This document shows positions 1 through 64,000 of a DNA stretch of 64,000 nucleotides, piece by piece. Position 1 is the first letter of the stretch, and the number at the start of each line of letters is the position of its first letter. The notes beneath the pieces are model-generated. The model was not told the DNA's origin and did no database searches. It saw nothing but the letters and a program-made list of their open reading frames with translations. This DNA is from Bacteriovoracia bacterium (GTDB taxonomy: Bacteria; Bdellovibrionota; Bacteriovoracia; Bacteriovoracales; Bacteriovoracaceae): contig JAUIIL010000004.1 in NCBI GenBank assembly GCA_030431635.1, positions 310,001 to 374,000 of the forward strand, given 5' to 3'. The position numbers and the translations under genes are program-made.

Positions 1-5
1 AGGAT

Positions 6-3000
6 TTGGGACTTAAATCTTTAGTAAAAAGTGCGCTTACTGTTGGAGTAGTGGCCGGTGCTACTTATTTTGCTGCTGAGAAAAGCTCCTTTACTCTTAA
101 TGAACCAGTTAAACAAGAAAGCTCTCAAGAAAAACCAAAACCATCAAAACTAGATCCCACAAAAGCTAAAAAAGAAAAATCTAAAAGAGAAGGAAGGCGT
201 GTCGCGAGCTCAGAGAAAGCACAGGCCCCAACTCTTAATACTACCCGTAAATCAACCAGGGCCTTAAGAGGAAGTGAAGAATCAGGAACAAAATCCTCGA
301 GTCTTGCAGCTACTTCTTCAGTTGCTCCAGCTTTGTCTGGAGGATCTTATAGCGCTAGTTTCGATCCTGTCACTCCTTACCGCAGGCCACCACCTCCTCC
401 TAGTTTTTTTGAACCAAGACCTTTTGATTTTGAAGAGGCCTTCTCAGCTTCAGCGGGCCCTCAACAAGGTCAGTGCTTTGGAGCGGGATGCTCGAATAGT
501 GCATTAGATAAGAATATAGATAACACTGAGCCGATTTCAAGTTCCTATGTTGTTGCAACTCCAGTGGATACGCCTCCAGCGCCATCAACATCAAAGGCCC
601 AAATCATCTCTGTGGGCTCACCTAAAACACCTAACGGAACATACTCAGCAGGGGATCCTGATATTCTTATTGAGATTCTCTTTACTGAAAAAGTAAGTGT
701 CCTAGGAATTCCAAGGTTGACTCTAGAGACAGGTGGAATTGATAACGAAGCTGTTTACTCCTCTGGTTCAGGAACTGATACGCTTGTTTTTAATTACAAG
801 ATTGGAAATGGAGATATCACCTCTGACCTTGATTATGAATCTGTGGCCGCTCTTAATTTATCAGGAGGAGCCATCCAAACTCTTGCTTCTAATTTACCGG
901 CCAATCTTGCTCTTCCTCCTCCAGGAGCTGGAGGTAGTCTTGCTTTGGTTAAAGATATTGTCATTACTGATAGTATTTCCCCAATAATATCATCTATTGA
1001 ATCAGTCCAGAGCGGTGGGCGTTTTGGTAATACAGATAAAATTGATATTAGAGTTTACTTTGATGAAGTTGTAAATGTTGTTGGCGGAACTCCTGAAATT
1101 GATATTGATAGCTCGGCCACGAACGTTGCGATGACTGGAGGTTCAGGAAGTAATGTTCTAGAATTTCTCTATACGGTAGCTGCTGGTGAGAATAGTTTAG
1201 ATTTGGCCGTGACAAATTTCTTGTCTGCTGGAGCGACGATAACGGACGCCAGTGGAAATACCGCGGTTCTGACTCTTCCTCCAGCTGGAAAGCGACTTGA
1301 GGATACCAGAAATTTAATTGTGGATTCTGTTGCTCCATCAATTGTAAGTGTATCGACACCCTTGTCCGATGGAATTTACGGAATAGGTTCAGTAATTCCC
1401 ATTGAAGTTAAGTTTAATGAAAAAGTCATAAAAGTGGCCTTTCCTGATGTTACCACAAACACTGATATTCCTGTTTTGGTTAAATATTATGGAGGAAACT
1501 CAACTGATACTTTGACTTTTAACTATACCGTGGGTGTTGGAGAGGATTCTGCTGATTTGGATATCACTGCGATTGGTGCAGGTGGGGGAATTAGTGACCT
1601 TGTTAATAATGCTGCAAATTTAGCGACTCTTAAAACAGGGGCCGATCCAAATTCAATGATGAGTTTAAAAAATATTGTGATCGATGGAACAATCCCTCAA
1701 GTCTCAAGTATCACTCCTCCAGCGAACAAAACTTATCATCATGGCGAAGCCATGGACTTTGCTGTCAATTTTTCTGAAGTTGTAAATGTGACAGGAGTCC
1801 CAAGACTTAAACTTAATATTTCTGGTGTTGTCAGATATGCTAATTATCTTACTGGAAGTGGAACCAACTCTCTCACTTTCCGCTACACTCCACAAAGTCC
1901 CGATGTTGATAGTAATGGAATAGCTTTTAGTACGACTGATATTGAATTTAATAGTGGAACAATAAAAGATAATGCCAAGAACACTATTAACACAAGTTTC
2001 TCTGGTGTTGTTCCAGTACTTACAAATGTTATTGTGAGCAGTTGGAATCCTGGAATTGTTAGTGACTTAAAACTTTGGATTGATGCTTCTGACTACAGTA
2101 CAATGTTTACGAGTAATGATTGTCTTACTGGGGAAGTGAATTTTCCGGGAGTTGATATAGGATGTATCAAGGATAAATCAGGTAATGATTTTCATATGAC
2201 CCAGGTAAACATTGGGACGAGACCTACCTTAGATAAAGATGCAACTAACGGTCTGAGGTTAGAACTTAACTCAGTTGAAAATGATTTTCTTCATACGCAA
2301 AACCCTATTGGATTAAATAACAACTCAAATGGCCGAACAGTTTTTCTGGTCGCTGAACTTAAGAATACCTTAAACCGTGCTCCTTTATTTGCGATGGGGA
2401 AAAATGGAGATGCCACGAGCTTTCTCTCTGTTGAGGCCAATACGTTCAATTCGGCAGGAAGTCTTCTGGGTCTTTACTCCAACGGTAATAGTTTTGACTC
2501 GACTGTCGCTACTTCAACTAATATTTTTTCGATGGGCTTCTCCTCACTTTCTGTTCAAGGAGATGTGACTAATGAAATAATTGTTATGGTTAATGGAAAC
2601 AGTTCCTCCTACACAAAGCGTTTTGGAGTTGATAGTTGGGGGAGTGCTGGTGTTTTCTCCACTTATGATAATACGGCCATAGGGATTCTGCCTGGGAACT
2701 CGATTTATACTGATGCTTATATTCATGAAGTTGTTGTTTATGATAAATCTTTACATCCAACAGAGCTGTGGTTTTTAAATTGCTATATGGGGAAAAAATA
2801 TAACTTTCTCTCCTCATTACCTGTTGGCTACTGCTCAACCCCTCCAACTCCTTATGTCACGAAAGTGCAGTCTCAGACGGCCAATGGAAACTATGAGACG
2901 GGAACAATTAGTATCGATGTGACATTTTCTGAACCTGTTAATGTGAGTGGAGCAGTTCCTTATTTAACTATTAATACAGGCTCCACAACAACAAGCTATA

Positions 3001-6000
3001 ACGCTCCGATGGTTGCAGGGAGTGGAACGAATACGCTGACTTTTGATTATCCCATCCAACCAGGGGATGAGAATTCTGATCTGAGTTATGTGAATACAAG
3101 TTCTCTTGATAATAATTTTGCTACTATTACTAGTGTAGATTCAGGGGCCAATGCTCTTCTGACTTTACCAACTCCTGGTGCGGCCTATTCCTTAAGCCAT
3201 TCGAGTGCTGTTGTTGTCGATACAAACGATCCTATTGATAACACGGCCAACGTCACTCCTGCTCAGTATGACAATGATGCCACTGATATCCCTGTGACTT
3301 GGACAGCATTTACTGATGAAACTTTAGTTGATCATAAAATAGAACTTTTTAAAGGAGATAATACTTGTAGTATTGCTCCTACTTATTTTTTTCACACGTT
3401 AAGTGGAGCCAATAATGATAATGGTGCCGTTGATGGAGTTTCTGATGGCGTTTATTGGCTAAAAGTCACTGCTATCGATGCTCTTGGACATAGTAAAACC
3501 AGTGCTTGTTCTCCTTCATCTTTAACAGTGGATACAATCGCTCCTACTATTAAATCAATCAATACAGCTCCTGCTGCTGATGGGTACTATGGGCTTGGAC
3601 AGTCTCTCTCTATTACAGTGACTTTTTCTGAAACCGTTAAAGTTTCAGGGACTCCTACAATTACTTTAGATAGCGGAGCTACAGTGAATTACTCCTCTGG
3701 AGCACCTGGGACAACTCTTACTTTTAATTATACAGTTGGAGCGGGACAGAACTCTCTTGATCTTGATGTTATTGCGATGACCGCGGGAACTTACATAAGA
3801 GATCTGGCCGATAATGATGCTGACTTAACTCTTCCCTCCTTCGGAGGACTTGATGATAGCCTTCTCGAGAATAGAGATATTGTTATTGATACAGTTGCCC
3901 CAACTATTGCTTATGTGAATCGCTTCCCTGGAATAGATGGAGTTTTTAGGCTAGGGGAGAACATTGATATCCAAGTCGTCTTCAATGAATCTGTTACAGT
4001 TTCAGGAACTCCACAAATTACTCTTAATTCAGGAGCACCGGCAGTCAATATGACTTCATACTTAAACGAAACATTAACTTTTAATTATGTTATTGGAGCA
4101 GGTGAGGCCACAAGCGACCTTGATGTGACTAATATCACTGCCGGTATAAGTATTACTGACTTAGCAGGAAATACAGCAAATTTAACCCTTCCAGCTGTAG
4201 GAAGTCCTGATGATAGGCTCATTGAAGTCAGAGACATTATCATTAATACGACGGCTCCTTATGTAACTGATATTACTTCAACTTTATCTGATGGGACTTA
4301 CTATACAGGTGACTATATTCCTCTCATTTTAGATTATGATCAAAATGTAAGAGTCATTGGAGGTGTTCCTTATATTGATCTTAATACCACTCCTCAAAAA
4401 AGAGCGGTTTATCGTAAACACCTACCGGATAATGGTGAGTTTTATGATCCTGTAACGATAGCTGGAAGTTTTAGTGATTCAGAAGTCATTGATTCTGCTG
4501 ATTATAATAATGATGGTTCTAATGACCTGGCCTTAAGAAGTGTTTCTAATAACCTCGTTCAAATATTACTGGGCAATGGAAGTGGAGGGTTCACTCAATC
4601 TGATCAGTTAAGTTTAGCTTCGGCCAGGGCCACAGTAAGTGGAGACTTTAATCAAGATGGTAATGTCGATCTTGCTATTGCTGATGATGGTTCAACCACA
4701 AAACTTTTTTATGGCAGAGGAGATGGAACCTTTACTCCTCCAGCGGCTTTAAGTGGAACAGGGACCTTCATTGAATCAAGATTTATTGATCTTAATAATG
4801 ACGGACTGGGAGATTTGATAACAACCAATAGAAGTTCAAACCAAGTCACGGTTTATATTGGAGATGGGCAAGGAAACTTCTCTGCAGGTGTTAATTATTC
4901 CACTCCCTCTAATCCGACAAAATTTGATCTCAACGACTTTAATTCTGATTCTCACTTAGATTTAATATTAACAAATAGCTCAAATAATCAAGTTTGGCTT
5001 TATATAGGTAATGGGGACGGGACATTTAATGTGGGCTCTTCTGTTGTCACTCATGGAGGGTCTCTAGGTTCAGCGATCACTTCAGGAGATTATGATAACG
5101 ACGGCAATCAGGATATTGCTGTTGCTGAAGATAATACGGCAACAATTAAAGTCTTTTTTGGGAATGGTGCCGCTTCTTTCTCATCAGGTGTCAATTTAAC
5201 TGCCTATAATAGCGTTTCTAAAATGTTCACCAAAGATCTTAATAGTGATGGAAATGATGATCTTATTTATGGAACTAATACGGCTTCTGATTATATAGCA
5301 ACGGTTATTAGTAATGGAGATAGAACTTTTCAAGCTCAAAACTCTGTCTCTATTGCCAATGGAACGTCTTACTACCAAATGAGTGATATTGATAATGATG
5401 GATTAGAAGACATTATCTTCAGTCATTCTGGTACAAGCAGTCTTTATGTTGTTTTTGCAGCTTCAAGTAAGATGGAATTTGGGTATACAATTCAAAAAGA
5501 CGATAGCTCATCTGATCTTAACTATAGCGATGCTTTTTCCTTCTTTTCTAATGGGGCCACTTTACAAAACGCAGCGGCCCTTGCCGCGGACTTACTTCTT
5601 CCTGTTGAGAGTTTTTCAAATTCACTAGGGGGAAATAAAAACTTAGTCATTGATGGAAGCGATCATACCTCTCATCGAAAAATACTTGCACCTAATATTA
5701 CCCCAACTATCAGTGATGAATTTGGAGGAGATGGAGTCGCAATTAGCGGAAACTATGCTGTTGTGGCCAGCAAGTTATATGATGGGAAAAATAAAACAGA
5801 TATTGGTAGTGTTGATTTCTATCAACATGATGGAAATGTCTGGGTTTTCAAGCAAAAGATTCTCAACCCTGAAGGGGTCGCTGCCAGTGAAGCTTTTGGA
5901 TCTTCTTTGGCAATCGAAGGGAGTAAGCTTCTGATTGGGGCCAGTGGAGTCAATGCAGGGAAAGGGTCTGTTTATTATTATGAGTTTGATGGAAATAATT

Positions 6001-9000
6001 GGGGATATAAACAAGAGCTAGATAGCTCACAAGTTTCCCTAGCTGCGGGTCAAGGAAATTCGCTTTCATTATCTGGCAACTGGGCCGTTGTTGGTGCCGA
6101 TTCTCATGAACCGGGTGGAAACGTTGGAGCCGGCGGAGCCGTTGTTTGGAAATATAATGGTGTTATTTGGGAAGAATTTCAAGTGATAGCTGCTACAGAT
6201 AATGATGCTGGAGATCAATTTGGTTATAGTGTTTCTATTAGTGGAAACTATCTTGCTGTTTCAGCTATCTCTGATGATGCCGCTGGAGTTAATGCTGGGG
6301 CATTTTACATCTTTGAATTTTCATCCAATACCTGGTCACAAAAACATAAATTTACTCCAAGTGCGACGAGTGGATTAGGAGAGTCTATCTCTATCAGTGG
6401 AGAGAGATTAGCAGTAGGTTCTCCTGCTGATAATTCAGGTAAAGGAGTTGTTCACTTCTACACTTTTGATGGAGTCAATTGGGTCTTTGTTCAAACAGTG
6501 GCCTCTGCTTCAGGAAGTACTACAGAAGGTTTTGGAACAGCAGTCTCATTACACGGAGATATTGCTATCATTGGTGCCCCTCAAGACTCTAATAGTTCAG
6601 GAACGGCCAGTGGAGCGGTTTATGTTTTTCAAGATGATGGTTCAACGTGGTATGAGAGAGATAAACTCATTCCTCGTGATAGTGGAAACAACCGACAGTA
6701 CGGCTCTTTTGTTCATACAAATGGAAAAGATTTGATTGTGGCCGCAAGGCGTGACTCCTCTGTTGTGAGTGATGGAGGAAGTTCTTATATTCACACTCTT
6801 GATATAACACAAGCTTCAACAGTGGCAGGAGTCACAGCACCAGGAACTTTTTATTTAGGTAACCCCATTTCTTTTGATATCGTTTTTAATGATAATATTA
6901 CCGTTGTTGGAGGGCCTTTGCAGTTAATGCTTAATAATGGAGGGCTCGCGACTTGTCTTTATCAGTCTCCTAATGCTTTAAGGTGTTCTTTTAATGTGAC
7001 TTTAGGTGAATACACTAATGATTTAGATTTTCTAGGCTTTGATTCTCTTCTTTATAACGGAGCTTCTGTCACTGATAGTAATGGAAAAGATGTTTCTCTT
7101 AATTTGCCAAGTTTAGGTAGCGGAAACTCTCTTGGTGATAAAACAAACTACTATCTTCCAGCTCCTCCAGCTGAGATTACGAATTTAACTGGTTATGTGA
7201 TAGATGATTCTCAAATTTATATTCAATGGGGTAACGGAGGTGGAAGTACTCAAGGCTTTCATCTGGCCTTCTCTTTAGGAGGTAGTGCTCCTGCTGATTG
7301 TTCAAGTCCAAACGTAAGCAATTATAATTCGACTTCCTATATTTTTACTGGACTTAATCCTAACCAACAATACTCTTTTAGAGTTTGCTCTTATAACCTT
7401 AATTACACAAGTGCGGGACAGACTGTTTCTTTTACAACAGATAAATCAATTAGGATGAATCGAGTGAGTAGTTGGACTGACCCAAAACTTAATGCAACAG
7501 TTAGAAAAACACTTCCACTTGTTAACGGTAAGTTTTACGCTGTCGGAAATTTTTCTGCTCGCTTTTCGGCCTTCGCTCCTAAGGCTACAGTCATTAATTC
7601 AGTAGGGGCCATGCAAACAAGCTTTAATCCAGGAGTAGGCTTTGATGGTCTTTATGTTATGGACACTGAGCCAGACCCCATCAATACAAGCCGTTATTAC
7701 ATGGCCGGAAACTTTTCAAGTTTCAATGGAGTAAATACAACACATCTGGCCCGTGTTGATATCAATGGAGGGCTTGATCTTTCCTTTGATACTAGAGGGA
7801 AAATTGATAATTATGTTTGGACAGTAAGACCTCTAGAAGATGAGACTGGCAGAGTTTATATCGGAGGGGAGTTTGCTAACTATAATGGTATTGGAAGAAA
7901 TCGTATTGCTCGTCTTAACCATGATGGAACACTAGATACAAGCTTTAATCCAGGAAGTGGTTTTAATGGCACGGTTAGAGATATTGTTCTTGCTCCAGAT
8001 GGAACAGGAGATATTTATGTCGGTGGAAGTTTTACTACTTATAACGGGGTAACTGTTAATAGAATGGTAAGGCTTAATGCAGATGGAAGTATTGACTGGA
8101 GTTTTAACCTAGGGGATTCCCCAGCAACAGTCGGTTCAAACTTTAATGGAAACATTGGTTTTGATAATAATGTGACGACAATTGAGCCTAGTCTTGATGG
8201 AAGCTTTGATATTTTCGTTGGGGGAAGTTTTTCTAATTTTAAAGCAAACCCTGAAGGCAGAATTGTCAAGCTTGAGCAAGATGGAGATAAAAGAAGCTCT
8301 TTTAATGCAGGAGTAGGGTTTGATAATACTGTTTATGCTTTAGAGACCGATCCATCAGATGTGACGACATTATATGTCTCTGGAGTTTTTGCAAATTACG
8401 CTGGAAGTGCGGCTGCTAGAATTATTAAACTGAATTTTAATGGGTCTAAAGATACTAACTTCATTAATAACTCAGGAACAACTAATAGTGAGATCCGCTC
8501 AATGCTAGTCAAGGGGAGTCATCTTTATCTTTGCGGAAGTTTTACTCAGTATAGAGGAAGCGCAATGAACCGACTGGCCAAGGTAAGTAAAACAACTGGT
8601 ACAGTAGATGGAACTTTCTTGATTGGAGAAGGCTTTGGTAGCGACTGCTACAATGCAGTCAATACAGGAAGTCATGTTCTCTTTAGTGGAGCTTTTGGGG
8701 CCTATGGTGGTTTTTATGCTAATAAAGTGGCAAGGTTTAACTCCAATGGCTCAATTGATCCGACCTTTAATGTTGGAGTGGGGCCAGATAACGGTCAAGT
8801 CTATGATGTGGCCTTGGCCCCAGATGATCCTAATGACATTTATCTCGTAGGGGATTTCACTACTTTTAATTCTGGTGCAGTTAATGCAACAGGGATTATC
8901 AGATTAAACTCAAACGGAACGGTAGATGCGAATACGACATTTAATACGGCAGCAGCAACAGGGTTTGATGCTCCTCCTTTTAGAGTTGAGTCAGCTACTG

Positions 9001-9749
9001 ATGGTGTTCATATTTATGTAGCAGGGGCCTTTACTGATTTTGACGGGCATACTTCTGAGCATTTAATTAAATTAAATAATTCAGGAAATGTCCCAGGAGG
9101 ATGGGATCTCCCAGGAAGTGGTTTTGATGGGAATGTTCAAGATATTAAAGTGGCCGATGATGGGACTCAGCACATTTATGTTGGGGGGAGCTTTAATAAT
9201 CTTGGAGGTGTGGCCACAGGGAAAATAGTGAGGCTAGATACTAATGGGGCCAGAGATAGTGGTTTTGATGCTGGACTCACAACAGGCTTTAATGGAGATG
9301 TTCTTACAATCGATAATACCGGAACAGGAAATGGGGATATTTATGTGGGTGGTATTTTTACAGATTATAACTCCAGTGGAAGTAATAAAAATAGAATCGC
9401 TAAAATTCAAGCCGATGGGACTTATGACTCAAGTTTTACTACTGGAAGTGGATTTGATTCAACTGTAAGACAAGTGAGAGTCAGTTCAGATGGCAGTGGA
9501 GATTTATACGTTGCAGGTGATTTTAACAATTATAATGCCAATAGTGATCCCATTAAGAGTTTTGCAAGACTTCAATCTAACGGAAGCCTTAAGTCAGGCT
9601 TCTACCCAGGGGCAAGAAGCTTTTCCGCTACAATTCATTCAGTCATGATGGCCAGAGATGGAAGTGATGAAGTTTTTGTTACTGGTGATTACACCGATTT
9701 TAATTTCCAAATTAATCAGTTCTTTGGAAGATTTGAATATACCCCATAA
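6..9749 (+). CDS. Giant multi-domain surface/secreted protein (Ig-like, LamG-like, FG-GAP and delta-60 repeats)
   Basis: A 3247-residue protein, probably exposed on or released from the cell. The N-terminus has one hydrophobic segment (about residues 5-24), then a Lys/Pro/Ser-rich linker. Ig-like repeats of about 115 residues (motifs such as VDSVAPSI and TLTFNYTVGAG) cover about 200-680, 945-1070 and 1180-1460. A LamG-like jellyroll lies at about 680-940. An FG-GAP/VCBS propeller with Asp-rich calcium-type loops (DFNQDGNVDLAIAD) spans about 1475-1818. A second FG-GAP propeller spans about 1890-2265, an Ig-like unit follows, then a fibronectin III-like unit at about 2388-2478. From about 2482 to the end there are more than ten delta-60 repeats (DIYVGGSFTTYNG). 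The apparent start is TTG at base 6 with AGGA only one base upstream, so the true start may lie outside the window. Adhesion is a plausible role, but this is inference. Confidence 0.9.
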   Translation: MGLKSLVKSALTVGVVAGATYFAAEKSSFTLNEPVKQESSQEKPKPSKLDPTKAKKEKSKREGRRVASSEKAQAPTLNTTRKSTRALRGSEESGTKSSSLAATSSVAPALSGGSYSASFDPVTPYRRPPPPPSFFEPRPFDFEEAFSASAGPQQGQCFGAGCSNSALDKNIDNTEPISSSYVVATPVDTPPAPSTSKAQIISVGSPKTPNGTYSAGDPDILIEILFTEKVSVLGIPRLTLETGGIDNEAVYSSGSGTDTLVFNYKIGNGDITSDLDYESVAALNLSGGAIQTLASNLPANLALPPPGAGGSLALVKDIVITDSISPIISSIESVQSGGRFGNTDKIDIRVYFDEVVNVVGGTPEIDIDSSATNVAMTGGSGSNVLEFLYTVAAGENSLDLAVTNFLSAGATITDASGNTAVLTLPPAGKRLEDTRNLIVDSVAPSIVSVSTPLSDGIYGIGSVIPIEVKFNEKVIKVAFPDVTTNTDIPVLVKYYGGNSTDTLTFNYTVGVGEDSADLDITAIGAGGGISDLVNNAANLATLKTGADPNSMMSLKNIVIDGTIPQVSSITPPANKTYHHGEAMDFAVNFSEVVNVTGVPRLKLNISGVVRYANYLTGSGTNSLTFRYTPQSPDVDSNGIAFSTTDIEFNSGTIKDNAKNTINTSFSGVVPVLTNVIVSSWNPGIVSDLKLWIDASDYSTMFTSNDCLTGEVNFPGVDIGCIKDKSGNDFHMTQVNIGTRPTLDKDATNGLRLELNSVENDFLHTQNPIGLNNNSNGRTVFLVAELKNTLNRAPLFAMGKNGDATSFLSVEANTFNSAGSLLGLYSNGNSFDSTVATSTNIFSMGFSSLSVQGDVTNEIIVMVNGNSSSYTKRFGVDSWGSAGVFSTYDNTAIGILPGNSIYTDAYIHEVVVYDKSLHPTELWFLNCYMGKKYNFLSSLPVGYCSTPPTPYVTKVQSQTANGNYETGTISIDVTFSEPVNVSGAVPYLTINTGSTTTSYNAPMVAGSGTNTLTFDYPIQPGDENSDLSYVNTSSLDNNFATITSVDSGANALLTLPTPGAAYSLSHSSAVVVDTNDPIDNTANVTPAQYDNDATDIPVTWTAFTDETLVDHKIELFKGDNTCSIAPTYFFHTLSGANNDNGAVDGVSDGVYWLKVTAIDALGHSKTSACSPSSLTVDTIAPTIKSINTAPAADGYYGLGQSLSITVTFSETVKVSGTPTITLDSGATVNYSSGAPGTTLTFNYTVGAGQNSLDLDVIAMTAGTYIRDLADNDADLTLPSFGGLDDSLLENRDIVIDTVAPTIAYVNRFPGIDGVFRLGENIDIQVVFNESVTVSGTPQITLNSGAPAVNMTSYLNETLTFNYVIGAGEATSDLDVTNITAGISITDLAGNTANLTLPAVGSPDDRLIEVRDIIINTTAPYVTDITSTLSDGTYYTGDYIPLILDYDQNVRVIGGVPYIDLNTTPQKRAVYRKHLPDNGEFYDPVTIAGSFSDSEVIDSADYNNDGSNDLALRSVSNNLVQILLGNGSGGFTQSDQLSLASARATVSGDFNQDGNVDLAIADDGSTTKLFYGRGDGTFTPPAALSGTGTFIESRFIDLNNDGLGDLITTNRSSNQVTVYIGDGQGNFSAGVNYSTPSNPTKFDLNDFNSDSHLDLILTNSSNNQVWLYIGNGDGTFNVGSSVVTHGGSLGSAITSGDYDNDGNQDIAVAEDNTATIKVFFGNGAASFSSGVNLTAYNSVSKMFTKDLNSDGNDDLIYGTNTASDYIATVISNGDRTFQAQNSVSIANGTSYYQMSDIDNDGLEDIIFSHSGTSSLYVVFAASSKMEFGYTIQKDDSSSDLNYSDAFSFFSNGATLQNAAALAADLLLPVESFSNSLGGNKNLVIDGSDHTSHRKILAPNITPTISDEFGGDGVAISGNYAVVASKLYDGKNKTDIGSVDFYQHDGNVWVFKQKILNPEGVAASEAFGSSLAIEGSKLLIGASGVNAGKGSVYYYEFDGNNWGYKQELDSSQVSLAAGQGNSLSLSGNWAVVGADSHEPGGNVGAGGAVVWKYNGVIWEEFQVIAATDNDAGDQFGYSVSISGNYLAVSAISDDAAGVNAGAFYIFEFSSNTWSQKHKFTPSATSGLGESISISGERLAVGSPADNSGKGVVHFYTFDGVNWVFVQTVASASGSTTEGFGTAVSLHGDIAIIGAPQDSNSSGTASGAVYVFQDDGSTWYERDKLIPRDSGNNRQYGSFVHTNGKDLIVAARRDSSVVSDGGSSYIHTLDITQASTVAGVTAPGTFYLGNPISFDIVFNDNITVVGGPLQLMLNNGGLATCLYQSPNALRCSFNVTLGEYTNDLDFLGFDSLLYNGASVTDSNGKDVSLNLPSLGSGNSLGDKTNYYLPAPPAEITNLTGYVIDDSQIYIQWGNGGGSTQGFHLAFSLGGSAPADCSSPNVSNYNSTSYIFTGLNPNQQYSFRVCSYNLNYTSAGQTVSFTTDKSIRMNRVSSWTDPKLNATVRKTLPLVNGKFYAVGNFSARFSAFAPKATVINSVGAMQTSFNPGVGFDGLYVMDTEPDPINTSRYYMAGNFSSFNGVNTTHLARVDINGGLDLSFDTRGKIDNYVWTVRPLEDETGRVYIGGEFANYNGIGRNRIARLNHDGTLDTSFNPGSGFNGTVRDIVLAPDGTGDIYVGGSFTTYNGVTVNRMVRLNADGSIDWSFNLGDSPATVGSNFNGNIGFDNNVTTIEPSLDGSFDIFVGGSFSNFKANPEGRIVKLEQDGDKRSSFNAGVGFDNTVYALETDPSDVTTLYVSGVFANYAGSAAARIIKLNFNGSKDTNFINNSGTTNSEIRSMLVKGSHLYLCGSFTQYRGSAMNRLAKVSKTTGTVDGTFLIGEGFGSDCYNAVNTGSHVLFSGAFGAYGGFYANKVARFNSNGSIDPTFNVGVGPDNGQVYDVALAPDDPNDIYLVGDFTTFNSGAVNATGIIRLNSNGTVDANTTFNTAAATGFDAPPFRVESATDGVHIYVAGAFTDFDGHTSEHLIKLNNSGNVPGGWDLPGSGFDGNVQDIKVADDGTQHIYVGGSFNNLGGVATGKIVRLDTNGARDSGFDAGLTTGFNGDVLTIDNTGTGNGDIYVGGIFTDYNSSGSNKNRIAKIQADGTYDSSFTTGSGFDSTVRQVRVSSDGSGDLYVAGDFNNYNANSDPIKSFARLQSNGSLKSGFYPGARSFSATIHSVMMARDGSDEVFVTGDYTDFNFQINQFFGRFEYTP

Positions 9750-9833
9750 CTTAAAATTTCTTACATTCTGCAGATCTTTAACATCTCTTAATGCTAGAAT
9801 TCTTTATTACATAAATAAGAAAGGAATAATCAC

Positions 9834-11012
9834 GTGAAACTTTTTGTCTTCTTGTTCTGGGGAGCTGTGGCCTTGGGCCAAGTGATAACTCCCACACAGT
9901 CTATGGAAAATCCTCCACTTTTTAGTGATGATATTGATTTTTCTCTGATGGAAAAGGCCATAGAAAGACAGTTAATTTACTTTAATAAGATTGATCTAGA
10001 ACAGACGGTACAGTTTGGTGATGATATTTATAAAAAAAGGCAGTTAAAAGTTTCTCTGGAAGAGTTTGGGAAACTTATTTCAAGCTATAAAAGCTGTCTG
10101 CAGATTCTTAAAGAAATCCAAACCCGCTACACCACGGCCAGAGAGTTTTGTTTGCAGACTCTAAATAAAGAAGTTCAGCAAAAGTTTCATTTTTACAAAC
10201 CTCAAGAACAAGAAGAGAGTGAACCTCAGAGTGTGCTCCCTGCTCTTGGAGAAACTTTTTACACTGCCTATTACAGTCCTGATCTTGAGGCCAGTAAAGT
10301 GAAAGATGATGTTTATAAAAATCCCATCTATGCCTTGCCAAAGGAGGCGGAGCTTAGAAGTTTGAGTAGAGAAGAAATAGACTTTGATAAAAAACTTGAA
10401 GGTCATGGTTATGAACTTCTCTATACGAAGCAAAGTCTATTTGATCTTTACCTTTTCCATGTTGAGGGAGGGGGAAGAGTTCGAATCAAGCAGAGTGATG
10501 GAAGTTTTCTCAATCGTTTTCTTAGCTATGCAGGGGCCAACGGAAAGAAGTTTCGCCCTGTTTATCACTACATGCTAGAGCAGGGAATGATAACTCCAGA
10601 GAATAAAACTTTAGAAGATCAGAGGCGTTATTTGAGGGAAAACCCAGATGATCGCAGAGAAGTTTATGCTTCAAATCCAAGCTATATTTTTTTTGAAATC
10701 ACGGAAGAGGAGCCTTTAGGAGTTGGAGATATCCCTTTGACCCCAGGTCGCTCGATTGCTATTGATACAAGACTTTATAAACAAGTTGGTATGATTCATT
10801 TTGTGAAAACATATATCCCCGTTTTAAATGAAAGAGGTGAAGTAGAGCAAAAAGTCTTTAAGCGCTTCTTTTTATCTCAAGATACTGGAGGGGCCATTCG
10901 TGGAGAAGCCCGGGTCGATCTTTATATGGGTTATGGAAGGGATGCAGAAGTTGCGGCCAATAATACAAGAAGTTTTGGTGAGCAGATTATTCTTGTTCGA
11001 AAAAATGATTAG
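9834..11012 (+). CDS. mltA: Membrane-bound lytic murein transglycosylase A
   Basis: A 392-residue MltA-family enzyme, which cleaves the MurNAc-GlcNAc bond of peptidoglycan to leave 1,6-anhydro ends. It starts at GTG 9834 behind an AAGGAA ribosome site and has an N-terminal signal peptide (LFVFLFWGAVALG). The central MltA domain is followed by the C-terminal 3D domain, whose conserved aspartates are seen in DTGGAIRGEARVDLYMGYG, with the family motifs PLTPGRSIAID and FFLSQDTGG. No lipobox cysteine is visible, so it may be soluble in the periplasm rather than a lipoprotein. It lies 84 bases after the giant surface protein on the same strand and overlaps the facing small gene by 26 bases. Confidence 0.95.
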   Translation: MKLFVFLFWGAVALGQVITPTQSMENPPLFSDDIDFSLMEKAIERQLIYFNKIDLEQTVQFGDDIYKKRQLKVSLEEFGKLISSYKSCLQILKEIQTRYTTAREFCLQTLNKEVQQKFHFYKPQEQEESEPQSVLPALGETFYTAYYSPDLEASKVKDDVYKNPIYALPKEAELRSLSREEIDFDKKLEGHGYELLYTKQSLFDLYLFHVEGGGRVRIKQSDGSFLNRFLSYAGANGKKFRPVYHYMLEQGMITPENKTLEDQRRYLRENPDDRREVYASNPSYIFFEITEEEPLGVGDIPLTPGRSIAIDTRLYKQVGMIHFVKTYIPVLNERGEVEQKVFKRFFLSQDTGGAIRGEARVDLYMGYGRDAEVAANNTRSFGEQIILVRKND

Positions 11013-11301
11013 CGTTCTCTGGGGCGAAATATTCTTTTACTGAGCATCCGTAGTTCGAATCCCTAGAGTCCTTATCACTTCTAAACTTGCAGGTATGATA
11101 GAGAATTTCAACACTATCAGCAACTGGTTCATTATTTTCTAATTTTCTTTGATGCTCTTGTTTTAATATCTCAGCTGTTTTTGAGATGGCCTCAGCTTTA
11201 GAATGAGGAAATTCAACCTTAATCCATTTTTCATTTGAAATGATAATATCGTTAGCAAAGGTAAATGTTGAAAAAAGGGCACATATTAGAAGTAATTTCA
11301 C
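10987..11301 (-). CDS. Small exported protein of unknown function
   Basis: A 104-residue protein with a signal peptide (MKLLLICALFSTFTFA, likely cut before NDI). The start is GTG at 11301 with GGAGAT about five bases upstream. The mature part is short and polar, with two cysteines (HTCKF and YGCSV) that could form a disulfide in the periplasm. No family is recognised. Its last 26 bases overlap the end of mltA on the opposite strand. Signal peptide and ribosome site together make it likely to be a real gene. Confidence 0.7.
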   Translation of the reverse strand: MKLLLICALFSTFTFANDIIISNEKWIKVEFPHSKAEAISKTAEILKQEHQRKLENNEPVADSVEILYHTCKFRSDKDSRDSNYGCSVKEYFAPENANHFFEQE

Positions 11302-11397
11302 GACATCTCCGTTTTACATTTAGATTGATTTCGCTTGCAACTTAGCACATGAGAAACAGTGCGCAATACTTTAAGGGCAAATCGTGAAAATAATTCA

Positions 11398-12159
11398 TTA
11401 GGCAGGGTTATCAGAGTTAAAAAATTGGCATTCAAGCCCAAATTTCTCTTTTAAATGAGACATAAGAGACTTAACTCCAAAAACTTCAGTCGCATGGTGG
11501 CCGCCAGCAAAAAAATGAACACCAGCTTCAGCAGCATCATGCCAGTTGTATTCAGAGATTTCCCCAGTCAAATAAGAGTCTAAACCCTCTCTTAAGGCCA
11601 ATTCCCAATCATTGTTGGCCCCCCCAGTGATAATTCCAATATTTTTGATAGGCTTTTGATCTTTAGGGGCAGAGTGGATAATACGGTGCTGAAGAATTTC
11701 TTCTAATTTCTTTTCTAGGAGGTCTGGAGCAATAGGGGAATCAAACTCTCCCTGAAGTCCTGTAGGAGCGCCTTTATAATCACCAAAAGGCTCAATCTCT
11801 TTTAATCCAAGCTTAAGAGCGATTCCAGCAGCGTTGCCAAACTCAACATGAGCATCCAGAGGAAGATGATAGGCCAATAAATTGATATCACTCTTAATTA
11901 GGGGTCTAACTCTCTTTGCAAAAGGGCCAATCAAAGGTTTTGGGCCATGAAACTTCCAAAAAAGACCATGATGAACAATGAGAGCATCAGCTCCCCATTG
12001 AGCTGCTTTTTGGGCAGAGTCCAATGTTGCAGAAACGGCGAAGGCCACTTTTTGAACTTCAACCTTACCTTCAACCTGAAGACCGTTAGGAGCATAGTCA
12101 GAGAACTTTTGGACTTCTAAGAGATCGTTAAGATAGTGAACCAGTTCATGCCTTTTCAT
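11398..12159 (-). CDS. Nif3-like dinuclear metal-centre hexameric protein
   Basis: A 253-residue member of the NIF3/YbgI family, which forms toroidal hexamers with a two-metal site in each subunit. Some members are annotated as GTP cyclohydrolase I type 2, but the cellular role is unsettled. Visible family motifs are the N-terminal YAPNGLQVEG, the metal-binding HHGLFW and AYHLPLDAH, and the C-terminal GGHHATEVFG with the second metal-binding histidine and glutamate. The length matches the short form without the inserted PII-like domain. It is divergent from the aldolase gene next to it, with 92 bases between the two starts. Confidence 0.93.
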   Translation of the reverse strand: MKRHELVHYLNDLLEVQKFSDYAPNGLQVEGKVEVQKVAFAVSATLDSAQKAAQWGADALIVHHGLFWKFHGPKPLIGPFAKRVRPLIKSDINLLAYHLPLDAHVEFGNAAGIALKLGLKEIEPFGDYKGAPTGLQGEFDSPIAPDLLEKKLEEILQHRIIHSAPKDQKPIKNIGIITGGANNDWELALREGLDSYLTGEISEYNWHDAAEAGVHFFAGGHHATEVFGVKSLMSHLKEKFGLECQFFNSDNPA

Positions 12160-12251
12160 ACTTTAAGTATGGGACAAGTAGAAGAATATGGCCATATAGT
12201 TCAGATTTGGTATGCTTCCACGTAAAACTTTTCAATTCAGGAGATAAACAA

Positions 12252-13385
12252 ATGAGCAAGGTTCCAGCTTTAAACAAAGAGCGGCGTTTTCCCTTAAATA
12301 TGACATCGGCCCATGAACTCATTTTAAAGGCCAAAAATGGTGTGAAAGGAAATAAAACGAGCGGGCGTTACGCTCTTCCTGCGTTTAATGTCACAACTTA
12401 CCAAGGAATTGATGCAGCAGTTGGAGCTTTTGAGACACTAGGCTCTTCTGGTGTTTTGGCTTTTTCTAACTCAGCCTTAAAGCATTTTGGGTATGGAGAT
12501 GCGATTAAAGGATTAGAAAGAGTCCACGAATATGTGAAATTGGTGGCCAGGGATTCATCTGTTAAGATAGCGACTCACCTTGATCATGGTGATTATATAA
12601 GTGAGGGAGGAAGAAAAGTCCTACAAGCAGCGGTTTCAACTTTAACCTCAGTTATGGCCGATAACTCAACTGATCATAAAAACAAGAAAGCGACCTCTTT
12701 AGAAATGAATATTGAGGCCACAAGAGAAGTGGTTGAAATGGCCCATCCTTTAGGAGTTTCAGTTGAGGGTGAACTTGGTGTCTTAGCTGGAGTTGAAGAT
12801 GAAGACACTCACTCAGAAGTTTCTACTTATACTGACCCACAAGAACTAAAAGTTTTCTTAGAAAAAACAGGCTGCCTTCTTTTGGCCCCAACTATAGGGA
12901 CGATGCATGGGCCTAATAAAGGAAAGCCTGGAGATGTTGTGAAGCTCAATATAGAGCTTGCTCATGAATGCCTTAAAATCGCAAACTCCATTAATGAAGA
13001 CATTGTCTTTGTGGCCCACGGAGCCTCAACTCTTTATCCTCAAGTTGTTGAGCATGCGATGGCCCAATTAAAAGAGATGGGGGCCATTTCAGATGCAGCA
13101 AATACTTGGCGTGACTTTGTAGGGACTGATTGGAAGCAGATTGAAGGGCTTATTGGTGCTGGTTTTTGTAAAATCAACACTGATACAGAGAATCGCCAAA
13201 CATACCTTGCTTCTTTATTAGCTGCGATTAAGCAAGGCCCAGCTAAAATTGATATCCGCTTTTTTGAAAAGGCAACTTATGAAGGTCTTTATAAGTCTTA
13301 TATGCAGAAGCTTATCATGGCCGGTAATTACGGCGTTTGGCATGAGCCCAAAATTGACGTCAACTCGTTTAAGTTTGAACTCTAA
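12252..13385 (+). CDS. fba: Fructose-bisphosphate aldolase, class II
   Basis: A zinc-dependent aldolase that reversibly splits fructose 1,6-bisphosphate into dihydroxyacetone phosphate and glyceraldehyde 3-phosphate (glycolysis and gluconeogenesis, cytoplasm). Motifs are ALPAFNVTTYQ near the N-terminus, the active-site THLDHGD, the metal-binding SVEGELG, the glycine-rich APTIGTMHG and the late VAHGAST. ATG 12252 is chosen as start because CAGGAGA lies eight bases upstream; this gives 377 residues, slightly longer than the usual 340-360. An upstream in-frame start at 12207 lacks a ribosome site. A perfect inverted repeat follows the stop. Confidence 0.95.
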   Translation: MSKVPALNKERRFPLNMTSAHELILKAKNGVKGNKTSGRYALPAFNVTTYQGIDAAVGAFETLGSSGVLAFSNSALKHFGYGDAIKGLERVHEYVKLVARDSSVKIATHLDHGDYISEGGRKVLQAAVSTLTSVMADNSTDHKNKKATSLEMNIEATREVVEMAHPLGVSVEGELGVLAGVEDEDTHSEVSTYTDPQELKVFLEKTGCLLLAPTIGTMHGPNKGKPGDVVKLNIELAHECLKIANSINEDIVFVAHGASTLYPQVVEHAMAQLKEMGAISDAANTWRDFVGTDWKQIEGLIGAGFCKINTDTENRQTYLASLLAAIKQGPAKIDIRFFEKATYEGLYKSYMQKLIMAGNYGVWHEPKIDVNSFKFEL

Positions 13386-13394
13386 AATTTAAGA

Positions 13395-13440
13395 ATTCCT
13401 TACCTAAGTATTGAATTAATTAGGTAAGGAATAGTTTTTT
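13395..13440 (+). terminator. Rho-independent terminator after fba
   Basis: A perfect 13-base inverted repeat pairs 13395-13407 with 13420-13432 around a 12-base loop, followed by a T run at 13434-13440. It ends fba transcription. It also sits at the stop codon of the facing small gene and may serve both directions. Confidence 0.9.
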
Positions 13441-13906
13441 AATCTTTAGTAACGTGTCTCATTCCTCTATCAACTCCAGACACACCTTGCATAACAAGAC
13501 CTTCTTGGCACTCATCAGTCTTTTTTAAGAACTCAGCAAGAACTTGTCGTTCTGTTCTCTCACTTGGAATTTTAGTCGTATCCCAATAGGAGTCATACTT
13601 GATCTCTAGCCTTACGAGTTCTTCGTACTTCTTCCCGGGGTATTGACCATAATCATAACGATATATTTTAAAGACCTGATTTCTTCTACTATCGGCTGGA
13701 TCATTTTTATCGGCTTCCATATAGCAGTAAGCTTTAGAACATCCGGCTTTTAGTGTTTGATTTTCAAGAGAAACCTTTGGGATTTCATCCTTCGCACAAC
13801 CCATAACTTCAAAACTTAAAGTTTCTCCGTTTTCTAGAACAATTTTTTCTTGAGCAAAAGCTTCAAAAAACCCTAAACACAGTAATCCAATGAAAAGTTT
13901 TTTCAT
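13439..13906 (-). CDS. Small exported protein downstream of the AAA+/M41 gene
   Basis: A 155-residue protein of unknown function. It starts at ATG 13906 with GGAGAG just upstream; a longer reading from 13930 has no ribosome site. The signal peptide is MKKLFIGLLCLGFFEAFA, cut before QEK. The mature part has several cysteines (MGCAK, KAGCSKAYCY, DECQ) that could form disulfides. It begins about 20 bases after the stop of the AAA+/M41 gene on the same strand, so the two are very likely cotranscribed and this may be a partner or substrate (inference). Confidence 0.8.
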   Translation of the reverse strand: MKKLFIGLLCLGFFEAFAQEKIVLENGETLSFEVMGCAKDEIPKVSLENQTLKAGCSKAYCYMEADKNDPADSRRNQVFKIYRYDYGQYPGKKYEELVRLEIKYDSYWDTTKIPSERTERQVLAEFLKKTDECQEGLVMQGVSGVDRGMRHVTKD

Positions 13907-13926
13907 AATCTCTCCTTTTCGAGTCC

Positions 13927-16900
13927 TCATTTCTTAGTCTTTTTTCCTTCAAATGTAAAATGGGGGTTACAATTCCCTGAATCCGCACCTTTATAGTGTT
14001 TATCTAAGATTTCTTCAAAAATGTTCAAGGCCTTCTGCATATTTTCGGTGGCCGTTGTTTGAGTTTCACCTTGTTTGAATTTTTTGGCCTTAAGGGCATC
14101 TTCAGTTGGCTCTTGAATAATATTATTAAAAAATTTGTTTAAATTTGAGGCTTCAACCCCAACGGCTTCGCCTTCCTTACCTGGATAGGGGTAATCGATT
14201 AATTGGTAAAAATTCTTTTCCGTATAAATTCCATTAAAAGCAACCTTGGTAATTTTATCGGCGTACCATTCTCTCGAGTGGGCCTTAAGAAAATCTTCGA
14301 TAATATACTTTTCCATGTCTGCCAAAATTTTTCCCATTCTCTCCATCTCTTTCGCATCTATGGTCCCATGGCCAGGCATTAAAGTAGCTGCTTTGAGAGA
14401 TCCTTCCTGATGATCGTAAATAATTCCTCTAGGATCATGGCCAAGTTTTTTCAGTAGAAAAAACAGATCGCTTGAAGCTTGGGTGATATCGCCAGAAGCT
14501 CCACTTCTAATTTGCAAATTAGCTTTATTTGATAGTGGATCATCACTTAAGAAAATTTTCTCCATGGCCCTAGCAGCAAGTAGTAAGTAAATGCTTTGTA
14601 TTCTTTCAGCAGCATTATTTGAAAAATCGTTCAGGTGCTCTTTAATAAAGCTGACAAATCCACCGACTCCATTAATTGGGGAGTAGCTTACAACATGACC
14701 AAAACGTTTTCCAAGTCGAACAGCTTCCATCGCATGTCCAAATTCATGAATAGAAGTAAGAAGTCTACCCTGGGGAACTTTTCCAAAAACTTTAGGAGAA
14801 GGAAAGCGAAGAACGACTGGGCGAGTGTAGAGTTCTCTCCAAGCTCCACCACTTCTTAGTTTTATCTTAGCGATCACAATAGGCTGCTGTCTACTTTGAG
14901 TGACTGGTTTAAAATCAAACTTTAAAACGATAGGCTCTTTCGCAAGCTGAGAGCTCTTTGGAATGCTCTTAAGAGCAAATTCTAAATCTTGGCCTAGAAT
15001 ATCTTGGACTGTGATAACAGTATTTCTCGCCCCCTCAGAAGGAATGACTGACTCAGCATAAAGATATTTTTTATATTCAGAGGAGAGTTCTGTGAATATC
15101 TGACTTAAGTTTTTCTTTGTTTTTGGGTCTGTAAATTTTTTGTCAAGAATAGAATTTGAAACAATCTTGATGAGTTTTTGATACTCAAAATGGGTTAAAG
15201 GCTTAACAATAAAAGCATTATTAATCAAACGGCTTACAGTTTCTGGTAAAAATAAGCTCCCAAAAACTTTTTTCTTATTAGCAAGAGTTCTACTCATTGA
15301 GTCCCAAGCATTCATCACATCATCAACAGAAGTTAAGCGTGGGTCAGCTTGAAAACCGAATCGGTCGACTCCAAAATTCATTGTAAGAAAAGTAAAAGCG
15401 TTTCTAATATCAAGATTAACCACATCAGTATAAGAACCTCTATTGACTGTTTTTTGTAATCGACCGCTATTCATAAGCTCTTTTAAGATTGAAATAACAG
15501 GCCTATCAACGACAAAGCCTGTTTGTGGATTAACTTCATGAATTTTATCCAGCTCCTCTATTAAAAGGACATAGCGATCTTCAGGGCCAAAGTTTTGAGT
15601 CTTTTTAATTAATTCTGTCAGAAACTTATCAACAACTTCACTTTCATTAGATTGAAAATCTTGCATGTTAATTTGAACGATTTCTAGTCCAGTAAAATGG
15701 GCCGTAAGTTTAGCGATTTCACTTTTTCCAATACCAGGGAAACCTGCTAGAAGAGAGAAGGCTGGGCGTTCCAAGTTTTTTACAGGTCTTTGAATAAATT
15801 CATCAAACCTCTCTTCAATAAGTTTTGTAATAGCATTTTGTCCAATAATAAATTGATTAATTTTTTCGGCCAGGTTTGTCTTTTGGGCCTTTACTTTGGG
15901 AAATCTTGCTTCATAGATTTGTTTTTTGGTAATAACATCAGCTCTTTCTTTTCTTTCAATTAATTCTGGAGCTGTATCTTCAACCACGCTAGGTCTGATG
16001 AAATAGTTGTTTTCTTTATTAAATTCAATATCAAAGTCAAACTCATCATCGGTTCTCATGCGCCATTGTTTGTTTGTATAGAGCATTGGCGTGACTTTAA
16101 TATTTGTTATGCCTCGTTCTTGGTTATAGTCAAGTAAGAGGTGTCTAGGTCTATTAAGCTCTTCTCCATCAGAAGGTCCTTTGGCCTTTGTCCCATAGTT
16201 AATGAGATAGTTGATATAGTTTTTAACATGGAAAACAGTCATCCTCGCTCCTGTTGGAGGATCGACTGAATGTTGTTTGAAAAAATCAACTAAGTTTTCA
16301 GTATAACTGACTTTGAGCTTTCTTTCTTTGAAAGTCATTAGATTACTAGCGATACTGGCTTCGATATTGGCCTTGACAATTTTTCTGTAATCAACATCGT
16401 TAAGAGGTTTAACGATACTAATATTGGGGCCGAGTCTTCCCACCGTATTAGGTCTAAAAAGTTTTGAGAGGACTTTGTTTTTGGCAGAAGGTTTCGTCGT
16501 AATCCATTCATGAAACTTTTCAAGATCTTCGATAGAGTAATCAAAGAAGTTCTTTTTCTCCTTTAAAATTTCTTCTGAGAAATTACTGATCTCTTCGCTA
16601 GAGAAGTTCATCGCTGTTAAAATAAGAGCGTTAGAAAAATCTAGAACAGTTCTTCCATAATCAACTTTTCCATCAGTAAGAATCTCATTTAAAGAGCCAA
16701 TAAGGTAATTAGTTCTTTCACCAAGAGGGCCTTCTCCTTGAGTAATCTCTGGAACTTTGTCGATTTCATCAAAAATAACAGCAGTGGGATTTCCCTTCTT
16801 CAGATTTTCTGAGATTTGATAGAAGATATTTTTTAAATCCCATTCTTTTTCATAAGAAATAAATTGTTGAGCTTCAATAATAAAGACATCAATACCAGTC

Positions 16901-17283
16901 ACTTCCTTAATTTTGGCTAGCATGGCCGACTTCCCAATACCAGGAAGTCCAATCAGATGCATAGCAACGGGATCTTTTTTTCGTGAACCAAAATTCTCTA
17001 GAGTTTGAACAAGTTTATGTTGAAGAAGGTTGGCCACTTCTTCTTGCCCTACGATCTCCTTACTGATTTCTTCACTAAGAGTTAAGGCCTTCTTAATGTA
17101 TTTTTGCATTTTGGAAGATCCATAACGGGCTTTATTAATCTTATTGAGATCGTAGCGTCCATCACCAATATTAACTTCAACATCATTAACTGTTTTTTTC
17201 TCATCACCATTTTGAGCAAAAAGATTTGAATGACAAAAAATAAAGAAGAATAAGAATAGAAGGGGTGATTGAAAAAATGACAT
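13927..17283 (-). CDS. Exported-looking double AAA+ ATPase with FtsH-type (M41) zinc peptidase domain, copy A
   Basis: 1118 residues. A hydrophobic signal-like N-terminus (1-24, ending LFAQ) is followed by two Clp-type AAA+ modules and an M41-like peptidase. Module 1 has Walker A GLPGIGKS (112-119), Walker B AVIFDEID (168-175), a sensor-1 Asn in AMNF and a sensor-2-like GAR (345-347). Module 2 has Walker A GFPGIGKS (514-521), Walker B LLIEELD (Glu in place of the usual Asp) and GAR (751-753). The peptidase domain has HEFGH at 846-850, a helix like FtsH's GRAAEE (LAARAMEKI, 901-909) and the probable third zinc ligand Asp932 in SGASGDI. FtsH itself has one AAA module and two membrane helices; I know of no family with this order. 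The start ATG has GGAGAA five bases upstream. A paralogue lies at 32638-35859. The function is probably ATP-driven unfolding and proteolysis, but the compartment is puzzling. Confidence 0.9.
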   Translation of the reverse strand: MSFFQSPLLFLFFFIFCHSNLFAQNGDEKKTVNDVEVNIGDGRYDLNKINKARYGSSKMQKYIKKALTLSEEISKEIVGQEEVANLLQHKLVQTLENFGSRKKDPVAMHLIGLPGIGKSAMLAKIKEVTGIDVFIIEAQQFISYEKEWDLKNIFYQISENLKKGNPTAVIFDEIDKVPEITQGEGPLGERTNYLIGSLNEILTDGKVDYGRTVLDFSNALILTAMNFSSEEISNFSEEILKEKKNFFDYSIEDLEKFHEWITTKPSAKNKVLSKLFRPNTVGRLGPNISIVKPLNDVDYRKIVKANIEASIASNLMTFKERKLKVSYTENLVDFFKQHSVDPPTGARMTVFHVKNYINYLINYGTKAKGPSDGEELNRPRHLLLDYNQERGITNIKVTPMLYTNKQWRMRTDDEFDFDIEFNKENNYFIRPSVVEDTAPELIERKERADVITKKQIYEARFPKVKAQKTNLAEKINQFIIGQNAITKLIEERFDEFIQRPVKNLERPAFSLLAGFPGIGKSEIAKLTAHFTGLEIVQINMQDFQSNESEVVDKFLTELIKKTQNFGPEDRYVLLIEELDKIHEVNPQTGFVVDRPVISILKELMNSGRLQKTVNRGSYTDVVNLDIRNAFTFLTMNFGVDRFGFQADPRLTSVDDVMNAWDSMSRTLANKKKVFGSLFLPETVSRLINNAFIVKPLTHFEYQKLIKIVSNSILDKKFTDPKTKKNLSQIFTELSSEYKKYLYAESVIPSEGARNTVITVQDILGQDLEFALKSIPKSSQLAKEPIVLKFDFKPVTQSRQQPIVIAKIKLRSGGAWRELYTRPVVLRFPSPKVFGKVPQGRLLTSIHEFGHAMEAVRLGKRFGHVVSYSPINGVGGFVSFIKEHLNDFSNNAAERIQSIYLLLAARAMEKIFLSDDPLSNKANLQIRSGASGDITQASSDLFFLLKKLGHDPRGIIYDHQEGSLKAATLMPGHGTIDAKEMERMGKILADMEKYIIEDFLKAHSREWYADKITKVAFNGIYTEKNFYQLIDYPYPGKEGEAVGVEASNLNKFFNNIIQEPTEDALKAKKFKQGETQTTATENMQKALNIFEEILDKHYKGADSGNCNPHFTFEGKKTKK

Positions 17284-17470
17284 TAAGCGTTCTCCATTAC
17301 AGCACTAGCAAGTTTAACTTTTATGCTTCTAGCAGTGACTTTGAGTCAAGACAAGAGCAATGCGTTTAAAAAAAGAACTCATAACGCAAAGTATAGATAA
17401 AAAAAATCACTATCTTAACATGTGCAAATGAAACTTCTTTTTGAAAAAGGCAAGATGGTTGCAACAGTTA

Positions 17471-17533
17471 CAGTTTAGGGAAACCTAAACTGCCCCCCAA
17501 TACAGGGTCTGAGCGAAAGCTCAGGCCCTTTTT
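17471..17533 (+). ncRNA. Candidate small RNA or leader: two GAAA-capped hairpins with a C-rich linker
   Basis: A perfect 9-base-pair hairpin (17471-17479 with 17484-17492, GAAA loop) is followed by an unpaired linker with six C residues (17493-17498), then a 10-base-pair terminator hairpin (GAAA loop) and a T run. No plus-strand coding sequence precedes it, as the upstream gene runs the other way, so the terminator must end a short non-coding transcript or a leader for the transporter pair starting at 17572. The 5' end is not defined. No known riboswitch class was recognised. Confidence 0.45.
17505..17533 (+). terminator. Strong rho-independent terminator
   Basis: Stem 17505-17514 pairs with 17519-17528 with one G-T pair and a GAAA tetraloop, followed by five T residues. 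It ends 38 bases before the start of the YdcZ-like gene, so it acts on whatever is transcribed from the 17284-17500 intergenic stretch. Confidence 0.85.
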
Positions 17534-17571
17534 AATTTACACTTTGCTTCATTCATGAAATAGCTAGGTTT

Positions 17572-18015
17572 ATGGGAAATTTGAAGTTAAGTTTTCTGGC
17601 CGTGCTCTCAGGAACCCTCTTGGCCTTAATGATAAGTTTTAATAGCACCTTGGGCTTTTATACTTCAGCTGGTTTCTCATCTCTTATGGCCCATTTAGTT
17701 GGTTTTATTGGTTCATATTTCCTTTGGCTTTTAATTGAGCGCAAAGGCTACTTTCCTTTTAGTTCCAAATCTCCAGTTTATAGTTATTTTGGAGGATGTG
17801 TTGGAGCTTGTATTGTTATCATCTCTAATATCACTGTCCAAAGCCCAATCGGTTTAGGTGGTACTGTCGCACTGTCTATTTTGGGACAAATTAGTTTTAG
17901 CTTAGTTTGTGATATTTTTGGATACTTTGGGTTGCCCAAAAGAATTATTAATAAATATGACCTTGGGCAAATGTTCCTCGTTCTTTTTGGGACAATGATT
18001 ATTATATTTGGATAG
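17572..18015 (+). CDS. YdcZ/DUF606-like small membrane transporter subunit 1
   Basis: A 147-residue inner-membrane protein with four or five hydrophobic helices, of the DUF606 (YdcZ) type in the drug/metabolite transporter superfamily. Visible features are the first helix with FNSTLGF, the second with LMAHLVGFIGSYFLW, a Gly-rich third (FGGCVGACIVIISN) and the LGGTVALSILGQISF segment typical of the family. Substrate is unknown. The next gene starts two bases after the stop and encodes a similar protein, so the pair may form an antiparallel heterodimer, as two-gene members of this superfamily do. The ribosome site is weak. Confidence 0.8.
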   Translation: MGNLKLSFLAVLSGTLLALMISFNSTLGFYTSAGFSSLMAHLVGFIGSYFLWLLIERKGYFPFSSKSPVYSYFGGCVGACIVIISNITVQSPIGLGGTVALSILGQISFSLVCDIFGYFGLPKRIINKYDLGQMFLVLFGTMIIIFG

Positions 18016-18017
18016 AA

Positions 18018-18458
18018 ATGTTTTACGTCTTACTTGGATTTATTAATGGTCTTTTGATTGGTCTTTCTCGTGTGGTCAATTCACGGCTTGGGGGCTTTGT
18101 CGGAGCATTAGCTTCATCTGTCTGGAACCATTTAGTAGGACTCGTTGTTCTTTTAATTGCAGGCTTTTTCGTTTCAAATTTTTTTCAATGGGAAAAGCTC
18201 TCAAACATACCTTGGTATTATTGTATTGGAGGGTTATTAGGAGCATGCTTTGTAACTCTTAATAGTGTTCTTATTCCACGTATAGGAGCTTTTCGCTCTA
18301 TCATCTTAATTGTTGCCGGGGAGATGATAGGGGGAGTGTTTCTTGATTATTATCAAGGAAAAAGTGATGAACTCTTTAACTCATTGTTTGGGGCTGTTTT
18401 TATTATTTTAGGCCTTGCAGTGAAGGCCTTTGATAAAAAAACTAATTCTCCCACCTAA
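18018..18458 (+). CDS. YdcZ/DUF606-like small membrane transporter subunit 2
   Basis: A 146-residue membrane protein with four or five hydrophobic helices, similar in pattern to the preceding gene: VVNSRLGGFVGALASSVWN matches the family's N-terminal consensus, followed by a Gly-rich helix (IGGLLGACFVTLNS). It starts two bases after the upstream stop, which suggests translational coupling. Its 3' end overlaps the facing outer-membrane-like gene by 17 bases. Function beyond small-molecule transport cannot be inferred. Confidence 0.8.
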   Translation: MFYVLLGFINGLLIGLSRVVNSRLGGFVGALASSVWNHLVGLVVLLIAGFFVSNFFQWEKLSNIPWYYCIGGLLGACFVTLNSVLIPRIGAFRSIILIVAGEMIGGVFLDYYQGKSDELFNSLFGAVFIILGLAVKAFDKKTNSPT

Positions 18459-19899
18459 AGTCTTGGAATGGTAGGCTAGCGTTAAAGAGGTTGATATTTA
18501 GTCCAAAGTTAAACCAGAAAGCAAAAGGGTCTTTGTTTCCACTACTAAGAGTATTAAAAGATCGACCTGTTGAAGCAGGGTTCGCGATAAAGTTTTTGCT
18601 ATCAAACATCTCAGCACTTGCACTAGCATTTAGTGTTGTTCTTTTAGAAATTCGATAATTAACTTTTCCTCCTACACTTCCTTTGTAGAATTGAGAAGGT
18701 TCAAGAACATTTGTATCAAAAGCAGCATAAGCACCAACATCAAATGCTTCAAAGTGTTTTGAAACCCCCACTTTAAGACCATGTTGAAAGAGAGCATATT
18801 GTTTAGGTGTTAAAGTTGAGGGATCGATATAATCATGAATTTTAGGACCCAGTCTCCATCTGAAGTACACATTTCCTTTGTCTCCTCCATTATTAAAAGG
18901 AATAAGAATCCACTCCAGTCCAAGTTTTCCTTCAAAGTATTGGGCTTTATTATTTCTCTCTTCAGGAGTGAGTTCTGAATTGAGAGTTGGGTCTTCATAA
19001 GAAAAGCTAGAATTGGCTGAGTCGTAGCGTGTAATGAGAGCGAGGTTAATTCTTCCTTTTTTCCCAATAGTTCTTAGACCAACGAAGGCATAGCTTGTTC
19101 TTTGCACTTTGGTTTCATTCCCAGCGATAAAGTTTGTTGTTTGAGTTCTACTGACTTGATTGTTAAAATTTCCTCTTCCTCTTAATTTCCATTTAGGAAG
19201 GGAGTAAACAATAGAGTTACCTAAACGAAGATTTGAGTTGAGAGCTCCATTGGCCTTAGAGTAACTTCCACCAAGACTTGGTTGGATATAGAGATTATCA
19301 GTAAAAGAGGATTTTTCTTTTTCTCTGTTTTTTGCTTTTGTTGGTCCAGCAATTGTTGAACCTGAAATTTTTTCTAATTGACCAAGCTCATTTTCAATAA
19401 CAGACACAGTTTTTAAATGATACTGAAGCATATCATTTATTTGAGTTGTTAAAAAAGAAAGAGCAATAACTCTATCCATTGAATTAGTGATTTCAACTTC
19501 TATCTCTTCTTTCTCTTCATTATTTTCGAGCTTCTCTTTAAGTTCAGAATCATCTAGAGCGAGTAGGTCTACTTCTCTAAAAAAACCAGAATTTTGCCTT
19601 GCTGTTTTAGGGTTCGTGACTGTGACAATGACAGCAGTAATATTGCTATCAATAAGTCTTTTTTCAATTTTAAGAATAAGGTCAGTTTCTCTCTCTTTAT
19701 CTAAAATCACCTCAAAAGCTGAAAGCTCATCAATATTATTTTGTAAACTATTGCAACTGACGGGTCGATCCCCATCTAGATAACAATCCCATTTTATGGA
19801 GATAACTTGATTTGTATCAAGACCCTTCTCATGGTCTTGTGCGAGAGTGAATGAGCTAAATAAAAGCATCAAAAGAGAAGACAGCAGCAACGGCTTCAT
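18442..19899 (-). CDS. Probable outer-membrane beta-barrel protein
   Basis: A 485-residue protein with a clean signal peptide (LLSSLLMLLFSSFTLA, cut before QDH). Residues about 25-190 form a soluble N-terminal part with an acidic helix. From about 200 onward, alternating polar/hydrophobic strands rich in Tyr, Phe and Gly (YIQPSLGGSYSKANG, VYFRWRLGPKIHDYID, VGGKVNYRISKRTTL) look like a transmembrane barrel. The last residues (DFRWEN) do not match the usual terminal Phe, so the barrel call is inference. AGGAG lies eight bases before the ATG. It is a single gene between unrelated neighbours. Confidence 0.75.
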   Translation of the reverse strand: MKPLLLSSLLMLLFSSFTLAQDHEKGLDTNQVISIKWDCYLDGDRPVSCNSLQNNIDELSAFEVILDKERETDLILKIEKRLIDSNITAVIVTVTNPKTARQNSGFFREVDLLALDDSELKEKLENNEEKEEIEVEITNSMDRVIALSFLTTQINDMLQYHLKTVSVIENELGQLEKISGSTIAGPTKAKNREKEKSSFTDNLYIQPSLGGSYSKANGALNSNLRLGNSIVYSLPKWKLRGRGNFNNQVSRTQTTNFIAGNETKVQRTSYAFVGLRTIGKKGRINLALITRYDSANSSFSYEDPTLNSELTPEERNNKAQYFEGKLGLEWILIPFNNGGDKGNVYFRWRLGPKIHDYIDPSTLTPKQYALFQHGLKVGVSKHFEAFDVGAYAAFDTNVLEPSQFYKGSVGGKVNYRISKRTTLNASASAEMFDSKNFIANPASTGRSFNTLSSGNKDPFAFWFNFGLNINLFNASLPFQDFRWEN

Positions 19900-20014
19900 T
19901 AAAAAACTCCTAAAACGTTAATATCTCCGTCATAGTACAATAAAAGTGGGTTTTAAGGGGGACTTTTGAAAAATCAATAGGGGGGTGTCTAAAATTTAAA
20001 CAGTGAGACCAAAA

Positions 20015-21622
20015 TTAATAATGGGATTCAATATAATCAGAATTCATGAAAAATTTCACTTCAGGGTTTTTTTCCTGAGCAAGTTTTAAGTCCCATTCAG
20101 TTCGAACAGCAAAGCAAAGCCTGTCTTTTCCATCGAACATAATATAGGCGGAATATTCATCAAGAAACTTCTCTTCTTGTTTTTTGTCAGGAAATTTTAG
20201 CCATCTAACTCCCACAAAAGCAGCACTTTCGTAAGCGGCTTTAACATTATACTCATCCTCAAGCCGAAATTTAACGACATCAAATTGGAGAGCACCGACA
20301 GCTCCTAGCATTTTTTCGTTGTTCATTTTTCTAATAAATAATTGTGTGGCCCCTTCTTCACTTAGCTGCTTCAATCCTTTTTCAAGATGTTTGGCCTTCA
20401 GAGGATCTTTTAAAACAGGCTTCATAAAAAGCTCAGGGGCAAAGGAAGGAATTCCGGTGTATTGAATTCTCTCCCCTTCAGTAAAGGTATCTCCGATCTG
20501 AAATTTTCCGTTATCATGAAGGCCTATGATGTCTCCAGGGAAAGCTTCATCAATAATGTCTCTATCTTGGGCCTGAAAAATTACTGGAGCTGCTATTTTG
20601 ATTTCTTTCTCTGTTCGTACATGAAAGATTTTCGCATTTCTGGTGAATTTCCCTGAACAGACTCTTAAGAAGGCCATTCGATCACGGTGTTTTTTATCCA
20701 TGTTGGCCTGGATTTTGAAAATAAAACCAGTGAATTTCTCTTCCAAAGGAGAAATTTCTTTTGTCTCAGCACTACTATCAAAGGGAGGAAGCTTAGCAAG
20801 TCTTGATTTTGGGGTAGGAGCATGATGTTCAAACATATCTAAAACTTCCATAACTCCAAAATTACTTAAAGCAGAGCCAAAGAAGACAGGGGTTTGAATT
20901 CCAGCTAAGTACTCTTCCTTCGAAAACTCTGGCAGTAGTTCTGTGATCATTTCAAGATCTTCGAGTAGTTTATTAAGAAGTCTTTCTCCTATGAATTCTT
21001 TAACATGGGGGGATTCTAAGTTTGAGGCATCAATTTCTTTTGGGTTTAAAGGGTCATTACTGCCAATAAAGCTTCTAATCTTTTTTGTCTTAAGATCATA
21101 GACTCCCTTAAAATCAACACCATCTCCGATTGGCCACGTCATTGGAACACATTGAATGGAGAGAATTTTTTCAATATTGTCCAGGAGCTCAAAAGGATCC
21201 ATCGAATCCCTATCAAATTTATTCATAAAAGTAATAATAGGGGTATCTCGTAGGCGGCAAACTTCCATTAATTTAATCGTCTGGGCCTCAACACCTTTGG
21301 CAGAATCGATCATCATGAGGACGGATTCAACAGCAGTAAGAGTTCTGTAGGTATCTTCAGAAAAGTCTTTATGTCCGGGGGTGTCCAAAAGATGCATGGC
21401 CCTTGAACAATAATCAAAACTCATGACCGATGAAGAAATAGAAATACCACGCTCTTTTTCTAGTTCCATCCAGTCACTCTTAGCATAATCTCCGGTTTTA
21501 GATTTGACTTTTCCTGCTTGAGAGCGAACAACTCCTCCAAACCAGAGAAGTTTTTCTGTCATGGTTGTTTTCCCTGCGTCGGGGTGAGAAATAATAGCGA
21601 AGGTACATCGATTTTTTTGCAT
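20015..21622 (-). CDS. prfC: Peptide chain release factor 3
   Basis: A 535-residue translational GTPase that recycles RF1/RF2 from the ribosome after peptide release. The G domain is complete: P-loop SHPDAGKTT (12-20), switch I in ELEKERGISISSSV, DTPGHKDFSEDT (G3) and NKFDRD (G4). The RF3-specific central and C-terminal parts include DIIGLHDNGKFQIGDTFTEGE and GAVGALQFDVVKFRLEDEY. Length and motif order match Escherichia coli RF3 (529 residues). It is a lone minus-strand gene. Confidence 0.97.
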   Translation of the reverse strand: MQKNRCTFAIISHPDAGKTTMTEKLLWFGGVVRSQAGKVKSKTGDYAKSDWMELEKERGISISSSVMSFDYCSRAMHLLDTPGHKDFSEDTYRTLTAVESVLMMIDSAKGVEAQTIKLMEVCRLRDTPIITFMNKFDRDSMDPFELLDNIEKILSIQCVPMTWPIGDGVDFKGVYDLKTKKIRSFIGSNDPLNPKEIDASNLESPHVKEFIGERLLNKLLEDLEMITELLPEFSKEEYLAGIQTPVFFGSALSNFGVMEVLDMFEHHAPTPKSRLAKLPPFDSSAETKEISPLEEKFTGFIFKIQANMDKKHRDRMAFLRVCSGKFTRNAKIFHVRTEKEIKIAAPVIFQAQDRDIIDEAFPGDIIGLHDNGKFQIGDTFTEGERIQYTGIPSFAPELFMKPVLKDPLKAKHLEKGLKQLSEEGATQLFIRKMNNEKMLGAVGALQFDVVKFRLEDEYNVKAAYESAAFVGVRWLKFPDKKQEEKFLDEYSAYIMFDGKDRLCFAVRTEWDLKLAQEKNPEVKFFMNSDYIESHY

Positions 21623-21735
21623 ACTTCTTATTTAGAGCATGCTTTTATCCTTCGTCAATTTAATAACTTAGCTCATTTGAAAAACTCATAAGTCTATAAA
21701 ATTTGGAGGCTTAGAGAATAACTTCTTGCTGCCTT

Positions 21736-22731
21736 GTGTTGAAGAGGGTACTTAATCCCCTTATGAGATATTTGGGCTTTATTTGTTTTGCACTTTTTTT
21801 GGGAAGTTACTCCACTGCTAGTGCTGCCCATGATGATGTGAAAGAGCTGATTGAGAGGATTATTTCGAAAGAAGCATTTGTTAAAAATGCCCCCTGGGTT
21901 TTGCTTGATTTTGAGGAAAAGCCAGAAGAAGAAATTTTCAAAAAAAGATTTAAAAAATATGCCTTCGTAGTTTTTCCTGATCAGGTTCGACTTATTTATC
22001 CAGAGTTGTATGAAATTTCTAATACCGCAACAAGATTACTTGTTGAGGCCAAACACGCATTTTTGAACTCGGACTTCAAGTTTTCAAAGAGCTACAATGG
22101 GGAGTTTAAAACCCCTAAAAATTTCATGAGTTGGCATTACCGGTTTGAGGGGCGTGATAAGCTCTTTGTGACTGCAGAGGATGAGAATGGGTTTCATGAA
22201 GTTATCTTTCAAAAGGGCGAGTATACACAAGTTCGTTTTCAGCCAACTAAGATGGAGAAAGTTCTTTTTGAAGAAAGTCATACATACCAGTTCCTCAAGT
22301 CAAGAGTCGAAGAGATGAATGTTTTTCTCACTTTTTATGGAGAGGAAAAATTAAAAAATAGTATGGAGAGTTTTAATAGGGCCAAGCTTAGGCTTGAATA
22401 CTACCAAGGTAAATATATTTATGATGTACTTGCCCCTGAGTATCAACAAAGCTACTTCAATTCTCTTTATGCTGCTTTCTACGCAGCAGCGCTTTTTGAT
22501 GATTATTTTGAAACAACGCCAAAGAAAAAGGAAAAAGTGATTCCTCTGCTCACAGCAAAAGCAATGAGTGGAGAGGATAAAGCTAGAGTCTTTCAAGATG
22601 ACAGTGGGGTTACTATGAAAAATTACTCAATAGATGATGAGATATCAGACTCTGTTAAAGAATTTCAAGAGAGAAAGAAACTATTAAGTGATACAAAGCT
22701 TAGAATAGGAAACTGTAATGATGAATTTTAA
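21736..22731 (+). CDS. Exported protein of unknown function, first of a tandem paralogous pair
   Basis: A protein of up to 331 residues with an N-terminal signal peptide (hydrophobic stretch through SYSTASAA). The start is uncertain: GTG 21736 lacks a close ribosome site, and ATG 21763 is an alternative that keeps the signal peptide. It is related to the next gene throughout: APWVLLDFEEKPEEEIFKKRFKK here matches APWRLLFFTDRPSENEFKKRFRK there, and YDVLAPEYQQ matches YDVMAPGFRF. No known family is recognised. It overlaps the next gene by 14 bases, and the pair is coupled to ygiQ. Confidence 0.8.
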   Translation: MLKRVLNPLMRYLGFICFALFLGSYSTASAAHDDVKELIERIISKEAFVKNAPWVLLDFEEKPEEEIFKKRFKKYAFVVFPDQVRLIYPELYEISNTATRLLVEAKHAFLNSDFKFSKSYNGEFKTPKNFMSWHYRFEGRDKLFVTAEDENGFHEVIFQKGEYTQVRFQPTKMEKVLFEESHTYQFLKSRVEEMNVFLTFYGEEKLKNSMESFNRAKLRLEYYQGKYIYDVLAPEYQQSYFNSLYAAFYAAALFDDYFETTPKKKEKVIPLLTAKAMSGEDKARVFQDDSGVTMKNYSIDDEISDSVKEFQERKKLLSDTKLRIGNCNDEF

Positions 22732-23704
22732 GAATTCTTTTAGAATGCTATCAATATTTTTTTTACTGTTAACTTCAGTTTTTGCCTCTGAAATTCCAGA
22801 TGACCCCAGAAGTGTTGTCGAGCATGTGATTGCTCATAAAGATTATCTTGAAATTGCCCCTTGGAGGCTTCTTTTTTTTACAGACAGACCTAGTGAAAAT
22901 GAATTTAAAAAACGCTTTAGAAAGATCATCACAATGATTTATCCGACAAGAATTTCTCCAGAGTTAAAGATTTCTCAAGAAAAGATAAATGAAGCTTCAT
23001 TCCTAGTGGCGCAAAGTAAAAGAAGATTTGATAGCATTAAAAGTGGCCAAAGTTACACGGAATTTAACTCACGACCACCACAAGGCTTTTCTAATTTTAT
23101 CGTAAGAGAAGAAGATGGAAAATTTATTATCCATGCTGAAACAGAGTTTGGTGTTCATACTGTTATCTTTAAAGGGAAGAGAACTGAAGTTAAATTCACG
23201 CCTACAAAACTTAGGAAAGTACCTTTTGAAGGGAGTCACACGCAAGCGTGGTTGAAAGGGCTTCTCGAAATAGGGAAAAGTCTTGAAGAAGTTATTACTG
23301 TGATGGCTGGAATTCATGGAGAGAAGTTAAGTGAAGAGCAAAAGGCCCAAATTTCAGCACAGATTACAGATAAGCAGCAAGCTAGAATTGATATGATGAA
23401 AGGCCATGAGATTTATGATGTCATGGCCCCAGGTTTTCGCTTTGAATCTTTGAGAGTTTATGAACTGCTTGAGTATGCGAGGGCCAACTTATATAAAGAG
23501 CCTGCAGAGAGTGGTCCTAGACCGCAAATCAATGCCCTTGAAGCGATGGAGATGGTAAAGAATGGAAGAGAAGACGAGCTTTTTGAAAAGTTAGGAGCGA
23601 GACAACTCATCAATTCAACTGGTAAGGATATGAAGCAAATTGAAGCGGATCAAAGAGAAGTGAAAAAGCTCTATCCTGACTGTGACGGGTTTGAAAGAAA
23701 ATGA
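22718..23704 (+). CDS. Exported protein of unknown function, second of a tandem paralogous pair
   Basis: A 328-residue paralogue of the preceding protein, with signal peptide (MLSIFFLLLTSVFASEIP). Start ATG 22718 (or the next codon, also ATG) has AGGA upstream and lies inside the end of the previous gene. Shared landmarks are the APWxLL motif near residue 46, the KKRF motif, a central beta-rich part around VREEDGKFIIHAETEFGVH, a helical C-terminal half and YDVMAPGF. Its stop overlaps the ygiQ start (ATGA), so it is cotranscribed with that gene, though a functional link is not evident. Confidence 0.82.
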   Translation: MMNFKNSFRMLSIFFLLLTSVFASEIPDDPRSVVEHVIAHKDYLEIAPWRLLFFTDRPSENEFKKRFRKIITMIYPTRISPELKISQEKINEASFLVAQSKRRFDSIKSGQSYTEFNSRPPQGFSNFIVREEDGKFIIHAETEFGVHTVIFKGKRTEVKFTPTKLRKVPFEGSHTQAWLKGLLEIGKSLEEVITVMAGIHGEKLSEEQKAQISAQITDKQQARIDMMKGHEIYDVMAPGFRFESLRVYELLEYARANLYKEPAESGPRPQINALEAMEMVKNGREDELFEKLGARQLINSTGKDMKQIEADQREVKKLYPDCDGFERK

Positions 23705-25524
23705 AAGATCTACCTTTAAATGCTTGGTTACCAACAACAAAAAAAGAAGCTCTCTTAAGAGGCTGGGATGAAATGGATGTTGTTCTCATCACTGGAGATG
23801 CCTATGTTGATCATCCAGCATTTGGAGCAGCGGTGATGGGGAGAATTTTTGAATCCATGGGGTTAAAGGTCGCCATTGTTGCTCAACCTAACTGGCAAGA
23901 TGACCTAAGAGATTTTAAAAAATTTGGTGCTCCTAAACTTTTCTTTGGTGTTACTTCTGGAAATATGGATTCCATGGTGAATAAATACACGGCTGGAAAG
24001 CGAAAGAGAAGTACTGATGCCTACACTCCAGGTGGGGCGACTAACTTTAGGCCAGACTACGCTACGAGTGTTTATACTCAAGTTTTAAAAAAGCTCTACC
24101 CTCAAACTCCTGTGGTGATAGGTGGAATCGAGGCGTCACTCAGAAGAGTCACTCACTATGATTTTTGGCAAGATAAGTTAATGCCTAATATTTTAACGAC
24201 CTCAGGTGCTGACATGCTTATCTACGGAATGGGAGAGCAGCCAATTCGAGAGATGGTGAAACTTCTGCAAAGAGGAGTCCCATTTCATTCTCTAAAAACA
24301 ATTCCTCAGACGGCTTTTTTACAAGAGAGAAATGAAGAATTATCAAAGAATAAAAAATGGAAAACTAGAGAGCTAAGCTCTCATGAAGTTTGTTTGAAGG
24401 ACAAAAAGGCCTATGCGAGGAATTTTGCCTATATTGAAATCGAGTCTAACAAGCAGTTTGCTCAAAGGTTAACTCAGGTTGTAGGAGAGAAGAAGCTTAT
24501 TATTAATCCTCCATTTCAAACAATGACTGAAAAAGAAATTGATGGCAGTTTTGACTTACCTTATACTCGTCTGCCTCATCCTAAATATAAAGGACGTGGA
24601 TCGATTTCAGCGTATGAAATGATTAAGTTCTCTCTTAATACCCATAGAGGTTGTTTTGGGGGATGTTCATTTTGTACGATTTCTGCTCATCAAGGAAAAA
24701 TGATTGCTTCTCGTTCTCAGAAATCAATCATGAAAGAACTTGATGCTATGACAAAAATGGAAGACTTCAAGGGGCACGTCTCTGATATCGGTGGGCCATC
24801 GGCCAATATGTATCAAATGAAGGGAATCGATCAGTCAATTTGTGATAGATGTGCGGCCCCTTCTTGTGTTCATCCTAAAATTTGTGAAAACCTTGATACT
24901 TCACCAGCGAAAATGACAGAACTCTATCAATTGGTGAATGCTCACCCAGAGGTAAAGAAGGCCTATGTCTCCTCTGGGCTTCGCTATGATCTGATGTTTG
25001 ATGAAAACTCAACTCATAAGAAAGAAGATGAAGCGTATGTCGAGCAACTTATTACTCATCATGTTTCTGGCCGTCTTAAGGTTGCGCCTGAGCATACTGA
25101 AGACCATGTTTTAGAAGTGATGAGAAAGCCGAGCTTTCGTTACTTCTATACTTTTAAGAAGAAGTTTGAAGAAATCAGTAAGGCCAAGAAAATTAAGCAA
25201 GAGATTATTCCTTATTTTATTTCTTCACACCCTGGATGTCGTCCAGAAGATATGGCGGCCTTGGCCGCAAAAACAAAAGAGTTAGGTTATAAGCTTGAGC
25301 AGGTGCAAGACTTTACTCCGACTCCCATGACGGTCGCCACTGAAATTTATTATTCAGGCTATCACCCTTATTCGCTTAAGAAAGTCCATACGGCCATTAG
25401 CTTAGATGATAAAAAAAAGCAGCGTAGTTTTTTCTTCTGGTATAAGCCTGAGAATAAGAAATATATCAAAAACTTTCTTAGTTCTCGTAAGCTTGATGCA
25501 ATTAAAGAAGCTTTATTCTCATAG
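23701..25524 (+). CDS. ygiQ: YgiQ family radical SAM protein (UPF0313)
   Basis: A 607-residue radical S-adenosylmethionine protein of the YgiQ family, whose substrate is not firmly established. The N-terminal region (LPTTKKEALLRGWDEMDVVLITGDAYVDHPAF, here broken: LRGWDEMD, ITGDAYVDHPAF) is the family signature. The iron-sulfur motif CFGGCSFC is at about residues 318-325, and a further cysteine group follows (SICDRCAAPSCVHPKICEN). The C-terminal part has LKVAPEHTEDHVL and YFISSHPGC. Its start codon overlaps the stop of the preceding exported-protein gene. Confidence 0.95.
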   Translation: MKDLPLNAWLPTTKKEALLRGWDEMDVVLITGDAYVDHPAFGAAVMGRIFESMGLKVAIVAQPNWQDDLRDFKKFGAPKLFFGVTSGNMDSMVNKYTAGKRKRSTDAYTPGGATNFRPDYATSVYTQVLKKLYPQTPVVIGGIEASLRRVTHYDFWQDKLMPNILTTSGADMLIYGMGEQPIREMVKLLQRGVPFHSLKTIPQTAFLQERNEELSKNKKWKTRELSSHEVCLKDKKAYARNFAYIEIESNKQFAQRLTQVVGEKKLIINPPFQTMTEKEIDGSFDLPYTRLPHPKYKGRGSISAYEMIKFSLNTHRGCFGGCSFCTISAHQGKMIASRSQKSIMKELDAMTKMEDFKGHVSDIGGPSANMYQMKGIDQSICDRCAAPSCVHPKICENLDTSPAKMTELYQLVNAHPEVKKAYVSSGLRYDLMFDENSTHKKEDEAYVEQLITHHVSGRLKVAPEHTEDHVLEVMRKPSFRYFYTFKKKFEEISKAKKIKQEIIPYFISSHPGCRPEDMAALAAKTKELGYKLEQVQDFTPTPMTVATEIYYSGYHPYSLKKVHTAISLDDKKKQRSFFFWYKPENKKYIKNFLSSRKLDAIKEALFS

Positions 25525-25607
25525 CTTAAAGTTAAAAAAAATTTTTTGTCGACTATAGAAAACATTTATGAAAACTTAAGAGATAGTATGTATTTGATTC
25601 ACTAAAT

Positions 25608-25622
25608 ATACTATACTATACT
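25608..25622 (+). repeat. Short ATACT tandem repeat
   Basis: Three exact copies of ATACT lie in the AT-rich intergenic stretch between ygiQ and the VOC gene, about 70 bases before the VOC start. It could overlap a promoter and be prone to slippage, but no function can be shown. Confidence 0.6.
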
Positions 25623-25691
25623 ATTGTTCTTGTACACAGGTTTGGAAAATAACGATCGATAATGTGTGAGTATTAGCTTAAGGAGTACTAT

Positions 25692-26063
25692 ATGGAATTA
25701 GGAGCATTTTCTGTTAGTTTAAATGTTAAAAATTTAGTTGAATCAAAAGCTTTTTATGAAAAACTTGGTTTTGAAAAATTTGCCGGTGATGAATCTAATA
25801 ATTACCTAATAATGAAAAATGGAGATAGTATACTAGGTTTATTTCAGGGAATGTTTGAAAAGAATATTCTGACATTCAATCCAGGGTGGGATAAAAATTG
25901 TAATAAGCTTGAAAACTTCGATGATATTCGTGAAATTCAAGCATCCTTAAAAAAGGATGGTTTAAATTTGGAAAAAGAAGCAGACCCATCAACAATAGGG
26001 GCTGAAAGTATTTCTTTAATCGACCCTGATGGAAATGTCATTTTAATTGATCAGCACGTATAA
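25692..26063 (+). CDS. VOC (glyoxalase/bleomycin resistance fold) family protein
   Basis: A 123-residue protein of the vicinal oxygen chelate superfamily. The pattern VSLNVKNLVESKAFYEKLGFEKF is the typical first beta-alpha-beta unit, and SISLIDPDGNVILIDQH is the typical last one with the DPDGN turn and a potential metal-binding residue. Members bind metals and act on small molecules, but the substrate cannot be told from sequence. Ribosome site AAGGAG lies about six bases before ATG 25692. It stands alone, converging on gcvP, and the surrounding roughly 600 bases lack the word GGCC that is common elsewhere in the window. Confidence 0.88.
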   Translation: MELGAFSVSLNVKNLVESKAFYEKLGFEKFAGDESNNYLIMKNGDSILGLFQGMFEKNILTFNPGWDKNCNKLENFDDIREIQASLKKDGLNLEKEADPSTIGAESISLIDPDGNVILIDQHV

Positions 26064-26121
26064 CTAGCTTACGGTAAACTTACTAATCTTAATGCTCTAT
26101 CCTCTTTTAAAGAAGATGAAA

Positions 26122-29088
26122 CTAAGAATTATGAGCAACTACAATTTTCTCTTTGATATCTCGTAACGCTAGCTCTCTTAATGCTCCTGAGTTCACTCTA
26201 TCTTGTAAAATAGTAGGAAGAGTTTTTTCAATTTTCTCACTCACAATAATATCCTTATTGGCCGCAACTTCATCGACTCTATCAATAGGAGTAAAGTGAG
26301 GAACAGAAAGAAGAACTTCAGGGTTTGTATTAATTAATTCTTTAATCTGAATAACAGCTTCAGCAAAGTCATCGAGTTCTTTCTTAGTAAAACTCTCTGT
26401 TGGCTCAATCATAAGTCCAAACTGTTCAGGAAAGGCGACAGTTGGGGCATGAAAGCCAAAGTCCAAAAAGAGTTTGCCAATTCGTGCTATAACTTGGGCC
26501 TTCGCTAGTCCTGCTGCCTCAATCTTAGCGAAAGTTTCAGCTGAAAGAGTAATAATAAATTCATGCATCCTTGGAACTTCTTGGGTCTTTTGAGGAAGTG
26601 TAGGGTAGTGAACCGTTAATTTTTTTAAAAGATACTGAGCGCTTAACACCGCCACAGCACTCATGCGCTTCACCCCTTCAGGGCCAAGGGCACGCAAATA
26701 AGTATAGGCCCTTACCTTGTGAGCGAAGTTTCCAAAATGGCGGTGAAATTCTCCAATAGATTTATCGGGCTTCTCTAGAGTGAAACCCTCTGCTGTTTTT
26801 ATCACCTGATGACCAGGGAGATAATCAACTAGTCTATGGCTTACGGCCACAATAGCATCCCCAGGACCACCACCTCCATGAGGGATAGTCCAAGTCTTAT
26901 GAAGGTTGTTATGAACAGCATCGACTCCTAATTTATCTAGATCGACATAACCAGCAATCGCGTTCATATTGGCCCCATCCATATAAACAAGACCACCATC
27001 TTGGTGAATCAGTTCAGCAACTTCTTTAAAGTTGGTTTCAAAGATTCCTGCGGTATTAGGGTTTGTCACCATAATACCAGCAATATGATTTTGGTTTTCC
27101 TTAATGATCGTCTTAATTTGCTCGATATTCATACGACCAGTTTCATCAGCATCAACAATTCTAAGCTCAGTGTAGCCGGCCACAGCTGCTGTCGCCGGGT
27201 TTGTTCCATGGGCACTACGAGGGATGATCATAATGTTGCGTTCTTCCCCTCTATCTCGGTGATAGGCCTGAAACATTTTAAGTCCAACGAGTTCACCTTG
27301 TGCTCCTGCAACAGGCTGAGTTGTAACTCCTGGGAGTCCAGTAATCTCTTTAAAAATTTCTTGAATCTGATAAAGAAGTTCCAGACAACCTTGAGCATCC
27401 TCGATAGGCGCTTGAGGGTGAATTGAAGTAAAGCCTTCAAAGCTAGCGGTATAATCATTGATATACGGGTTATACTTCATCGTACAAGAGCCAAGAGGGT
27501 AAATCCCGTCATCTGGAGAGAAGTTTTGTTTTCCAAGTCGTTGGTAGTAATCAAGAAGATCGTTCTTTTCAATTTGAGGAATAAAAAAGTCTTCACTTCT
27601 TTTAAGCTCTTTAGGAATATCAGCTAAGATATTTTCTCCACCTTTTTCTTCAAATTCACTCGCAAAAAATTGAACTAGTTTTTGAATATCTCCGTCTGTT
27701 TGAATATCAGAAAAAGAAATCATGAGAAGATTTCCGGCCATCCCATTGCGCCCAGAAACATCAACTCCTATTTGAAGCCCTACTTGAGAGCCTTTTTTAA
27801 TGAGTTCAGAACTATTCTTTGAAAGCTTCAAAGTTACTTCATTATAAAAAGGAGCTTTGAAGGCCAGCTCTACACCTTGAAACTGAAGCAGTTTAGAAAC
27901 GGCTTTTAAAGTATTCTCTCTAGCAAGAGAAGCTGATTTCTGAAGTCCTTGAGAGCCTTTTGCGAGTAGACAAGCTCCAGCTGCTGAAGCAATAAAAGCC
28001 TGGTTAGAGCAAATATTACTTGTGGCCTTCTCTCGGCGGATATGTTGCTCTCTGGTTGAAAGGATAATACTGAGGCAATCGCGCCCAGAGAGATCCCGTG
28101 CCTTCCCGATGTAGCGGCCGGCAGTGGATCTGATTGAGCGTTTATCTTTTTCATTAAAGCGGATACCAAAAATTCCTAAACCTGGGCCACCAAAGTTCGC
28201 TCCAATGGCCAGGTGTTGTCCTTCTCCAATAATAATATCGCATCCTTGTTCAGAGCTTCCATAATCAGCAGGTCTTTTAAGAGCTCCGTTAGAAAGAGGA
28301 ATCGGATCGATAACAGCAATAGATTTTACTTTATGAGCACTACACATATCAGTGAGTGTATTAACATCTTCAAGTGTTCCAAAGTGAGTTGTTTGAGCAA
28401 AAACAAAGGCCGCAATTCCTGTTGTCTCTTTTAGTAGTCTTTTCGCTTCTTCTGTATCAACTCGTCCTGTGGATGGATCGATAGGAGCGAATAAGAGCTC
28501 TGTGTCCGTATCTTGGGCCAAGGTTTTAAGAACCTCAATATCTTGGGGGTAGAGGTTTGAAGCGACTAAAGCTTTATTAGTTCCTCTAGTTAGTCTCCTG
28601 GCGCAATTAATGGCCTCAAAGAGACAAGTTGAGCGATCGTAGAGAGAAGCATTGATGGCCTCAAAGCCAGTGATTTCAGCTAACAGCGATTGGTAGATCC
28701 AAAGCGTCTGTAGTGTTCCTTGGGACTTCTCTGGCTGGTAAGGTGTATAGGCCGTTGTTAGTCCCCGTATAGCGCAAATATCTGGTAGAATTTCTTCTGT
28801 TTTATAGACTTGGAGCCCATCACCTAGAAAAGAGATTTTGCGCCCGTTTTTTTGCGAAAGAGCAAAGAGGTGATCAGCGAGCTCTTCATAGGAAAGCTCT
28901 CTTTCTAAATCAAGTTGTGATTTATGTTTAATATCAGCAGGAAGATAATCAAAGAGCTCATCCAAACTTGAGGAGCCAACAGTTTTAAGCATTTCATTAA
29001 TATCGTCTTGCGACGCGCTAATGTAATGGCGCTTGAGCTCGCGGTCTAATTTTTGAGGGTTATAAGGAAAGTCAGCTCTTTTTTCCAT
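26122..29088 (-). CDS. gcvP: Glycine dehydrogenase (decarboxylating), fused GcvPA-GcvPB form
   Basis: A 988-residue P-protein of the glycine cleavage system. It decarboxylates glycine with pyridoxal phosphate and passes the aminomethyl group to lipoylated GcvH. The N-terminal half resembles the separate GcvPA subunit (LFDYLPADIKHK; YTPYQPEKSQGTLQ). The C-terminal half resembles GcvPB: GIYPLGSCTMKYNPYIND has the two-subunit wording (single-chain enzymes usually read PLGSCTMKLN), and the PLP lysine is in NLHKTWTIPHGGGGPG at about residue 731. So this looks like a fusion of the two-subunit type. AGGA precedes the ATG. gcvT and gcvH are not in the window. Confidence 0.94.
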   Translation of the reverse strand: MEKRADFPYNPQKLDRELKRHYISASQDDINEMLKTVGSSSLDELFDYLPADIKHKSQLDLERELSYEELADHLFALSQKNGRKISFLGDGLQVYKTEEILPDICAIRGLTTAYTPYQPEKSQGTLQTLWIYQSLLAEITGFEAINASLYDRSTCLFEAINCARRLTRGTNKALVASNLYPQDIEVLKTLAQDTDTELLFAPIDPSTGRVDTEEAKRLLKETTGIAAFVFAQTTHFGTLEDVNTLTDMCSAHKVKSIAVIDPIPLSNGALKRPADYGSSEQGCDIIIGEGQHLAIGANFGGPGLGIFGIRFNEKDKRSIRSTAGRYIGKARDLSGRDCLSIILSTREQHIRREKATSNICSNQAFIASAAGACLLAKGSQGLQKSASLARENTLKAVSKLLQFQGVELAFKAPFYNEVTLKLSKNSSELIKKGSQVGLQIGVDVSGRNGMAGNLLMISFSDIQTDGDIQKLVQFFASEFEEKGGENILADIPKELKRSEDFFIPQIEKNDLLDYYQRLGKQNFSPDDGIYPLGSCTMKYNPYINDYTASFEGFTSIHPQAPIEDAQGCLELLYQIQEIFKEITGLPGVTTQPVAGAQGELVGLKMFQAYHRDRGEERNIMIIPRSAHGTNPATAAVAGYTELRIVDADETGRMNIEQIKTIIKENQNHIAGIMVTNPNTAGIFETNFKEVAELIHQDGGLVYMDGANMNAIAGYVDLDKLGVDAVHNNLHKTWTIPHGGGGPGDAIVAVSHRLVDYLPGHQVIKTAEGFTLEKPDKSIGEFHRHFGNFAHKVRAYTYLRALGPEGVKRMSAVAVLSAQYLLKKLTVHYPTLPQKTQEVPRMHEFIITLSAETFAKIEAAGLAKAQVIARIGKLFLDFGFHAPTVAFPEQFGLMIEPTESFTKKELDDFAEAVIQIKELINTNPEVLLSVPHFTPIDRVDEVAANKDIIVSEKIEKTLPTILQDRVNSGALRELALRDIKEKIVVAHNS

Positions 29089-29187
29089 AATAGTGTCCTT
29101 TATATACTCTTTACGATGGCTTAATTTAGCACGCTTTTACTCTTTTTGAATACACATTCGCTTAAAAAAATGCTTCACTAAGAAACT

Positions 29188-29889
29188 ATGCGTTTTCAGA
29201 AAAACAACGAGCAAATCAGTTACAAAGACTTTAGTGAAATGTTCCCCAGACAAGGGAGAATCCTCTCTGGACATGCGGAGAATTTCCCTCAGTTGACGCT
29301 AAACTTAGAAGAGTTGTGGTCTTTTTCTGAAGAGGGGATGAAGTTAGAAAATATTGCTATCGATCTTAAAAAAATGCTCTCTTATCACCAGAGTTTTTTT
29401 TATAAACACTCTATTTATAAAGAAAACCTTGCTAAGGCCTTAGGACTTAAAAAACAAAATCGTTTTTTTAAGGTTATTGATTTAAGTGCAGGGTTTCTCA
29501 GTGATACTGCTTTGATGTTAGCGATGGGGCTTGAAGTGATTTGTTATGAGCGCAATCCTTATCTGGCTTGTCTTATTGATAGAGAAGTAGAGAAGTTAAA
29601 TTCTGATAAACTTCATTTTTTTTATGGAGAGTACGAGCAGGGTGAAGGGGATGTTTTTTATTTCGATCCGATGTATAGCGAAAAAAACGATAAGAGTGCT
29701 CCTAAGAAACAAATGCAGTTTTTACGTCAATTTATTGGAGTCGATGAAGACGCGCAAGAATTTATTTTAAAGATAAAAGAGAAGAAAAAGCGCTTAGTTA
29801 TTAAACGTTCAAAAAAAGCTCCGTCCTTACTTGAAAATCCTTCTCATCAAGTGATAGGAAAATCAACTCGCTATGATGTTTATTTTTGA
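29188..29889 (+). CDS. rsmJ: 16S rRNA m2G1516 methyltransferase RsmJ-like
   Basis: A 233-residue S-adenosylmethionine-dependent methyltransferase matching the RsmJ (YhiQ) family, which methylates G1516 of 16S rRNA. The family pattern is clear: LAKALGLKK, then the SAM-binding VIDLSAGFLSDTALMLAMGLEVICYERNP (given here in parts: VIDLSAGFLSDTALMLA, ICYERNP), the catalytic-site FYFDPMYSEK with KKQMQFLRQFIGVDEDA, and LVIKRSKKAP near the end. Length is close to the usual 250. It is divergent from gcvP, and its last ten bases overlap the facing MutS-like gene. Confidence 0.88.
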   Translation: MRFQKNNEQISYKDFSEMFPRQGRILSGHAENFPQLTLNLEELWSFSEEGMKLENIAIDLKKMLSYHQSFFYKHSIYKENLAKALGLKKQNRFFKVIDLSAGFLSDTALMLAMGLEVICYERNPYLACLIDREVEKLNSDKLHFFYGEYEQGEGDVFYFDPMYSEKNDKSAPKKQMQFLRQFIGVDEDAQEFILKIKEKKKRLVIKRSKKAPSLLENPSHQVIGKSTRYDVYF

Positions 29890-31511
29890 TTATCTTTTTT
29901 CAAAATCTCTCTCGCGTAAGATGTAATTTCTTTAGGCATTTGCTCTTCTTCTAAAACTTCAACAGCATTAATTCTTTGAGAAGGACCTTCTTCGATTTTA
30001 AAAAGCATCTCATCGTTATCACTTGCATGAATATTTTGAAACTGAGGATATTTCTGAGCGAGCTCGACTAGCTCTCTTTTATGACTGGCCACAAGAGCAA
30101 AGTCTCCTTGCTCAATTAAATATTTCATTGTTGATTCTTCTATGGCCAGGGCCTCTTGATTTGTGGTTCCTACAAAAATCTCATCCATAATGAAAAGAGC
30201 GTTTTGAAAACCAAGTTCTCTCGCCTGGTTTCTCGTACGAATAAGTAGTGACATTCTTTTACTCTCTTGCCTGAAAGTACTGGCCTTATCTTCCATGTTA
30301 TCAGTATTTTTGATGTTACTAAAAATAAGGGTAGGTGAAAAAGTCATCTGTGCCGGAACCGGCGCTCCCATTTGGGCCAGAACAAGATTGATTCCAATTG
30401 ATTTTATATAAACTGATTTACCTCTAGCGTTTGGCCCAGTAAGAAAGAAAAGTGATTTTTGTTGGTTGTCAGGTTGCTTAATGGCCAGAAAATTATTATC
30501 AACTGATTTTTCGTACTTAGCTAAAGCATAAGGGTGGTGCATGTTCTGCATACTGACATAAAAAGGGTTACTATCAGGAAGAACTTTAGGGAGTGAGTAA
30601 GCAGAGTGGGAGTTTCCAAACTTGGCTAAAGTAAGAAACATTTCTAATTCCATTAAGGCAGAAATAATTACCTGGGTTTGTTTAAATTTTTGTTCAATTT
30701 TTCTTAGGGTTAAACTCCTCTGTGGTCCTGTTAGACCAAGGAAGTCTGTAGCGCGAGCGACTCGAGGTGGTGGTTCCCAACTAAGTTTTTTTCTTAAATC
30801 ATCCATAACAAAGTCACCATTTTTATTTCGAACCTGCGAAAGAATTTGGCCGATATACTTTAGGTTCTCTGAGTCAGCTTGTTTTAAAAGAGGAGCGAGA
30901 GAATCAGCACCTGAAAAAAGAGCTTTATGAGCATTAATTAAATCTCTATCTTGAGCTTTAATAATACCAGGAAATAGATTAATACCTCCTATAATTCCTA
31001 ACGTTGTTATAAGATCCATAGAAGAACCACCAAGTGTGAGGAGAACGTAAGGAAGCATTGTAAAGATATCCATGAAAAGATTAGGTAAAAAGCCAATATT
31101 ATAAGTGCCTTTAGCTGTTACCGTATTCATATTCATTTCAAAGCGAGCAATATGGTTGAACATGTTTTGAAGTTCTTCCATGAAAGCAGGGTTATTTTGG
31201 ATATATTCAACAGCTCTTTGTCTTCTGATAATTTCATTGCTATCAATCAGTGGTGTGTAGAGCTGAGATTTGATAAAATGTTTACCTAATCTGGTTGAGC
31301 TATGCTTAAGTAATAGGGGGAGGATGTACTCTTCAAGCTCTAGGTCTTTAGCAATCCCATTAGAGATACCTTGTCTTTTTACTTCTCGTAGATCTTTGTG
31401 GATAAAATCAAACTTAGCAAAATCCTCCGCTCTTTTAGTACTCATGAGAAGAGTGTTACAAGAAAATGCTTTTAAGGTGAATACAATTAATAAAACTAAA
31501 GCACTCTTCAT
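29880..31511 (-). CDS. Signal-peptide-bearing MutS-family ATPase
   Basis: A 543-residue protein with the MutS core and ATPase domains but no mismatch-recognition domain. It begins with a signal-like segment (1-19, LVLLIVFTLKAFSC). Residues about 70-120 match the MutS core lever (TRLGKHFIKSQLYTPLID, then IIRRQRAVEYI). Two hydrophobic segments lie at about 143-161 and 167-184. The ATPase domain has Walker A GPNARGKS (359-366), the STFRQE motif (411-416), Walker B LFIMDEIFVGTT (439-450) and a VASHKRE switch. Membrane-linked MutS relatives of unknown role exist in bacteria; an apparent export signal on one is unusual. It starts two bases after the upstream stop, as the last gene of an operon with AAA+/M41 copy B. 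Confidence 0.88.
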   Translation of the reverse strand: MKSALVLLIVFTLKAFSCNTLLMSTKRAEDFAKFDFIHKDLREVKRQGISNGIAKDLELEEYILPLLLKHSSTRLGKHFIKSQLYTPLIDSNEIIRRQRAVEYIQNNPAFMEELQNMFNHIARFEMNMNTVTAKGTYNIGFLPNLFMDIFTMLPYVLLTLGGSSMDLITTLGIIGGINLFPGIIKAQDRDLINAHKALFSGADSLAPLLKQADSENLKYIGQILSQVRNKNGDFVMDDLRKKLSWEPPPRVARATDFLGLTGPQRSLTLRKIEQKFKQTQVIISALMELEMFLTLAKFGNSHSAYSLPKVLPDSNPFYVSMQNMHHPYALAKYEKSVDNNFLAIKQPDNQQKSLFFLTGPNARGKSVYIKSIGINLVLAQMGAPVPAQMTFSPTLIFSNIKNTDNMEDKASTFRQESKRMSLLIRTRNQARELGFQNALFIMDEIFVGTTNQEALAIEESTMKYLIEQGDFALVASHKRELVELAQKYPQFQNIHASDNDEMLFKIEEGPSQRINAVEVLEEEQMPKEITSYAREILKKDNQK

Positions 31512-31512
31512 T

Positions 31513-32556
31513 TTATGTTCCTCTTACAGGTGAAGGTTGGAGAACTTTTTTCTTGAGAAGTTCAAAAATACTCTCTTTCACTTTTTCTTTTTCAGGATTT
31601 TTGAATACAGGTTTTTTCGTTGATGTACGAAGAAAAGTAGTTAATTGAAATTCCCCGTCAACCTTCTGCAGTAAATAGTCAATATAGACACCCGTTTTAT
31701 TTTTAGAAAACCTTTGGGGAGTACTTGGTATAGACATCCTCTGGACATAAGGAGTATTACTTGCATTAAGGCTTCCAACTTGTTGTTTCACTTCCTGCTC
31801 AAAGGTTGCGTTATTAACATTTTCTATTAGTGACTTATTGATATTTTTATAATCAATGCTTTGGTAGAGCCAGCTGATGTCTTGATCTTGAATAACAGTT
31901 TCTAAAAGTTTCTCAATAACGGAATCAGATGAATACTCAATATAATTAAAGATTGAATAGAAAAAAGCAACATTAGTTGTTAAGGTGAAATAGGCACTAA
32001 AAAAGTCAGAGTTGATTTCATGGGTAAAGAAGAAAGGTCGAATAATATTAAAAAAGATATTTGCTAGGGCCACAGTCCCATAAAAACCATTAATAATATT
32101 ATTACCCTCAAGAGTTTTTTTGTTTGAAATTTTAAGTTCATTTCTTAGTTGAATAATTCCTTCAAGGTGCTTAATAATTCTCTCTTTACCTTTAAGAACG
32201 ACACCATAATTTTTGCCATCTTTTAAAAACTCTCCAGGTTTATGAAATGAGCGTTCAATCCCGTAAACACGAGAGGCCATTGCTGAATAAGATTTTTGAG
32301 AGAAAACTTCTGAACTGGCCTTAACTTTATCTATACCAGGAATAATTTGAGCAATATTAGTCTCATTTTCTTTGAGAATATCTCTTAAAAAAGAGCGAAA
32401 AACTTCATGAGCATGTGATGTTTCTTCTTCTAGACCTAGTGTAATATGGCTTTTTAATAGAGAGCTACAACTAAGGGCCTTGTTTTTTGGGGTGACCCCA
32501 GCAAAAAGATGGGCACTTAAAAGAAATGTAAGTACTTGAAAAAACAAAAATTTCAT
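31513..32556 (-). CDS. Exported membrane-associated protein of unknown function
   Basis: A 347-residue protein with a signal peptide (FLFFQVLTFLLSAHLFA, cut before GVT). A middle region, about residues 155-215, holds two hydrophobic segments (GFYGTVALANIFFNIIRPFFF and FTLTTNVAFFYSIFNYI, each shown partly), which suggests membrane insertion. The flanking parts are helical and charged. No family is recognised. The layout of signal, helical part, paired hydrophobic segments and C-terminal domain resembles the MutS-like protein encoded next, but no clear sequence match was found. It lies 81 bases after AAA+/M41 copy B and two bases before the MutS-like gene, so it is almost certainly in the same operon. 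Confidence 0.8.
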   Translation of the reverse strand: MKFLFFQVLTFLLSAHLFAGVTPKNKALSCSSLLKSHITLGLEEETSHAHEVFRSFLRDILKENETNIAQIIPGIDKVKASSEVFSQKSYSAMASRVYGIERSFHKPGEFLKDGKNYGVVLKGKERIIKHLEGIIQLRNELKISNKKTLEGNNIINGFYGTVALANIFFNIIRPFFFTHEINSDFFSAYFTLTTNVAFFYSIFNYIEYSSDSVIEKLLETVIQDQDISWLYQSIDYKNINKSLIENVNNATFEQEVKQQVGSLNASNTPYVQRMSIPSTPQRFSKNKTGVYIDYLLQKVDGEFQLTTFLRTSTKKPVFKNPEKEKVKESIFELLKKKVLQPSPVRGT

Positions 32557-32637
32557 TAACGCAATGTATCAACAAGGTCAGGGTATTTCAACCTAAAAAA
32601 AGAGTTGAGTAAGAATTACGCAGAAAAGACTCTTTTA

Positions 32638-35600
32638 TCACCACCCTCGTCTTGTTGGGTTTGATTGTGAGCCTTTTGTTTTTGCACTAAGTTTGTCGTT
32701 ACACAAAATAGGGTTCTGAATTAAAGTTGTTTCAAAGAATTTCAAATACTCTTTTTGAAAGTCAGCAACACTTCTTCCCTTTAAATCAAAAGAGATTTTC
32801 TGGGTTGAAGCTCCAATAGGTTTACTAGGAGAGCGGACTTCAACCACATCTTGAAAAGCGCTTGCGATAAAAGAAGCTTCGTTCTGAGTTTCATGTATCA
32901 TAGGAAGATCAATCAAACGATAGAACTCCTCTCCTTTTAAATCTCCTAATCTCGCAATTTCAATAATTTTCTCTTTCATCCACTCCATGGAAAAACTATC
33001 GGTGAGATCCTTGACCATTTTATCTTCCATCGCTGCAAGAAGATGGCTCATCTTCTCAACTTTTTCAAATGGAAGAGCTTGGACGTTGTAGTAAATATGA
33101 TCAGTATCTTTACCCATATGGTAATCAAATGGCCCTCCGTTTGGATCAAGTCCACTTCTCATTAGTCTAGAAAAAAGGCTTTTGGTGAGGTTCTCAATAT
33201 CTCCTCCGGAGCCAAGTGTGATATCAAGAACAGATGCTCTTTCAAGGGCCCTCCCAGAGAAAATAACTCTTTCCATGGATCGAGAGGCAACAGTTGCGTA
33301 CAAGTGATAAATTTCTGATTTAATACTTAGGATATCTTCTTGGTTGGCGAACTTAACAAAACCATTATCAAGATCATAAGCGGAAACTCTTTCAACCTCT
33401 AAACCGAGTAGGACAGAAACAAGAGCATGTCCAAACTCATGGGCCGCAACCATGAGTCTGTCCTCAGGAATGGCCCCATGAATTTTTACATCAGGAAATC
33501 TTAACTTAATATTCTGATTAAATAGTGAGAATTTTTTCTGAGCTGAATTCTTAACATGAGCATCGGCCGATATCATTTGTTTCTTTGGCTCATAGTCAAA
33601 TTCAATAACTAAAGGTTGTGTGAGATATTTTCTGGGAATTTCAATCATCGCTTTTTCAATAGTATTTAAAATTAACTTTTTGCTTGAATTGAAAGTGAAA
33701 CGTCCTCCTTCAGAGGGGACAATAGTTTCATTTTTAATTAACTGAAAAAAACTATCTGTAAAACGAGCATCGATGAAACCGTGATCTTGACCTTTAACAT
33801 AAAAGCGTTCTTTAAGAGCACTGACCATTTGTTTGCGAATAATTTTCTCATAGGCTTCTTCGTCCAGAGGCTTAAGAACTGTTAAGCTATCAAGCATTCT
33901 GTTAACTGTTTCTGGGCGAAACATTCTTGAAAGAACTTCTTTTAAGTTTTTTAATTGAATGAGCTGCTTGTAAGCTTGAAACGTATCATCGATTGTTGTG
34001 AGTCTTGGGTCCGCTTCAAATTTAAAAAGAGCAACATTAAAGTTCATAGTTACAAAAGTGAAAGCATCGTTAATATTAAGCTTAAGAGTCGTATCTCCTC
34101 CCCAAGCATCAGCAACAGTAATAGAGCTCTTACCAGTATCCAAGAGTTCTTTAAGAACAGGTAGAACAGCTCTATCTTTTAATTCTCCATTGGGGGCAAT
34201 TTCAAAGAGTTTATCAAATTCATCGAAAGAGATAATATATTTACCTGTCGGATTATCTTTAAGGGCTTTGGTAATCTTTGAGTTAACATCTCGAAAGAAA
34301 GATTCAAGAGTTTTATTATCGTTACCATTATATTTAGAAAGTTCAACTTTAACCTCAGGAATATCTAAGAACTTGGTTGTGTAATTAGAAATCTCAGATT
34401 TTCCAATACCAGGAAATCCAATCATAATTTCATAATTGGGTCTAGTGATACTTCCGCTCTTAAGTCCCATGTATTTACTAATTTGTTTAGAAAGAGGAGC
34501 GGTGTAGAACTCTTGGCCGTAAACATTTTGATTAAGAAACTTCTCTAATTTAGAGGCAAGCTGAAGGTCATATGGTTGTCTGGCGTATTTGATTTGGGTT
34601 CTTGTGACATCAAGAGCTTTAAAATAACTCTTAGGAATACTTAAATCAAGGTCATCAGGAACAGTGATAATCTTTTTTGAATCATTATAAGAAAATTCCA
34701 TTTTTAACACTTCTTCAGAAGCAAGTTCATATTGAGTTCCGACTCTTTTTAGAGGATGGACATTCAAGAGGGCTTTTTTCTCTATTTCATCAAAACCAAT
34801 TTCAAAACGAACAGGGAGATCTCGATATTTTTTTTCAAACGATCTTTTAGCAAGAGCGTAACTAATAATTTGTTCAGTCAGATCCCGCGCTTTATAGACA
34901 ATGGGTCTAGCTCCTTCTGCTGGGTAGATCATATTGTTAACTAAAAAGTCAAAGTACTCATTAGAATAACTAATATCATTTATTGTGAAAGGAGATTCTT
35001 TTAAATTCTTAATGGTGTTTTCAAGATGGTATTTAACAACTCTTTTGTAGGCATCCTTATCAAAATGATTCATAAAATGAGTATTGGTGGCCAAACGACT
35101 CACTGTATTTGAGCGGTACATTTTTGAAAGAACCATCCTGATGGCCTCTGGTTTATCCTCAAGCCATTTCGTGAACTTTGTAAAATCCTCTATCCCAAAC
35201 TTGTAAAAATCTTTTTTTTCATCGAGAGCTTCTTTACTAAATTCACTAATAACATTAGTAGGGAAGTTCATCGTGGAGAGAATAAGGGCATTATTAAGAG
35301 TAACGTTTGAGTAGCCATTATTCAGAAAACCTTCAACTAGAATTTGGTTAACAGCTGCGATAAAAGGATGGGTTTCAAATTCATTTTCTTTCGTCATCTC
35401 TTTAATTTTATCTAGTTCATCAATAAGAAGGATAAAAGGTTTATTAGGATCCTCAATCTGATCTTTAATGGCCCAAACAAGACCACCGATATTTTTAGGG
35501 TCGATATACTTTTGAGCATCAATATGTACCACTGGCATAATTTTTCTTAAAATATTTCCTATCTGGCTTTTCCCCGTGGCAGGGAAGCCAATAAGGTTAA

Positions 35601-35859
35601 TATTAATGGGTTCTTTTCTTTCAAGGCGAAAGTTCGAGACATATTGATAGAGGCTTGCGTGAAAGGCTTCAATAATTTTTTCTTGGGCCACAAGATTATT
35701 TAATAAATCAGCTTTTACATCAATCACATTTTGAAGAAGTGCTCTCTCATCACTACTGCCATATCTATTTCTTGCGATATCGGCTTTTTTATAAGTCGGA
35801 TCTTGGGCGAAGGTTTGAGTTGTAAAAAGAATAAGTGTCAGGAGAATCAATTTTTTCAT
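32638..35859 (-). CDS. Exported-looking double AAA+ ATPase with FtsH-type (M41) zinc peptidase domain, copy B
   Basis: 1073 residues with the same architecture as the protein at 13927-17283. A classical signal peptide (MKKLILLTLILFTTQTFA, cut before QDP) is followed by a short conserved region with RYGSS (32-36), which copy A also has. AAA+ module 1 has Walker A GFPATGKS (91-98), Walker B FILLIDELD (142-150) and GAR (316-318). Module 2 has Walker A GFPGIGKS (481-488), Walker B YIISFDEFD (541-549) and GGR (718-720). The M41 part has HEFGH at 807-811 and the probable third zinc ligand Asp887 in GSGGDI. Both copies share ADPRLT before the second small domain and the run LRFP..K..G..P..RL before HEFGH. 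No strong ribosome site is visible. It heads a three-gene operon. Confidence 0.9.
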   Translation of the reverse strand: MKKLILLTLILFTTQTFAQDPTYKKADIARNRYGSSDERALLQNVIDVKADLLNNLVAQEKIIEAFHASLYQYVSNFRLERKEPININLIGFPATGKSQIGNILRKIMPVVHIDAQKYIDPKNIGGLVWAIKDQIEDPNKPFILLIDELDKIKEMTKENEFETHPFIAAVNQILVEGFLNNGYSNVTLNNALILSTMNFPTNVISEFSKEALDEKKDFYKFGIEDFTKFTKWLEDKPEAIRMVLSKMYRSNTVSRLATNTHFMNHFDKDAYKRVVKYHLENTIKNLKESPFTINDISYSNEYFDFLVNNMIYPAEGARPIVYKARDLTEQIISYALAKRSFEKKYRDLPVRFEIGFDEIEKKALLNVHPLKRVGTQYELASEEVLKMEFSYNDSKKIITVPDDLDLSIPKSYFKALDVTRTQIKYARQPYDLQLASKLEKFLNQNVYGQEFYTAPLSKQISKYMGLKSGSITRPNYEIMIGFPGIGKSEISNYTTKFLDIPEVKVELSKYNGNDNKTLESFFRDVNSKITKALKDNPTGKYIISFDEFDKLFEIAPNGELKDRAVLPVLKELLDTGKSSITVADAWGGDTTLKLNINDAFTFVTMNFNVALFKFEADPRLTTIDDTFQAYKQLIQLKNLKEVLSRMFRPETVNRMLDSLTVLKPLDEEAYEKIIRKQMVSALKERFYVKGQDHGFIDARFTDSFFQLIKNETIVPSEGGRFTFNSSKKLILNTIEKAMIEIPRKYLTQPLVIEFDYEPKKQMISADAHVKNSAQKKFSLFNQNIKLRFPDVKIHGAIPEDRLMVAAHEFGHALVSVLLGLEVERVSAYDLDNGFVKFANQEDILSIKSEIYHLYATVASRSMERVIFSGRALERASVLDITLGSGGDIENLTKSLFSRLMRSGLDPNGGPFDYHMGKDTDHIYYNVQALPFEKVEKMSHLLAAMEDKMVKDLTDSFSMEWMKEKIIEIARLGDLKGEEFYRLIDLPMIHETQNEASFIASAFQDVVEVRSPSKPIGASTQKISFDLKGRSVADFQKEYLKFFETTLIQNPILCNDKLSAKTKGSQSNPTRRGW

Positions 35860-35952
35860 GACGCAGATAAATCATGCGACAAGTTATTTGCCAAACATTT
35901 TTAGAGGGTCGCGTAATTAATAAAGTTGCAATGCGTTAATGGTGAATAAATT

Positions 35953-36870
35953 CTATTCTGTTGTTGTGGCCGTGACTGTTATGTAATCCCTGTAATTTCC
36001 AGCTTGTTTGCCTGAAACACTTCCAATTTCAATATCAACATGGTTGACGGCCCCAGAGGTTGTAGTGAGCCCACTGCCACTGGCCACTTCTACCGGGGAA
36101 CTGGCACTAGAAGTGAGGCCCTTAGTGATGCCGTTAACTTTAACGGTGTAAGCGATAGTTTGAGAGTTATTCCCAAGGCGCACGAGTTTTCCGTTATTCA
36201 TTGAAGAGAAGCTAATAGAGTAGCCAGCATTAGAAACAGCGATAAGGTCAAACCCTCTTTGTTCTCCTTGTTCAAGAATCCCAAAGTCCAGGGTTTGGGA
36301 AGTATCGTTAGGATTAAAGCCTGCTCCTGTATCAACGAGAGAGAGGTAAACTTCCTTTGGTAAATACATATTAATGCTAAGGTTTCTGCTATCATCAACT
36401 GTCGCTGAATCTCTCTTATGAACTTTAAATGTCACTACATCAAGATAGTGCCCTCCACGTTTAATGGTATTGTAAGGAGGAGCAAACCTTTGAGGATAAA
36501 AATAAACATTCATGTAAACTTGCGAAGAGTTATTTGAAAACTGTTCTCTGATTGTTTCGTTATTTTTGGCCTCAGGAAAATCTTTTAAAGTTCTTGTCCT
36601 ATTAGAATTTTGAAAGACATTATAGGTATAACTATCACCTTGATTAACCATATAACGGTTGTAGTCGGGGGAGTTTCCTCTTGTCGCTGTAATCGTAAAT
36701 TTTCTACAACTATTACTCGTACTCGTTCTTTTGATTTGAATAATCCCACCAAGGTTTTGGGTTGATTGAGAGTAGGTAAAAGTCACTGGTGAGATGTTTG
36801 TAATGAGAAAATCACAAGCTAAAGTATGAGAAAGTGAAATCATAAAAAACAAACTAATTCTTTTTAACAT
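35953..36870 (-). CDS. Archaic chaperone-usher pilus tip adhesin (spore coat protein U domain)
   Basis: A 305-residue exported protein (signal peptide FFMISLSHTLA before CDF). The C-terminal half, about 170-305, has the spore coat U/SCPU pattern: MYLPKEVYLSLVD, LDFGILEQGEQRGFDLIAVSN, YSISFSSMNNGKLV and a closing strand YRDYITVTATT, the type of donor-strand-complemented Ig fold found in archaic pili. The N-terminal half is a separate domain with two cysteines. A two-domain subunit that is last in the operon after the usher matches the tip subunit (CsuE-like) of such systems. It overlaps the end of the usher gene by 17 bases. Confidence 0.85.
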   Translation of the reverse strand: MLKRISLFFMISLSHTLACDFLITNISPVTFTYSQSTQNLGGIIQIKRTSTSNSCRKFTITATRGNSPDYNRYMVNQGDSYTYNVFQNSNRTRTLKDFPEAKNNETIREQFSNNSSQVYMNVYFYPQRFAPPYNTIKRGGHYLDVVTFKVHKRDSATVDDSRNLSINMYLPKEVYLSLVDTGAGFNPNDTSQTLDFGILEQGEQRGFDLIAVSNAGYSISFSSMNNGKLVRLGNNSQTIAYTVKVNGITKGLTSSASSPVEVASGSGLTTTSGAVNHVDIEIGSVSGKQAGNYRDYITVTATTTE

Positions 36871-39244
36871 AAATCTTTCCTAAATCAATTAAGCCTTTTT
36901 GAGTTTTCTTAAGAGAAATAATCACATCTTTGAGTTTTTTATTTTCAAAGTCGAGTCTATTCTCTCCAGGGATAACTTCTTCTATAAAAAATTCTCCTTC
37001 TGAATTAGTAAAAAACTCAACTTGGCCTTGTTTGTTTACTAAACGTCCCATTTGATATTTAAGTGGGCGTCCCTTCCAATCAAGCAAAACTCCTTTTACT
37101 ATCATATGTGACTTTGCAGAAAGGATAAAGAGGTGACCACTTTTATAGGTTGAAAAAGAGGGGAAATACTCTTTTTCAAGACTTACAAGATCTCCCGTAT
37201 CGATGATTTCAGCTTGAGAGCGAGCATATTGATAGGGGACAAGATTTTCAACCACCGCTGGCCCTAATGAATCGACTTTAGGTGTTGCTGGACCATTATT
37301 TCCATTAATGGCGACTTTATACTCTTTTAAAGATTCATCTGTGTCAAAAAGAGCAAAGCTATTTTGAATAGGTCTAGAAAGGGCCATTTTTCCTCCGGCA
37401 AAAACAAAAGCGCCGGATAGGCCAACTGTTGTTTCGTGGGATTCTAAATTAAGATCATCTGACTTCAGAATCTGTTTGTTAGCGTTAACATAAGTATCAA
37501 AACGTCGATGCCTATACTCTCCTCTAACATCATAGCGTTCAACATCATCAGAGTCTTCTGCAGCAAAATCAGTAAAAAGACTCCCATCTTTGGTGAAATA
37601 ATTTCCTCTAAAATTGGCCTTATATTGGTGGTTATCAGAATTAGAAATAAGGTTTGAGTAGTGTTTACCGTCATGAAAGTTAATATTCACAAAGGCAATG
37701 ACTGAGTTATTCCAAACTCCCGTCGTGTCTCGGCTCCTTGTAAAGCTCACAGAGCTGCTAAGGTAGCGGCTCCAGTTTTTAAAAATGGAAAATGTTCCAG
37801 AGTAAGCATCATAGGTTGTAAGACTTTCTGAATAACTCACTCCCATATTAAAAGCGAATAAGTCATAAACTTGTTGGCGGTAGCCAAGAGAGTAAGTTTT
37901 ATCAACACTATTTTCTGTAGAAAGGTTTCCTAATTGAGCGAAATGCAGGGTTTTGTATTCATAACTGAGTTGAAAACGCCTTTCTGTATCAAGAGGCCCT
38001 TCATAATCGTAAAGGTCATAACTAAGTTCATAAACCTGGCCATCTTGCATTTGATTAGTATCTGATTGTCCAAAGGTAAACTTAAGGTTACCGATATCTG
38101 TTGCATAAATCATCTCAGGCCCAACGACTGATTGAAATTTATCAATATCAGCGTAAAGACCAGCAGTTAGTTTTTTAGAAAAACCATGACGGTGAAACAG
38201 ACTTAAAGTTAAGTCCTCGTCGTTTTCGTTATATTTTCTTTGCCCATTAGAGTCCGTGTATTGAGTCCCAACAGTGTAGGAGAATTGGGAGAGACCTTCT
38301 TTAAGGAGTTCTTCTTGAAGAGTATAGTTAAAATAAAGGCGCTCTATTTCTCCATTATCCTTTTGGATTTCCATATAAACTTCATTAATACCGTTATTTA
38401 TAGGAAAATCATTAAGGTTATAGCGACCAGCTGAGAGGTTGAGAATTTCGACCAGTTGATTATTAACAAAAATACGCACCCTTGAACGACTCTTAAGAAT
38501 AAATTCCTTGTTGTTAAGAGGGGTAACGATTTCATAGGGGTTAAGTGAAAAGTTTGTGCTTGCGCTCAAACCACCTAGCTGACGATAACTTTGATATCCA
38601 ATAGTTGAATAGTTCAAATCTCCAAACGAATAGCGAGTCCTGGTTTTGGGTGAGTCTTTAATGAAAGTAAAGTCTTCTCTAATCCATTTCTCTTCTTCAT
38701 TACCATCATAACGAAAACGACCTTCTAAAACCAGTGAATGAAAATTAAAGGCTCCATCAAATTGAGTTTTAAGCCTTTCATTCACTCCATCAGAGCTGAA
38801 TCGTTTTGAATTTCTAAAATTCAGAAAACCACTATAGTTCTCTGGGTGTTGGGCCTGAGAGTTCCATTGGTTTTGAGGTTGTTTACGAAGGGAGAGATCT
38901 TTCACACCTTGTTGGGCCAGTTTAAGTTTTAATTCAAACAAGAGGTTTTCTTCATCATACTCAAAAATAAGTCCCCAATCTTTGAGTTTTTTAAGAGGAA
39001 TAAATTTTTGTTGAGAGTTTGAAATTTGATTTTGAACTTTTTGAAACAGAATCTTATCGATAAAAGGATCAAACTGGGCAAAAGATATGGCAAGATTAAG
39101 TCCTTGTACTTTACCTGAGGAGTTAAACAAAGTTTGAACTTCAGTAATATATTGATTGTTAAAATAAATAGGAAGAGGAACAACAGTCGTTTGTTGGGCC
39201 AACAAGAGAGGAGAGAAAAAGAGAGATAAAAAAAGATAGATCAC
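36854..39244 (-). CDS. Outer-membrane usher of an archaic chaperone-usher pilus
   Basis: A 796-residue usher (FimD/PapC family) that threads pilin subunits from the chaperone through the outer membrane. It has a signal peptide (LFLSLFFSPLLLA), an N-terminal chaperone-binding domain (about 25-130), and a barrel with usher motifs such as YSFGDLNYSTIGYQS, SRVRIFVNNQLVEILNLSAGRYNLNDFP (in parts: RVRIFVNNQLVE, LSAGRYNLNDFP) and EVYMEIQKDNGE. The C-terminal domains include GRPLKYQMGRLVNKQGQ with the family's Gly-rich turn. The start is GTG 39244, which overlaps the chaperone stop (GTGA), giving coupled translation. Confidence 0.93.
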   Translation of the reverse strand: MIYLFLSLFFSPLLLAQQTTVVPLPIYFNNQYITEVQTLFNSSGKVQGLNLAISFAQFDPFIDKILFQKVQNQISNSQQKFIPLKKLKDWGLIFEYDEENLLFELKLKLAQQGVKDLSLRKQPQNQWNSQAQHPENYSGFLNFRNSKRFSSDGVNERLKTQFDGAFNFHSLVLEGRFRYDGNEEEKWIREDFTFIKDSPKTRTRYSFGDLNYSTIGYQSYRQLGGLSASTNFSLNPYEIVTPLNNKEFILKSRSRVRIFVNNQLVEILNLSAGRYNLNDFPINNGINEVYMEIQKDNGEIERLYFNYTLQEELLKEGLSQFSYTVGTQYTDSNGQRKYNENDEDLTLSLFHRHGFSKKLTAGLYADIDKFQSVVGPEMIYATDIGNLKFTFGQSDTNQMQDGQVYELSYDLYDYEGPLDTERRFQLSYEYKTLHFAQLGNLSTENSVDKTYSLGYRQQVYDLFAFNMGVSYSESLTTYDAYSGTFSIFKNWSRYLSSSVSFTRSRDTTGVWNNSVIAFVNINFHDGKHYSNLISNSDNHQYKANFRGNYFTKDGSLFTDFAAEDSDDVERYDVRGEYRHRRFDTYVNANKQILKSDDLNLESHETTVGLSGAFVFAGGKMALSRPIQNSFALFDTDESLKEYKVAINGNNGPATPKVDSLGPAVVENLVPYQYARSQAEIIDTGDLVSLEKEYFPSFSTYKSGHLFILSAKSHMIVKGVLLDWKGRPLKYQMGRLVNKQGQVEFFTNSEGEFFIEEVIPGENRLDFENKKLKDVIISLKKTQKGLIDLGKIYVKKN

Positions 39245-39939
39245 TTTACTATTTCAAATTCAACTTGAGGGTTTCTTGTACTTTCAAAACTTTTTGGAAG
39301 ATCTATCGTGAAAAGACGCTTAGATTGGGCCAGAACATTTTCACCTTGAATTCCTTTCAGTTCATTTTTACTCAGTTGATAGGACTTATCCTTACCTTTA
39401 AGTTCTAATTTAATCTCATCTAAAATTTTGTGAACATTTCCTTTATTGTGAATTTTAATTTGAATTTTATTTTTTTTGACTTGAGAATTTTGGACTATAA
39501 CATTTTCCTTTTTTGTCTGAGGAAGAACATAAAGTCCTGCTACATATTTAAGAAGGATTTTGATTCCAGAGCCTTTTTTCTTTTTATCAAACTCAAGGGG
39601 AACTTGAGCTGCAATTAAGCGAAAAGCTTTCTCTACATCGAGAGAGTTTTTTCCTTTCCAGATAACTCGGACAGACTTTTTCTCTCCTGGCTTAAGAATG
39701 AGCTGGGGAGGAAAGACCTGAAAACTTTTTTTATCGATTTTTCGGGTTTCTTTACCCTCCAGGTTCATTTTTCTTTTAGCTACTTGCAGTTCGATTGCGA
39801 TAGTTTCCTTAGAATCGTTTTCAAGGTAGTACTGGCCACGGCTTTTTTGGCCACTGGATTCAAGTTCGAGGCTCATAGGAGAGAACTTAAAAGCAAAAAG
39901 ACTAAAAGAGAGGAGAGTCAATAAAGCAATAGTTTTCAT
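39241..39939 (-). CDS. Periplasmic pilus assembly chaperone (PapD-like)
   Basis: A 232-residue periplasmic chaperone that folds pilins by donor-strand complementation and delivers them to the usher. After the signal peptide (LLTLLSFSLFAF), the first Ig-like domain has the family marks FSPMSLELESSG, a basic residue near the subunit-binding cleft, and FPPQLILKPGEKKSVRVIWKG (in parts: FPPQLILKPG, KKSVRVIW). The second domain is shorter. It sits between the pilin genes and the usher, as expected for this class, and overlaps the usher start by four bases. Confidence 0.92.
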   Translation of the reverse strand: MKTIALLTLLSFSLFAFKFSPMSLELESSGQKSRGQYYLENDSKETIAIELQVAKRKMNLEGKETRKIDKKSFQVFPPQLILKPGEKKSVRVIWKGKNSLDVEKAFRLIAAQVPLEFDKKKKGSGIKILLKYVAGLYVLPQTKKENVIVQNSQVKKNKIQIKIHNKGNVHKILDEIKLELKGKDKSYQLSKNELKGIQGENVLAQSKRLFTIDLPKSFESTRNPQVEFEIVK

Positions 39940-39978
39940 GGCCTTATTCTCCCATCTTAAAGATTGTTTAACAAGAAT

Positions 39979-40296
39979 TTATGGGGCCATAAAAGTAAGA
40001 GCAACAGATTTAGGGTTGGGTTGGTTTTCTATGTTTTTTAACTGCTTTGAAAAATGTTTTTTAAATTTATCAGAGTAGAGTTTGAAAGTTTCTTTTTTCT
40101 GATCGATTTCAATGACTACCTCTAAAGAGCCAAGCCAGTTCGTATTGATATCAATTTCAAGCGAATCACTTGCTGTTGAAGGTAGGGTCATCTCAATGCT
40201 TAAGGTCGATGGCACTCGTCCAACAAGATAAAGTCTTTCACCTGCACTGGATGAATTGATAAAGATGAATAGAGACGACAAAAATAAAAAGCGCAT
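39979..40296 (-). CDS. Small exported protein, possible minor pilin, in the pilus operon
   Basis: A 105-residue exported protein (signal peptide MRFLFLSSLFIFINSSSAG). Its mature start (GERLYLVGRVPSTLSIEMTLPS, first part GERLYLVGRVPS) follows the same strand pattern as the major pilin's TNGLLLLQGIVQEEL, so it may be a short minor subunit or an initiator, though it lacks the length of a full pilin. The start codon ATG 40294-40296 lies inside the arm of a strong hairpin, and the following codons read through its U tract, so expression is probably limited. No good ribosome site is seen. Confidence 0.7.
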   Translation of the reverse strand: MRFLFLSSLFIFINSSSAGERLYLVGRVPSTLSIEMTLPSTASDSLEIDINTNWLGSLEVVIEIDQKKETFKLYSDKFKKHFSKQLKNIENQPNPKSVALTFMAP

Positions 40297-40324
40297 ACCT
40301 GATTAATCTTATCGGGTATGCGCT
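40281..40324 (-). terminator. Terminator/attenuator hairpin between major pilin and assembly genes
   Basis: A 14-base-pair stem (40290-40303 with 40311-40324, one G-T pair, seven-base loop). On the minus strand the stem is followed by TTTT-A-TTTT, a typical intrinsic-terminator tract. It lies about 26 bases after the major pilin stop and contains the next gene's start codon. It would let most transcripts end after the pilin, giving excess pilin over chaperone and usher; a similar stem-loop is known between papA and papH. Confidence 0.8.
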
Positions 40325-40350
40325 GAAAAACTTTAACCTAATATTATTAA

Positions 40351-40821
40351 CTAGTTAGCTGCGATTTCGAAAGTCAAAGTATCAGTATAGGTACCAGCTA
40401 CTCTTGAAGAGTTCGCTGCCCCAGTGTAGCTGATATTAACATCACTTGAGTCACTGTAAACCCCAGCTGTTCCAACGTTTTTCGACTGAACAGGAGTTGT
40501 TGATGAGCCAGCCAGGTTAACAGTAGAGCCATCATATTTTAGCAAATAAGAAATGGTTTCACTTCCTCCACTTCTTTTCAAGACACCATTATTGGCCGAA
40601 GAGATAGTAATTTTATAACCCGTATTTGAGTTAGAATTTTCATCAACTGAAGCAACCAATAAGTTTGTTTGAGTTGTTTCTAAATCAAGGTTTGAAGCCA
40701 CTGATTGAGCGTTCACAGTGAGTGAGAGCTCTTCTTGGACTATCCCTTGAAGAAGAAGTAGCCCGTTAGTCGCAGCAAAAGATGAGCTCATCAAAAGAGC
40801 AAGAAGTAATGTAAATTTCAT
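40351..40821 (-). CDS. Major pilin subunit, spore coat protein U/Csu type
   Basis: A 156-residue pilin of the archaic chaperone-usher class (SCPU family). The signal peptide is MKFTLLLALLMSSSFA, cut before ATN. The mature protein has the Ig-like pilin pattern: LLLLQGIVQEELSLTV as the first strand, NTGYKITISSANNGVL with the family's Asn-Gly turn, ISYLLKYDG, and the closing GTYTDTLTFEIAAN. GGAGGAA lies four bases before the ATG, the strongest ribosome site seen in this operon and fitting for an abundant structural protein. It is the first gene of the operon and is followed by a terminator-like hairpin. Confidence 0.9.
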   Translation of the reverse strand: MKFTLLLALLMSSSFAATNGLLLLQGIVQEELSLTVNAQSVASNLDLETTQTNLLVASVDENSNSNTGYKITISSANNGVLKRSGGSETISYLLKYDGSTVNLAGSSTTPVQSKNVGTAGVYSDSSDVNISYTGAANSSRVAGTYTDTLTFEIAAN

Positions 40822-40823
40822 GG

Positions 40824-40830
40824 TTCCTCC
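40824..40830 (-). promoter_or_regulatory. Strong ribosome-binding site of the major pilin
   Basis: GGAGGAA on the minus strand, a near-full complement to the 16S rRNA tail, about four bases before the pilin ATG. Most other genes here have weaker sites, which fits high pilin output. Confidence 0.7.
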
Positions 40831-41083
40831 ACTATTTTTAAGGGCAACTTCAAATGTGCCGTTCGTTTGTCTTACTTATTTCAAGCTAAATGCCAATTCT
40901 CTACTCTATTATTGTGCGCCAAAGAGAATGTGTAAATATTAGAAATTATTACCGATTTGCATTAAAAAGGTTTTCTTACAGAGTGCTCTTTGGCACTAAG
41001 TTGAGTAACTCAGTCTCTTTTTGACCTGACAAGATGGCACCAAAGGGTTAAAGTATTGAAAATATATAAAAAAGGGTCTGGTT

Positions 41084-42082
41084 ATGAGTCAATACGATGT
41101 TTTTGGTATGGGAAATGCTTTGGTGGATTTGGAGTTTAATGTACAAGTTGATTTTTTCACCAAAAATAATATTGAAAAAGGTCTTATGACTCTTATTGAT
41201 GAACAGAGACATCATGAAATTTTTAGAAATCTTGGTAAGGCCCAAGCTGAAAAAATGGCCTGTGGAGGCTCTGCCGCCAATACTGTAATCGCAACGGCCC
41301 AGCTTGGTGGTAAGAGTTTTTACTCATGTAAGGTGTCCAACGATAGTTTTGGGCAATTCTACATGAAGGATCTTCGCAAGAACAAGGTTGAAACCAACTT
41401 ACAAGAAGAAAATTTAAGTGCTGGGCATACTGGTAAGTGCCTGGTGATGATAACTCCTGATGCTGACAGAACGATGAATACTTATCTTGGGATCACAGCA
41501 ACTTATGATCATGAACAACTTGATCTTGAGGCCCTGAAAAATTCTCAGTATCTCTATATTGAAGGCTATCTTCTAACGAGTCCTGCCGGAAAACACGCAG
41601 CTTTGCATGCTAAAGATATTGCTCAAAAAAATGGAGTGAAAGTGGCCCTGACTTTATCTGACCCTGGTGTTGTTGGTTTTGCTAAGGAGCACTTCTTGGA
41701 AGTTATTGGAGATGGTGTTGATCTTATTTTTTGTAATGAAGAAGAAGCCATGAGTATCACTGGAAGTGAAGAGATAGAAGTTGCTCGTCAGAAGATGAGA
41801 ACGATGGCCAAAAGTTTTGCTATCACTCAAGGAAAGAATGGGGCCATCATTTTTGATGGAGATACTTTTATTGATATTGAGCCTTATGAGACCAAAGCCA
41901 TTAACACAAATGGGGCAGGGGACATGTTTGCGGGGGCTTTTCTTTATGGATTAACTGCAGGCCATTCTCACGCAGCAGCTGGTAAGCTTGCTTCTTTGGC
42001 CTCCTCTCAAGTCGTTTCACAAATGGGGCCAAGACTCACAACAGAGCAGATGCAGAAAATAAAAGAGAGAGTTATTCATTAA
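41084..42082 (+). CDS. PfkB-family sugar/nucleoside kinase, probably adenosine kinase
   Basis: A 332-residue PfkB (ribokinase) family kinase. Motifs are the N-terminal FGMGNALVDLEF, the substrate-side CGGSAANTV (PfkB signature 1), the EGYLLTSP region, FCNEEEA, and the C-terminal catalytic NTNGAGDMFAGAF with the general-base Asp. The wording GNALVDLEF and the GGSAANT loop are typical of bacterial proteins annotated as adenosine kinase, which make AMP from adenosine, but other sugars or nucleosides cannot be excluded. The 262-base upstream gap, shared with the divergent pilus operon, holds a short hairpin-like repeat but no clear regulatory site. Confidence 0.92.
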   Translation: MSQYDVFGMGNALVDLEFNVQVDFFTKNNIEKGLMTLIDEQRHHEIFRNLGKAQAEKMACGGSAANTVIATAQLGGKSFYSCKVSNDSFGQFYMKDLRKNKVETNLQEENLSAGHTGKCLVMITPDADRTMNTYLGITATYDHEQLDLEALKNSQYLYIEGYLLTSPAGKHAALHAKDIAQKNGVKVALTLSDPGVVGFAKEHFLEVIGDGVDLIFCNEEEAMSITGSEEIEVARQKMRTMAKSFAITQGKNGAIIFDGDTFIDIEPYETKAINTNGAGDMFAGAFLYGLTAGHSHAAAGKLASLASSQVVSQMGPRLTTEQMQKIKERVIH

Positions 42083-43952
42083 AATAAAATAATAACTGAT
42101 TCTTTTTTCTTATTCCTACATTTATCTTTTTTTGCAGATTTGTTTTAAAAAATTGTAGAGATTCTTCTTGTTGGATATTTTGTTTTAAAAGTTCTTCTTT
42201 AAATTTTGCTGAATTTTTGAGAAGTTTTAAACTCTGCTTTGATAGTGATTCATCTGTTAGTTTTATATAATGGATTTCATCGATAACCTTTAAAAGTTCT
42301 AAGAATTTCTTTCTATCGCTTTCTGATTTTTTCTTTGATAAACTTTTGTAGACATGATAATTGCGAAAATGAAAATAAAGATTATCCCACGCATTTTTTA
42401 GTTTCTCGCTGACGATAGAGTCGACAGTAATAAGAGCTGGTGTCGAACCCAAGTAGCCATTTTTAATTTTCTTCTCACCAATACCAATTGTTAAAACTCC
42501 TCCGATTGAAATAGGGTTCACTAAATTAATAGGAATAGAACCGTAAAAAGCTTCTCTAGAGGCCTGCTCCATTGGAATACCTCTAAGTCTTTTAGATATT
42601 AAATTACTTAAATAGAAGTGAACTGCCCATGAAGTTTCTTCCTGCCCAAGAGTATTCTCTTTTTCAGTCAATTCACTTGGAGAGTCGTAGCAGCCAATTG
42701 AGACTAGAAGTTCAGGTTTGAGGGAATAATTTTTTTGAGCGTACTCAGCATAGAATTCAATTTCACTGGTACCTCCAGAATGAGTGAGCGCAAAAAAATC
42801 AATGTAGTGAATATCACTGGGAATATTATCAATACAATCTAAAATATCATTTTTTTCAGCATTGGATTTAATGCAGTAGAAACTTGAGATACTTTTGAGT
42901 TTATCTCTAAGGATAGTCTCCCCATAAGTATCAATTACTTTGTCAAAAAGGGCGCCATCGATACCTGTATCAACAATAACAATGGTCGCTCTTTTGCCTC
43001 GAAGAGGAACATGTTTTGACTTTTTCCCTCCAAAAAGTCGGAACAGCGGATAACCTACAAGCGAAATACTTGTTTTAATAACTCCTGCAGCGACATTGAG
43101 TAGCTTCAAACCTGAATCAGCGATTGTAAATCCTCCATCAAGGAGAGTTGCATTTTTAGGACTTACAACACCTCTGAATACGTCATCGGCTCCATTCTTA
43201 AAACCCTTTCCAGCACCTTTTAACTCTTCAAAAGTACTTAATAAATTATGTTTCGGAGAGCGTGTCACAGATTCGAGTAATGTATTTGAAACGAGAGCAG
43301 GAAGATCATACATTATTTTTTGTGCAGGATAGGAGATAATTTTAACTGGGGTGTATTTCCAGCTAGTATTATCAAACTTATTCTTCTTTCTAATCTTCTC
43401 TTTAATTTTTAGAATTAAACTTTTAGGTTTAGCTTCTCTAATCTCTTTTTCATTTGATTTAGTATTAAAGTTATTCGATTCTATCTCTTGGAGTTCTCCA
43501 TAGCCTCTATGATGTTGGATAAATTTTTTAGTCTGAGTTTCACTCTCTTTTAGATATTCCTTTGCCAAATTGTCAAAAGGCCATGTAAAGGTTCTTATTT
43601 CTTGATTTTTTTCATGAACATTCACAGTAAAAGAATTGGAAGAGTTGAATAAAACTTCAAAAGTTTTCTGAGGAGATCGGCTAGAACCGATAGCAAGTTT
43701 GATACTTTTAGCCTTTTTATTAATCGTCAATTCTCTTCTTGTTTTAATTTTAATTTGATAAATTTCTTCGTTGTTTTTAAGTCGATTTGGATTAAATAAA
43801 AAAGTTTCAAGTACTTCAATATCTTTGAAAGAAACATTTTTTGGAGATAGCTCTTCTTTATAGAGTTCAGCAAAGATCACTCTATGTGTGTACTCCGGAA
43901 AGTTGGCATAGGTGTTCATTGCAATAATAAAAAGAAAGATAAACTTAGACAT
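42072..43952 (-). CDS. Large exported protein with a possible caspase-like core
   Basis: A 626-residue protein with a signal peptide (FIFLFIIAMNTYA). Residues about 20-250 are not recognised. A Gly/Ala-rich hydrophobic stretch lies at about 273-308. From about 320 the order strand (ATIVIVDTGIDG), strand ending in HSGG (IDFFALTHSGG, His391) and strand ending in Cys (LLVSIGCYDS, Cys421), followed by a helix and MEQASREAF, resembles the His/Cys layout of caspase-fold (clan CD) peptidases such as CHAT or C11. This is a pattern-level inference with no family name. It is the first of four exported-protein genes in a GGCC-poor block and overlaps the kinase end by 11 bases. Confidence 0.75.
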   Translation of the reverse strand: MSKFIFLFIIAMNTYANFPEYTHRVIFAELYKEELSPKNVSFKDIEVLETFLFNPNRLKNNEEIYQIKIKTRRELTINKKAKSIKLAIGSSRSPQKTFEVLFNSSNSFTVNVHEKNQEIRTFTWPFDNLAKEYLKESETQTKKFIQHHRGYGELQEIESNNFNTKSNEKEIREAKPKSLILKIKEKIRKKNKFDNTSWKYTPVKIISYPAQKIMYDLPALVSNTLLESVTRSPKHNLLSTFEELKGAGKGFKNGADDVFRGVVSPKNATLLDGGFTIADSGLKLLNVAAGVIKTSISLVGYPLFRLFGGKKSKHVPLRGKRATIVIVDTGIDGALFDKVIDTYGETILRDKLKSISSFYCIKSNAEKNDILDCIDNIPSDIHYIDFFALTHSGGTSEIEFYAEYAQKNYSLKPELLVSIGCYDSPSELTEKENTLGQEETSWAVHFYLSNLISKRLRGIPMEQASREAFYGSIPINLVNPISIGGVLTIGIGEKKIKNGYLGSTPALITVDSIVSEKLKNAWDNLYFHFRNYHVYKSLSKKKSESDRKKFLELLKVIDEIHYIKLTDESLSKQSLKLLKNSAKFKEELLKQNIQQEESLQFFKTNLQKKINVGIRKKNQLLFYFNE

Positions 43953-44010
43953 AATTTGTTATATCCAATAATAATGCCAATGTATAATGGGTAACTACTT
44001 GATTTTACGA

Positions 44011-44964
44011 CTAAAAATCGTCAAAAAGAAAAACTCTGTAAACTTCTCTGACATTGGTGCAGTACTCGAGGTTAATATGGGTTGCTCGCTCAGGTAGTTC
44101 TAGTAAGTTAGAAAAGTCTCCTTCGAATCTTTTTTGGGAAAAAAAGCATTCATCGGAGAGGTTAATATTTACATCCGCCTCATTAACACTATTGCCAAAA
44201 ATTTTAATAAGAGGCAGGGTTTTTGAATCTGTTTTTTGGTAAAGATTATAGTAGCGTTCTACGTGATGATTTTTTTTAAAAAACTTGGAGTTTTTTCTAG
44301 TAAAGATGTTTTTCAAGGCTCCGAATCCTAATAAACCTTTTCTTACAGGGTCAATAGTCATTGCGCTTTTGACATGAATATCGTCCTTCTCCATTTTCTT
44401 TATCATTCTTTGAACGGCATCTCCCCCCCAACTATAACCAATTAGCTTGAACTCAATTGTAGGATTGTTTTTATGAATACTTTTCATGCACTGGTAAGCT
44501 TTTCCGAGATGGTGATAAGAGTAATAAAGAATTTCTTTCGATGAAGGAATAGGCTCTTTAAGGGATAAAAAAAGAAGAGAGCGCAGTGGAGAAGGTGCCT
44601 TTTTTTTCTTTTCCATTCTATACTGTTTCGAGTTATATACTTCTCTAAATATATCGTCTTTTTTTTCTCTTTTTTCTTTTTCAGTTACATTTTTATTATG
44701 ATTAAAGAACTTGTTTAACTCAAAATTTAAAGGATAGTAGGCCATAGCCCCATCGAAAGCAAAAATGATTTCTTTCTTGCTCTTTAATTCATTATTAGTA
44801 GGACACTTCATCTTGGCATTTTGATCAGAGTTCTCTTGAATAGTTTCAATAACTCTATCGAAATCCTGAGTCTCTAATTGCTTATTATAATAGTTTTCAA
44901 GATAACAACTCTCTTGTGCTTTAATACTAGGTATAAATAAAAGTAAGAACAGAGCGTACTTCAT
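44011..44964 (-). CDS. Exported alpha/beta-hydrolase-like protein (triad apparently intact)
   Basis: A 317-residue exported protein (signal peptide YALFLLLFIPSIKA, cut before QES). A nucleophile-elbow motif LIGYSWGG puts the serine at 178, followed by TIDPV (Asp205) and a late histidine in ATHINLE (His296), in the order of a serine hydrolase triad. An upstream strand (IIFAFDGAMAYYP) is shared with the next two genes, as is the (V)xxYYNLYQ region. Lipase, esterase or peptidase activity is possible; the substrate is unknown. It is one of three tandem paralogues. Confidence 0.75.
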   Translation of the reverse strand: MKYALFLLLFIPSIKAQESCYLENYYNKQLETQDFDRVIETIQENSDQNAKMKCPTNNELKSKKEIIFAFDGAMAYYPLNFELNKFFNHNKNVTEKEKREKKDDIFREVYNSKQYRMEKKKKAPSPLRSLLFLSLKEPIPSSKEILYYSYHHLGKAYQCMKSIHKNNPTIEFKLIGYSWGGDAVQRMIKKMEKDDIHVKSAMTIDPVRKGLLGFGALKNIFTRKNSKFFKKNHHVERYYNLYQKTDSKTLPLIKIFGNSVNEADVNINLSDECFFSQKRFEGDFSNLLELPERATHINLEYCTNVREVYRVFLFDDF

Positions 44965-45017
44965 TAGTATATTATCGGATTTTAGTGAAAAACTCTGTAA
45001 TTGCGAGGGTAAATTTA

Positions 45018-45824
45018 CTATGGAATTATCATATCTAAAAAGTCTGATAATATTTCATAAAGTCGAGGTGATTTCATAATAAATTTATGGGCCATTTTTA
45101 GAGCATTTTCATCGCCAGTTTCTTGTAGATTTTCTTTTGAGAATAATTTGTTGCTAATTTTAGAGTTAAGTAGTTTGGAGCCTTTATAACCAAATAAAAA
45201 GCCTGATTTGTAATCGTTGACTTGGTAGAGAGAACTCCAGGTTCTCCATGAGTCTATATTTTTTATTTTCCATGTCTTTCCAGTAAGATTGGCGATTGCT
45301 TTAAAACCTGGTCTAAACGTATCAATTGTTAAAACATGTCCAATTTGAGTTTCTGGAGAAAGTGTTTTTAACACTCGAATGACCGAGCCAGCTCCCATGC
45401 TATAACCTATAAAATGAAACGTAGCAGATGGGTTTAGTTTAACAATTTTTTTTATACATTTTCTTATTCTCCATCGCTGACTATAGGAATAATATCCAAA
45501 AGGTAATTTATCGTTAAAGGAAGTATTTACTTTGTCGGAGTAAAGAGCTCTAATCAGATTTTTTCCATTTCTTCTCCGTGTTTCCTTTTGGAATTTCTTA
45601 AAAAGAGGGTAAAGCAAGTCAACATCAGAAGTTTGTGTTTTTTGCAAACACATATAGACAGGGCTATAGGCGTCAAATCCATCAATGAGAAAGAGATAAT
45701 CATTTTTTTCTTGGGAGTACTCTGGGCATTGTGTTTCCCAATTTTTTTGCTCTTCAACACATTGAAGTAAGTTAGCTCTTGAAGGCAAAACGTAAAAAAG
45801 AAATAAAAGGCAAAAAAATTTCAA
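45018..45824 (-). CDS. Exported alpha/beta-hydrolase-like protein (second of three paralogues)
   Basis: A 268-residue exported protein (signal peptide FCLLFLFYVLPSRA). It shares landmarks with its two neighbours: YLFLIDGFDAYSP, the nucleophile elbow FIGYSMGAG with Ser142, LTIDTF with Asp168, WRTWSSLYQ, and a late MAHKF with His246. These residues come in the right order for a serine hydrolase triad. No specific family can be named. Its start overlaps the stop of the upstream paralogue by four bases, so these two are cotranscribed. Confidence 0.75.
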   Translation of the reverse strand: MKFFCLLFLFYVLPSRANLLQCVEEQKNWETQCPEYSQEKNDYLFLIDGFDAYSPVYMCLQKTQTSDVDLLYPLFKKFQKETRRRNGKNLIRALYSDKVNTSFNDKLPFGYYSYSQRWRIRKCIKKIVKLNPSATFHFIGYSMGAGSVIRVLKTLSPETQIGHVLTIDTFRPGFKAIANLTGKTWKIKNIDSWRTWSSLYQVNDYKSGFLFGYKGSKLLNSKISNKLFSKENLQETGDENALKMAHKFIMKSPRLYEILSDFLDMIIP

Positions 45825-46591
45825 TTTCTTAACATCCTAAGGATCTGATTTTTTACTCTTGCTACCTTAAGGATATAGTAATGTCCAGACTTAGCATAAA
45901 GGTCATTAGGAAAACTCTCTCCTAACATGTAGAACTCATCCTTTTCTCGGCCTTCGCTCATTACAATATCAACTCTTCCCTGGACGTGATGCTCTTTGAT
46001 TCTCTCATCATGAATACTCTTCCCATGAATTTCATTTTTGATATCAATATTTTGAAAGTAGGATTTCCAAGAGCTAAATTTTGTACTCTTATCAACTCTC
46101 TGCCCTTGAGGGTCAATTGTTAGTACATGATTAAGTTCAAGGTTTTTAAGGACTTTTAATTTACTGCCATAAAGAATCACATCAACTTCAATCTCTCTTT
46201 GTTCATGAGAGGAGATGATATCAATACATTCTTTGATTTCACTATTTTGTTTTTCTGAGAAATAGCCTAAAGAATCAGTTTCAATATGAAGAAAATCTGA
46301 TGCTCTTAAAGAGTTCAAAAAAGAGACAAAGTTCTCTCTCACCCCTTCTTCTTTAAGTCCGGCCACAACATCTTCACAGTCATTTTCAAAGCGCAGACCG
46401 TAAGAGGCGCAAGTGAGTAGGTGAGTGGGGTCATGTTGAGGGTAGTTTTTTGTAAAAGCATAGAAGTGAAATGGAGTATAACTGTCTTGGGATTCAATGA
46501 TGAGAGTTATTTTCCCATCGAAACTTCTCTCTGGACAAAGAGAAGCATAAGAAGAAAAAAGAAAAAGAGCTGTTAAAAATAAAGTTTTCAA
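45821..46591 (-). CDS. Exported hydrolase paralogue lacking the catalytic serine
   Basis: A 256-residue exported protein (signal peptide LFLTALFLFSSYA). It aligns with the next two genes through IIESQDSYTPFHFY, HVLTIDPQG (Asp160), WKSYFQN and SGHYYIL (His236). At the nucleophile elbow, where the paralogues read GYSMG or GYSWG, it reads LYGSK, so the serine is out of register and the elbow glycines are lost. It is probably an inactive relative with a binding or regulatory role, although a changed mechanism is possible. It overlaps the downstream paralogue by four bases. Confidence 0.75.
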   Translation of the reverse strand: MKTLFLTALFLFSSYASLCPERSFDGKITLIIESQDSYTPFHFYAFTKNYPQHDPTHLLTCASYGLRFENDCEDVVAGLKEEGVRENFVSFLNSLRASDFLHIETDSLGYFSEKQNSEIKECIDIISSHEQREIEVDVILYGSKLKVLKNLELNHVLTIDPQGQRVDKSTKFSSWKSYFQNIDIKNEIHGKSIHDERIKEHHVQGRVDIVMSEGREKDEFYMLGESFPNDLYAKSGHYYILKVARVKNQILRMLRN

Positions 46592-46733
46592 TTCTAAACC
46601 CTCAATTTTAATATGGGGTCATTCTAGCAAAAAGTGTGAAAAAAAACTTAAAAATTGAAACAGTTACGGCCCTGTCAAAAAGATAGTCGGGAAGAATTTA
46701 AAGTCAGGGGCTTTAGAATTCAGGTATGGAAAT

Positions 46734-47576
46734 TTACCTCGAGCCTTTGCCTTTGAAAATATGCCAAACAGTCATGGCCAGAGCGTTAAAGTACTCTTTA
46801 GTGCTATAGTCTTGAGTTGCAGCTAGATCCAATTTTAATTTCTTGAGGTTTTGTTCTGGAGAGTTAAATTTCCACTCAACAACGGTTGTAGAAATACTAG
46901 TTAAACCAGGTTTTTGGATCACCCGCCAAGAGAAGGCCGGAAATTTTTCTGTGAGCTCTTCAATTTCTTTAGTAACTCTAGGCCTAGGCCCAACAAAGCT
47001 CATCTCTCCTTTGACCACATTTATGAGTTGAGGTAGTTCATCTAATTTCCAGCGCCTAATGAATCTTCCAAAGGCCCCCGTGATACGGGGATCTTGCTCT
47101 TTTGTGCTCTCTTTTAAACCTCCTGCTACTTGAGAATCTTCTACTTTCATTGAGCGAAATTTCCAAATCCTAAAAATTTGTCCATCTTTTCCAACCCTTG
47201 GCTGAAGAAAAAAAATAGGCCCTTTTGATTCAAGCTTAACTCCCACTGCTGTAAAAACTAAAAGAGGAGCGTAGGCCGGAAGACCTAGAACGAGTAGGGA
47301 GAGATCGATGGCCCTTTGCCACTTTTGTTTTCTTCTTAATTTTTCAAGAGAGAAGAATTCTTCTTTGATTTTTTGTGCATTCACATCATCATAAGGTGTT
47401 TTTGATAAAAGAGAGTAAAGCTCTTCACTGATCTCTCTATGATACATTTTCTCTTCGAAATTTTTAATATGATTTGTGAACTGCGGACACCAATTAAGTT
47501 TGGCCACCGAATGAGATGGTAGAGACAAACAAATAAATAAAAAGAGAGTGATTCTAAAATTTTTCACAATAAGCAA
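46734..47576 (-). CDS. Polyprenyl-phosphate sugar-1-phosphate transferase with signal-like N-terminus
   Basis: A 280-residue member of the bacterial sugar transferase family (PglC/WcaJ catalytic domain), which moves a sugar phosphate from a nucleotide sugar to undecaprenyl phosphate to start polysaccharide or glycan synthesis. The catalytic domain runs from about 90: a re-entrant-type hydrophobic helix with proline (VLGLPAYAPLLVF), GPIFFLQPRVGKDG, IWKFRSM, the Asp-Glu dyad in KLDELPQL and SFVGPRPR. Unusually, residues 1-25 form a separate signal-like hydrophobic segment followed by about 65 helical residues. No other glycan genes are adjacent. Confidence 0.9.
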   Translation of the reverse strand: MLIVKNFRITLFLFICLSLPSHSVAKLNWCPQFTNHIKNFEEKMYHREISEELYSLLSKTPYDDVNAQKIKEEFFSLEKLRRKQKWQRAIDLSLLVLGLPAYAPLLVFTAVGVKLESKGPIFFLQPRVGKDGQIFRIWKFRSMKVEDSQVAGGLKESTKEQDPRITGAFGRFIRRWKLDELPQLINVVKGEMSFVGPRPRVTKEIEELTEKFPAFSWRVIQKPGLTSISTTVVEWKFNSPEQNLKKLKLDLAATQDYSTKEYFNALAMTVWHIFKGKGSR

Positions 47577-47815
47577 TTATCTCCAACTTGATAACAAAAT
47601 CCATCTCGGATTGAATTTATTTCTCACTGTCAAAAAAATGAACAGCCTTTAACAAAAAAGGTTAAGCTCTTGATTTTCAGAACCAGTTCCAGAATCCAGG
47701 ATCCTTGGCCCCCTGATGACTAGTAAACAAAACAACCTTATTTGATAAAGAGTCTAAAATAAAAATTAACTTTTTAAGAGAAAAAGTCATATGATAAAGA
47801 GAAAGAGGAACGCCT

Positions 47816-50158
47816 ATGAATGATAAAGTTGGACATTTACCCCCTGAATTGAAATCTCTAGTAAGAGACTGTGTCTCTTTACTTGGAGAAGTCATTAAAG
47901 AAGAAGGGGGAAAAGAGTTATACCAAGAAGTTGAAACGATTAGGCAGCAGATGATTGAGTATAGAGGCTTTAGTGAAGAAAAGCGTCAAAAAACTCTTAA
48001 AGAAATTTTAAATAAACTCAAAAAGCAAAAGAAAAAAAAGAAGCATCAGATTGCACACTCTTTCTCTCTCATGATGGAGCTTATCAACTCTTGTGAGGCA
48101 GCTTACAGAACTTATAGGCTTAAAAAATCACATCAAGTTCAATACAGCGCTCGTCAAGATAATATGATGGTTTATGTCCTGACAGCTCATCCCACTGAAG
48201 CGAGAACTCCTCAAAATATTGAGCTCTTCAGAAGAATACAAAGTGTGGCCATCAGAATTCTTGATAAGTCTGGTGAAGAAGAATATATGAAATCGATTAT
48301 CAAGCATAATTTAAAAATTGCTTGGCTTCTTCCCATTACAAGACATGAAAAACCTGAGGTGGTTGATGAGGCCAACCATTTATTCTCTATTATCCTGCGT
48401 CCAGATATTTTTGATACGATATTGCGTGGAGATAGAGATTTAGGAAATATTCGTCTGAGAACTTGGGTTGGGGGAGATAAAGACGGGCATCCTGGAGTAG
48501 ATGAAAAAGTAATGCTCCAATGTTTAAATGCCTCTAGAAAACATTTTATCTCAATATTGGGTTATATCTGCCGAGAACTTAACACTGATATTTGCTATTT
48601 AAACCAAAAAAAATTAACAGAGCTCACGAATCTATTTGAAACGACTTTAAAAAAACTTAAAAAAATTAGCGCTGAAGACTCATCTCACTTAAGAGCACTT
48701 AAAAAAACGTTAGAAAAACTTGATACTCAATACCAAAAAGTCGTGGGACAACAAGCCCCTCGTATTGGAAAATTGCAGTCTATTTTTAAGCTATTCCCAG
48801 CTTTAGTTATCCCGATTGAATTAAGAGAGGACAGTGAAATTATTTTGCAAGGATTAAAAAGTAAAAAGCCTATCGCCATTGAAAGAATGCTCATAAAACT
48901 TAAAGAAATCTCTAAGCACTCCAATGCTAGAGATTATGCTCAAGGTTTTATTATCAGTATGTGCCACTCTTATGAAGATATTCAAAATGCTCAGAAAATG
49001 GTGAAGAGAGCTTTGGGAGGTATTGATTTACCTATTATTCCTTTGTTTGAAACAGCAGATGCCCTAGAGAGTTCACCTCAAATTGTGGCAGAAGTTCTTC
49101 AAGATAAAAATTATCTCAAACAAGTGAAAAGTAAGTGGAACAATCATCTCGAAGTGATGTTGGGTTACTCAGATTCTTCAAAGGGAATGGGGGTTCTTCC
49201 TAGTCGAGTGGCCATCGCCAAAACGATTCGCACTCTTGATTTTCAGATCTCAAATGAAGGTGTTATCCCCGTCTTTTTCCATGGCTCAGGTGGCTCCGTT
49301 GATAGAGGAGGCGGAAGTCTCAAAGAACAAACGGCTTGGTGGCCACGCTCAGCCTTAAATATTTATAAGGCAACGATTCAAGGTGAAATGGTTGAGAGAA
49401 ACTTCACTTCAGCAGAAGTCTCTATCTCGGGGATGAATAAAATTCTAGAAAACTTTCATGCGGCAAAAAGCAAAAGTGGTGTGATTCAAATTGATACAGT
49501 GATTGAAGATTTTTCAGAGATCGTTAAGTCTTTCTATATCCAAAAAATTAATGATGCTGACTTTTTTCACATGATTGAAGCAGCAACTCCTTATTCCTAC
49601 CTTAGCGCTCTCAAGCTTGGTTCAAGACCTAGCAAAAGGGCCAAGGCCAAAAAGCTTGATTTGAGTTCAATCAGGGCCATCCCCTGGATTCTTTGTTGGA
49701 CTCAAACACGTATTTTATTCCCCACATGGTGGGGAGTTGGAAGTGCTTGGGAGCAGTTTAAAAAGGATAAGGCAAAAGTTCTGAGTCTTCAGGAGTCCTA
49801 TCAAACAAGTAGTTTATTCTCTTCTTATGTAAGAGTTCTTGGTTTTACTTTAAGTAAGGTTGAACTTGATATTTTTCAAATCTATCTTAGCGAGGGGCAA
49901 TTAGAAAAAAGCGAAGAGGAGAAAATTTTTCAAGAATTTAAGGTGGAATTTAAGCAAGCCTGTGAGTTTGTTAAAACAATCACTCAGGAAAAAGATCTTC
50001 TATGGTACCGACCCTGGCTATATGATTCTATTCAACTTCGCGCCTCAATGATAAACCCACTGAATCTGCTACAAATTCTTGGGCAGCAAGAAAACGATAT
50101 GGTGTTAGTGCGTAAAACTATCGCAGGGATATCATCGGGGATGATGACGACAGGCTAG
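47816..50158 (+). CDS. ppc: Phosphoenolpyruvate carboxylase (short, divergent form)
   Basis: A 780-residue PEP carboxylase that adds bicarbonate to PEP to make oxaloacetate and so refills the TCA cycle. Key motifs are TAHPTEARTP with the catalytic His (about residue 125), WVGGDKDGHPG, VMLGYSDSSKGMG, HGSGGSVDRGGG, and the C-terminal end (KTIAGISSGMMTTG), which corresponds to the usual NGIAAGMRNTG. It is about 100 residues shorter than the E. coli enzyme (883). In the HGRGGS loop the first arginine is serine. AGAGGAA lies six bases before ATG 47816. It shares its CTAG end with the facing small gene. Confidence 0.94.
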   Translation: MNDKVGHLPPELKSLVRDCVSLLGEVIKEEGGKELYQEVETIRQQMIEYRGFSEEKRQKTLKEILNKLKKQKKKKKHQIAHSFSLMMELINSCEAAYRTYRLKKSHQVQYSARQDNMMVYVLTAHPTEARTPQNIELFRRIQSVAIRILDKSGEEEYMKSIIKHNLKIAWLLPITRHEKPEVVDEANHLFSIILRPDIFDTILRGDRDLGNIRLRTWVGGDKDGHPGVDEKVMLQCLNASRKHFISILGYICRELNTDICYLNQKKLTELTNLFETTLKKLKKISAEDSSHLRALKKTLEKLDTQYQKVVGQQAPRIGKLQSIFKLFPALVIPIELREDSEIILQGLKSKKPIAIERMLIKLKEISKHSNARDYAQGFIISMCHSYEDIQNAQKMVKRALGGIDLPIIPLFETADALESSPQIVAEVLQDKNYLKQVKSKWNNHLEVMLGYSDSSKGMGVLPSRVAIAKTIRTLDFQISNEGVIPVFFHGSGGSVDRGGGSLKEQTAWWPRSALNIYKATIQGEMVERNFTSAEVSISGMNKILENFHAAKSKSGVIQIDTVIEDFSEIVKSFYIQKINDADFFHMIEAATPYSYLSALKLGSRPSKRAKAKKLDLSSIRAIPWILCWTQTRILFPTWWGVGSAWEQFKKDKAKVLSLQESYQTSSLFSSYVRVLGFTLSKVELDIFQIYLSEGQLEKSEEEKIFQEFKVEFKQACEFVKTITQEKDLLWYRPWLYDSIQLRASMINPLNLLQILGQQENDMVLVRKTIAGISSGMMTTG

Positions 50159-50406
50159 CCAAACATTTTAAAGCCATAATACACAAGGTAGAGGCCAAAA
50201 AAGATAAACGGAGCCCCCCAAAAATAAGCAGGGAGTTTTGTTTTATTAAAAGCAATATCAAAAGGATCGATGGTGACTTGCTCTTCTCGTGGAAGGGCCT
50301 TCTTTTTCAGATCCTTTTTATGGCTCCAATACCCAATAAGAAGTCCTAAGATAACACTAACAACAGCAGAACCAAGAATCCATATAAGTCTATCGTGATC
50401 AGTCAT
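50155..50406 (-). CDS. Small membrane protein, two predicted helices
   Basis: An 83-residue protein with two hydrophobic segments (IWILGSAVVSVILGLLIGY at about 8-26 and FWGAPFIFFGLYLVYYGF near the C-terminus) and a charged linker (HKKDLKKKALPREE). No family is recognised. The clear membrane pattern and its position seven bases after the upstream small exported-protein gene support it as real. It overlaps the ppc stop by four bases. Confidence 0.65.
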   Translation of the reverse strand: MTDHDRLIWILGSAVVSVILGLLIGYWSHKKDLKKKALPREEQVTIDPFDIAFNKTKLPAYFWGAPFIFFGLYLVYYGFKMFG

Positions 50407-50413
50407 AGTGGTA

Positions 50414-50791
50414 TTATTGGGTAACTTCTATTTGAAGTAAACCTCTTTTTTCGTTTTGAATAATGCTTAGTTTCCCTTTGCTTCTAACAGCTTGCAGTCG
50501 CTTAAGAAAATCCTCTCTCTGTCTGATAGGAGCATAGTATTCATCAAAAATAAGACTCATCGGCAAGGCCCCTTCAGAGCTAGCAGCTGTTTCAAGGAGA
50601 TCAAGAAAGGCTTCATCACAATGTTTTTTCTCTTTGCTAAAACCTTCTTGCTTTTTTTTCACCTCTGCTGGTTTTTTCTTGTAAAAATGAGCTTCGATGC
50701 CAGCGGAATTAGAAGGCTTAAGCAGAATAAAGCACTTTGCAGCAAAAAGTTCTGTGGCCATAAAAAGAAGAATGAGAGAAAGAATTTTCAT
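50414..50791 (-). CDS. Small exported protein of unknown function
   Basis: A 125-residue protein with a signal peptide (LSLILLFMATELFA before AKC). The mature part has a Lys-rich segment (YKKKPAEVKKKQEG) and two cysteines (AKCF, HCDEA) that may pair. No family is recognised. It is followed by the small membrane-protein gene. The opposite strand has an open frame of similar size, but its product is low-complexity and has no start signal, so this strand is preferred. Confidence 0.65.
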   Translation of the reverse strand: MKILSLILLFMATELFAAKCFILLKPSNSAGIEAHFYKKKPAEVKKKQEGFSKEKKHCDEAFLDLLETAASSEGALPMSLIFDEYYAPIRQREDFLKRLQAVRSKGKLSIIQNEKRGLLQIEVTQ

Positions 50792-50907
50792 AAGATAATT
50801 ATAACGGCGAAAAGTCCTTCTCTGAGAATGGGGAAAGAGTTGCTGGATTTCTACTCGTCAAAAACACTGAACTTGGTTATATTAAGGGCTTAAGCTAGGG
50901 GACAAGA

Positions 50908-52275
50908 ATGACTAGACGCTTCATTATTAAGGAAATTCATCAACAAAAACTCAAAGACCAAAAAGCTGTTATTAAGGGTTGGGTAAAATCAGTTAGAACG
51001 GCCAAATGGGGAGCCTTCATTGTTGTGAACGATGGAAGTTGTCAAAGAGACATTCAATGTGTTGCAGATAAAGATATAGAGGGTTTTGAGGAAACAGTCG
51101 CTAAACTCTCTATCGGTTGCTCTATCGCTTTAACTGGAAATTTAGTCGAATCCCAAGGGCGTGTGAAGGCCATTGAGATGCAAGTTGAGTCTTGTGAGTT
51201 AATAGGTGGAGTGAGCGAGGACTACCCTCTGCAAAAGAAAGCGACCTCTCTTGAGTTTTTAAGGGAAGTGGCCCACTTACGATCGCGAACCAATACTTTT
51301 GGAGCCGTTTTTAGGGTCAGACATGCCTTGGCCTTCGCCACTCATAAGTTTTTTAACGATAGAGGCTTTTACTATTTAAATACACCAATCATCACTTCTT
51401 CAGATGCTGAAGGGGCCGGAGATATGTTCCGAGTCTCTACTCTTAAAAAGGGAGAAAGTGATTACTCTAAAGATTACTTTGGACAAGAAACTTTTCTTTG
51501 TGTTTCAGGACAACTTGAAGGAGAAACTTTTGCTCAAGGGATGGGGGCCATCTATACCTTTGGGCCAACTTTTCGTTCAGAGAACTCCAACACCGCTAGA
51601 CACCTGGCCGAGTTTTGGATGATTGAACCAGAGGTGGCCTTTTTTGATCTTGAAGATAACGCTCAATTAGCAAGTGACTACTTAAAGTATCTTATTTCTT
51701 ACGCGATGGAGAACTGCTTGGAAGAGTTAGAATTTCTTCAACAGATGTATAAGAAAGATCTGATAGAAACTCTTAATCACGTAAAAGATTCTCCTTTTGA
51801 GAAAATTACCTATACTGAAGCTGTTGAAATTCTCAATAACTCTGGGAAAAAGTTTGAGTACCAAGCAACCTGGGGAAGTGATCTGCAGACTGAACATGAG
51901 CGCTTTTTGGCCGAAGAGCATTTTAATAAACCAGTTATTGTGACTGATTATCCCAAAGACATTAAAGCGTTTTACATGAAACTAAATGAAGATGGAAAAA
52001 CGGTAAGGGCCATGGATGTTTTAGTTCCAGGGGTCGGGGAAATCATTGGTGGATCTCAACGAGAAGATGATTATGAGAAGCTCTTGTCTCGAATGAAGGA
52101 GATGGATCTGAAAGAAGAAGACTACTGGTGGTACTTAGAACTCAGAAAGTTTGGTAGTGTTCCTCATTCTGGATTCGGCCTTGGTTTTGAGAGGGCCGTG
52201 ATGTATATTACTGGAATGAGTAATATTAGAGACGTCATAGCCTACCCGCGTTATCCTAATAACGCGAAGTTTTAA
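50908..52275 (+). CDS. asnS: Asparaginyl-tRNA synthetase
   Basis: A 455-residue class II aminoacyl-tRNA synthetase that charges tRNA-Asn. The N-terminal OB-fold anticodon-binding domain (VIKGWVKSVR, FIVVNDGS) is followed by the catalytic core with motif 2 (FRSENSNTARHLAEFWMIEPE, core FRSENSNTARHLAEF) and motif 3 (GFGLGFERAVMYITG). TSSDAEGAGDMF and the closing AYPRYPNNAKF distinguish it from aspartyl-tRNA synthetases. GGGGA lies seven bases before the ATG. Its length matches the family. Confidence 0.97.
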   Translation: MTRRFIIKEIHQQKLKDQKAVIKGWVKSVRTAKWGAFIVVNDGSCQRDIQCVADKDIEGFEETVAKLSIGCSIALTGNLVESQGRVKAIEMQVESCELIGGVSEDYPLQKKATSLEFLREVAHLRSRTNTFGAVFRVRHALAFATHKFFNDRGFYYLNTPIITSSDAEGAGDMFRVSTLKKGESDYSKDYFGQETFLCVSGQLEGETFAQGMGAIYTFGPTFRSENSNTARHLAEFWMIEPEVAFFDLEDNAQLASDYLKYLISYAMENCLEELEFLQQMYKKDLIETLNHVKDSPFEKITYTEAVEILNNSGKKFEYQATWGSDLQTEHERFLAEEHFNKPVIVTDYPKDIKAFYMKLNEDGKTVRAMDVLVPGVGEIIGGSQREDDYEKLLSRMKEMDLKEEDYWWYLELRKFGSVPHSGFGLGFERAVMYITGMSNIRDVIAYPRYPNNAKF

Positions 52276-52429
52276 GTCATTAATTAATAAGGATTCTCTC
52301 TTCTTTCACCTGAATTAATTTCATCATTAAAATAAGAAGACTAAAATTTTCTTACAGTGAAGCAGTGCTTCTTTTCATTTTTTTCTCAAAAAGGCATTTT
52401 GTCTCTACTCTTTAGTTAGAGTATCTATC

Positions 52430-52475
52430 AAGCTTCAAGATTTCATTAAAGTGGGGGGAATCTTGAAGCTTTTTT
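52430..52475 (+). terminator. Rho-independent terminator with a G-rich loop
   Basis: A perfect 13-base stem (52430-52442 with 52459-52471) closes a 16-base loop that contains six G residues (52453-52458), followed by a T run. It lies about 155 bases after asnS and 50 before the next gene. The distance to asnS leaves open a short separate transcript in the 52276-52430 gap. Confidence 0.85.
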
Positions 52476-52524
52476 ATTGCTTTACAGCATACTAGCTTTT
52501 CGTTAGATTCCTTCTGAGGGACCT

Positions 52525-52914
52525 ATGCACAAAAAAACTTCCAAATTGATTCTTTGTTCTTTGTTTTTTCTTATCCCCTGCATTACAAAAGCCGTTACAG
52601 TAGAACCTTATGAGTTAAGACTTAAATCAATGCTTCAAGATATTGTGGTCTTTTTTAGTCAGAGTAAAAAAATAAATATTGAAATGGTTCCTTCTGAAGA
52701 GGCCCTTGAGTATAAAGTTTTTTATCAAGCTGAAGATCATGCTGAACTGCATTTTTTGAGTGGGCTAAGACTGCGCTCAATCCGATCTCTTTTTAATGAA
52801 CTCTCTATCTCTGCTCAAAAAACAAATGCTCAGGCCCAGAAAAAGAAGTTTGATTATTACAAAAGAAAAGTTCACATTATTACTTTTCATAATCTTGGCC
52901 TAAGTAAAAAATGA
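52525..52914 (+). CDS. Small exported protein of unknown function
   Basis: A 129-residue protein with a signal peptide (LILCSLFFLIPCITKA). The rest is helical and basic, and ends in LGLSKK. No family is recognised. GAGGGAC lies just upstream of the ATG. The last codons overlap the next gene's start (ATGA), so the two exported proteins are made together and may interact (inference). Confidence 0.8.
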   Translation: MHKKTSKLILCSLFFLIPCITKAVTVEPYELRLKSMLQDIVVFFSQSKKINIEMVPSEEALEYKVFYQAEDHAELHFLSGLRLRSIRSLFNELSISAQKTNAQAQKKKFDYYKRKVHIITFHNLGLSKK

Positions 52915-54893
52915 AGTTTTTTTTGTTTTTTTTCCTTAGTAGTAGTTTCTGCTTGGCCCAAGAGCTAGAGCTTCTAGAGAGAAATGAAGAAAAGCAAATT
53001 GAAGAAATTCTCGTTTTTCAAACGAAGAGAGAACAGAAAAAATTTGGCAGAGCTTTTAGTAAGTTTATTAAAGGAGCCGCTGCCAGTATTCACGAAAGTA
53101 TTCTTGGTGGTAGAATTGATGTTTTCTCAGTTGAAAACCTTGCAACAGGATTGATTCTTCATAGTGGTGTCTTAAGGCCTTCGGCCATCCACCATGATGT
53201 CGATAAGGTTTATAGTTTATTTTCAGCACACCTACCTCCAATAAAGGAAAGAAAACAAGAGCGCCAAGAACAACAACATGCTCTTAGGCATTGGGGGAAG
53301 ACCAGAATAGGAACTAAGATAACAATTCCTTTAAGATTTGATTTTGCTCAAGACTCTTCATTTATTTTCTCTTCGCGGACGGAAGCATCAAGGCAGGGGT
53401 ATAGAGAACTTATCACACCTCTGGGAGAATATCTTTATCAAGAAGATAAGCTTGTTGACGCTCTTCTGAGTAAGGCCCAAATAGGCTTTAGGGGAGTGAA
53501 GAAAACAAAGATCTCAAACGATCCACTCAAACTGTGGCAAAGCTATCCTTACGGCAGTGAAGTGGCCAAGGTTCGTGAGTATGTTTTTCTTGAATCCTTA
53601 TCTGCCGGAGTTCCCTATAAGGGAGTGAATGTAGGAGCTAGGGTCTATGCTGCTTATCAGTTTAAAGGGGAAGGACGACTTAAAATTTTAGGAGATCCGC
53701 AGAGAAAACTGATGAGTTTAACCATTGCAAGGAGAAATCGCTATGCAAAAGGAGTTCAGTTTGAGTCTGGACTGTCTTATAAAATTTTTAAACTGGGATT
53801 TATTCAAGGAAGGCTCAATATAAAACTCGTGAGTAAATCTAGTGAAAAGGCCAGGGGAGATGAATTAGTTCATGAGTATGTTTATGATATCGATTATCCG
53901 ATGGCCCAAGAGGCCCTCAAAGAAGCTTTGAAAGGGAATATGCAAAAAACCCAATCAATGAGTGTCGATAGAGGTGGGGAAGAAAATTATCAAGGTGTTT
54001 TAACGATAAGAAACATAAGTAGTCACTTTCAGGAAAAACTTAGAAGAACAAGACTTGGTCCAAGTATTAACGAGAATTATCTTAAAGTCATGGAGGGAAC
54101 GAAAAAGAGAAAGAAGATTTTTAGAACCAATCTTTTTGATGAGAAAGTTATCATTGATAAAAGAAAGACAACAACAGAGACGGATGAATATTTAAATCAA
54201 AGGAGTACGGACTCCTATGAATATCAAATGAGAAAGCACCGAACAGGGTTTTGGCGCTTTTGGAGGAAGTACTCAAAAATCATCAAGTCTTCATCAGTCA
54301 TTGAAAAATCTCCCACAGTTAAACTGAATCAAGGTAGAGAAATCGCAGAGAATCTTTTAATAAAATATCAATTAGATCTTAAAGTGAGAAACTCGACAAA
54401 AAGGCTAAGAGAAAAAGAGTATACTCCAATTCAAAGGATACTCTCATTAATTCAGAGTCTTGACTCAGATCCTGATGCCTCTTTTGCACAGTTATGTGAG
54501 AGTGAAGAATTAAGAGTCGAACTCAAGGGAGAGATTGAGCAAAAGGCCCTTGACTATGTTTTGGAGCTTGATGATGAGACTCTCTTAGAAAAACTCTCTT
54601 TAATGATAGGAGAGAGCAAAGATAACAAAGTAGTGAAAAAGTTTGAAAAAAGATTTCTCCCTCACATTCGTTTATTAAGAAAAACCCGTGATAAGTATGA
54701 AATAGCTGAAGGATTTAAGAATATTTTTAAGGCCTATAAAAGTGATATTCTCCCTTATGAATTTATTTTGTTTCTTAATAAGGTTAATGACTCTCAATTA
54801 AAACTCACTGTTCCTTTTCATGATATTTTAACTTCTGTTTATGTTTTAGGTGATAGTTGTGAAATTAAATGGAATATTATTGATTCTCTTTAA
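52911..54893 (+). CDS. Large exported protein of unknown function
   Basis: A 660-residue protein with a signal peptide (FFLFFFLSSSFCLA before QEL). The middle region, about 230-330, alternates short strands (YKGVNVGARVYAAYQFKGEG, in part VNVGARVYAAY; LGFIQGRLNIKLVSK) that look beta-rich, perhaps surface associated. The C-terminal part, about 470-640, is helical and charged. No known family or catalytic motif is recognised. It is coupled to the small exported gene before it. Its stop directly abuts the stop of sbcC on the other strand, with no terminator between them. Confidence 0.85.
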   Translation: MKFFLFFFLSSSFCLAQELELLERNEEKQIEEILVFQTKREQKKFGRAFSKFIKGAAASIHESILGGRIDVFSVENLATGLILHSGVLRPSAIHHDVDKVYSLFSAHLPPIKERKQERQEQQHALRHWGKTRIGTKITIPLRFDFAQDSSFIFSSRTEASRQGYRELITPLGEYLYQEDKLVDALLSKAQIGFRGVKKTKISNDPLKLWQSYPYGSEVAKVREYVFLESLSAGVPYKGVNVGARVYAAYQFKGEGRLKILGDPQRKLMSLTIARRNRYAKGVQFESGLSYKIFKLGFIQGRLNIKLVSKSSEKARGDELVHEYVYDIDYPMAQEALKEALKGNMQKTQSMSVDRGGEENYQGVLTIRNISSHFQEKLRRTRLGPSINENYLKVMEGTKKRKKIFRTNLFDEKVIIDKRKTTTETDEYLNQRSTDSYEYQMRKHRTGFWRFWRKYSKIIKSSSVIEKSPTVKLNQGREIAENLLIKYQLDLKVRNSTKRLREKEYTPIQRILSLIQSLDSDPDASFAQLCESEELRVELKGEIEQKALDYVLELDDETLLEKLSLMIGESKDNKVVKKFEKRFLPHIRLLRKTRDKYEIAEGFKNIFKAYKSDILPYEFILFLNKVNDSQLKLTVPFHDILTSVYVLGDSCEIKWNIIDSL

Positions 54894-57800
54894 CTAATGA
54901 TAGATCATCTGTATATCTGAATGCCCCCAACCATTTTTTCTGAGAGTAATGTTAACAGGAAGGCGTTGGGTGAGATGCTCAAGATGGGAGATAATTCCAA
55001 TTTGTTTTCCTCGGTTTCTCATTGAGTTTAAAACTTCAATAACATCTTCAAGGGAGTCTTTATCAAGAGTAGCGAAACCTTCATCAATAAAAAATGAATC
55101 GATATCTGTTTGTCCTTTTGTGAGTTCAGAAAGAGCGAGGGCCATGGCCAAAGAAACCATAAATGTTTCTCCTCCAGAGAGAGTTGAAATTTTTCTCTCT
55201 GAAGATGACTTCAATTTATCTTGTACATAAAACTCAGGAATCTGAGAGCGTTTTTTAAGTTGAACGAGTTTGTAGCGACCGTCACAAAGTGAATCGAGCT
55301 CAATATTAGTTTGCTCTATAAGAGATTGCTCGATATGGGAGAGAACAAAGTTTCTAAATTCATCTTTTCCGATAAGTTGGTAGAGGTTATCAAGCTCTTG
55401 CTTTCTTTTTAAAAAATTATTTTTCTCTGACAGCTTCTCCTTAATCATCTTTTCTACTTTTTTATGACGGGAAAGAGTTGTTTCAAGTTCAATCAGACGA
55501 GCAAAAAAATTCGAGATAGACTCAAATAGGTCTTTAAGATCAGTTTGGGCCTGTTGATAGTAGAGTTCAAGTAGGGTCCCATCGTCTTCAAAGAAACTTT
55601 GTTCATGAAAGGGTTTGAGAACTCTTGTTATCAACTCTTGCGAAAGATAAGAAATCTCAGAAGCCAAAGATCTTACTTGTACAGCAGCATTCTTGATTTT
55701 TTCTATTGTGAGGTGTCTGGAAGTTTGGATTTGGGTGATTTGTTCTTTTTGTTGATAAATCTTGGTCTCAAGTTCTTTGACTAAAACTTCATATGAGTTA
55801 AGTTTTTGGTTAAAAAGATTAACTTTTTTGGCCTCCCCATCAATTTTTTGATGGGCCTGATCAAGAAGAAATTCAGGGTCTTGGTTGCCAATTTGTTTAA
55901 TAAGTTTTTGATGAATTTCTTCACTCGTTATTTTGATCTCTGCACTTTCTTGTTTTATTTGTCTAATACTCTCATAAAGGTCTTTGTTTTTTTGTCCTAA
56001 AGCAAGTGTACTTACTTCGAGGTTCTCAATACTTGAAAGAAGCTCTTGGTAGTGGATCTGCTTATCAAATTGCTCGTCAAGAAAATCGGGAATGTCCTCA
56101 GAGAGTAAACAAAAACCTATCTCAAAAAAAATCTCAAGTCTCATATCAGTAAGAATTTGTTTAGTATTTTTAAGAAGTTGTTCTGATTCTTTGAGTCTTT
56201 CTTTCTCTTGTTTGAGTTCATTGGAGATTTCTGTTTTTTGTTCAAGGAATTGTTTAGATTGAGAACTTAGTAGAACAATTTTTTCGAGGGCCTGTTCTTT
56301 AATCTTAAGTTGAGTTTGGTTTTTAAGAAAATCTTGTTGAAGCTTATTTTTAAATTCACTAAGAATTTTTCTCGCGCTATCCTGACCTAAATCCAATTGG
56401 ATGAATTCACTAATAAGAAGATTTATCTTCTCTTTATTAGTGTGGGCCCGTAGACCTAGAGCTCTGATGTTTTTCTCTCTTTGTTCAATTTGTGTTTTTA
56501 CTTTTATAACTTCTTCTTTTAGCTGAAGAAAGTTTTCTTCAATCAAATGTGCGTTTTCTTCCCTTGAAGGTGGGTGTGGAAGAGTATGAACAGGACTTAA
56601 ACAAACAGGGCATTGGTGTGTCTCTTTAATCTCATCAAGACAAGTTGAAATGGCCAGTTGGAGTTGAGTTTTTTTCTGTTGTAACTCGATAGATTCAAGT
56701 TTAAGTTCCAAGTTTTTATGCCGAGATAAATCGAGTGTAAGCTGGGTCTTTTCTAATTCAAGCTCTTTCTCATGGCCCTTTTGTTCTTCTTCGAGAGCTT
56801 TGAGGTTTTGCTCTTTTATTTCAAATTGTGCAAAACTTTTTTGAAAAGCATCACTTTCTCTCTTAAGTTTCTCAAGAGAAACTCTTAGGCCTTTTTCATT
56901 TTCCTCTTTAAGTTTATCTAAGATTAGCTGGTTTTCTTGTTCAGCTTGGTAAATTCTTTGCCCTAAAGAGCTGTATTCATTTTGTTTTTTTTCAATAAAA
57001 TTATGTTGTATTTTTATTGATTGCTCTAGGTTTTGTTTCTGGGCCTGGAAATGAGAAAATCTTTTCTTTTTTGATTTTAACTGCACCGTTTTCTCTTCAG
57101 AACAGTTGAGGAAAAGGTAGCTTTGTTTCGTTTTTTCAAGTTTTATTCTTTGAGTTTGCTTCCTCTCTTCGATTTCATTAATCTCGTGAGAAGTTTTTTC
57201 TCTACTTTCGTACAGAGCTTTAATTTTCTTCTCATTGTTTTGAAGATTTTTTTCAAAATCTTCAATTTGCTTCTTCCATACTAAGCATTTTTGATAAATA
57301 GGTCGGTTTTTATCAAACTCATCTTTTTGTTTTTGGAAATTTTCTTTTAAAATATGAAACTGTGCTTTTTGGGCATTGAGGTGATCAACTTCTTTTTTGA
57401 GTTCTTCTTCAAAAGAGATGAGTCTTTTCGCAGTTATTTTTTCTTTTTGGTATTGGTCGTTTAAATCAAACAGAGATCTTTGATAGTCTCTTAAAAGTAT
57501 TTCTATTTTTTGAGAGATTTCTTTTTGTTTATGCTTCTGGGCCCATTCTTCTTTGATAGAATCAATATCTTCTTCACCAGAGAGCTCTAGGGCCTCAATT
57601 TGAGCTTGATTTTCATTTAAAGAAGCCTGGGTCATATTCAACTGTGCTCTGAGGTTTTGGCCGAGTCTTTCTAAGTATTGGCCTTGGTAGAGCTTTTCTA
57701 AAATATCTTTGCGTTCTCTAAAACTACTTGTGAGGAAGCGGGAGAACTCACCCTGGTTAAGAATGACTGTTTTACAGAACTGATCAAAACTCAGATGCAG

Positions 57801-58193
57801 GATATCTTCTGTTGTTTTTTCAGTTGCTTCAAACTCATTTTCCTTCTTAATAAATAACGTTCTCCCAATTTTAGGAACTTTAAGAACTTCTCCGTTATTT
57901 TTTAAAACTCTGGCTTCCCACTTGGCCATGTAGTCAATACCTTGAAAATGAAAGCACATTTCAACATAAGCTTCCTTTTCTCCTAGAGTCACCATATCAG
58001 TTTGAGTAATAGATTTTTTATAATGAGAGCCATAAAGAGCAAGAGAAATACAATTAAGAATTGTCGACTTACCAGAACCGGTGGGGCCGGTGATAGCAAA
58101 AAGATTAAGATCTGAGCTGAATTGATCAAAGTCAATAACATGCTTGCCTTTTAGGGATGCGATATTTTTGATGACTAAGCGGGAGATTTTCAT
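54894..58193 (-). CDS. sbcC: Exonuclease SbcCD subunit C (SMC/Rad50-like ATPase)
   Basis: A 1099-residue SMC-like ATPase. With SbcD it opens hairpins and degrades DNA ends at palindromes and stalled forks. The N-terminal Walker A is TGPTGSGKST (about 34-43). Long coiled-coil arms surround the zinc hook CPVC (about residue 530, in THQCPVCLSPVH). The C-terminal half has the ABC signature LSGGETFMVSLA and Walker B SFFIDEGFATLD. Length and order match the family (about 1050). Its start overlaps the sbcD stop by four bases. Confidence 0.96.
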   Translation of the reverse strand: MKISRLVIKNIASLKGKHVIDFDQFSSDLNLFAITGPTGSGKSTILNCISLALYGSHYKKSITQTDMVTLGEKEAYVEMCFHFQGIDYMAKWEARVLKNNGEVLKVPKIGRTLFIKKENEFEATEKTTEDILHLSFDQFCKTVILNQGEFSRFLTSSFRERKDILEKLYQGQYLERLGQNLRAQLNMTQASLNENQAQIEALELSGEEDIDSIKEEWAQKHKQKEISQKIEILLRDYQRSLFDLNDQYQKEKITAKRLISFEEELKKEVDHLNAQKAQFHILKENFQKQKDEFDKNRPIYQKCLVWKKQIEDFEKNLQNNEKKIKALYESREKTSHEINEIEERKQTQRIKLEKTKQSYLFLNCSEEKTVQLKSKKKRFSHFQAQKQNLEQSIKIQHNFIEKKQNEYSSLGQRIYQAEQENQLILDKLKEENEKGLRVSLEKLKRESDAFQKSFAQFEIKEQNLKALEEEQKGHEKELELEKTQLTLDLSRHKNLELKLESIELQQKKTQLQLAISTCLDEIKETHQCPVCLSPVHTLPHPPSREENAHLIEENFLQLKEEVIKVKTQIEQREKNIRALGLRAHTNKEKINLLISEFIQLDLGQDSARKILSEFKNKLQQDFLKNQTQLKIKEQALEKIVLLSSQSKQFLEQKTEISNELKQEKERLKESEQLLKNTKQILTDMRLEIFFEIGFCLLSEDIPDFLDEQFDKQIHYQELLSSIENLEVSTLALGQKNKDLYESIRQIKQESAEIKITSEEIHQKLIKQIGNQDPEFLLDQAHQKIDGEAKKVNLFNQKLNSYEVLVKELETKIYQQKEQITQIQTSRHLTIEKIKNAAVQVRSLASEISYLSQELITRVLKPFHEQSFFEDDGTLLELYYQQAQTDLKDLFESISNFFARLIELETTLSRHKKVEKMIKEKLSEKNNFLKRKQELDNLYQLIGKDEFRNFVLSHIEQSLIEQTNIELDSLCDGRYKLVQLKKRSQIPEFYVQDKLKSSSERKISTLSGGETFMVSLAMALALSELTKGQTDIDSFFIDEGFATLDKDSLEDVIEVLNSMRNRGKQIGIISHLEHLTQRLPVNITLRKNGWGHSDIQMIYH

Positions 58194-59389
58194 GGACTCT
58201 CCTGCTCAAGTGTCATTTCCATTAACCAGTTAAAGTCTTTCTTTAACTGAAAGGGCATAGGTGAGTCAGGAAACTTTTGTTCAAAGTAGTAATCAAAGAG
58301 CTCGTGAGGATCAAGGCCCATGACTTCACTGCGATCTTTTTGCTCTGATTTTAGTTCGCTTTTGGTGAGGGCCATAAAACTTAAAAGTTCAATATTGCTT
58401 TCTTTCAATCTTTCTTTAATTAGATCAATTAGCCCACTTTCAGGCTCTTCGATTTCAACAATGATTTCAAGCAAAGTACTCATTTTAGATTGTGCTGCTT
58501 TCTCAATGGCCCTCTCAATTTCATCAAAGAGTTTTTTCCTTGTTGTTCTTAATTGGACAACAGGAGAGAAAACAGGAATAGGAAGAAACTCTTGTGAAAG
58601 AGCAGCTTCTTTTTGTGTTTTGATAATTGAGACATATTTTTGAGCACTCTCCCCGAAGCGCATGGGAATAGGAGAGCCTGGATAGATAACATAGGGGTGG
58701 TGGTGCAGGGTCTGAGTCTTGTGAATGTGTCCAAGGGCCACATAATCATAGAAGTCTTGATAAAGATCTCTAGAAAATGAATCAAGCCCAGAAAGGCTCA
58801 CAACTTGTTCAGAACCGGCTGATTCATAATGACCAAAGAGATGATGGGCCATTAAAATTTTTGTTTGGGCCAGTTGGTATTCTTTATCTTGAGTCATTGC
58901 AAAGAAGTTTTTAAAAAATGAACTCATCTCATCAACTTGCATGCTTGTTGAAGCTGTATGCTTAAAAATTTCATACTGTCTAAAATAGGGAAGCATAGTA
59001 ATAAGAACTTCTTCTCCTGCGATAGAGAAAACCTGATGATGCTCTTTGAGATTATCTTGAATTTTTCCTACGACGTGAATCTGCTGTTTTCTCAGTAGTT
59101 CTTTGGGAGCTTCTAAAAAATGCCCTGAATCATGGTTCCCAGCAATAATAAAAATTTGGCAATGAGAGTTTTGAGTCACTTGATTTAAAAAATCAAAATA
59201 TAGGCTTAAGGCTTCGTGAGTGGGAGTTGGGGTATCAAAAATATCTCCACTAACTAAAAGGGCATCGATTTTATGCTCTAGAATGCTTTCTTGGAGCCAA
59301 GATAGAAACTTTCTCTGTTCGTAAATTCTTTCATACCTGAAAAGCTTCTTTCCTAGATGCCAGTCAGCTGTGTGCATGAACTTGACCAT
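58190..59389 (-). CDS. sbcD: Exonuclease SbcCD subunit D (Mre11-like nuclease)
   Basis: A 399-residue calcineurin-like metallophosphoesterase, the nuclease subunit of SbcCD. The phosphoesterase motifs are complete and in order: TADWHLGKKL (metal-binding Asp and His), SGDIFDTPTP, IAGNHDSGHF, MAHHLFGHYE and ALGHIHKTQ. The C-terminal capping domain is present. Slightly longer than many homologues but ordinary. Translationally coupled to sbcC. About 20 bases separate it from the end of ricT on the same strand. Confidence 0.96.
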   Translation of the reverse strand: MVKFMHTADWHLGKKLFRYERIYEQRKFLSWLQESILEHKIDALLVSGDIFDTPTPTHEALSLYFDFLNQVTQNSHCQIFIIAGNHDSGHFLEAPKELLRKQQIHVVGKIQDNLKEHHQVFSIAGEEVLITMLPYFRQYEIFKHTASTSMQVDEMSSFFKNFFAMTQDKEYQLAQTKILMAHHLFGHYESAGSEQVVSLSGLDSFSRDLYQDFYDYVALGHIHKTQTLHHHPYVIYPGSPIPMRFGESAQKYVSIIKTQKEAALSQEFLPIPVFSPVVQLRTTRKKLFDEIERAIEKAAQSKMSTLLEIIVEIEEPESGLIDLIKERLKESNIELLSFMALTKSELKSEQKDRSEVMGLDPHELFDYYFEQKFPDSPMPFQLKKDFNWLMEMTLEQESP

Positions 59390-59409
59390 AGTGTGTGTCG
59401 GTCCTTATT

Positions 59410-60789
59410 TTATTTTTTTGTATTCTCTCGTCTTTTATTCCTATGTGAGTGATTTCTTCTGCGTTTATTCTTGTGTTTATAATTTTGATTTTGCTCGTTA
59501 CTTTGTGGACGTTCCTCATTTTGAGGTGGAGCTTCTGTGGCCTGAGCGTTTTCAGCTTGAATAGGAGTCTCGGAAAAAGTCTGCTCTGATTGAGTATAGT
59601 CTGTATCTAGATAACTTTTTTGTTTTTGAAGTTTCTCTTGAGCTCTTCTTTTCTCTTCCTTCATTTTGAGTTCTTTTTGCTCTTTGTAGGCCTTGTATTC
59701 TTCTGGTTCGATAAAAGTTTCAACTCCAAAGAGATCTTCAAAAATATTTTGAGCAGTGACCAGTCCTTGTTCCTTAATACTCTCTATTTCTTGTTCGAAC
59801 TCACGGCTTTTAAGAGTTTGTTCTTCATTAAGTCCAATGACAGTTGAAGTTTCATTGGAGATATGCTCAAAATGGCGAGGGAACTGATAAGACTCAGGCG
59901 CATAGTCTTTGAACTCGCTAACTGCGTAGCGCTTAATAATTCCTCTGTCTGTGAGAATATCAAACTGTTCGCTAAGAATATGGAGTCTTTCAACTTTACC
60001 CATATCTCCATTCTTACAAAGAATAAACGCCCCTTCTTTTGGGAGCATTGAGCGTTTATTTTCGTAAACTTCATCTTCATATTGAAGGCAGCATTTAAGT
60101 TGGCCACAGACCCCATTGAGTTTCCCATAGGTAAGGGTAAGGTTTTGGTTTTTGGCCATTTTAATATTTACACTTCCATATTTACTTAAAAAGGAAGAGC
60201 AACATAACTGTCTTCCACATGGCCCAATTCCACCAACTGCTGCGGCCCTATCTCGAACAGAGATTTGTCTTAGTTCAATTCTGAGTTTTAAAGAGCTCAC
60301 TAGATCTTTGACGAGTCCCCTGAAGTCCACTCGTGCAGGTGCGGTGAAGTAGAAAACAACTTTTTTCCCAAATTGGGTAAATTCAACGTGGGTAAGGTTC
60401 ATATCAAGGTTATGTTTAGTGATAAGATCTTTGCATAGATTTTCGTACTCTTTTTCTTTGCGGTAAGACTCAACTTGTTTATCTAAATCCTCATCTGTTG
60501 CGATCTTGTTGATGCTTTTAATGGGAAGCATGGATTTTTGAAAACTCATCTCATAAGGAAAAGAGTTCACGTACCCTACAGTGAGGCCTCTATCACTCAT
60601 GGCCACAACTTTCTGCCCATAACTCAGTTCACGCTTTCCAATGTGAAAAGAAAGTGACTTTGCATGTCCCGGAAAACGTACCCTGACAAAGCGCAAAATA
60701 TCACCTTCGTTGTACTTTGAGTCCTGTTCTTGAACCGGTGGAGCTGGCTCTATTTCGTTAATTGAATTATCTGAAGTCTCATTTGTCAT
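59410..60789 (-). CDS. ricT: PSP1-domain protein (RicT/YaaT family) with long basic tail
   Basis: A 459-residue protein with a PSP1 C-terminal-type domain (about 40-300). Conserved cysteines are at 191 and 196-197 (CGRQLCC) and 228, 233-234 (VCGQLKCC); in Bacillus subtilis, RicT cysteines help hold iron-sulfur clusters in the RicAFT complex, which affects RNA processing. Homologues are about 275 residues. Here there is an extra C-terminal half (about 310-459) with a charged helix, a Gln/Glu-rich stretch and a Lys/Arg/His/Asn-rich end (KHKNKRRRNHSHRNKRRE). The order tmk-holB-ricT matches the B. subtilis tmk-holB-yaaT region, which supports the call. Confidence 0.9.
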   Translation of the reverse strand: MTNETSDNSINEIEPAPPVQEQDSKYNEGDILRFVRVRFPGHAKSLSFHIGKRELSYGQKVVAMSDRGLTVGYVNSFPYEMSFQKSMLPIKSINKIATDEDLDKQVESYRKEKEYENLCKDLITKHNLDMNLTHVEFTQFGKKVVFYFTAPARVDFRGLVKDLVSSLKLRIELRQISVRDRAAAVGGIGPCGRQLCCSSFLSKYGSVNIKMAKNQNLTLTYGKLNGVCGQLKCCLQYEDEVYENKRSMLPKEGAFILCKNGDMGKVERLHILSEQFDILTDRGIIKRYAVSEFKDYAPESYQFPRHFEHISNETSTVIGLNEEQTLKSREFEQEIESIKEQGLVTAQNIFEDLFGVETFIEPEEYKAYKEQKELKMKEEKRRAQEKLQKQKSYLDTDYTQSEQTFSETPIQAENAQATEAPPQNEERPQSNEQNQNYKHKNKRRRNHSHRNKRRENTKK

Positions 60790-60884
60790 TTTTTGCCTAA
60801 TTTTCAGTACTTGGATTTACTAAAAAATCCGTTAACCCTCATCATATCTAAGACTTTTCATCCTAGTCAATGGACGCTACGCAA

Positions 60885-61628
60885 TTAAAACTGAGGTGGG
60901 TATTGGGTGAGAAACTGGTGAATATGATAGAGCCTGGTTGCACTTGAGTTGTGAAATTCTTGTGATTGTTTCAGGCGAGAGAGAAGCTTAAGAAGACTCT
61001 CAAGGGCCTCGAAACGATCTCCGTAATCAAGCCCCAGTAGGCATTGAATTAACTGTTCTTGCTTTTGCTCATTATTTTTATAAAGCTCAATGAACTCATG
61101 GGTTTTAATTTGAGCTTTCAGTTGTTTTTGTAAGAGTTCATAGGCTTCACTTTCTCCCTTTGGGCCCTCTGGAGCAAGTCTAATATCCAGACACCTTGAT
61201 TCAATCGTAGGAAGAAGTTTACAAGAGGTGGGGTTGAGTAAAAAAATGCTGGAGCACTCCCTTGGCTCCTCTAGGACTTTAAGGAGTTTATTCCAAATAG
61301 TTGAAGATATTTTATGGGCATGAGAAATCACAATAAACTGATGGCCTAACTGTAGAGGTTTGACTTCTTGCATCTTAAAAACTTCCAGGAAATCTTGAAC
61401 CTGATATTGAGATTTAGGCTCTTCAAGGCCAACAAAAAGAATATCAGTGACATTTGACCACTGCTGTTTCAAGGAAGCGCTCTGGGTACAGCTCTTTAAA
61501 AGAGAGATCATCCATTGATGAAAGTACTCAGTGTGCTCTTGCTCATAAGCTCTAGAGTTTTTAATGTGATAAAAATGGGCCAAAGAATTTTCTTGAAACT
61601 TTTTAAGAAGAATGGACTCAACTTTCAT
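60885..61628 (-). CDS. holB: DNA polymerase III subunit delta prime
   Basis: A 247-residue clamp-loader subunit (AAA+ fold), shorter than the usual 300-330. The core motifs are present: QFIVISHAHKISSTIWNKLLKVLEEP (in parts: FIVISHAHKIS, NKLLKVLEEP) and the SRC motif ESRCLDIRL, which supplies the arginine finger to its neighbour. The P-loop is not functional here (IKNSRAYEQEHT where GxxGxGK would be), as is common for delta prime, and the zinc-binding cysteines are absent. Overlaps the end of tmk by 11 bases and is followed by ricT. Confidence 0.9.
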   Translation of the reverse strand: MKVESILLKKFQENSLAHFYHIKNSRAYEQEHTEYFHQWMISLLKSCTQSASLKQQWSNVTDILFVGLEEPKSQYQVQDFLEVFKMQEVKPLQLGHQFIVISHAHKISSTIWNKLLKVLEEPRECSSIFLLNPTSCKLLPTIESRCLDIRLAPEGPKGESEAYELLQKQLKAQIKTHEFIELYKNNEQKQEQLIQCLLGLDYGDRFEALESLLKLLSRLKQSQEFHNSSATRLYHIHQFLTQYPPQF

Positions 61629-62274
61629 TGCGCTTGCTCCAAACCTTCAGCATCTGTTGACTGACTTCTTCAATAGATTGACTGGCATCTATTTTTCTTA
61701 TTCGGTGAGAGTTTTCTTGGGCCAGTTTATCGTAACCAGCAATGAGTTTTAGGTAGAATTCTTTCTTTTTTGATTCAAAATAATCTTTTTCAGATCCTCT
61801 GATTTCTTGTCTTTGAACTGAAGTTTGGTAATCAATATGCATAAAAAAAGTGAGTTCTGGTAAATAGTGAAGAGGATCATTTCGATGAAGTTCAATAACT
61901 CTATCGACACTAAGCCCACCTGCGTATCCTTGGTAAACAATTGAGCTATCAAGATACCTATCGACAATAACAATGAGTTGCGGGTCCTCTAGAGCGGGGA
62001 GGAGTTTTTCGCTCATCATTTGCGCTCTGGAAGCAGCAAAAATATGAGCCTGGGCTTCTGCGTTAATCTCATGCTGGGAGCTTAGCATGGCCTCTCTTAG
62101 TTTATCACCCAAGAGAGTGCTACCAGGTTCTCTTAAAAGAAGAGTTTTGTGCCCTTGGGAGTGTAAATAATCCTGGAATAGAGTAATCTGAGTACTTTTG
62201 CCGCATCCCTCAATTCCTTCAAAGGTTACAAAGTTCTTGAGGGTTTTAAAATTTTTAAAAAGAGGTGAGTTCAT
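61618..62274 (-). CDS. tmk: Thymidylate kinase
   Basis: A 218-residue kinase that makes dTDP from dTMP. P-loop is FEGIEGCGKSTQ (about 18-29), followed by LLREPGSTLLGDKLREAML (in part REPGSTLLGDKLREA), the DRY motif VIVDRYLDSSIVYQGYAGGL (core DRYLDSS) and the lid region. ATG 62274 is preferred over an upstream GTG at 62277, and the ribosome site is weak. The first gene of tmk-holB-ricT. Slightly long at the N-terminus before the P-loop. Confidence 0.95.
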   Translation of the reverse strand: MNSPLFKNFKTLKNFVTFEGIEGCGKSTQITLFQDYLHSQGHKTLLLREPGSTLLGDKLREAMLSSQHEINAEAQAHIFAASRAQMMSEKLLPALEDPQLIVIVDRYLDSSIVYQGYAGGLSVDRVIELHRNDPLHYLPELTFFMHIDYQTSVQRQEIRGSEKDYFESKKKEFYLKLIAGYDKLAQENSHRIRKIDASQSIEEVSQQMLKVWSKRNES

Positions 62275-62372
62275 CACTCTCTTTTATCATGCTGGTGTAA
62301 AAAGTTCAAAAGCTTTGACGCTTTCTGCGAGCGACAGGTATAAGTCTCCGAAAAGCCTATGGAGTTTGTGAG

Positions 62373-62900
62373 ATGAAAGCATTTTTATCAGTTGTGATTT
62401 TTTTGGCAGGGTATCAGTCAAGCTCGCTGGCCGCTGTAGAGAGCTTCCTCAAACAAGGAAGCATTCACTTGTATGTGGTGGATAAAAAGTCTTCGGATTC
62501 TCAAGAAAAATTAAATGAAACAGTAAAAACATTTCAAGTTCTTTATAAAGAGGATTTCTCCCTTTGTGAGATTCTCATTGAGGGGAAAAAAGTTCAAGAA
62601 TGCATCCTTAGAAAATCTCCTTTTTTCTCCAATCTTGTTGTTTACTCTAGTCCTTTTAAAATTAAACTAGAACAGTTATTACCTAAGCTTTTTCCAGAGA
62701 ACACGGTTGACGGAGCAACTGAAGGACAAGAGTTTTTTCTAGAAGACTTCTATATTGAAAAGTTCACTCATAGGTTTAATCATATTTATGCTTTAAGAGG
62801 GGATATTGAAGAGACCCTGACCTTTTATCACAATTATGATGATAACAAATTATTAGTTGTGGACTTGGAACTAGAGGAATCGTTGGTACAAAAGGATTAA
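62373..62900 (+). CDS. Exported protein of unknown function
   Basis: A 175-residue protein with a signal peptide (LSVVIFLAGYQSSSLAA). The mature part alternates strands and helices (SIHLYVVDKKSSD; FSNLVVYSSPFKIKLEQLL) with two cysteines (SLCEI, QECIL). No family is recognised. Its end shares TTAA with the stop of the facing gene. It is a single gene, divergent from tmk. Confidence 0.75.
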   Translation: MKAFLSVVIFLAGYQSSSLAAVESFLKQGSIHLYVVDKKSSDSQEKLNETVKTFQVLYKEDFSLCEILIEGKKVQECILRKSPFFSNLVVYSSPFKIKLEQLLPKLFPENTVDGATEGQEFFLEDFYIEKFTHRFNHIYALRGDIEETLTFYHNYDDNKLLVVDLELEESLVQKD

Positions 62901-63985
62901 AAGTCACCGACTTCTTCGTCAAAGAACTCATCAGCATTGTCTTCTTCTTTTTGAACCTCTTCGACAAATTCTTCTTCTTTATCTTCATCGTAGTTGAGTT
63001 CATCAGTTTGAGCTTGGCCAGCTATTTTCTTCTTTGCTTTTTCTTCATTTTCAAAATCTTCAGGGTAAAGACCTTGAGGTCTGCCCTCATCTTCTTTTTC
63101 AATGTCTCCAGAACCAGCACTCGAGCGTGAAGCAGAGTGTGTATTTTGAATTTTACGTGCATTCCTAAACTCTTCTCTAAGTTGTTGCTGTTTTGAACGA
63201 CGAACTCTTTGTATGGGGGCCCTTACTGGCTGGTTAACAGCTGCAGGTTCACGCTCAGCTTGGCCAAAAGAAAGGGATTTTTTATTTTCTCTATAATTTT
63301 TCTCTAAAGGAGTTTTCTTAACTTCTTTTTGAGAGAGAACCTGAGAGCCTATTTTTTCTTGACCATAATAAATATATCCTCCCAGCAAGGCCATCGCGAC
63401 AAAGGCCAGGCTTGCAAGGGAAATAGCAATATTTTTCTTTTTTGAGTTTTGACCACCTTCAGTTTCTAACTCTTGAATTGGTGGAGGAGGAAGATCAGCG
63501 CTTAGTTCTTCATTTTTTTCTTTAACATGTGAATCAACTGGTGAGGTTTGTTCAATTTGTGGAACTAAACTTGCCTCTGGTCCATTGAAGGCCAAGGCAA
63601 CCATTGCATCTTCTTTATCAATATTTTCTAATCGTTTTTGTGAATGCAGATAATCATTAACTTCGTTTTGTGAGCGCTCAAAACTCATGTCGCTAGGGGC
63701 CGGTGGAAGGACACTATCAGTGCGTCTTTCAAATTGAGCAAAGTGATAAACCTTCATCCACTTAATACCATCTTGAGAGATAAGATCGTTGAACAAAAGT
63801 TCATTGTTCTTAAGTTTTTGTTGGATTTCTTCTTCAGTAAATGGGCCTGCTTTTAAAGGGCCAACTAAAACGTGGTAGCCTTCAGTTGATTTTTTTTCTT
63901 GAAACGAGCGTCTTTGAAGTCTTGTGTGATCAAAAAGTGGTTTCCATTTCATATCCTCAGAATTACAGGCCTCAAAATGAGTCAT
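62897..63985 (-). CDS. GYF-like domain membrane protein with acidic C-terminus
   Basis: A 362-residue, possibly 5'-truncated protein: the frame stays open past 63985 to the end of the window and no ribosome site is seen. A GYF_2-like domain lies at about 36-85 (YHVLVGPLKAGPFTEEEI, ISQDGIKWMKVYHF), then an acidic/Pro linker, a Lys-flanked membrane helix at about 185-207 (KKKNIAISLASLAFVAMALL, in part NIAISLASLAFVAM) and a C-terminal tail that is basic first, then highly Glu/Asp-rich. The basic residues before the helix suggest a cytoplasmic N-terminus and an external tail. GYF-type domains bind proline-rich peptides; partners here are unknown. Confidence 0.85.
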   Translation of the reverse strand: MTHFEACNSEDMKWKPLFDHTRLQRRSFQEKKSTEGYHVLVGPLKAGPFTEEEIQQKLKNNELLFNDLISQDGIKWMKVYHFAQFERRTDSVLPPAPSDMSFERSQNEVNDYLHSQKRLENIDKEDAMVALAFNGPEASLVPQIEQTSPVDSHVKEKNEELSADLPPPPIQELETEGGQNSKKKNIAISLASLAFVAMALLGGYIYYGQEKIGSQVLSQKEVKKTPLEKNYRENKKSLSFGQAEREPAAVNQPVRAPIQRVRRSKQQQLREEFRNARKIQNTHSASRSSAGSGDIEKEDEGRPQGLYPEDFENEEKAKKKIAGQAQTDELNYDEDKEEEFVEEVQKEEDNADEFFDEEVGDF

Positions 63986-64000
63986 GAAAGCTGAATTTTT

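Follow-up and report, generated by a model that had tools for sequence, protein, structure and literature searches.

A family of exported-type proteins joining two Clp D2-like AAA+ modules to an FtsH-type zinc peptidase

We describe a protein family in which a signal peptide, two AAA+ modules and an M41-like zinc peptidase follow one another in a single chain (SP-AAA-AAA-M41). The best explanation for this architecture is, we think, that the proteins are Sec-exported AAA+ zinc proteases that probably work outside the cytoplasm and are driven by ATP. The first member, P0001, is encoded in the window, the stretch of 64,000 nucleotides analyzed here, together with a second member, P0002 (Table 1). 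It is the order of the domains that appears to be new; the AAA+ protease kind to which the family belongs, Clp D2-like modules and FtsH-type peptidases are all known. AAA+ proteases are thought to be confined to compartments that contain ATP, and the family challenges this view if it is extracytoplasmic: the retention of both signal peptide and ATPase residues across two phyla means either ATP-driven proteolysis outside the cytoplasm or an unusual topology. If the former is true, the family would be more than a variant of the AAA+ protease kind.

Table 1. Features of the two family members, their surroundings in the window and two neighboring genes at other family loci
Feature	Coordinates	Strand	Remarks
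P0001 gene, exported-type AAA+-AAA+-M41 protein	13927..17283	-	1118 aa, ATG start
Shine-Dalgarno-like GGAG	17292..17295	-	8 nt before P0001 ATG, read directly
P0001 predicted signal peptide, residues 1-23	17215..17283	-	predicted cleavage LFA/Q; similar N-termini in 12/12 readable members
P0001 AAA+ module 1, residues 60-372	16168..17106	-	Pfam, profile comparison, AF2 model and Foldseek
P0001 AAA+ module 2, residues 455-778	14950..15921	-	Pfam, profile comparison, family alignment
P0001 M41-like zinc peptidase domain, about residues 806-1035	14179..14868	-	profiles and fold
P0001 HEFGH, residues 846-850	14734..14748	-	zinc ligands H846, H850; catalytic E847
P0001 D932, third zinc ligand	14488..14490	-	in SGASGDITQAS (FtsH motif GAxxD); alignment
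P0001 C1105, sole Cys of mature protein	13969..13971	-	read from sequence
163-aa signal-bearing protein	13439..13930	-	start overlaps P0001 stop by 4 nt (ATGA)
P0002, second family member	32638..35859	-	1073 aa; own signal peptide, two AAA+ modules, HEFGH
P0002 predicted signal peptide	35806..35859	-	MKKLILLTLILFTTQTFA followed by Q; hydropathy and cleavage-site pattern
P0002 HEFGH	33427..33441	-	read from sequence
347-aa exported-type protein, no known family	31513-32556	-	hydrophobic stretch around residues 160-205
MutS-like ATPase	29880-31511	-	MutS_V E=1e-27; intact GPNARGKS and MDE
Chaperone-usher/SCPU-type pilus cluster	35953-40821	-	PapD-like chaperone, usher-like 796 aa, weak spore coat U match
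Giant repeat-rich surface-type protein	6-9749	+	3247 aa
PepC/bleomycin-hydrolase-like (papain-like) peptidase, Elusimicrobiota	L016:7843-9621	+	Peptidase_C1_2 E=1e-82; signal peptide
Exported protein-glutaminase-like enzyme	L015:8964-9848	+	Gln_deamidase_2 E=2e-24; directly upstream of family member

An earlier note on this DNA had pointed to a signal-like N-terminus (residues 1-24) in P0001, and this is borne out. The protein begins with MSFFQSPLLFLFFFIFCHSNLFA, followed by QN. Of the 41 window ORFs scored, which fall into a cytosolic type (core at most about 1.5-1.7) and an exported type, it has the most hydrophobic core (Kyte-Doolittle 3.24 over 10 aa). The A/Q ending recurs in the signal-bearing window ORFs at 13439, 18442, 32638, 36854, 44011 and 52911. 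In all 12 family members readable at this end (L008/L019, with an assembly gap there, is left out of the count) the N-terminus resembles a signal peptide: it opens with a few residues that are often positively charged, continues into a hydrophobic core (KD 2.1-3.24) and, in nearly every case, reaches an A-x-A or comparable site, the residues themselves not being conserved. The earlier note had allowed for a start site that removes the hydrophobic segment. This is unlikely, both because of the conservation of the feature in the family and because the spacing of the GGAG and an upstream open frame that continues for only 7 codons make M1 the likely start. A promoter scan was uninformative (12 promoter-like sites versus 9.8 expected). 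Hydropathy reveals no second transmembrane helix in P0001 (maximum KD-19 1.13), and without another hydrophobic segment long or strong enough the body would not be returned inside. These features are strong pattern evidence, though not proof of location, that the family is Sec-exported with a cleavable-type signal peptide. Cysteine depletion was dropped as a sign of export, since the genome's own Clp (3/798) and FtsH (3/654) are also Cys-poor; every complete Bdellovibrionota member retains a C-terminal Cys, which the Elusimicrobiota members lack.

The N-terminal segment could instead stay uncleaved and anchor a cytoplasmic body, which would make the protein an FtsH-like membrane protease with an ordinary ATP supply. 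FtsH too bears N-terminal transmembrane helices, the ATPase motifs of the family are fully kept, and positive charges come soon after the segment in several members (GARRRR in L011, PTKKRK in L015). However, a hand count gives a charge sum of about +25 before the segment versus about +10 just after it, which favors an N-in/C-out orientation; the hydrophobic segment is single; the cleavage sites, A-x-A or A/Q, are typical of the genome; and the linkers of the Elusimicrobiota members vary, are rich in Ala and Pro and span some 100 aa or more. We regard a cytoplasmic body as rather unlikely.

At the other end of the chain, P0001 is M41-like by sequence, motif and predicted fold. The HEFGH motif and the Asp932 ligand that the earlier note had read there hold up, and both are kept in 11/11 members with a complete C-terminus. 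Searched singly against Pfam M41, P0001 scores 13.6 bits, below the cut-off of 29.9, yet PF01434 is matched by 12/12 family C-termini (best E=1e-9). The family profile matches Thermus FtsH structures (E=3e-9) in an alignment that pairs the two His, the Glu and the Asp. When the C-terminal domain is modeled on its own with AF2 (pTM 0.75), the 43 best PDB matches found with Foldseek are all FtsH-type (FtsH, m-AAA and FtsHi). Profile, motif and fold being all FtsH-type, a C-terminus that is not M41-like, which had been considered before, does not agree with the results.

The two AAA+ modules with intact Walker A motifs, also claimed earlier, are present in P0001. Module 1 has Walker A at 112-119 (GLPGIGKS), Walker B at 169-173, sensor-1 N226, Arg finger R283 and sensor-2 R347; module 2 has Walker A at 514-521 (GFPGIGKS), Walker B at 572-577 with a Walker B-like EE at 576-577, sensor-1 N636, Arg finger R685 and sensor-2 R753. 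The Walker A Lys, sensor-1 Asn, Arg finger and sensor-2 Arg are found in both modules of 12/12 members. The Walker B Glu is present in every module of the 12 save one module 2, where the pair is ED; in module 2 the Walker B Asp is replaced by Glu (EE) in 10/12 members, the eleventh reading ED. Pfam AAA/AAA_2 matches occur in two places in P0001, well above cut-off, and there is a match to a ClpB D2 small domain. When profiles are compared, AAA1 and AAA2 are the closest pair (E=1e-47). The next-nearest are ClpB D2 (E=2e-14 and 3e-11, about 240 columns) and the D2 of the genome's own Clp (~240 columns), and the matches to ClpB D1 or the FtsH AAA are weaker and partial. The alignment to ClpB D2 takes in the pre-sensor hairpin (DGKVDYGRTVLDFSNALILTAMN in the family) and pairs the FRPNTVGR/FRPEFLNR finger and the GAR sensor-2. 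From these comparisons, both modules are of Clp D2-like (HCLR) type and stem from an internal duplication. P0001 thus joins a duplicated Clp D2-like motor to an FtsH-type peptidase and is not a double FtsH; the earlier label FtsH-type stands for the M41 peptidase and fails for the AAA+ modules, which by profile lie nearest to Clp D2. In the same alignment neither module offers a counterpart to a GYVG-type pore loop, so that threading through the ring is doubtful. The AF2 model of the full chain (pLDDT 76, pTM 0.42) has ClpA, ClpC and ClpB as its best PDB matches by Foldseek, with TM-scores of about 0.2 on the query, so low that the match speaks for a tandem of Clp-like modules but says nothing about how they are arranged.

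We scanned all GTDB species with conserved-motif patterns drawn from a family alignment (another alignment was too diverse for patterns) and obtained matches in Bdellovibrionota and, unexpectedly, Elusimicrobiota. Because these patterns require short stretches to match exactly, the scan may have overlooked more divergent members in other taxa. The spread of the SP-AAA-AAA-M41 order, which the earlier note had proposed to compare, is sparse: members occur in 8/369 Bdellovibrionota genomes (6 of 182 genera; same result with a better profile) and in 4/341 Elusimicrobiota genomes, one in each. Within the 369 genomes, no member was found in the others of the window organism's own taxonomic family, and P0001 as a single-protein query gave no match in a first scan of genome contigs. 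Collections of phages, plasmids and viral contigs yielded no family member, and such an origin was rejected. The order is held in members 27-39% identical to P0001 in two phyla, and the retention of so odd a combination makes it look like a real, undescribed protein family. P0002, encoded about 15 kb from P0001 and on the same strand, is 30% identical to it over 1004 aa. In a 13-row tree, which carries long-branch warnings, the Elusimicrobiota members cluster together (81/93), and P0001 does not pair with P0002 as its sister. A recent tandem duplication of P0001 and P0002 was rejected on this ground, though long branches weaken the tree.

Each part of the chain resembles a known system from which the whole differs. 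Like FtsH (PF01434, TIGR01241), the family has a C-terminal zinc peptidase after an AAA+ motor, with HExxH and GAxxD motifs and the same predicted fold. FtsH, however, has one classic-clade AAA module, N-terminal transmembrane helices and a cytoplasmic body, whereas the family has two Clp D2-like modules and, by hydropathy, one signal-type hydrophobic segment. Against TIGR01241 (NCBIfam cut-off 600 bits), P0002 scores 23.0 bits and P0001 has no match, and the genome also has an ordinary FtsH. With ClpA, ClpB and ClpC (Hsp100) the family shares the tandem AAA+ pair, the pre-sensor hairpin, the FRPxxxxR finger and the GAR sensor-2. Those proteins combine a classic-like D1 with a dissimilar HCLR D2, carry the GYVG pore loop and have no peptidase domain, whereas in the family both modules are D2-like, such a loop is missing, and the chain has its own peptidase in place of ClpP and is of exported type. 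Curated NCBIfam scores are 37.5 of 1232 bits for ClpB and 35.7 of 993 for ClpA, and there is no Pfam Clp_N match in P0001. The AAA1 region of P0001 also matches the PADLOC model of DolB (E=7e-14), a ClpB-like protein of the Dodola defense system, which includes a partner, DolA. Membership was rejected: the DolB model is 375 aa long, P0002 is unmatched and no DolA-like neighbor is present. No model in Pfam or NCBIfam spans the whole chain, and phrase searches of 5.39 million open-access papers for a periplasmic or secreted AAA+ gave no paper, in line with the earlier view of a distinct architecture belonging to no described family.

The precedents for AAA+ proteins outside the cytosol are eukaryotic. 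Torsins, AAA+ proteins of the ER lumen and nuclear envelope, share with the family a signal sequence, a Clp/Hsp100-related AAA+ and missing aromatic pore loops (PMC7175109). A Torsin, however, lacks the arginine finger (PMC7175109), which LAP1/LULL1 supplies, whereas the family's own R283 and R685 are invariant; it has one AAA module and no peptidase, and the Pfam Torsin model gives 23.7 bits (cut-off 27). Plasmodium HSP101, part of PTEX, is a Clp-type double AAA+ unfoldase exported into the malaria vacuole outside the parasite (PMC7355975); it differs in its ClpB-type D1 and D2, its work with a membrane pore and its lack of a peptidase.

As the earlier note had anticipated, an exported protein of this type would meet scarce ATP, and the puzzle is real, the periplasm being described as containing no ATP (PMC12428200). 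An ATP/ADP translocase was considered as the supplier and rejected, with none above cut-off in the 12 carrier genomes. That the AAA+ modules are a nucleotide-independent scaffold of a simple secreted zinc peptidase, as ATP not being expected outside, the missing pore loops and the EE of module 2 in 10/12 members might suggest, is very improbable, since a dead scaffold would not be expected to keep its ATPase residues unchanged in each module and in both phyla. Their retention under deep divergence indicates that ATP must be available at the work site at least part-time, and its combination with a retained signal peptide suggests that selection evidently favors an extracytoplasmic ATPase.

The earlier note had raised delivery into another cell. 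Release into prey or host, whose ATP would then be used to degrade that cell's own proteins, would solve the problem of ATP supply. Bdellovibrionales, which are known for predation, are among the carriers, and the neighbors of family genes are rich in exported proteins. A Sec signal alone, however, carries a protein across the producer's own inner membrane only, and no linked injection system or target was found. Moreover, the gene is present in only 8/369 Bdellovibrionota, and the four Elusimicrobiota carriers are no obvious match for an explanation limited to predators, as we know of no predation in that phylum. We consider this kind of delivery unlikely.

We favor Sec-exported, ATP-driven zinc proteases. 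The chain would cross the inner membrane via Sec and then fold outside the cytoplasm; by analogy with FtsH and ClpAP, it may form a stack of hexameric rings in which the peptidase occupies one end; ATP would be used for remodeling proteins and feeding them into the zinc site; and its simplest source would be lysed or leaky neighboring, prey or host cells. Ring assembly, pore threading and ATP source are the least certain steps, and the absent pore loops, the Walker B EE in AAA2 and the low pTM of the full-chain model are weak points of this mechanism. In a wider and more tentative proposal, quite possible in our view, some bacteria unfold and degrade proteins with ATP outside their own cytoplasm by means of an exported zinc protease that carries two AAA+ modules in one chain and draws its ATP from prey, host or lysed neighbors, as counterparts of ER Torsins and vacuolar HSP101.

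The ATGA overlap suggests that the 163-aa protein is probably co-translated with P0001. None of the other 11 carriers has a homologue of it, neighbors vary between carriers, and a conserved partner gene was rejected. A chaperone-usher pilus cluster lies directly upstream of P0002, and two exported-type genes, for the 347-aa protein and the MutS-like ATPase, lie downstream, the former sitting between P0002 and the latter. The MutS-like ATPase, two genes from P0002, starts with a segment like a signal peptide and is hydrophobic again around residues 138-188, and is thus a second exported- or membrane-type NTPase. As it has no strong homologue (E<=1e-40) in the 368 other genomes of the phylum, it was ruled out as a co-conserved exported partner. 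At other loci, the recurrence of signal-bearing protein-modifying enzymes beside family members is, given the small numbers, only suggestive: the protein-glutaminase-like enzyme of L015, an exported M28 peptidase that adjoins the family member in L028, and, directly upstream of the member in L016, an exported papain-like peptidase of the PepC/bleomycin-hydrolase family, which is normally cytosolic.
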